Shown here piece after piece: positions 1-23,736 of a DNA stretch of 23,736 nt. Below the pieces are notes generated by a model. That model was not told the DNA's origin and made no database searches. It saw nothing but the letters and a program-made list of their open reading frames with translations. The first letter of the stretch is position 1. Every line of letters starts with the position of its first letter. Position numbers and translations under genes: made by a program. This stretch comes from a virus. The stretch is taken from positions 1 through 23,736 of the IMG/VR virus record IMGVR_UViG_3300009285_001876; one strand, given 5' to 3'.

Positions 1-183
1 AGCATATACTTTACTCAAGAGAAGATGGAACATATGGGAATCCCAGAGGGGATTGTACCGGAAGGGGGCTGGTGGATTGGGTTCAAGATTTCTGATGAGG
101 CCGTTTTCAACCGGGTTGTATCTGGTGAATTGAAGATGTTTTCCATACAAGGGGAAGGGATCAGGGAAGAGGTGGTGGCCTGA
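1..183 (+). CDS. XkdF-like phage prohead protease, C-terminal end (partial)
   Basis: The first 60 codons are open from the window edge to a TGA at 181-183, so the 5' part lies outside. The readable tail contains GGWWIGFKISDEAVFNRVV, then SGELKMFSIQGEG, which matches the conserved C-terminal block of XkdF-type phage serine proteases (Peptidase_S78_2: a 'G-W-VG-K-D-vW-V-sGE-GFSI-G' pattern). These enzymes cleave scaffold and capsid precursors inside the prohead. The catalytic residues would lie upstream and cannot be checked. The stop overlaps the next start (TGATG, 181-185), as expected for a protease coupled to the scaffold gene. The identification rests on about 35 residues plus context. Confidence 0.75.
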   Translation, partial: SIYFTQEKMEHMGIPEGIVPEGGWWIGFKISDEAVFNRVVSGELKMFSIQGEGIREEVVA

Positions 184-1739
184 TGGCTAATAAGTTGATC
201 GCCACAAAAATCAAGCGCGTAGACTTAGTAGACCTGGGTGCCAACTTGGATATTAAGTCTGGACAAGGGGCTTACGTCACTTTATTCAAGAGCGCAACTC
301 AGAAGCAAGAGAATCCAGTTAAAACAGAGGGTGGGGTAGAGTACCCGGCCAGTGCTTACGCTTATACACCTGACCTGGAAAAACCGTCCACGTGGAAGCT
401 CCGCCTGTGGGAGGATAAGGACAAAAAGGAGACTGCCATTCAGGTGGGCCGGGCCGTGGCCGCTTTGGGGCCGTCCGGGTTCCGGGGGAACAAGGTGCAA
501 ATCCCCACGGAGGACCTACCCAAAGTGAAAGCCAAGGTGCTAGCAGCCTGGCGCCTGCAGCATCCGGATTCTGAGAAGGGGGACACCCCTTCCGCACTAA
601 AAAAGTCTGTTGACAAGGAGGGAAAGGTGGCTGACTTGCTGAAAAAGATGGTAACTGCTCTGGGCAAGGCTTTCAGTCTCTCAGAGGAGAAGGTCCAGGA
701 GTTTGAGAAGCAAATGGAAGTCATGGGGCACGAGGAGGGGGCCAAGCTTTTCTCTGACACTTTGGTGGACCGGAAGCGGGAAGAGAAGTACCAGGACGTT
801 TGTAGTGAGATCTGGGATTACACCTATGCTCTTCAAGCCGCTGTGCAGGACACATTGAAAGACGAGTCCGCTGACCGGGAGGGTATGATCCGGCAGTCCT
901 TATTGCAGTTCATGTCCACCATGGAGGGGGCACTGCCGGTTTGGATGACTGGGGAGCCTGTGACTAAGATCGGGAGAAAGATTTCCGGGGGCCGCTTGAC
1001 CCGGTTAAAGGCTATGAAAGATGAGTTGGAAAAGTTGATTGTGGAGGCCGAGGGGCCTCCGGCGGAAGGAACCACGAACAAGGAGGTCACGGTGACAAAA
1101 GAGGAGTTGGAGGAGTTGGAGAAGGCGCGGGCCAAAGCTGCTGATGAGGCAATTGCTCTGCAGGCCAAGCTGGGCAGTCTCCAGGCCAAGTACGACGCTC
1201 TGCTGGAGAGCCACGCGGCTATGAAGGAGAAGATGGGCAAGAGTGCCGCTGAGGCCGGGGATACTGAGGAATTGCTCAAGGATGCGGACCCGATGGTCAA
1301 AGCGGCTTTTGCCTCTCTGAAGGGGGACGTGGAGAGGTCAAGGGCTGAGGCTAAGACGGAGCGGGAAGCCCGTATTCAAAAGGAATTCGAGGGCAAGGCA
1401 GCGGGGTTGAAGAGCCTGCCCGGGATGGAGGCTTCTAAGTTGGCTGCCCTCTTGAAGAGCCTGTCCGAGAAGATCCTTCCCGAGGAGTTTATGTCATTGG
1501 ACGGGTTGCTCAAAGCTGCCTCTGAGGCCATCACCAGTGGGGCAATCTTCAAGGAGTTTGGATCTGTTGGAGATGGTCCTGTGGCCTCTGGGGCATTGGG
1601 CAAACTCAATAAGCTGGCTGAGGAAAAGGTGGAAAAGGGCTTGGCTAAAACTAAGCAGCAGGCCATGGCCTTGGTGGCAAAGGAAAACCCCACTCTGTAC
1701 CAGGAGTACAAGAAGGAGAACAGGCAGGTCGTTCAGTAA
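183..1739 (+). CDS. protease-associated / head scaffolding protein with coiled coil
   Basis: This 518-residue protein appears to have three parts. Residues about 8-35 (VDLVDLGAN ... LFK) resemble the short segment often found with XkdF-type proteases. Residues about 53-125 (YPASAYAYTPDLEKPSTWKL, then a basic helical stretch) resemble a small domain, DUF6582-like, seen in many phage head proteins. Residues about 149-518 are Lys/Glu/Ala-rich and helical, with a clear heptad-like coiled coil at about 301-350. An acidic/basic C-terminus with no cysteines and little beta structure is typical of internal scaffolds, which guide capsid assembly and are then removed by the protease. It lies between protease and cement/capsid genes. 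Two strong internal ribosome-binding sites could yield shorter scaffold forms (see 615-629 and 1080-1094). The scaffold role is inferred from composition and position. Confidence 0.75.
   Translation: MANKLIATKIKRVDLVDLGANLDIKSGQGAYVTLFKSATQKQENPVKTEGGVEYPASAYAYTPDLEKPSTWKLRLWEDKDKKETAIQVGRAVAALGPSGFRGNKVQIPTEDLPKVKAKVLAAWRLQHPDSEKGDTPSALKKSVDKEGKVADLLKKMVTALGKAFSLSEEKVQEFEKQMEVMGHEEGAKLFSDTLVDRKREEKYQDVCSEIWDYTYALQAAVQDTLKDESADREGMIRQSLLQFMSTMEGALPVWMTGEPVTKIGRKISGGRLTRLKAMKDELEKLIVEAEGPPAEGTTNKEVTVTKEELEELEKARAKAADEAIALQAKLGSLQAKYDALLESHAAMKEKMGKSAAEAGDTEELLKDADPMVKAAFASLKGDVERSRAEAKTEREARIQKEFEGKAAGLKSLPGMEASKLAALLKSLSEKILPEEFMSLDGLLKAASEAITSGAIFKEFGSVGDGPVASGALGKLNKLAEEKVEKGLAKTKQQAMALVAKENPTLYQEYKKENRQVVQ
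615..629 (+). promoter_or_regulatory. candidate internal ribosome-binding site and GTG start in the scaffold gene
   Basis: AAGGAGG at 615-621 lies 5 bases before an in-frame GTG at 627-629 (codon 149 of the 183-1739 gene). Initiation here would give a 370-residue product lacking the N-terminal domains and starting at the helical region. The surrounding codons (Lys-Glu-Gly-Lys) can produce such a motif by chance, so this is a candidate only. Confidence 0.4.
1080..1094 (+). promoter_or_regulatory. candidate internal ribosome-binding site and GTG start before the coiled coil
   Basis: AAGGAGGT at 1080-1087, a full-length Shine-Dalgarno match, lies 4 bases before an in-frame GTG at 1092-1094 (codon 304). 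The product would be 215 residues starting exactly at the coiled coil (TKEELEELEKAR), just after a Pro/Gly-rich linker (EGPPAEGTTN). That is a common size for a free-standing phage scaffold. AAG GAG GTC also simply encodes Lys-Glu-Val, so expression needs proof. Confidence 0.45.
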
Positions 1740-1803
1740 CACAGGCCTTGCTGGGCTGTGTAGGGCTTGATTTGATCCCAGTAGGAAGAGGAGGAGATAG
1801 CAG

Positions 1804-2193
1804 ATGGCTTTTGAGGTTCCTGGATTTGAGTTTGGCTGCTTGAACGCGGCCTCTGATCTGAGCGCAAAACAGTTCACTGCAGTAGTGGTGGACTCTGATG
1901 GGGAACTGGATTCCCCTGGCTCCGACGGGTTGATGATTGCCGGGGTCACACAGAATGACCCCACTTCCGGTAAGGCCGTGAAGGTGATGAAGTCAGGGAT
2001 CACAAAGATGGTGACCAACAACTCGGCAATCCTACGGGGCTCCAAGGTCATGGCTAAGGCCACCACTGGCCGTGCCGCCTTGGCTACCGGGACCAATATT
2101 GTGATTGGTACCGCCCTGGAAGCGAATGGGAGCAATAACGGGGCCTTAATTGCAGTGCTCCTGGATGGGCCGTCTCACAACGCCTTGGCCTAG
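1804..2193 (+). CDS. capsid cement/decoration protein (DUF2190-like)
   Basis: This 129-residue protein has the layout of DUF2190 capsid cement proteins: an N-terminal 'LS A-K-QF-AVVVDSDGELD' strand region, a central 'SDGLMIAGVTQNDPTSGKAV' segment, then 'SAILRGSKVMAKATTGRAAL' and a Gly/Ala-rich C-terminus ending in AVLLDG. Such proteins bind the outside of the capsid lattice and stabilise it after expansion. It lies directly upstream of the capsid block, the usual place. A strong GGAAGAGGAGGAG stretch ends about 6 bases before the ATG, in keeping with a product needed in hundreds of copies per virion. Family assignment is by pattern recognition. Confidence 0.8.
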   Translation: MAFEVPGFEFGCLNAASDLSAKQFTAVVVDSDGELDSPGSDGLMIAGVTQNDPTSGKAVKVMKSGITKMVTNNSAILRGSKVMAKATTGRAALATGTNIVIGTALEANGSNNGALIAVLLDGPSHNALA

Positions 2194-2228
2194 ACTGGGG
2201 ATTGAAGGAGAGAGGAGTTTAAGGTTCG

Positions 2229-2507
2229 TTGTTGATGAACCCTTCCACAGTACGGTTCCACGAGCTTCTAATCCGTCACCTTAAGGGTATGGTGAAAGCC
2301 TATGAGTTTTGGCTACGGGAGCAGCAAGGACAGTCTGTGGTAGGGATGGGAATTGAGGAGAAGCCGCACCTGGGCACTGCCTGGGACTCCGCTCCCTCTG
2401 ATGGGGCCGTAAAGGGGCCTGTCAGGGGCGCAGCCGCGTCAGTAGAGAGCACGTCACACCCCAAGTCGGTAACACAAACAGCAAATTCAGAACAAGGAGG
2501 GAATTGA
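2229..2507 (+). CDS. small hypothetical protein between cement and capsid genes
   Basis: A 92-residue protein I do not recognise. The first half (RFHELLIRHLKGMVKAYEFW) looks like one amphipathic helix; the second half is Gly/Ser/Ala/Pro-rich and probably unstructured. It may be a small head-assembly protein, but there is no motif to prove it. The start is uncertain: TTG at 2229 is 11 bases after AGAGGAG (2211-2217), while ATG at 2235 has only AAGG at 2221-2224. Its stop is 3 bases before the capsid start, and the capsid ribosome-binding site lies inside its last codons, so it is probably coupled to capsid translation. Confidence 0.55.
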   Translation: MLMNPSTVRFHELLIRHLKGMVKAYEFWLREQQGQSVVGMGIEEKPHLGTAWDSAPSDGAVKGPVRGAAASVESTSHPKSVTQTANSEQGGN

Positions 2508-2510
2508 CGA

Positions 2511-3476
2511 ATGCCTCAGCCTACTGCCGGTGATGTACATGTGGACGCCGTTTTGACAAACATTTCGGTGGCATTCATACAGGATCAGAAGATGTATGTT
2601 GCCACCAAGGTGTTCCCTGTCATTCCGGTGGACAAACAGTCCAACAAGTATTATTCATTTGACAAGAACGATTGGTTCCGTGACGAGGCCAAACCACGGG
2701 CTGATGCCACGGAGTCAGCTGGGTCAGGATACGGGCTTTCCACGGACACCTACTTCTGTGACCCGTATGCCATTCACAAGGACGTGGGTAATCAGGCCCG
2801 CAAGAACGCGGACCCGGGGGTTAACTTGGACGAAAGCGCCACCCGGTTTGTCACCGGGCGGATGCTTTTGCGCCAGGAAATCCAGTGGGTGACTGACTAT
2901 TTTGCCCTTGGGATCTGGGGAACGGACGTGGAGGGAGGAGCCGGGAACGACTTTACCCAGTGGAATGATTACGCGGACTCCGACCCCCTGGATGACTTCG
3001 AGGGTGGAAAGGAGCAGGTCCTCTCCACTACCGGTTATGAGGCCAACACCCTGGTGTTAGGTTATCAGGTGTGGCGTAAGCTGAAGCGCCACCCGGACTT
3101 GGTGGACTTGATCAAGTACACCGGGAGGGACTCTATCACCCCGGAGCTTTTGGCCAAGATCTTGGAGATTGACAATGTGTATGTGGCCAAGGCTGTAAAG
3201 GCCACCAACGCGGAAGGGGTCGCAGCGGCTTACGACTTCACACACGGCAAGAACGCCTTGTTGTGCTATGCTAACCCAAACCCTGGCCTCCTGGAACCGA
3301 GCGCCGGGTACATTTTCGCCTGGACCGCGTTGAGTGAGGGGCTGGGTGAGGCCATCGGAGTTTCCCAGTTCTACCTCAACAAGGAGAAGGCGGATCGGTT
3401 TGAAGCCGAGGCTGGTTGGGACAACAAGGTGGTGGCCTCTGATATGGGATACTTTTATTCGGGGGCCGTGGCCTAG
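2511..3476 (+). CDS. major capsid protein (HK97-fold)
   Basis: This 321-residue protein matches a recognisable family of phage major capsid proteins: 'DVHVDAVLTNISVAFIQDQK' at the N-terminus, 'KVFPVIPVDKQSNKYYSFDK' and 'DWFRDEAKPRADATESAG' (residues about 35-70), then 'NLDESATRFVTGRMLLRQEI'. The protein builds the icosahedral shell. It is well under the size of a capsid carrying its own delta domain, consistent with a separate upstream scaffold. AAGGAGG lies 7-8 bases before the ATG. It follows protease, scaffold and cement genes in canonical order. The absence of connector genes immediately downstream is unusual. Confidence 0.9.
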   Translation: MPQPTAGDVHVDAVLTNISVAFIQDQKMYVATKVFPVIPVDKQSNKYYSFDKNDWFRDEAKPRADATESAGSGYGLSTDTYFCDPYAIHKDVGNQARKNADPGVNLDESATRFVTGRMLLRQEIQWVTDYFALGIWGTDVEGGAGNDFTQWNDYADSDPLDDFEGGKEQVLSTTGYEANTLVLGYQVWRKLKRHPDLVDLIKYTGRDSITPELLAKILEIDNVYVAKAVKATNAEGVAAAYDFTHGKNALLCYANPNPGLLEPSAGYIFAWTALSEGLGEAIGVSQFYLNKEKADRFEAEAGWDNKVVASDMGYFYSGAVA

Positions 3477-3494
3477 TTTCCTTGGCTTTCACTC

Positions 3495-3525
3495 CCCTCC
3501 CCCTAAATTCGATCAGTGGGGAGGG
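3495..3525 (+). other. GC-rich hairpin between capsid gene and next gene
   Basis: CCCTCCCC at 3495-3502 is perfectly complementary to GGGGAGGG at 3518-3525, with a 15-base loop. No run of T follows, so it is not a standard intrinsic terminator. It could protect the capsid mRNA 3' end or tune the next gene: the left arm can also pair with the AGGGAGG ribosome-binding site at 3534-3540. The inverted repeat is seen; the role is inference. Confidence 0.4.
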
Positions 3526-3547
3526 CTCTGGATAGGGAGGGTTGTCT

Positions 3548-3895
3548 GTGGCTTCTGAGTTTTATGTGATACGGGCTTTTGATGGGAATCGGCGGTATGA
3601 GTCTGGGGAGGTGGTGGAGGCTTCCGGATTCCGGAACCTGCGTAAGCTGATTGATCAGCGGTACTTGAGGCCGGTTGACCCAATAGTCCACCTGCCCGAG
3701 GGCGGTAAGGAGCAGAATCGGGTTTTGAGGGACTTGGATGAAGATGATCTTTCCGGCAACGGATTGGACGATGAAGAGGATGCAGTGAGCGCAAGCGTTG
3801 CGGCGGCATCCAAGCTTCAACAGCAGAAGACATTGCCTCCCCGCTGCCGGGTGGCCCACAGGAAGCCGGTCTCAGCAAGGAGAATGGAGGAGTAA
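3548..3895 (+). CDS. hypothetical small head protein
   Basis: A 115-residue protein with 'FYVIRAFDGNRRYESGEVVE' and 'FRNLRKLIDQRYLRP' near the N-terminus. This compact fold is seen in small phage proteins beside capsid genes. The C-terminal half is acidic, then Ala/Lys/Arg-rich, and probably disordered. I chose GTG at 3548 because AGGGAGG (3534-3540) is 7 bases upstream; an in-frame TTG at 3542 is only 1 base from that motif. The stop TAA overlaps the next ATG (TAATG, 3893-3897). It may be a head-completion or decoration factor, but there is no decisive motif. Confidence 0.6.
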   Translation: MASEFYVIRAFDGNRRYESGEVVEASGFRNLRKLIDQRYLRPVDPIVHLPEGGKEQNRVLRDLDEDDLSGNGLDDEEDAVSASVAAASKLQQQKTLPPRCRVAHRKPVSARRMEE

Positions 3896-4119
3896 TGGCA
3901 GGTTTTTACAATCTGTTGACTAGACACTTTGCCAAATTGGGTGGGATAACCTTCCTGGACGGGGTGCACATATTCTCACACGCTGGGATTCCCACAAATG
4001 GGGCCTCTGGGACTATGGCGGGCAAAGCTGCTAAGGGTTCCTTGTGTATAGATTCATTAAACGCGGCTTTGTATCAGAACACAGGGACAAAAGCCTCCCC
4101 GACTTGGACAGAGAGATAA
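3895..4119 (+). CDS. small virion protein with a fibre-type 'KGSL..D..N..LYQNTGTKASPTW' motif
   Basis: A 74-residue protein whose C-terminal half reads KAAKGSLCIDSLNAALYQNT and then GTKASPTWTER. This 'GSLY-D--N--LY-NTGT-ASPTWT' pattern is common in phage head-fibre and tail-fibre proteins, where it makes short beta repeats. It starts on the stop of the previous gene and GGAGG sits just before the ATG, so it is probably co-translated. The likely role is a small capsid-surface or fibre-base component (inference). It is too short to fold as a full fibre alone and may act with the beta-helix protein encoded next. Confidence 0.6.
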   Translation: MAGFYNLLTRHFAKLGGITFLDGVHIFSHAGIPTNGASGTMAGKAAKGSLCIDSLNAALYQNTGTKASPTWTER

Positions 4120-4195
4120 GGGGGATTGACTCTTTCTTGCGCTGGAGGCTGAAGAGCCAGTAGCCAACAATGGCTAAAAAGGAGAAGAGCAAAAA

Positions 4196-5059
4196 ATGGG
4201 AAACAGGATTACAAAAGGTCAAGCGTACTTTGGGGCTCTGTGGGTTGGGGGGAATCGAGTCTACGGGGACGGCAGGCCCGTATGGAAAAACAGGCGGTAC
4301 GTTGACCCGGCAGCCGTAACAGGGTCTGGGAAGTCCTGGAAAACAGCTTACACCACAATTCAGGCCGCTGTGAATGCGGCTGTGGCCGGGGATCTGCTCT
4401 CCATTGCTCCTGGGGAGTACGATGAGGTGGTGACCCTGGCGGCTGCTGATGTGAAGATTGGAATGGAAGCAGTAGGTGGCCCAGGGTCTGTATATATCAA
4501 GCCCTCCGCAGCGGACTCCATTGCCTTGACAAACAACGGCAGCGATAACTACTTTATCAACATCGGCATGGAAGGCAACGGGACTGGAGGTGGGTTCCTG
4601 AACAGCGGACTCCGCTGCCGCACCTTTGGAGGAAAGTATGAGGGTGGGGCTTTTGGGGCCAAGATCCGACCGAATGACACTTTGAGTATCGATGCCTCTG
4701 ACCTGATTATGTTTGACCCGGAGTTCTGTTGGGCAGACTCCGGGCTGATCCTCACCGGGTCTGTGAGCCAAAACCTGACCCAGCCCAGAATCATTGGTGG
4801 GAGGTTCCACAACAACGCCGACGCTCACATCAGTGATGGGGTAGGGGCGGACGCCTGGGTGGTGGACGCTCACATCGACGAAGCCAGGTTCCTGCGGAAC
4901 GAGGACGGAGCAACGCCTACTGTGTTTGTGGACCTCAACAAGGCAAACGATAACGGGCAGTTGGTGTCTTGTCGGTATTCAGTGACGGCGGCGGGGCTGG
5001 CCGCTTTGCTTACCCTGGCTGCTGGAGTCCTGAACGTAGATGCGAGGACCGCAGCGTAA
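4196..5059 (+). CDS. right-handed beta-helix (pectate-lyase-like) protein in the head region
   Basis: This 287-residue protein contains 'TGSGKSWKTAYTTIQAAVNA' and 'AVAGDLLSIAPGEYDEVVTL' (residues about 41-82). This is the entry motif of right-handed beta-helix phage and bacterial proteins: G-G-sW-tA--tIq-Al-aA--GD-I-vapG-Y-E. Repeated short strands follow (VYIKPSAADSIALTNNGSDN, LRCRTFGGKYEGG). Such folds form trimeric spikes or bind and cleave glycans. No signal peptide is visible. Its position after the capsid gene suggests a capsid-attached fibre or decoration rather than the tail spike, which is encoded near the 3' end. The start ATG has GGAGAAG about 8 bases upstream. No catalytic residues can be assigned. 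Confidence 0.75.
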   Translation: MGNRITKGQAYFGALWVGGNRVYGDGRPVWKNRRYVDPAAVTGSGKSWKTAYTTIQAAVNAAVAGDLLSIAPGEYDEVVTLAAADVKIGMEAVGGPGSVYIKPSAADSIALTNNGSDNYFINIGMEGNGTGGGFLNSGLRCRTFGGKYEGGAFGAKIRPNDTLSIDASDLIMFDPEFCWADSGLILTGSVSQNLTQPRIIGGRFHNNADAHISDGVGADAWVVDAHIDEARFLRNEDGATPTVFVDLNKANDNGQLVSCRYSVTAAGLAALLTLAAGVLNVDARTAA

Positions 5060-5071
5060 GGAATAGGGCCT

Positions 5072-5347
5072 ATGTCCTGGGAGGAGGTTGGGTTTTGGAA
5101 AGCTATGCTGGGGTGGCTGGAAGATCCGGTGCGACGTTGGCACATGGTGACACGGATCTTAGAGACTGCCGCCCCGGCATGGCTAGCCTTGCACTTCTTT
5201 TGGAAGAGGCTCCCGACTTGGGTTGTGGTTGCGTTGATCCTCTTGGGGGAGTTTTTGTTATATGAGTTCCTTCTGGAGCCACGCATGGGGGCTGGGCCGT
5301 ACTGGGAACGGGGGCCACGGGACTTTGAAACATTTGTTGTGCCATAA
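5072..5347 (+). CDS. small predicted membrane protein
   Basis: A 91-residue protein with one strong hydrophobic segment at about residues 47-67 (TWVVVALILLGEFLLYEFLL) after a Trp/Arg-rich amphipathic region, and a soluble C-terminus (PRMGAGPYWERGPRDFETF). AAGGAA lies about 8 bases before the ATG. No family is recognised. It begins the accessory block of small membrane and exported proteins. It could be a membrane-active accessory or a lysis-related factor, but the sequence alone does not show this. Confidence 0.6.
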   Translation: MSWEEVGFWKAMLGWLEDPVRRWHMVTRILETAAPAWLALHFFWKRLPTWVVVALILLGEFLLYEFLLEPRMGAGPYWERGPRDFETFVVP

Positions 5348-5361
5348 GTAAGGGAGTGGCT

Positions 5362-5763
5362 ATGAAAAAGTTTCTGATCTTGCTAGTTGCTCTTCTGATT
5401 GGCTTTGGAGGTCCCTCTCTATCTTGGTCTCAATCTCCTGGGGTGGTTTGTAGCGGGATCTCAGCGCAGCTTGCCCCGTATGACTCAGAGAAGGTCACTG
5501 TGGCAGACTCCGCGATCGGGTTCACTTCGGCAAAGATCAGCCCGGCCACCGGCAACATAGCCGTCCTGGCCGTTGTGGTAACGGAGACCTCCTCAATCCG
5601 GTACTTGGATACGGGAGTGAATCCAACTGCTACAGATGGAGTCCCAGTGGACGCGGGTGGGGTGGTGCCGGTGTGTGGTCGTACAGCAGTAACCCAGTTC
5701 CGTATGATTCGCTCAGGGGCTGTCTCGGCCACGGCTCAAATCATCTACTACCGGGCTCGTTAG
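5362..5763 (+). CDS. exported small protein with signal peptide
   Basis: The product begins MKKFLILLVALLIGFGG, then PSLSWSQSPG: a typical Sec signal peptide with cleavage likely near residues 24-26. The mature part (about 107 residues) is Ala/Val/Ser/Thr-rich and beta-like, with two cysteines (VVCSG and PVCGR) that could form a disulphide in the periplasm. I chose ATG 5362, 7 bases after AAGGGAG; a GTG at 5356 would place the start inside that motif. The signal peptide resembles that of the gene at 6166, and the two may work together. No family is recognised. Secretion is unusual for a gene in a virion operon. Confidence 0.65.
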   Translation: MKKFLILLVALLIGFGGPSLSWSQSPGVVCSGISAQLAPYDSEKVTVADSAIGFTSAKISPATGNIAVLAVVVTETSSIRYLDTGVNPTATDGVPVDAGGVVPVCGRTAVTQFRMIRSGAVSATAQIIYYRAR

Positions 5764-5782
5764 TGATGGGAGGGAAGGGGAG

Positions 5783-6136
5783 ATGGCGGATAGTTTCGAG
5801 GAGTACCAAAAGCGCCTGTCTGAACTGAAAGAGATGTTCTCCAAAGAGAAGGTCCTGCCTGTTGAGTTTCTGCTGAACCCTGCCGGAGAAAGATGTAAAA
5901 TTATTGTGGATGGGGAAGACATCTCCCGGTTTGTCACTGGAATAAAGATTGAGGCCAGCATCGGGGAACTCACTAGGATGACTGTTGAGTTCGTCAACTT
6001 GGGCATTGTTGTATCTGGAACTGGCCTGGTGGCTTACGTTGAGAAAACTGCGGTTGGGTCTGAAGCCAGATCGCATATTCCGGTGTTTGTTGAATTGGAT
6101 GGGGAGAAGGTCTCCGGAAAAGGGTTAGGATCATGA
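5783..6136 (+). CDS. hypothetical protein with 'DGEDISRFVTGIKIEASIGE' domain
   Basis: A 117-residue protein. After an N-terminal helix (SFEEYQKRLSELKEMF) it has RCKIIVDGEDISRFVTGIKI, then EASIGELTRMTVEFVN. This beta-strand pattern ('v-i-vdGeDIs-v-g--i-a--g--t-v-lef') recurs in small phage and mobile-element proteins of unknown role. It has no signal peptide, unlike the genes on either side. A GGGAGGGAAGGGGAG stretch precedes the ATG. I do not know the function. Confidence 0.6.
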   Translation: MADSFEEYQKRLSELKEMFSKEKVLPVEFLLNPAGERCKIIVDGEDISRFVTGIKIEASIGELTRMTVEFVNLGIVVSGTGLVAYVEKTAVGSEARSHIPVFVELDGEKVSGKGLGS

Positions 6137-6165
6137 TAGTGCTGGTGGAATAGGAGAAAGGAAAA

Positions 6166-8094
6166 TTGAAAAAACTCCTTAGCCTTCTTGTTTGTTTGGG
6201 GTTGATTTTGTTTGGGGCTGGAACTGCCTCTTCTCAATCTATCCCGTACCCATCCCGGACCACGCTGCCTTTCCTGACTGTATCTGGCGCTATCTCAGGG
6301 GATAGTCTTTCCTTGACTACCCCATTGCCGGCGGATAGTGGCGGGACTGGTTTAGACTCTTCCGGCTCAACCGGTGTTCCGCAAATTGTGGCGGGGGCTT
6401 GGTCATTCCCTTCCGTGGTCTCTCCGGCGTATGGGGGCACAGGACTTTCTAGTTACGCAATTGGGGACCTGATCTATGCCGACGGAGCTTCCAGCCTGGC
6501 GAAGTTGGCCGGGGTGGATACCGGGAATGCTCTGCTTTCGGGGGGAGTTGGGACTGCTCCCGCTTGGGGTAAGATTGGGCTAACAACCCACGTTTCGGGA
6601 ACCTTGGCTGCCAGCAGTGGTGGAACGGGGCTTTCTTCTTACGCAGTAGGGGATTTGTTATACGCTGACGGAGCCGGTTCGCTCGCAAAGTTGGCTGCTG
6701 TGGCCTCCGGTTCTTATTTTTCCAGCGTGGGGGTGGGAGTGGCTCCTGCCTGGGCCACTTTGAATCAAGCGGCGGTTGCAGGTCTTACAACCACCAATAG
6801 CCCCACCTTTGCTGGCGCGAACCTCACTGGCCCTCTGGATATTGCGAGAACGAATCCTGCCGGGGCCATGATTACCCTGACGGATAATGGGGTGGCCGGA
6901 ACTCAGAAATCCATTGTTTTTCGGGATGGAGACACGGTTCGTGGTTCCATTGATAACATACAGGCCACGAATATTCTCCGGGTCTTTGCTGGAGAAGTCG
7001 AGGCTCTCCGGTTCCATGGGGATGGATCGTTACGTTTCCCACTGCACACTTCTGGAGTTTTAACTACTGACGCCGATGGGGACGTGATCGCAAATAATGT
7101 CCTCACGGCCAACCAGATCTTATACGGCGCGGCGGGGAATACGATTGCCAGTTCTGCAAATTTTACTTTTGATGGATCTCTGACTCTTGGGCTTGCGAGC
7201 GGGGGGATCATAGACTTTGCCTCTGGTGGTTTGACTCTGACCCATAGTGCTCCGGCTGGCGCGGACACCCTCACGCTGGCTGGAGGCGTATTTGTTCTCT
7301 CCGCAGGCACAGCGGCGGCAGCTAGCTTGCAGCTTGGAGCGAGCACGGTAGGGCTATTTGCCGCGAGCGCGAATGAGCTAGGTGTTGCCCTGGACGGTGC
7401 GCAGGTTTGGAACCTAGCTGCCGATGCGCTTTCACTTTTGAGTGACACTGGGAAGTACAGGCTGGGGGTGGGCTCGGACCTGATTTTAGGTCGTGAGGCT
7501 GCCGCCATTCTCCAAATGGGTATTGATGCTGCCGCACCCGTCGCGCAAACCCTCAAAGGCCCCGATGGCAGTGGAACGGACAAGGCTGGCGGGAATCTTA
7601 CGATTGGCGCGGGTCGGGGCACAGGCACAGGCCTTGGGGGTTCTTTCATTGTCGCCACGGCACCGGCAGGCGGCGTGAGCGGTACGGCGCAGAATGCGTT
7701 GGTGGATCGTGTGACCGTACTATCTACGGGTGTCGTCTGGTTTTCCCCCCAAGACAATGCCGCAACCCCAGTGGCGCCTACGGCTACCCTGAAGGCGTTT
7801 CTTTACAACAAATCCGTTGTGGATGACGGCATTATCACCCTCCCTGCCGTGACGACGATCGGTCGCGGAAGGGTCTTTGTAGAGGGCGGGGCGACCTACG
7901 CTGAGTTCTTCGTGAACGGAACGGGCACGGTCACGCTGTTAGGGGCTGCCGTGCTAACGACAGCGGACGTAGTAGCTAACGCGGACACAGACACAAAGTT
8001 GTGTATCGGCACGGCGGCGGCTCAAGAGCCACTACAGATCAAGAATCGCCTTGGGGCGGCTAAGGTGATCAACGTGGAGTTTTGGTATGACTGA
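6166..8094 (+). CDS. large exported protein with tail-fibre-type repeats
   Basis: A 642-residue protein starting at TTG 6166 after AGGAGAAAGG. Residues 1-25 (KKLLSLLVCLGLILFG, then AGTASSQS) are a clear signal peptide. Residues about 60-200 contain tail-fibre repeats of the form GGTGLSSYAVGDLLYADG...LAKLA...APAW. Further beta-rich segments include 'TLKGPDGSGTDKAGGNLTIG' at about residues 463-482, another motif common in fibre and appendage proteins. The C-terminus (ATLKAFLYNKSVVDDGIITL ... KVINVEFWYD) looks like a compact end domain. Phage fibres normally lack signal peptides, so it may be displayed or released by the infected cell, or the hydrophobic start may have another use. It lies between capsid and connector genes rather than at the tail end. 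Confidence 0.7.
   Translation: MKKLLSLLVCLGLILFGAGTASSQSIPYPSRTTLPFLTVSGAISGDSLSLTTPLPADSGGTGLDSSGSTGVPQIVAGAWSFPSVVSPAYGGTGLSSYAIGDLIYADGASSLAKLAGVDTGNALLSGGVGTAPAWGKIGLTTHVSGTLAASSGGTGLSSYAVGDLLYADGAGSLAKLAAVASGSYFSSVGVGVAPAWATLNQAAVAGLTTTNSPTFAGANLTGPLDIARTNPAGAMITLTDNGVAGTQKSIVFRDGDTVRGSIDNIQATNILRVFAGEVEALRFHGDGSLRFPLHTSGVLTTDADGDVIANNVLTANQILYGAAGNTIASSANFTFDGSLTLGLASGGIIDFASGGLTLTHSAPAGADTLTLAGGVFVLSAGTAAAASLQLGASTVGLFAASANELGVALDGAQVWNLAADALSLLSDTGKYRLGVGSDLILGREAAAILQMGIDAAAPVAQTLKGPDGSGTDKAGGNLTIGAGRGTGTGLGGSFIVATAPAGGVSGTAQNALVDRVTVLSTGVVWFSPQDNAATPVAPTATLKAFLYNKSVVDDGIITLPAVTTIGRGRVFVEGGATYAEFFVNGTGTVTLLGAAVLTTADVVANADTDTKLCIGTAAAQEPLQIKNRLGAAKVINVEFWYD
6433..6576 (+). repeat. fibre repeat unit 1
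   Basis: A 48-codon unit encoding GGTGLSSYAIGDLIYADG and ending VGTAPAWGKI. It aligns without gaps to the unit at 6619-6762, with a period of 186 bases. An additional partial start (DSGGTGLDSSGS) lies upstream at about 6337. Confidence 0.75.
6619..6762 (+). repeat. fibre repeat unit 2
   Basis: The second 48-codon unit, encoding GGTGLSSYAVGDLLYADG and ending VGVAPAWATL. Protein similarity to unit 1 is higher than DNA similarity, so this is an old duplication or one kept by selection on protein. Confidence 0.75.
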
Positions 8095-8185
8095 GAGATG
8101 GTTTTCCCGGCCCGCTGCGGGCTCTGGATTTCGGGGACGGCGAGGGAGCGTGGTGGACGTTGGTGAGTTGGTAGAGGAAAATTAG
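8087..8185 (+). CDS. candidate tiny basic protein (32 aa)
   Basis: ATG at 8087 overlaps the end of the fibre-repeat gene (its stop is 8092-8094) and has GGAG at 8076-8079, a 7-base spacer. The reading frame gives MTERWFSRPAAGSGFRGRRG and ends in an acidic VDVGELVEEN. Its TAG (8183-8185) overlaps the GTG of the next small ORF. Good ribosome-binding spacing and stop/start overlaps at both ends argue for translation. The short length and lack of any family keep confidence low. Confidence 0.35.
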   Translation: MTERWFSRPAAGSGFRGRRGSVVDVGELVEEN

Positions 8186-8352
8186 TGAAAGCCATAACTG
8201 CTTTTGTTCTAGGTTGGCTTTGGCTTCTTGTGAGGCGATGGGTTTTAGTTGCCCTGCTGTTTGTGGCATTAGCTTATGTATTGTTTGGATGCGTTTTGAC
8301 AATGTATAATGGAAAGTTGGAGAGCGGAAGCGTGTCCATGGTGCCGCGTTGA
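8185..8352 (+). CDS. candidate small membrane protein (55 aa)
   Basis: GTG at 8185 follows AGAGGA (8173-8178) with a 6-base spacer and overlaps the previous TAG. The product is mostly hydrophobic: AFVLGWLWLLV, two arginines, then WVLVALLFVALAYVLFGCVL (residues about 19-38), with a short polar C-terminus. This suggests one membrane helix or a helical hairpin. It overlaps the start of the J-domain gene by 44 bases in another frame. It could be a lysis-accessory or leader peptide; no family is recognised. It fills what would otherwise be a 214-base gap. Confidence 0.45.
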   Translation: MKAITAFVLGWLWLLVRRWVLVALLFVALAYVLFGCVLTMYNGKLESGSVSMVPR

Positions 8353-8824
8353 TGGGGAAGATCGAGGGTTGCGGTTTGAACAGGCTATTCAGATCCTGGA
8401 AATCGAAGGGGCTTATAAGGCCGCTCCTGATACCGGGTGGGAACAACGGCTGGAGTATTATCGGCGGGTCCTTATCCCAGCCGCCGTGGAGTCTCATCAC
8501 AAGAAAATCGCCCTTGTCCATCCCGATAAGAACCCTGCCGGGATTGAAGAGGCTAAGAAGCTTTCTCAGGCTATCAAGGCTGTCCGGGACCTTGCCCGTA
8601 GTCAGGAGGCAAGGTTCAAAGAGCGGGTTGCCGCCTTTCAGAAAAACGACGAACGAACAGATAGTAAACTGGATGCTCCCGGGGTCCGTGAGGCGATTGC
8701 CAAGATTGAGTACTATTTTGGTGAGATTCGCTGCCTCATGGATGCTTATAAGATCAGCGATGATTTGCTCTACTCAGCGCGGCGGAAGAGGGGGCGGCGC
8801 TGGAGGCATTTCCTCAAGCCGTAG
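8309..8824 (+). CDS. J-domain (DnaJ-like) co-chaperone protein
   Basis: This 171-residue protein contains SHHKKIALVHPDKNP at residues about 62-76, with the HPD tripeptide (71-73) that J-domains use to stimulate Hsp70 ATPase. It is preceded by a basic helix and followed by a helix (EEAKKLSQAIKAVRDLARSQ) equivalent to J-domain helices II and III. Helix I is less clear, and about 30 residues lie between it and helix II. The N-terminus has CPWC, a possible metal or redox motif. The C-terminal third is Lys/Arg-rich. It probably recruits host DnaK to fold virion or fibre proteins (inference). ATG 8309 lacks a strong ribosome-binding site and may depend on coupling to the overlapping ORF. The overlapping +1 frame is also long, but only this frame has the HPD motif. 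Confidence 0.7.
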   Translation: MESWRAEACPWCRVDGEDRGLRFEQAIQILEIEGAYKAAPDTGWEQRLEYYRRVLIPAAVESHHKKIALVHPDKNPAGIEEAKKLSQAIKAVRDLARSQEARFKERVAAFQKNDERTDSKLDAPGVREAIAKIEYYFGEIRCLMDAYKISDDLLYSARRKRGRRWRHFLKP

Positions 8825-8841
8825 GTTGGAGGTGGGATGGA

Positions 8842-9150
8842 TTGCAGGAGCCTACTCGGTACGATGAATTTATTGGCATCCCGGACATGGCCAGGAATTG
8901 GATACACCTGGACAGAGGTCCAGGAATTCGACTTTTGCACAGGCACGGGGACCAACGGAGCATCCGGCTCCGGATCGTGGAGATCGAAGGGGTCTTGCAA
9001 GGGGAGGGCGGCGTTGAAGAAGGGCCAGGGGGTTTCCTGTGTGCGGTCTTCCCACCGGCCCGCTGGGCAAATGGAGCCGTAAAGGTTCTTAGATGGGTGT
9101 GGTTCATTGTTCAAGCGACATGGATCATTTGGAAGGAGAGAAGAAAATGA
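8842..9150 (+). CDS. hypothetical protein with C-terminal membrane-like helix
   Basis: A 102-residue protein reading QEPTRYDEFIGIPDMARNWI, a Gly-rich middle, then a hydrophobic Trp-rich end (VLRWVWFIVQATWIIWKERR). TTG 8842 lies 9 bases after GGAGG (8828-8832). An ATG at 8837 opens a different, less protein-like frame. The stop overlaps the next ATG (ATGA, 9147-9150), which favours this frame, since the following gene is clearly real. A membrane-anchored accessory of the lysis genes is possible. No family is recognised. Confidence 0.55.
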   Translation: MQEPTRYDEFIGIPDMARNWIHLDRGPGIRLLHRHGDQRSIRLRIVEIEGVLQGEGGVEEGPGGFLCAVFPPARWANGAVKVLRWVWFIVQATWIIWKERRK

Positions 9151-9530
9151 AATTGAGTAAGATCTTTGGGATTTTCATGGTATTGGTTTGGGTGGCGATC
9201 ATGGGGGTGCTTCTTGCTTGGACCGTTTTCGCTGCGGAGGCCCCTGTGGTCACAGTTCCGCCGGGTGGAGTGGTGATTTCCCCGACGCTGATTTCCATGC
9301 TGATGGCGGTAATTGTCCCTATGCTGTTGGCCTTTGGCAAAGCCAAGCTGGGCCTGGAGCAAATGAGCCGCCTATTACCCGTGTTGGCTGCAGTGCTAGC
9401 AATCGTGATCGACATGCTACAGAGCTTGCTAACTAATGTGAGTCTTGGCCCACAGACTGCCGGCATGGTGGGCTTGGCGGGTGTTGGGCTCCGGGAGGTT
9501 GTGGATCAGATTAAGAAGCTTGGAGCTTGA
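9147..9530 (+). CDS. holin-like small membrane protein
   Basis: From ATG 9147 (after GGAAGGAGAG) the product is 127 residues with hydrophobic stretches at about 6-29 (a TM or signal-like segment ending VFAAEA), 46-64 (PTLISMLMAVIVPMLLAF) and 76-95 (LLPVLAAVLAIVIDMLQSLL), and a basic C-terminus (VDQIKKLGA). Size, two to three membrane segments and position directly before an i-spanin/o-spanin pair fit a phage holin, which opens the inner membrane to start lysis. An earlier in-frame GTG start at 9093 was rejected because it lacks a ribosome-binding site and lies inside the previous gene. Holins have no universal motif, so the call rests on topology and context. Confidence 0.65.
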   Translation: MKLSKIFGIFMVLVWVAIMGVLLAWTVFAAEAPVVTVPPGGVVISPTLISMLMAVIVPMLLAFGKAKLGLEQMSRLLPVLAAVLAIVIDMLQSLLTNVSLGPQTAGMVGLAGVGLREVVDQIKKLGA

Positions 9531-9533
9531 AGC

Positions 9534-9854
9534 GTGGAGGCTTTGGGTGGGATGACGGCCTGGGTAGTTTTGGGGATAGTCCTCCTGGTGGTGGCCGTCA
9601 TAGCCTTTTCCTCCTGGCTGTCTATAAAGTGGGGGGAGATGAGGGGGATCAAAAATGAAGCTGAGAAACTCCGGCTGTCAGACCAGCAAAAATCCCACTT
9701 GGTGGAGGAGCTTCGTGAGATCAATCGAAAAAGTCGGGAGGAGCGGGATAGTGGTCGTGGTCCTTTCGATGCTTCTCCTGGTCGGGTGCGCCAGTTTGGG
9801 GGCAAGCTCAACCAAGTGGCCGGTCCCGACGATCCCCAGCCGCCCAAGCCTTGA
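9534..9854 (+). CDS. i-spanin (Rz-like inner-membrane lysis subunit)
   Basis: A 106-residue protein with one N-terminal membrane helix (residues about 9-29, AWVVLGIVLLVVAVIAFSSW) and a charged coiled coil behind it (KNEAEKLRLSDQQKSHLVEE, then LREINRKSREERD). This is the topology of Rz i-spanins, which span the periplasm with an o-spanin and fuse inner and outer membranes in the last step of lysis. The decisive evidence is the out-of-frame lipoprotein gene overlapping its 3' half (9715-10011). GTG 9534 follows TTGGAGC; ATG 9552 is an alternative. The Pro-rich C-terminus is shaped by the overlap. Confidence 0.8.
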   Translation: MEALGGMTAWVVLGIVLLVVAVIAFSSWLSIKWGEMRGIKNEAEKLRLSDQQKSHLVEELREINRKSREERDSGRGPFDASPGRVRQFGGKLNQVAGPDDPQPPKP

Positions 9855-10011
9855 ATATGGCTTTGTGGAGGTGAATCCAATTTCTGGGGGGACGATTTGG
9901 TTGATGAGCCTAGAGGACAAGCGGAAGGTCGATAGATACATTTTCGACCTAGAGGAGTCCTTGCGGGAGGCCGAAGCTACGATCCGGGCCGTGAATGGTG
10001 AGTTGAAATGA
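9715..10011 (+). CDS. o-spanin (Rz1-like outer-membrane lipoprotein), overlapping the i-spanin
   Basis: GTG 9715 is preceded by GGTGGAGGAG (9701-9710), a strong ribosome-binding site inside the i-spanin gene. The 98-residue product begins MRSIEKVGRSG, then a hydrophobic core (IVVVVLSMLLLVGCAS) with lipobox LVGC; Cys25 would be lipidated. The mature part has a Pro/Ser-rich start (WPVPTIPSRPS) and a C-terminal helix (SLEDKRKVDRYIFDLEESLR). It overlaps the i-spanin by 140 bases in another frame and extends beyond it, as in overlapped Rz/Rz1 pairs. This implies a host with an outer membrane. An upstream in-frame ATG at 9655 would bury the signal peptide and is unlikely. Confidence 0.85.
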   Translation: MRSIEKVGRSGIVVVVLSMLLLVGCASLGASSTKWPVPTIPSRPSLEYGFVEVNPISGGTIWLMSLEDKRKVDRYIFDLEESLREAEATIRAVNGELK

Positions 10012-10367
10012 GAGAGCATTGGTCTACTAAACCCGTTAACTGGGCAATGAGTGGTGTCTTTCTGCTGGTTCTCCTGTGGATCTTGTCCGGGGTGGTTTTC
10101 GCTGGAGAGCCAACTGGGGCTGTAAAGATTAAACTCCGGGAGTTTGGTCCGACGGCTTGTCCAGTCCAGAAACCAAAGGTTGTGAAGCTGGAGGACGGCA
10201 CCCACAGTAGAACTTCTCCCCTCTACCTAATTACCATCGCCTGCCTTTCCGGCGCTAAGTGGCAGGAAGAGTGGACAAATTACCCGGAGAAAGGGGGGAC
10301 GTTCATTCGGGAAGTCCCTGGTACTCGGCAGCGTTATTCGCCATATGAGGAAGGGGGGACAAAGTGA
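10008..10367 (+). CDS. small exported protein with possible disulphide
   Basis: A 119-residue protein. Residues about 13-32 (AMSGVFLLVLLWILSGVVFA) form a signal peptide or membrane anchor with a good cleavage site before GEP. The mature part has two cysteines (TACPVQ and IACLSG) that could pair in the periplasm, and is rich in Lys, Pro and Tyr. It overlaps the o-spanin stop (ATGA, 10008-10011), so it is translated with the lysis genes. It may help lysis or block superinfection; neither is shown. No family is recognised. Confidence 0.6.
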   Translation: MREHWSTKPVNWAMSGVFLLVLLWILSGVVFAGEPTGAVKIKLREFGPTACPVQKPKVVKLEDGTHSRTSPLYLITIACLSGAKWQEEWTNYPEKGGTFIREVPGTRQRYSPYEEGGTK

Positions 10368-10705
10368 AACCAAGCCACGTGGGCTTCTTTGTTAGCTTAG
10401 TTGTAGGACTTCTGCTGCTGATTTCTACAACATTGTCTTTTGGGGGGGAAGCCAAAAAAGAACCCCTGAAGGAACCTCCAGCCCTGGTCGAGGTGGACGT
10501 TCTCAAGATGAAGCTGGCTAGGGCGGAGTTAAACGCTCTTCAGGAGCGGATTGGTCGTCTTCTGGCGGAAGCTGGTTTGACTCAAGCTGTGAAAGAGAAG
10601 GAAACGGCATTGAACAAAATTGTAGAGGACGCAGCGAAGGCCCAAGGAGTGGACCTGAAGCTGTACCTTCCGGACCCAGACAAGAAAGCCTGGGTAAAGC
10701 GATGA
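10364..10705 (+). CDS. small exported or membrane-anchored coiled-coil protein
   Basis: A 113-residue protein starting at GTG 10364 after GGAAGGGGGG and overlapping the previous stop (GTGA). Residues about 7-27 (GFFVSLVVGLLLLISTTLSF) form a signal peptide or anchor. The rest is a Glu/Lys/Ala/Leu-rich helix (ALVEVDVLKMKLARAELNAL, QERIGRLLAEAG) ending in a Pro/Asp/Lys tail (LYLPDPDKKAWVKR). A periplasmic helical rod with an anchor resembles spanin-type proteins, but a spanin pair already lies just upstream. A lysis accessory is possible; the family is unknown. Confidence 0.6.
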   Translation: MKPSHVGFFVSLVVGLLLLISTTLSFGGEAKKEPLKEPPALVEVDVLKMKLARAELNALQERIGRLLAEAGLTQAVKEKETALNKIVEDAAKAQGVDLKLYLPDPDKKAWVKR

Positions 10706-11079
10706 TCGTGGAAATCGTTGCAGCAGCAGAGAGCGTAGCAAGGTCCGTAGGGCCGGTTTACCAGGAGGTGGGGTTTCCTTGGTCTGGGGTGTTTCAAGGG
10801 GTATTGGTTGCTTTGCTTGGGTGGCTGATCATGGAGACGTACCGGACCCGCTCTAAGTCATTGGATAAGGTTACGGAAGTTCACTGGGCTATCAGTGCGG
10901 AGATCCAGGAACTCCGGGGGCGGCTGAACGACGGGCTTTCCGCCTTGAGCCGGGAGGTGGCTCAAGTGATGAAGTGGATCGAGGGCCATGAGAAATTGGA
11001 TGATGAGCGGCACAGGTCAACTTTGGATAGCTTGGAACGCTTGCGGAAGGCTGGGGAAGGAGGGGACCAAATTGTTTAG
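10702..11079 (+). CDS. small membrane protein with C-terminal coiled coil
   Basis: A 125-residue protein whose ATG overlaps the previous stop (ATGA, 10702-10705). It has one membrane segment at about residues 28-46 (SGVFQGVLVALLGWLIMETY), then a long charged helix to the C-terminus (AISAEIQELRGRLNDGLSAL, AQVMKWIEGHEKLDDERHRS). The arrangement is similar to phage proteins that assist holins at the inner membrane (hemolysin/XhlA-like), but I see no specific motif. It is the last gene of the exported/membrane block; the next gene starts inside its final codons. Confidence 0.6.
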   Translation: MIVEIVAAAESVARSVGPVYQEVGFPWSGVFQGVLVALLGWLIMETYRTRSKSLDKVTEVHWAISAEIQELRGRLNDGLSALSREVAQVMKWIEGHEKLDDERHRSTLDSLERLRKAGEGGDQIV

Positions 11080-11323
11080 CTTGGAAGCTCATGAGGGGAC
11101 ACCGCTTTACACAAATAACCAGGTGAACAAGGCTATTGTTGTTTCTCACATCCATATTACCCAAGTGGAAGAACGGGAGGATAGAGGACCGAATTTGTTT
11201 TTCCGTTCCGTCGGGTCCAACGGACAGGTTGTTGAGGCGCTGGCTAGGTTTTTCTTGGAGTATCCTGGGCTTTACGAGGCTGTTGGGGGAATGAAAGCTC
11301 TCCTGGGGAATTTGAAGAAGTGA
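11072..11323 (+). CDS. hypothetical small soluble protein
   Basis: An 83-residue protein. TTG 11072 is preceded by GGAAGGAGGGG (11055-11065) with a 6-base spacer; longer versions starting inside the previous gene have no ribosome-binding site. It reads EAHEGTPLYTNNQVNKAIVV, then HIHITQVEE, and ends in a helix (EALARFFLEYPGLYEAVGGM). It has no membrane segment. It is wedged between the membrane-protein block and the adaptor gene, overlapping both by a few bases. No family is recognised. Confidence 0.55.
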   Translation: MFSLEAHEGTPLYTNNQVNKAIVVSHIHITQVEEREDRGPNLFFRSVGSNGQVVEALARFFLEYPGLYEAVGGMKALLGNLKK

Positions 11324-11754
11324 CTTGGACTTATAGCTCTGTTGATTTGACTACCTCGTTGAACAAAGTCCGGCTCACGATTGGTGACACGGATAGTGGA
11401 GACCCTCTGCTTACAAACGAGGAGATTCAGTTCCGGATTGACAATGAGGCCACAATCTGGTCAGCGGCTGCCTCCTGCGCGGACGACATTGCTGCCAAGT
11501 TTTCACGTCAGGTGGACAAGAGCGTGGGGGATCTACGGCTCTCGGCTTCCCAAAAGGTTACTCAGTATAGGGACTTGGCTATGAGCATACGGTCCAGGAA
11601 GGGCTTGCTTCACGCCTTGCCGTTCGCTGGTGGAATCTCTGTGACCGGGAAGGAGACCCACGAGGAGGATGAGGATCTGGTGCAGCCGGACATCCGGCGT
11701 GGCATCCACGACAACCCTGACATAACGGATTCGGACGATAACGACGATGATTAG
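11320..11754 (+). CDS. head-tail connector / adaptor protein
   Basis: A 144-residue protein starting MTWTYSSVDLTTSLNKVRLT and IGDTDSGDPLLTNEEIQFRI, then a helical block (WSAAASCADDIAAKFSRQVD, KSVGDLRLSASQKVTQYRDL). This is the recognisable pattern of small phage adaptor proteins that dock on the portal ring after DNA packaging. The acidic tail (RRGIHDNPDITDSDDNDDD) is also typical. GTG 11320 overlaps the previous stop (GTGA). It opens the neck gene cluster: adaptor, head-closure, gp10-like, terminator. Connectors usually sit directly after the capsid gene; here about 7.8 kb intervenes. Confidence 0.8.
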   Translation: MTWTYSSVDLTTSLNKVRLTIGDTDSGDPLLTNEEIQFRIDNEATIWSAAASCADDIAAKFSRQVDKSVGDLRLSASQKVTQYRDLAMSIRSRKGLLHALPFAGGISVTGKETHEEDEDLVQPDIRRGIHDNPDITDSDDNDDD

Positions 11755-11765
11755 GGGCCTTCGAT

Positions 11766-12095
11766 ATGTCGTTTGAAAATGATTTCTTAGACCTGATGCC
11801 CCACGAGGTGACAATTGAACCGCTTTCCTCCCAAAATGAGCACGGGGAATTCACTTACGGGGCAGCCGTGACCTACTCCGCCCGGGTGAACGGGAAGATC
11901 CGCCGGGTGATTGGCATAGATGGGCGGGAAGTGACTTCTATGAAAACAATTTACCTGGGGCCTGGGGTTCAGTCAATCTCCACAAGAGACCGGATTACCC
12001 TTCCTCCGGGACATGAACCCCAGACCCCTCCCATATTGTCTATCGATTTTAAACCGGATGAGGACGGGCTGCACCACGTAGTGGTGTACTGCTAG
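11766..12095 (+). CDS. head-closure / stopper protein
   Basis: A 109-residue protein (HEVTIEPLSSQNEHGEFTYG, YSARVNGKIRRVIGIDGREV, RITLPPGHEPQTPPILSIDF, ending HHVVVYC). Short beta-strands, the 'D-R-TLP-G' segment and the final 'HHVVVY' strand match the phage head-tail joining (stopper) family, which closes the portal channel until tail attachment. It lies immediately between the adaptor and gp10-like genes, the standard order. Spacing to the adaptor is 11 bases. Confidence 0.75.
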   Translation: MSFENDFLDLMPHEVTIEPLSSQNEHGEFTYGAAVTYSARVNGKIRRVIGIDGREVTSMKTIYLGPGVQSISTRDRITLPPGHEPQTPPILSIDFKPDEDGLHHVVVYC

Positions 12096-12108
12096 GAGCT
12101 TTTTGTTA

Positions 12109-12567
12109 GTGGCTAAAGATTCTGATATAGAGATGAAGATAATCAACCTAGACAAGGTGACCCGGCTTCTTCAAAAGATCGGTGAGAAGGTAAGAGATCA
12201 TATTGGGACGGCTTTGTACCGGGAAGCGGAAAGGATTATGACAGCCTCTAAAAAGCAAGTCCCCGTGGACACTGGGGCTTTGCGTAGCACAGGCCATATA
12301 CGGGAGCCAGAGGTCAGCGGAAATATGGTCTCTGTTGTGCTAGGGTATGGAGGCCCAGCTGGGGCCGGGTTGAAACCTAGAAAGGGCAAGAGATCCAAAA
12401 GGGTAATTGACAATGTGGGCTACGCTGTGTACGTCCACGAGAACCTCAATGCTAAGCACCACGTTGGGGGTGCTAAGTTTTTGGAAAAGCCTATGCTAGA
12501 AGCCCAAAAAGGTATGGACGATCGGTTGGCTAGGGAGATTGCAGCCATAATCCGGGAGACGGCTTAA
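12109..12567 (+). CDS. HK97 gp10-like neck / tail-completion protein
   Basis: A 152-residue protein with AERIMTASKKQVPVDTGALR (the 'P-VDTGALR-S' hallmark of HK97 gp10-like proteins) and the second conserved block VGYAVYVHENLNAKHHVGGA, KFLEKPMLEA. It works at the head-tail joint or tail end. The start is ambiguous: TAGGAGC (12093-12099) is 4 bases from TTG 12103 and 10 from GTG 12109. I prefer GTG. It sits between stopper and terminator as in other siphophages. Confidence 0.85.
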   Translation: MAKDSDIEMKIINLDKVTRLLQKIGEKVRDHIGTALYREAERIMTASKKQVPVDTGALRSTGHIREPEVSGNMVSVVLGYGGPAGAGLKPRKGKRSKRVIDNVGYAVYVHENLNAKHHVGGAKFLEKPMLEAQKGMDDRLAREIAAIIRETA

Positions 12568-12569
12568 AA

Positions 12570-12968
12570 ATGGTGAGTGAGGAGATTACAGCCTACCTGG
12601 AGGCTCAGGGGATAGGGACTAGGGGCATGAATTTGTTTTCGGATGTCACTCCGGAGCAGCCAGATAACTTGGTCTCTGTTAATCTTTACACCGGTTCACC
12701 CCACATTCATACATTGGGTGGGGGGGCTGGTTCAGCTGCGTTAGAAAGGCCCCGTCTCCAAGTGAGTGCCCGTAACACTGACCACGACAATGGTTGGGAT
12801 AAGGCAAATGATGCCCTCTTATTGTTAGATGGGCTGAATAATACCACCTTAAGTGGGGTCAGCTACCTTTCCATTTTCGCGCTACAACCTGTGTTCCTGA
12901 TTGACCGGGATCAAAACAACCGTTGGGTTTTTGGATTCAATATCGAAGTTGTTAAGGAACTGTCCTGA
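12570..12968 (+). CDS. tail terminator (minor capsid / gpU-like) protein
   Basis: A 132-residue protein (ITAYLEAQGIGTRGMNLFSD, PEQPDNLVSVNLYTGSPHIH, LERPRLQVSARNTDHDNGWD) that follows the alpha-beta pattern of phage tail terminators: a short N-terminal helix, a 'PD--v-v--y-G', then 'RP-lqv-vR' and a C-terminal strand (QNNRWVFGFNIEVVKEL). This ring caps the tail tube and joins it to the neck. It lies directly before the tail-tube genes. It begins 2 bases after the gp10-like gene, whose end supplies GGGAG. Confidence 0.8.
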   Translation: MVSEEITAYLEAQGIGTRGMNLFSDVTPEQPDNLVSVNLYTGSPHIHTLGGGAGSAALERPRLQVSARNTDHDNGWDKANDALLLLDGLNNTTLSGVSYLSIFALQPVFLIDRDQNNRWVFGFNIEVVKELS

Positions 12969-12994
12969 TGCCCACGAGAAGGAGGAAGAGAAAG

Positions 12995-13210
12995 ATGAAG
13001 TTCCGTTGCTTGAGAGGGATGAACTACCCAGACCCGCAGCACCCTGGAAGAGAGAAGCGGGTGGAGCCCGGAGATATTGTAGAAGATGTCCCGGAGGAGT
13101 CTGTGGAGTGGTACAAGAAAAAGGGCTGCATCGTGGAGGTGGCGGAAGATCCTCCTGTCGCTGAAGGAAAGTCCGCAAAGAAGAAGTTCAAGACAGAAGG
13201 AGGGGGGTGA
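12995..13210 (+). CDS. small hypothetical neck/tail protein
   Basis: A 71-residue protein: MKFRCLRGMNYPDPQHPGRE, then RVEPGDIVEDVPEESVEWYK and a Lys-rich tail. The 'v-PGDiVeDvPe-sv-wy--kGcIvev' pattern is found in small proteins of many phage neck and head clusters. I chose ATG 12995 because AAGGAGG (12979-12985) is 9 bases upstream. An in-frame ATG at 12968 overlaps the terminator stop (TGATG), but its extra residues (PTRRRKRK) are those encoded by the ribosome-binding site. The function is unknown. Confidence 0.6.
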   Translation: MKFRCLRGMNYPDPQHPGREKRVEPGDIVEDVPEESVEWYKKKGCIVEVAEDPPVAEGKSAKKKFKTEGGG

Positions 13211-13216
13211 TTAAGG

Positions 13217-13936
13217 ATGGCTTTTCTTTCTGGAAAATCAGCAAAGGCTCTGGTCAACGAGTTTGACCTGAGTGCCTATTTTAACTCCTGTGATATTGGG
13301 GTTGATGTTGCTGCTTTGGAGACGACGGCCTTTGGAAAAACTAGCCGGAACTATCTGGCTGGTTTGAAAAATGGAACAGTTTCCTTGGCCGGGTATTGGG
13401 ACGGAGCGGCCAGCGCCGTTGACGTTGTTTTGGCGGCGTCATTGGGGGCTTCGGCTGGAAGGGTGGTTACATTTGGCTCCGATGGGCTGACCGTAGGGAA
13501 ACGGGTGAAGCTAGTCTCTGGTAAGACTACTTCCTATCGGGTTTCTACCCCTGTGGACGGTGTGGTAGCAGTGTCAGCTGATTTGCAAGCTGATAATGGT
13601 GTGGACCATGGACATTCTCACCACGCTCTGGCTTCTGAGGGGGCAACTGGGAGCTCTGCTTCAGTGGACGGGCTGGCGGGCTCGACCAACGGGGGGGTGG
13701 CAAATCTCCATGTCACGGTGAACACAAGATCTGCAAACTCCACCTTTAAAATTCAGGATTCGGCGAATGACATAGCCTGGGCTGACTTAATCACCTTCGC
13801 TGTAGTAGCCACTACAGTGGTGACCTCAGAGCAAGCCACCGTGGCAGGGGACGTGGATCGGTACACACGTGGGGATTGGACCTACGCGGCAGGGACCGGA
13901 GCGGACACGTTTGCTTTGGCCTTTGCCAGGCGGTAA
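13217..13936 (+). CDS. major tail-tube protein with extra C-terminal domain
   Basis: A 239-residue protein. Residues 1-130 match the tail-tube family, with signature VAALETTAFGKTSRNYLAGL, NGTVSLAGYWDG and TTSYRVSTPVDGVVAVSADL. The protein forms stacked rings around the tape measure. After a His-rich linker (DHGHSHH, about residues 131-137) comes a domain of about 100 residues (VANLHVTVNTRSANSTFKIQ, DSANDIAWADLITF) that may stick out on the tail surface. The next gene is a shorter paralogue without this domain. A strong AAGGAGG stretch lies upstream. Confidence 0.8.
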   Translation: MAFLSGKSAKALVNEFDLSAYFNSCDIGVDVAALETTAFGKTSRNYLAGLKNGTVSLAGYWDGAASAVDVVLAASLGASAGRVVTFGSDGLTVGKRVKLVSGKTTSYRVSTPVDGVVAVSADLQADNGVDHGHSHHALASEGATGSSASVDGLAGSTNGGVANLHVTVNTRSANSTFKIQDSANDIAWADLITFAVVATTVVTSEQATVAGDVDRYTRGDWTYAAGTGADTFALAFARR

Positions 13937-13962
13937 AAAGAGAGAAGGAGGGATAAAAAGAA

Positions 13963-14385
13963 ATGGCGTTTGCAGCAGGGAAAGCAGGAGTTTTCAAGAT
14001 CGATGATGCAGCAGCTGGGCTGACGGACCTCAGCCCGTACCTCGACAATGTGGATTTCCCACGGGAGGTGGCTGCCCTGGAGACGACGGCCTTTGGAAAG
14101 ACGAGCCGCAACTACATTGTCGGTCTGATCAACGGCACGATCAGCATTTCCGGCAAGTGGGACGGTGGGGTTGACCCGGCCCCAGATGTTACCCTGAGCG
14201 GGGTGCTGGGTCAGGCCGCCACATTGTCGTTTGAGTACGGGCCGGAGGGCTCCACGGGTGGGATGATTAAGTATTCCGGGGAGTGCATTTTGACAAGTTA
14301 CCGGATTTCCACCCCGGTGGATGGGGTGGTGAGCTTCTCGGCAGATTTCCAGATCACGGACAATGTGACTCGGGGAACCTGGTAA
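13963..14385 (+). CDS. second tail-tube protein (paralogue, no C-terminal domain)
   Basis: A 140-residue protein containing EVAALETTAFGKTSRNYIVG, NGTISISGKWDGG and LTSYRISTPVDGVVSFSADF, nearly the same signature as the upstream protein. DNA 14080-14115 matches 13319-13354 at 32 of 36 bases. It lacks the His linker and added C-terminal domain. AGAAGGAGG precedes the ATG. It may be the core tube subunit, with the longer protein mixed in as a decorated subunit, or one of the two may form a special ring. The mix is not decidable from sequence. Confidence 0.8.
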   Translation: MAFAAGKAGVFKIDDAAAGLTDLSPYLDNVDFPREVAALETTAFGKTSRNYIVGLINGTISISGKWDGGVDPAPDVTLSGVLGQAATLSFEYGPEGSTGGMIKYSGECILTSYRISTPVDGVVSFSADFQITDNVTRGTW

Positions 14386-14447
14386 GAGAGACAAGGGAGA
14401 GGAATCGTAACCAACACACACTCTAGCAGGGAAGGGAGAAAACGGAG

Positions 14448-14816
14448 ATGGCACCGTTACGGACAGTGGACCTGGAGTTAGACCGGCCCAGGAAGCTCCG
14501 CTTTGATGTGAATGCGATTGATGACTTTGAGCGCCGGGCCGGGGTGCCCCCGTTGGAAGCTATGCAGGCTGGCCGGATCGGGCATATTCGGGATCTGCTC
14601 TGGGCTGGTCTGAAATGGGAGGACCCTAAGCTCACTACTATCAAGACGGGGGACTTGCTTCAAAGGGCGATGGATGAAGGAACTGAGCTTGAGGATATCG
14701 TGGATCGCATCCTAGAAGCTCTTATCCAAGCTGGGATTGCCAAGCGCCGGGAGGGGTCTACCTCCACTTCAGATTCCAGGCCTGCGGGAGGGCCTGAAGG
14801 AAACCCTACCCAGTAG
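14448..14816 (+). CDS. tail assembly chaperone (G-like)
   Basis: A 122-residue protein: TVDLELDRPRKLRFDVNAID, DFERRAGVPPLEAMQAGRIG, HIRDLLWAGLKWEDPKLT. Its strand-then-helix start and 'lr-D-NA---fE---G' pattern match tail assembly chaperones that bind the tape measure protein before tube polymerisation. It sits between tail tube and tape measure, as in lambda G/T. The last codons hold A_AAC_CCT (14801-14807), where ribosomes could slip -1 into the T-like frame. GGGAAGGGAG precedes the ATG. Confidence 0.8.
   Translation: MAPLRTVDLELDRPRKLRFDVNAIDDFERRAGVPPLEAMQAGRIGHIRDLLWAGLKWEDPKLTTIKTGDLLQRAMDEGTELEDIVDRILEALIQAGIAKRREGSTSTSDSRPAGGPEGNPTQ
14801..14807 (+). other. candidate -1 ribosomal frameshift site A_AAC_CCT
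   Basis: In the G reading frame the codons are AAC CCT preceded by A, giving X_XXY_YYZ. The T-like frame is -1 and open only after a TGA at 14795-14797; G stops at 14814-14816. Slippage must therefore occur in this 16-base window, and this is its only heptamer of the canonical shape. C-containing slippery sites are less common than GGGAAA-type, so efficiency is uncertain. Confidence 0.5.
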
Positions 14817-14818
14817 CG

Positions 14819-15169
14819 GTGGGCTGTCCCAAGTTTGGCTTCCGGCCCACTCAAATCGCGGACTTGCTGGAGGACATAGAGCCGTCTGCTTACATTGAGC
14901 TGGGTATAAAGCCTTGGGAGTTAGGCCGTTGGACCCCTTATGAGTTGGAGCAAGCTCAAGCTGGTTTACAGGTCAAGTGGGAACGTGAGGAGGATATGTT
15001 GGCCTGGTTGATTGCTTGGGTAGTTAATGGATTTGGTACTCAGAAAAAGAAGATCACCGTGGAGCGTATTTTGGGTAGGAAACCTGGAATGAGGCAGGCA
15101 GTGCGTAGGATTAGGAAGCAGGAACAACACCAGGCCGAGGGGGAAATCAAGACTGAGGAGGGTTCCTAG
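14819..15169 (+). CDS. tail assembly chaperone (T-like), probably made by frameshift from G
   Basis: A 116-residue frame whose first conserved part is FRPTQIADLLEDIEPSAYIE, then WLIAWVVNGFGTQKKKITVE and a basic end. Position between G-like and tape measure genes and the -1 frame relation identify it as the T extension of a G-T chaperone. GTG 14819 has no good ribosome-binding site (GAAGGA is 17 bases away), and the frame stays open upstream to 14798, so synthesis as a G-T fusion via A_AAC_CCT is more likely than independent initiation. The start given is only the first start-like codon. Confidence 0.7.
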   Translation: MGCPKFGFRPTQIADLLEDIEPSAYIELGIKPWELGRWTPYELEQAQAGLQVKWEREEDMLAWLIAWVVNGFGTQKKKITVERILGRKPGMRQAVRRIRKQEQHQAEGEIKTEEGS

Positions 15170-15172
15170 CCG

Positions 15173-18100
15173 ATGGCTTTAGTGGTGGCGGACCTGGTAG
15201 CCAAGCTTGGGTTTGACCCTAAGAATTTTGTGAACGGGGTGGACCAGGCTGGGCGGAAGGCTAAGAGCCTGGAGCGGGACCTGGAATCCTTGAGCCATAC
15301 CAGGGTGCGGGTAGACCCTTCGCAGCTTTCCTTGTTTTCCAATGCGGTTAGTACTGCGGGTAAAAAGACTCAGGCTTTGGAGGGTGATTTACAATCGTTG
15401 GGGCAAGAGGCTCGTAAGAGGCTGGACCCCTCCAAGTTTTCTGAGTATATCAACGCTGCAGATCGGGCCGGAAAGAGCACCAGAAATCTGGAAGATGATA
15501 TAGGGTCTCTGGGGTCAACCGGTGAGAAGGTCCGGGGGAAGATTTCTGCTCTTCAGGCCACGGTAGTCAGTTTTGTGGCCGCCTTTGTCACCAAGAATAT
15601 CATTGATGCCGCCGCGCAGATGGAGATGTTTGAGGCCAGGTTGACCACTGTTATGGGTAGCGCCACACGGGCTAAGTCTGAATTGGTAAAATTAACAGAC
15701 TTTGCTAAGGCCACCCCGTTTGAGCTGACTAACTTAGTAGAGACCCGTATTCAGTTAGAGAGCGTAGGAATCACCGGGGACAAGGTGATCAAAACGCTTG
15801 GGGATACCGCTGCCGCCTTTGGGCGTGATATAATGGAAACAATTCCAGCTGTGATCGGTATGGAATCTGAGGTACTAAGGCGTTTTGGTATCGATGTGGA
15901 GAGGGAAGGGGGGCGGGCTGTTTTCCGTTGGAAGGATAGATTGGGGGAGATGCGCAACGAGACCGTGATTGGCTCCCGGGATATGCAGCGGGAGATGCTC
16001 CTCTCTATTTGGAATGACCGTTATGAGGGGGCTATGGAGAAGATGGGGGGACAATGGAAGAACCTCACTTCTAACATTACTGATACTACAACTCAGCTGG
16101 CTGCCTCTATAGGGAAGGAAATTCTCCCTATGATGAAGGAGGTGGCTTCGAGTATTATTGCCGCTGTGGACGCCACAAGGGAGTGGTTCAAAGAGAATAA
16201 AGCGTGGATCAATCTAGGGGTATCAAACGCTTACAATCTAATCAAGATGCAGGTGGAGGGGGTGACTCAGGTTTTAGGGACTCTATCCTTTGCTTTGGGT
16301 CCGGTGTTTACGGCCTTGGCTAAATATCCGGTCATAGCTGAGATTGGAATTATCGGGTTGATCATTGGGAGGACTCCTGTAGCTATAGCGGCTGGGCTTT
16401 CTGCTGTTACCTTGGCTCTGTTGGAAGCAAATAAGACTGTTGGAGATTGGCTTTTATGGCAATTGAAAAAGGTTACTTCCCCGGAGGCTGCTCAGAAGAT
16501 TATGGCTGAGTATGCCAGTCAGCTTCAACGGGCCGGGGAGCGGGAGAGCTTTGAGTTGACTGCCCCCGAGGCCGCTATCAAGAAGCAAATCGCAATCACA
16601 GAGGATATGATAAAGACAAAAGCCGTCCTGATACAGATGGATGCTGAAGCCCTCTTGGTCCCGGATAAAAATGTAGAGATGTTGGGGAAGCTGGAAGAGG
16701 CACAAAAGAAGCAGCTAGATACTCAAGTTAAGCTTTACTTGGAGGATCTGAAGAGCCGCACCAAGGCATGGGACGCTGGCAATGAAGCTTACGCAATATC
16801 GGAAGCCGATCTGCTCAAGACTACATATGAGTATCAAAAGAAGGATGAAGATGCGGCTTGGGCAATAGTCCGTGAGCGGGCTAAGGCATATGAAGGTGGA
16901 ATGAATGCTTACCAAACGTCCCTCCGGGACCAGTACGACGCGGAGACCCGGGTTTCCGATGACGTGGTAACTGCTGTCCGGCAGGCTGAAAGGGATAAGG
17001 TGCAGGTCCATGCGGCGGCGGTTATGAAGATGGGGATAGTGAATTCAGAATACGCCGCAGCACAAAGAACCCAGATGGATAAGAGTGTCGTGGAATACCG
17101 TGCCGCAGGCGTTGCTGAGGTTGACATAGAGCGGTGGACCAACAAAGAGATAGTGAAACTTAACACTGATCGTTACCAGAAGATCCGCAACGATGAGATT
17201 ACTGACTTGCAACTCCGTCTCCAGTATGCGAAGGACACCACTTCAACTTACGGAGGGGTTTGGGAGCAGATTAGCTTACAGTCCAAACTGACTTTTGAAA
17301 AAATGCAGTTGGATGCCCGCAATTGGTCCGACGCGGTGGGGACGGCGATAATGAATTTTGCCCAGGGGGTTTCCAGCACTTTTCAGGTTTATTTCAGAGA
17401 TGTCCTCAAGGGGCACTTTGGCAGCCTGAAAGATTTGTGGCAGGGTGTGCTGGATAGTATGCTCAATGCTTTCTCGAACATGATTGCGCAGATGGTCACA
17501 AGCTGGGCAATCTCTGGGCTGGGGCAACTGCTATTTGGGACTCCTGTCACTGGTGCAGGTTCTACAGCTATTAACGCCTTGAACTTGGCAGGATCTGGCG
17601 CCCAGTTAGCATTTGGTGGTGGGACAAGTGGTCTTATTGGGACCGGGGGGGCTGCCGCCTCAGTTTATAAAGCAGGTAGTGGCATTCTAAGCGCCTTGGG
17701 GATCACTGGGGCCTCGGGAGCGGAAATGGCTGCGGCAGCCGACATTGCGTTGACTCAAGCAGGAGTTGGGGCCACGGCTGCTGCTGGTGGTAGTGCCGCA
17801 GGTGGAGCCGCAGCGGGGATATCAGCTTTGGGGGCGGGGGCTTTAGCTGCCGCGCCGTTCTTGCTGACAGAGTTTGTCCTTGGTCCTCTGATGGGGTATG
17901 GTAAATCACGAAACGAGCCCGTGCGTTTTGACTTAGCTGGTGGAGTGTATGGGTTAGGAGCCCCACTGACTCCTGAACTTGCTAGTTCTATGCGGCAGGG
18001 AACCCACATAGTAGATGGTTTGCCAATCCATCCAGGAGACCCTGTGTGGGATAGAGTTTCCACCGTGGGTCAAACGGTGGGGTCCTACTTCAATGACTTT

Positions 18101-18460
18101 CTGAGTACGGTTGAGGCAACATACCACCCGGCGGCATTGCGGGATGCTGGGTATTTTGCGCACGGTGGAATTGTTGGGGACTCATCGGTCCCTCGGCGTT
18201 TTGTCCCGGCGGCGGCCTTCTGGGGGGCTCCTCGTGCAGAGATGGGTTTGAAGGTCGGGGAGTTCCCGGTCATCGCTCATGCAGGGGAGCGAGTCCTTAG
18301 CCCATCCGAGACAGAGGCATATGAACGTGGAGGGCGGGAGGTACACATCCACCTGGAATTGGACGGGAAAGAGGTGGGCTACGCTATTCTCCGCCATGAT
18401 GACGTGATTACGCAGATGGATTACCGCTTGGACAAGAAGGCTAAGAGGACCTATCGGTAA
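15173..18460 (+). CDS. tail tape measure protein
   Basis: The largest gene (1095 residues). It starts with three related helical repeats (residues about 15-42, 48-78 and 85-114; e.g. DPSKFSEYINAADRAGKSTR). The family core follows: FEARLTTVMGSATRAKSELV, KLTDFAKATPFELTNLVETR, AAAFGRDIMETIPAVIGMES. A hydrophobic stretch lies at about 364-417, long coiled coil at about 460-740, and another membrane-active-like segment (LKDLWQGVLDSMLNAFSNMI) at about 752. A Gly/Ala-rich region follows, and the usual C-terminal end GGIVGD...AHAGERVLSPSE. It fixes tail length, and at roughly 1.5 angstrom per residue suggests a tail near 160 nm (inference). GGAGGG lies 10 bases before ATG. Confidence 0.95.
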   Translation: MALVVADLVAKLGFDPKNFVNGVDQAGRKAKSLERDLESLSHTRVRVDPSQLSLFSNAVSTAGKKTQALEGDLQSLGQEARKRLDPSKFSEYINAADRAGKSTRNLEDDIGSLGSTGEKVRGKISALQATVVSFVAAFVTKNIIDAAAQMEMFEARLTTVMGSATRAKSELVKLTDFAKATPFELTNLVETRIQLESVGITGDKVIKTLGDTAAAFGRDIMETIPAVIGMESEVLRRFGIDVEREGGRAVFRWKDRLGEMRNETVIGSRDMQREMLLSIWNDRYEGAMEKMGGQWKNLTSNITDTTTQLAASIGKEILPMMKEVASSIIAAVDATREWFKENKAWINLGVSNAYNLIKMQVEGVTQVLGTLSFALGPVFTALAKYPVIAEIGIIGLIIGRTPVAIAAGLSAVTLALLEANKTVGDWLLWQLKKVTSPEAAQKIMAEYASQLQRAGERESFELTAPEAAIKKQIAITEDMIKTKAVLIQMDAEALLVPDKNVEMLGKLEEAQKKQLDTQVKLYLEDLKSRTKAWDAGNEAYAISEADLLKTTYEYQKKDEDAAWAIVRERAKAYEGGMNAYQTSLRDQYDAETRVSDDVVTAVRQAERDKVQVHAAAVMKMGIVNSEYAAAQRTQMDKSVVEYRAAGVAEVDIERWTNKEIVKLNTDRYQKIRNDEITDLQLRLQYAKDTTSTYGGVWEQISLQSKLTFEKMQLDARNWSDAVGTAIMNFAQGVSSTFQVYFRDVLKGHFGSLKDLWQGVLDSMLNAFSNMIAQMVTSWAISGLGQLLFGTPVTGAGSTAINALNLAGSGAQLAFGGGTSGLIGTGGAAASVYKAGSGILSALGITGASGAEMAAAADIALTQAGVGATAAAGGSAAGGAAAGISALGAGALAAAPFLLTEFVLGPLMGYGKSRNEPVRFDLAGGVYGLGAPLTPELASSMRQGTHIVDGLPIHPGDPVWDRVSTVGQTVGSYFNDFLSTVEATYHPAALRDAGYFAHGGIVGDSSVPRRFVPAAAFWGAPRAEMGLKVGEFPVIAHAGERVLSPSETEAYERGGREVHIHLELDGKEVGYAILRHDDVITQMDYRLDKKAKRTYR
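15215..15514 (+). repeat. three degenerate helical repeats in the tape measure N-terminus
   Basis: Units at about 15215-15298, 15314-15406 and 15425-15514 each encode a 'DP--F---v--AG-k-k-LE-Dl-SL' pattern (AGRKAKSLERDLESL; AGKKTQALEGDLQSL; AGKSTRNLEDDIGSL). They are similar in protein but divergent in DNA. Confidence 0.6.
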
Positions 18461-19542
18461 TGGGGGACGCCAGGTTTCTCTACAATAATTTGATCTCAAC
18501 GGAGTCCATGCTTTCCGTGTCCTCGTTGCGGACCGGGATCGTCACGGATGCTAAGAAGGACGGGGCCGGTTCCGCCGTGATTTCTACTGGGGGGAGCTAC
18601 TCCGGAACCACTGATCTGGAATACATTGTGGAGATTGACTCCATAGCCGGGGGGGCTGAGGTGGGGCAAGCCACGTTCCGTTGGTCTGATGGAGGTGGGA
18701 CATGGGATGCCACAGGAGTTACCACATCAGCTACCCCTACTACACTGAACAATGGGGTAACGGTTGCTTGGACGACTGGCTCTGGGGCTGATTTTGTTGT
18801 GGGGGATGCTTGGTACTTCAAGGGTGTCAACCTCTTCAACGCGGGAAAAATGATCGACTGGGATCGGGACCATCGCTATCGGTCCTTGACTTTATCTTCT
18901 CCAAACACGATCACCGCTGACTTTGGTGTAGCCAAATCTGTAGAAGCTCTGGTTCTGTTTGATCATAATTTTACCAGTGCCGCCACCATCACCCTTTGGG
19001 CGGACGACGCGGCCACATTTGACTCAGATGGGGGGAGCCCGCAATTCACAGAGTCCGTGACCTGGACTGTGGACAAGATTATACATTACCTTTCTGTGGC
19101 TACATCCAAGCGGTATTGGCGGGTACGAATTACTGACACAACGAACCCAGATGGCTTCTTGGAAATAGGGGAATGGTTCCTGGGGACGTACACTGAATTG
19201 TCCCGCAATTACGATGAGGGCTTTGAAAGGTCAATCCCACTTCTCCTGCAGGCAGAACAGACTGTACAAGGGGTACTGAAGCGCCGTTTCTTTAACAAGC
19301 AACGCCGGTTCCGAATGGTCTTTAGTGCCCTTACGGCTTCTGACCTTACAAACTTGGAAACTTTGGTGGATACGATCGTTGATAAGTCGGCTCAGCAAAT
19401 CAACCCATTTTTCTTTCACGAAGACAGTGCCAACAACGTGAAGATTTGGATGGTGAATCTTAGTGAACTCCCCGAGGTTCATCAGACATTGAGTGTTTAT
19501 CAATCGGTGCTGGAAATGTTGGAAGTCCCCACGAGCATTTGA
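18460..19542 (+). CDS. distal tail protein with beta insertion and discoidin-like domain
   Basis: A 360-residue protein. It starts with GDARFLYNNLISTESMLSVS, then a beta-rich insert at about residues 28-130 (GSYSGTTDLEYIVEIDSI, GDAWYFKGVN), seen as an add-on in many phage tail proteins. Residues about 140-250 look like a discoidin (F5/8C)-type carbohydrate-binding fold (ITADFGVAKSVEALVLFDHN ... SKRYWRVRITDTTNPDGFLE). The C-terminal part (ERSIPLLLQAEQTVQGVLKR, RFRMVFSALTASDLTNLETL) resembles distal-tail ring subunits. Directly after the tape measure (TAATG), this is the usual slot for the distal tail or baseplate ring. Exact family is uncertain. Confidence 0.7.
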   Translation: MGDARFLYNNLISTESMLSVSSLRTGIVTDAKKDGAGSAVISTGGSYSGTTDLEYIVEIDSIAGGAEVGQATFRWSDGGGTWDATGVTTSATPTTLNNGVTVAWTTGSGADFVVGDAWYFKGVNLFNAGKMIDWDRDHRYRSLTLSSPNTITADFGVAKSVEALVLFDHNFTSAATITLWADDAATFDSDGGSPQFTESVTWTVDKIIHYLSVATSKRYWRVRITDTTNPDGFLEIGEWFLGTYTELSRNYDEGFERSIPLLLQAEQTVQGVLKRRFFNKQRRFRMVFSALTASDLTNLETLVDTIVDKSAQQINPFFFHEDSANNVKIWMVNLSELPEVHQTLSVYQSVLEMLEVPTSI

Positions 19543-20054
19543 GGAAGGCTGTGTATAGAACGACGATTGGATTTCATAACCGGGTGATGCGTGGGGAGAC
19601 TCCTATTTGCTATGTGATTATTCAAACCCATATGGGTTGGCGGGCTTACTCAGAGAAAGAGATAGGAGAGGCGTTTGCCTTTGATGGTTACCTTGCAGAC
19701 GGCTCCGTGCTAGCGGATGGATCTCAGTTAGCCGGAGCAGATAGTGTGGGGGTGTTGGAGAAATCAGCCCGGGTTTTGGAGTTTGGATCTTTTGAGAGAA
19801 GCTTACAGCCACTGAAGGAAGACTTGCTGTTAGCTTATCAATCGAAAACTCTTCAGCACCTTTCCATAACGCTCAACAATACAGATCGGTACTTTTCCCA
19901 GTTGATGGCAAAAGAACCGTTTCTGGGGAGGACAATCCAAGTCTATGTTGGTTTTGAGACAATCCCTTTTTCAGAACATCTGAACTTCTTCACCGGGATC
20001 ATTACGGAGGTCAGCCCCATGGCCCGGATGACTATTGAGGCAGATGAGCAATGA
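19539..20054 (+). CDS. tail hub / baseplate protein
   Basis: A 171-residue protein. Residues 50-66 (GYLADGSVLADGSQLAG) form a paired A-D-G turn motif also present at the end of the next gene. The C-terminal part (LQHLSITLNNTDRYFSQLMA, FTGIITEVSPMARMTIEADE) resembles the start of phage tail hub proteins ('l--G-i-eVs----tl-a'). TTG 19539 overlaps the previous stop (TTGA); GTG 19551 after GAGGAAGG is another possible start. The stop overlaps the next ATG (ATGA). This gene and the next may be two halves of one hub split into separate chains. Confidence 0.65.
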   Translation: MRKAVYRTTIGFHNRVMRGETPICYVIIQTHMGWRAYSEKEIGEAFAFDGYLADGSVLADGSQLAGADSVGVLEKSARVLEFGSFERSLQPLKEDLLLAYQSKTLQHLSITLNNTDRYFSQLMAKEPFLGRTIQVYVGFETIPFSEHLNFFTGIITEVSPMARMTIEADEQ

Positions 20055-21241
20055 CCCAGTTCTCTGATACATTTTATCTTGATCGAGCGGGCCGGTACGC
20101 AAACCCGCTAAATGGGAATGACCGGCTCCCGTTGGTGTATGGAGACCTGACGGACGGAACCAATGGAATTTGGATTCTCCCTTGTATTGATACAGTGAAC
20201 TTTGTATACGCTTTTGCGGGTCACGCGGTACAGAGTGTAGCGGATGGGAACTCTATCAATATCTACGCGGACGGTGTGTTGGTCAATCCTGCCAACTACG
20301 TTTTCGATGAATCAAATGATTATGAATCGGAGGGGATCATTTCCACTATTGACTTCTCCTCCGATCAGGCCAATGCAATCATCACAGCCAGAGGGAAGGG
20401 GAAGTCCTCCGGAGCCACACTGACCAGTAATATTATTGATATAATCAATGATTTCCTAACCGTAGAAAATGACTTCGTTGCAGCAGACTTTGAAACTACG
20501 GCCAAGGCAACGGCCTCGGCTCTGTTCACTGCTCAAGGCTATGCAGCGGCGGGGGTGCTTAGTGGGGACCACCCAATATGGGATGTGTTGGTGGGGATGA
20601 TGGGAAGTTTTCTGGGGGATTGCTTCTTGGGTGGGGCGGGGAAACTGTTTCTGCGGATTGATGACGGAAGCACCCCACAAATTATTTCTGGCCTCATACG
20701 ATATGGGAATACCCGGTTGCAGGATGCAAAGGCGCGGCTGGTGAACTTGATCAATCAATGCCCGGCCAGTTACGCCTATAACTACGCCACAGAAGAGTTC
20801 AGGCGGCACACGGATGCTGCGGCCCAGGCAGATACCGTTTCCCAAGGAATCTTTGGAACCCGGAAACCCGTGAGCCCTTACCAGTTCTACTGGTGTCGGG
20901 ATACAACGGACGTTCAAACTATGCAAAGCATTATTGTAGGGAGGTTGGCTTACCCACTGTACGAGGTGGTCCTGGAGGACCTGAGCCTGGAAAACGTCCA
21001 CGTAGATCAGGGGGACTTTATCCAGGCTTCTGTGGATTCTTTGTACGATGAAAACGAGGACCCTCTACTGAATCAAATTTGGAGGGTAATGGCCGTGAGT
21101 CCAGAGCCCAGCAGACGTTTGGTCACTTTTCGACTCTTGCAGACAGATATTTTTGTGGGGGCTGGTTACATAGCTGACGGAACCCATCTGGCGGATGGTT
21201 CTGTCAAGGCGGGTGGTAGTCGGGACATGACGTTATACTAA
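20051..21241 (+). CDS. tail tip / hub protein
   Basis: A 396-residue protein. It starts RAGRYANPLNGNDRLPLVYG, then WILPCIDTVNFVYAFAGHAV, a region common in tail tip proteins of phages with long flexible tails. The middle has a small helical domain (IDIINDFLTVENDFVAADFE, DVLVGMMGSFLGDCFLGGAG). The C-terminus has hub-like strands (VVLEDLSLENVHVDQGDFIQ, QIWRVMAVSPEPSRRLVTFR) and a final GYIADGTHLADGSVKAGG. It overlaps the previous gene (ATGA). It probably forms the central hub at the tail tip that meets the host surface. No lysozyme or peptidase motif is seen. Confidence 0.7.
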   Translation: MTQFSDTFYLDRAGRYANPLNGNDRLPLVYGDLTDGTNGIWILPCIDTVNFVYAFAGHAVQSVADGNSINIYADGVLVNPANYVFDESNDYESEGIISTIDFSSDQANAIITARGKGKSSGATLTSNIIDIINDFLTVENDFVAADFETTAKATASALFTAQGYAAAGVLSGDHPIWDVLVGMMGSFLGDCFLGGAGKLFLRIDDGSTPQIISGLIRYGNTRLQDAKARLVNLINQCPASYAYNYATEEFRRHTDAAAQADTVSQGIFGTRKPVSPYQFYWCRDTTDVQTMQSIIVGRLAYPLYEVVLEDLSLENVHVDQGDFIQASVDSLYDENEDPLLNQIWRVMAVSPEPSRRLVTFRLLQTDIFVGAGYIADGTHLADGSVKAGGSRDMTLY

Positions 21242-21254
21242 AAAGGGGAGGGGA

Positions 21255-21608
21255 ATGAGCGGATTAAATTTTGCAGCAATATGGAAGCGGGTGGTTAAGA
21301 ACCAAAATAGTTGGGTGGTGTTTTCTCACGGAACTGTAGTAATATTTCTCCCAGAAGATCTACAGGCAGAGGGGTTTGACTTCTGTGTGGAAGCTGTAGA
21401 GCGTCTCAAGAATCTCAAGATCAAAGATATTGCCGTGGCCGAGTTGGTTGGGCAAGGGCTGGGTTGGATCATCAACTGCGGGAATGATTACATTCTGAGT
21501 TACCTGCCACACGGGGATTATGAGTCCAGGTATGATCGTATGTCCGAGGTGATTGAAGTCCAGAGATTAGACCAGAGGGACTTGAAAATTATTCACGTTC
21601 AGATTTAG
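21255..21608 (+). CDS. hypothetical protein in the tail tip cluster
   Basis: A 117-residue protein: NSWVVFSHGTVVIFLPEDLQ, then AVERLKNLKIKDIAVAEL, ending HGDYESRYDRMSEVIEVQRL. The 'WVVF-hGT-vi' strand and a following helix resemble a small domain in unknown proteins encoded near phage tail genes. No membrane segment is present. AAAAGGGGAGGGG precedes the ATG by a few bases. It may be an assembly factor or a regulator. I do not recognise a named family. Confidence 0.55.
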   Translation: MSGLNFAAIWKRVVKNQNSWVVFSHGTVVIFLPEDLQAEGFDFCVEAVERLKNLKIKDIAVAELVGQGLGWIINCGNDYILSYLPHGDYESRYDRMSEVIEVQRLDQRDLKIIHVQI

Positions 21609-21620
21609 GAGGTTCCCTAA

Positions 21621-22061
21621 ATGGCTGACCAAAGAATTATTTACACCGAGGAAATGGTGGGGGCTACACACCCCACCAAGAGTGACACCTTAAACCGCCT
21701 AGCCGTGGTAGAGCACAGTAATGATGGAACCCACAACCCAACAGCTTCCCTTTCGGCAGACTTAGGGCCAGGGGGAACAGCCGCTAGAGCCGCTGGAGTC
21801 ACTTATCAAAACACTAGTGCGAAGGTCCGTCGGGTAGAGGTGCTCATTGTCGGGACGTTGACAGGGAAGCTTTCGGCCACATTGAAAGTTGAAAACGCTA
21901 ATCCCCCTACTATAGTCCGTTGTAGTGCTATTATTGATGTGAATGCCGCCGTTGACAAACACGTTACTGCGTTGATTGGTTGGGTGCCTGTAAACTGGAG
22001 GTACTTAGTCACTTTGGTAACCGGGGCCGTGGACTCCTGGTTTGAGTACGACGAAATCTAG
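21621..22061 (+). CDS. small virion-associated tail fibre / appendage protein
   Basis: A 146-residue protein starting ADQRIIYTEEMVGATHPTKS and DTLNRLAVVEHSNDGTHNPT, a pattern repeatedly found at the start of phage tail appendage proteins ('VGa-HPTK-DTLNRL---eHn-DGTH'). The rest (residues about 45-146) forms a beta-rich domain (KVRRVEVLIVGTLTGKLSAT ... VNWRYLVTLVTGAVDSWFEY) that resembles a small jelly-roll-like fibre tip. AGGAGGT is 8 bases before the ATG. It sits between hub and spike genes, so is probably a small fibre or the spike connector. Confidence 0.65.
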   Translation: MADQRIIYTEEMVGATHPTKSDTLNRLAVVEHSNDGTHNPTASLSADLGPGGTAARAAGVTYQNTSAKVRRVEVLIVGTLTGKLSATLKVENANPPTIVRCSAIIDVNAAVDKHVTALIGWVPVNWRYLVTLVTGAVDSWFEYDEI

Positions 22062-22069
22062 GAGATAGG

Positions 22070-23125
22070 ATGCGTTTCGCCGGGCAGGCAATCTTCAATC
22101 TAGCCGAGGTCGGTGGAATCTCCATCGACCTTTGGGAGCAGGTGGCGAAGGCCGGAGGAGGTACTATCCTTGTGCCTGCCGGTCAGTGGCCAGTCCAGGG
22201 AACGGTCTGGACCGATTTTATTAACCGAGCTTCCCAGGTAGCTCTCGTTGGGGTGGGGTCAGCCAGTCAAATTATAGTAGCCGAAGGCGGGATTGAGTTT
22301 GATAACCTTCATCACGTTTCGATTGAGAACCTGGTTTTTGATGGGAGGCAAGTCTCTTATGGGAATGTACAGCTTACCTTTTCCCATGTCTATCAAGCCA
22401 ATATGCGAAATGTAGGCTTTTATGGCTGTAGAACTACTGGAGAATACAGTTCAGTAATTCGCTCCACGGTCACGGACCTATCATTAGAGTCGGTGCAATT
22501 CCGGGCTTGTGCTGGAGAGCGGAGTGTGCTTCAGAGTGGAGTGAATGGCGCAGCTTCCTGGTTGGGGTTATCCCTCCGACAAGTTGAGTTCATTGACTAC
22601 GGAGTGTTGAACGGCAACTTTTATACTGTTTATCCATTTGATGGGGCTTGGGTCCGAGTGGAGCAATGTGGAGAACAAAATGACGCTTATAGCCAGAGCA
22701 TAGTCAGTTTAGATGGGGTACGGATGGATGAAATGGCCAAGTATGGGCTGATGGTTGTCCCGGACCCTGCCACCTCAGCGGCGGTTGAAAATGTCCACGT
22801 CCGGGGGCTGCTCTGCAACGTGGGGCAAATCCCTGGGTCCGCTGGAGTCTATGTCCGCTACGTGAAAAACCTGGATGTGGAGAGATCCAGTTTTGCTTAT
22901 GGGGATTGGGAACTAACCCAATCGGATGCGATTAATGCCGGGGACGCCGAGAGGCCCGTAGACCACGTTAGCATCAAGAAGACCCGTTGTGTTGGCCGGG
23001 GGCAGAGAATTACAATTCATGATTCGACCAAGAGCCTGGAACTGGAGGACACTCTATATACCGAGTTAGTCTCCAACCCACTGACCACTCAGCATAAGAT
23101 CACGAAGGATGGGGTTCAATTGTGA
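22070..23125 (+). CDS. beta-helix tail spike-like protein (pectate-lyase fold)
   Basis: A 351-residue protein. It begins AGQAIFNLAEVGGISIDLWE, then AKAGGGTILVPAGQWPVQGT, the typical entry into a phage tail-spike beta-helix ('G-i-vPaG-y-v'). Repeated strands follow (FDNLHHVSIENLVFDGRQVS, YQANMRNVGFYGCRTTGEYS, VENVHVRGLLCNVGQIPGSA, KNLDVERSSFAYGDW), with the periodic 'v-v-n--f--c' of right-handed beta-helices. Likely role: recognition or cleavage of a surface polysaccharide at the tail tip. Acidic residues that could be catalytic (DGRQ, MDEM) are present but cannot be assigned. The short start lacks an obvious particle-binding domain; the preceding small protein might supply it. Confidence 0.75.
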   Translation: MRFAGQAIFNLAEVGGISIDLWEQVAKAGGGTILVPAGQWPVQGTVWTDFINRASQVALVGVGSASQIIVAEGGIEFDNLHHVSIENLVFDGRQVSYGNVQLTFSHVYQANMRNVGFYGCRTTGEYSSVIRSTVTDLSLESVQFRACAGERSVLQSGVNGAASWLGLSLRQVEFIDYGVLNGNFYTVYPFDGAWVRVEQCGEQNDAYSQSIVSLDGVRMDEMAKYGLMVVPDPATSAAVENVHVRGLLCNVGQIPGSAGVYVRYVKNLDVERSSFAYGDWELTQSDAINAGDAERPVDHVSIKKTRCVGRGQRITIHDSTKSLELEDTLYTELVSNPLTTQHKITKDGVQL

Positions 23126-23613
23126 GCTTATTGATCGTGCGGCTTCCGAAGAACCGTTGGAACCTGGGCACATTGGAGATGCAGGACAAAAGCGGTTCAG
23201 TAGTTTTTGGCCCGGTGTCTTGCTGCGGAAGGGCGGATAACTCTGGGGCCGGCGCGCATGGCAATCCAACTCGCGACTCCACCAAGCCGTATGGGGATAC
23301 CCCACTGGGGGTCTACCAGGTCGTTGGGCTGTCTCCTGTGGACCAGCATGATGAGCATGAAGTCCGTCAGTATGGGAGGCAGGAGAAAATTGTCCTAGAC
23401 CCAATCTCTGGGGATGCCCTGAAGTCAAAAAGGAATGGCCGGTACGGGCTCCTGATTCACGGAGGAGCCTTGAGTGATAACGGACAATTGCGGCCAACTT
23501 ATGGTTGTATCCGCTTGGGTGATGAGGATATGTGGGGGCTGCTGGTTCAGTACCGGAGGGTCCGGGACTCTGGAGATTCAGCCGACAAGTTGCTGGTAAA
23601 ACTGTCTAATTGA
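23122..23613 (+). CDS. L,D-transpeptidase-like (YkuD-type) protein
   Basis: A 163-residue protein. It contains PYGDTPLGVYQVVGL at residues 57-70 (the 'TP-G-Y-V' strand of YkuD domains) and LLIHGGALSDNGQLRPTYGC, then IRLGDEDMWGLL, matching the 'H-G---(S/T)-GC-R' active site: His113, Cys129, Arg131 (the common [S/T]HGC is TYGC here). Enzymes of this fold form 3-3 peptidoglycan cross-links or cut side chains. There is no signal peptide, so it may be a virion component, a holin-released lysis enzyme or a cytoplasmic factor. GTG 23122 overlaps the spike stop (GTGA). It is the last gene before the terminal non-coding region and the only peptidoglycan-active candidate seen. Confidence 0.7.
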   Translation: MSLLIVRLPKNRWNLGTLEMQDKSGSVVFGPVSCCGRADNSGAGAHGNPTRDSTKPYGDTPLGVYQVVGLSPVDQHDEHEVRQYGRQEKIVLDPISGDALKSKRNGRYGLLIHGGALSDNGQLRPTYGCIRLGDEDMWGLLVQYRRVRDSGDSADKLLVKLSN

Positions 23614-23618
23614 TTTGG

Positions 23619-23681
23619 CCGGGAGCGGTCAAATTCCGTATGTTGTGGTTTTCAAATCAGTTGTAAGCCCTCCGGGAGCGG
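23619..23681 (+). repeat. imperfect direct repeat in the 3' non-coding region
   Basis: CCGGGAGCGG occurs at 23619-23628 and again at 23672-23681. Each is followed by a similar tail (TCAAATTCC and GCCAATTTTCC), giving a roughly 20-base imperfect repeat with a 53-base period. No gene is seen between 23614 and 23736. Confidence 0.6.
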
Positions 23682-23729
23682 GCCAATTTTCCTCCGTTCT
23701 CCCCTTCAACCCCACAAATTGCTTACAAC
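23660..23729 (+). repeat. 9-base perfect inverted repeat in the 3' non-coding region
   Basis: GTTGTAAGC at 23660-23668 is the exact reverse complement of GCTTACAAC at 23721-23729, 52 bases apart; flanking CAG/CTG extends the symmetry with one offset base. It could be a pair of regulator binding sites or a long-range RNA stem. The role is unknown. Confidence 0.55.
23667..23690 (+). terminator. weak terminator-like hairpin after the operon
   Basis: GCCC at 23667-23670 can pair with GGGC at 23680-23683, with inner TC/GA pairing, followed by CAATTTT. The stem is short and the T-run has only 4 bases, so this is a weak candidate. A second possible hairpin (TTTGGCC at 23614-23620 with GGTCAAA at 23627-23633) has no T-run. 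Confidence 0.3.
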
Positions 23730-23736
23730 CTGTTGA

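Follow-up and report, generated by a model that had tools for sequence, protein, structure and literature searches.

A fibre-like protein with a Sec signal peptide encoded between the capsid and connector genes of a siphophage

Here we show that a 23.7-kb virus record (hereafter the window, meaning the whole stretch of DNA analyzed), which contains the genes for the major capsid protein, connectors, major tail protein and tape measure protein of a siphophage in that order, encodes a fibre-like protein that starts with a Sec signal peptide (Table 1). The initial annotation had described such a protein, and its frame (exactly 6166-8094), its length of 642 residues, its fibre repeats and its N-terminal Sec signal were all recovered. 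The interpretation given there is partly supported. Its central claim, that this fibre bears a genuine export signal, can now be made more strongly than at first, because similar cases recur in other phages. Export of the protein is well supported by its sequence. As to its function and fate, we infer that it is a late, Sec-exported and probably non-virion fibre that would remain in the periplasm until spanin-dependent lysis and would then be released; we assign this reading a probability of about 0.5.

Table 1. Features of the window that bear on the fibre-like gene, with the evidence for each.
Feature	Position	Strand	Evidence or remark
Major capsid protein, left boundary of the slot	2511..3476	+	phrog_1005, E 4e-93
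Slot between major capsid protein gene and head-tail connector gene	3477..11319	+	7.8 kb, against a median of 0.39 kb in 97 relatives
Small signal-peptide protein, 133 aa, two Cys after the signal	5362..5763	+	rule and Cys count; listed ORF starts at GTG 5356
117-aa protein between the two predicted exported genes	5783..6136	+	no family, no signal
AGGAG ribosome-binding site	6152..6156	+	9 bases 5' of the TTG start; sequence read directly
Predicted exported fibre-like protein, 642 aa, TTG start	6166..8094	+	open frame and family evidence
Sec signal peptide, residues 1-23	6166..6234	+	custom rule and hydropathy
Two fibre repeats, residues ~80-200	6403..6765	+	77 viral loci, most sharing this stretch
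C-terminal half, residues 343-642	7192..8091	+	common to signal-bearing L241; last part on signal-less tail fibres
Outer-membrane spanin, lipobox LLVGC	9655..10011	+	Rz-like spanin phrog_812, E 2.2e-4; nested with Rz-like gene 9534-9854
Signal-peptide protein, no assigned role	10008..10367	+	looser version of the rule
Signal-peptide protein, no assigned role	10364..10705	+	looser version of the rule
First connector gene, right boundary of the slot	11320..11754	+	phrog_1732, E 3e-19; 40 syntenic relatives

The signal sequence of the fibre, MKKLLSLLVCLGLILFGAGTASSQ, has an n-region with two lysines (KK), followed within residues 1-23 by an uncharged hydrophobic core and by small residues at the cleavage region. 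Candidate cleavage positions lie between GTA and SS (before S22) and between ASS and Q (before Q24). Considered as a substrate of Sec and signal peptidase I, with MKKLLSLLVCLGLILFGAGTASS followed by Q, the protein has the n/h/c architecture and the small residues at -3 and -1, and obtains a rule score of 5.69. The core is also the hydropathy peak of the whole protein, with an 11-residue Kyte-Doolittle mean of 2.98 versus a maximum of 2.02 elsewhere. The N-terminus contains no lipobox, the sole nearby cysteine being C10 with V at -1, and a single cysteine follows the signal. Our strict signal rule was custom-written for this analysis and is not a trained predictor, but its error rates were measured: it called none of 371 capsid and connector proteins and none of 75 repeat-sharing fibres, it passed 0.9% of shuffles of the window fibre, and it has one known miss, the protein L241:6836, which has a neutral n-region. 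By this rule, the signal peptide prediction that had been proposed as a check turned out positive. Since neither the core virion proteins nor the repeat-sharing relatives carry such a signal, we regard it as the result of a domain swap and not as a family trait.

The composition of the rest of the protein points in the same direction. A whole-protein scan of viral contigs yielded 77 relatives, mostly matching over residues ~80-200, where two copies of the repeat consensus GGTGLSSYAxGDLxYADGAxSLAKLAxV are found. These repeat-sharing relatives have N-termini of other kinds, none of which passes as a signal, and the virion-attachment region that they carry there is absent from the window fibre, whose repeats start soon after the signal. 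In searches of 395 and 297 genomes, chromosomal relatives of the repeat were rare and had no recognisable signal where the N-terminus was read. The C-terminal 102 residues matched three loci in the viral contig scan. Over residues 343-642 the window fibre is 55% identical to L241:7419-8294, which lies within the gene for a 350-aa signal-bearing protein whose N-terminus is MKRLSAFLIAACLLLPGTAAFA, followed by QTKIYP (cleavage between AFA and QTKIYP). L241 is a podophage (portal PF12236, E 5e-77; capsid protein), and its head and tail genes are unrelated to those of the window. The same last 100 residues are present, at 60-61% identity, on signal-less fibres encoded after tail genes in L242 and L243, and a wider scan revealed more signal-less carriers of this domain (L258-L264). 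The tail fibres of L242, L243 and L258-L264 resemble the window fibre in their last ~100 residues (47-64% identity), some of them also over a longer stretch (32-35% identity), and most end in an FWYD-type motif; unlike it, they are signal-less, have an N-terminal region of their own and are encoded beside tail genes. The occurrence of the last ~100-230 residues on signal-less fibres beside tail genes argues for an exchange of the N-terminus in both the window phage and L241. As judged from sequence comparison, the tip of the window fibre is a tail-fibre domain that is joined to a signal peptide in these two phages.

It had been anticipated that homologues with a non-hydrophobic N-terminus would refute export. 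Such homologues do exist among the repeat-sharing relatives, but they do not constitute a refutation, as their N-terminal part is a different one; furthermore, for the C-terminal half, the one close relative at the matching genome position (L241) bears a signal peptide. Together, these results favour a domain swap over an artefact. The collections searched contain nothing closely related to the protein over its full length, no relatives were found on plasmids, a PDB search with the fibre gave no chain with a credible match, and a Pfam search gave no match up to E 1, hence no Peptidase_S74 (PF13884). AlphaFold models of the small signal-peptide protein 5362-5763 and of the fibre had a pLDDT of 35 and were set aside from fold searches.

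The position of the gene is also unusual. With its fibre repeats and tail-fibre tip domain the protein looks like a virion tail fibre, but its gene does not follow the tape measure and tail genes, as expected for a tail-fibre gene; it is located between the capsid and connector genes. Among the 97 relatives having both genes, the median capsid-to-connector distance is 394 bases, versus 7.8 kb in the window. Seven relatives with a slot of 5-7 kb have signal-less fibre-like and small beta-rich proteins there, and Arthrobacter phage Ottawa has a 767-aa signal-less fibre-like protein in its capsid-connector slot. Signal-bearing proteins occur at this position as well. The near-identical L094, L095 and L125 have two signal-bearing proteins in the slot, one of 164 aa and a fibre-like one of 1372 aa, and L122 has a signal-bearing fibre-like protein of 357 aa. 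In L211, a phage-like region in a Deltaproteobacteria genome bin, a signal-bearing 282-aa fibre-like protein follows the capsid gene, slot assignment there meaning position after the capsid gene, as the connector gene was not recognised by our search. L241 has four signal-type genes between its capsid and tail-tube genes, and in the complete circular phage genome MW202444.1, which also encodes an integrase, a signal-bearing 1253-aa fibre (UOF76952.1) follows the tail genes. Signal-bearing fibre-like proteins were thus found in about six lineages, each consisting of one contig or one near-identical set. The signal call for L107:5787 was rejected as spurious, since it passes the rule only via an upstream TTG start, and a scan with the L241 major capsid protein gave no second podophage with the module.

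Some neighbors of these genes deserve mention. In L211, a signal-bearing M14 zinc carboxypeptidase (12559-14016, E 1.3e-17) adjoins the signal-bearing fibre-like gene. In L241, a gene between signal-peptide genes (5826-6839) encodes a membrane protein that matches O-antigen ligase (Wzy_C) below threshold (E 1.8e-4), and a phage-made surface modification is possible. Two genes past the signal-bearing fibre of MW202444.1 there is a nuclease-like gene (annotated SNc; L253 40535-41167) with a hydrophobic N-terminus.

The fibre gene is accompanied by a gene for a small protein (5362-5763) that also passes the strict rule. Its counterparts are L125:11895 and L241:6836. The small gene lies 5' of the fibre gene in all three phages, immediately before it in L125 and L241 and separated from it by one other gene in the window. 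The small protein is a likely partner of the exported fibre. The small proteins of the window, L125 and L241, plus two in L127, have exactly two cysteines after the signal, a pattern that would suit an oxidising periplasm. The two in L127 (12208-12804 and 13790-14296) are similar to each other and follow the capsid gene, with no fibre gene. The small proteins of the window and L241 are weakly similar (28%, E 0.005, one comparison), so that common descent cannot be claimed, and no relatives of the listed frame from 5356 were found in viral contigs.

The lysis cassette is located in the same block as the fibre gene. From the Rz1-like spanin lipoprotein encoded there, the host of the window phage appears to be diderm. 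Promoter and terminator scans of the slot gave no excess over chance, and its GC content is uniform; we therefore read the block as part of a late operon. For the same reasons, a moron origin of the block is unsupported. At the normal tail end, the window also has two genes with weak matches to tail families, a short fibre-like one (21621-22061) and a signal-less tail-spike-like one (22070-23125). Given the separate tail-spike-like gene, receptor binding by the phage itself need not depend on the signal-bearing fibre, which is probably not its only adhesin. At the end of the tail module, 23122-23613 encodes a protein with an L,D-transpeptidase (YkuD) domain (E 2.3e-5), possibly an endolysin. 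The 171-aa product of 8309-8824 contains an HPD motif and matches a DnaJ domain weakly, below the cut-off (E 0.056).

Based on this, we propose that the usual virion-attachment N-terminus of the fibre was replaced by a cleavable Sec signal, and that the gene would be expressed together with the capsid and lysis genes. The fibre would be exported via Sec, probably alongside the small exported protein, and its signal would be removed in the periplasm. Since the host is apparently diderm, we would expect the fibre to be retained in the periplasm or at the outer membrane and to be freed by spanin-dependent lysis. Its tip is of the kind used on tail fibres, so that it most likely binds a receptor or an envelope glycan of the dying cell, its debris or neighbouring cells. 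Occupation of the receptor would reduce the loss of progeny or superinfection, which T5 Llp does by another route. More broadly, and only tentatively, several unrelated tailed phages may have an exported appendage module among their capsid/connector genes, made up of a small disulphide-type signal-peptide protein and a signal-peptide fibre, built repeatedly by exchange of the attachment end for a Sec signal, and acting beyond the cytoplasm, either as a receptor decoy that is released or as a virion appendage added after lysis.

The fibres of tailed phages are assembled in the cytoplasm, and the non-virion reading has to face the fact that the slot of relatives also holds signal-less fibre-like proteins, which would fit a virion part. 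The single cysteine after the signal of the window fibre weighs against this reading as well. It is conceivable, if unlikely, that the exported fibre docks on the capsid or neck of released virions after lysis, as an appendage added outside the cell. The gene lies among capsid and connector genes, in the very slot where relatives keep signal-less fibre-like genes, and the paired small signal-peptide protein could be the docking part; because of this slot, attachment to virions after lysis retains some probability. However, the fibre lacks the N-terminal attachment region that is typical of its signal-less relatives, and no tailed-phage precedent was found in the papers searched. If the N-terminal segment were no export signal but just the hydrophobic end of a normal virion fibre, this would agree with the cytoplasmic assembly of virion fibres and with the lack of signals in the repeat-sharing relatives, but the independent recurrence of the full n/h/c architecture, and the neighbouring signal-peptide gene with its paired cysteines, make this very improbable.

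Two further readings keep the export signal and assign it another use. The fibre might be an adhesin that the infected cell or lysogen secretes or displays on its surface, encoded by a conversion gene and comparable to chromosomal secreted proteins with a tail-fibre domain. Many Acidobacteria chromosomal proteins combine a signal peptide with the tail-fibre S74 domain, and MW202444.1 has both an integrase and a signal-bearing fibre. We consider this rather improbable for the window, since no promoter specific to the fibre gene stands out above chance and its composition is like that of its surroundings, suggesting late expression, and the Pfam search detected no outer-membrane anchor or autotransporter domain in the protein. 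Alternatively, the fibre could serve lysis, for example through attachment to peptidoglycan or to the outer membrane alongside the spanins, which with further signal-peptide genes are encoded in the same block. The odds are long, as no spanins were identified beside the fibre in L125, L122 and MW202444.1, and the repeats and C-terminal domain are of the tail-fibre type.

Regarding the preferred reading, that of a fibre released from the periplasm at lysis, there is a functional precedent. Llp of phage T5 blocks the receptor, thereby excluding superinfection and presumably reducing inactivation on debris (PMC4728585). As we propose for the window fibre, Llp of T5/BF23 is made by the phage and delivered to the infected cell's envelope, and it has been proposed to spare progeny from receptor on debris; however, it is a small early lipoprotein with a lipobox, whereas the window fibre is a 642-aa late fibre without one (PMC4728585). 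Signal peptides on phage proteins of unassigned function have been noted before in Porphyromonas gingivalis phages (PMC10367356). Like the window fibre, these proteins have Sec signals and no assigned function, and several obey the host's Q rule at cleavage; unlike it, they do not appear to be described as fibres, the term 'tail fiber' being absent from that text (PMC10367356). In one survey, the targets of phage DGRs had no signal peptides (PMC6199706). In the open-access literature, to which our search was confined, we found no published description of exported tail or head fibres. If fibres are indeed routed through Sec, phages would also release free adhesins or add parts to their particles outside the cell, and either outcome would alter current views of receptor loss to debris, superinfection and fibre evolution.

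Signal peptides followed by fibre-like proteins are also found in Acidobacteria, where secreted S74 (PF13884) proteins are common, indicating that secreted fibre-like proteins exist in bacteria. Those proteins differ from the window fibre in being chromosomal and in having the S74 chaperone domain, which it lacks, and we read them as a precedent for it and not as its source. The Q rule has been published as specific to Bacteroidetes (PMC5837995). The Acidobacteria S74 proteins (L222, L227, L228, L236 and others) often have a Gln just after the likely cleavage site, and several of the phage module proteins likewise have a Gln directly after theirs.
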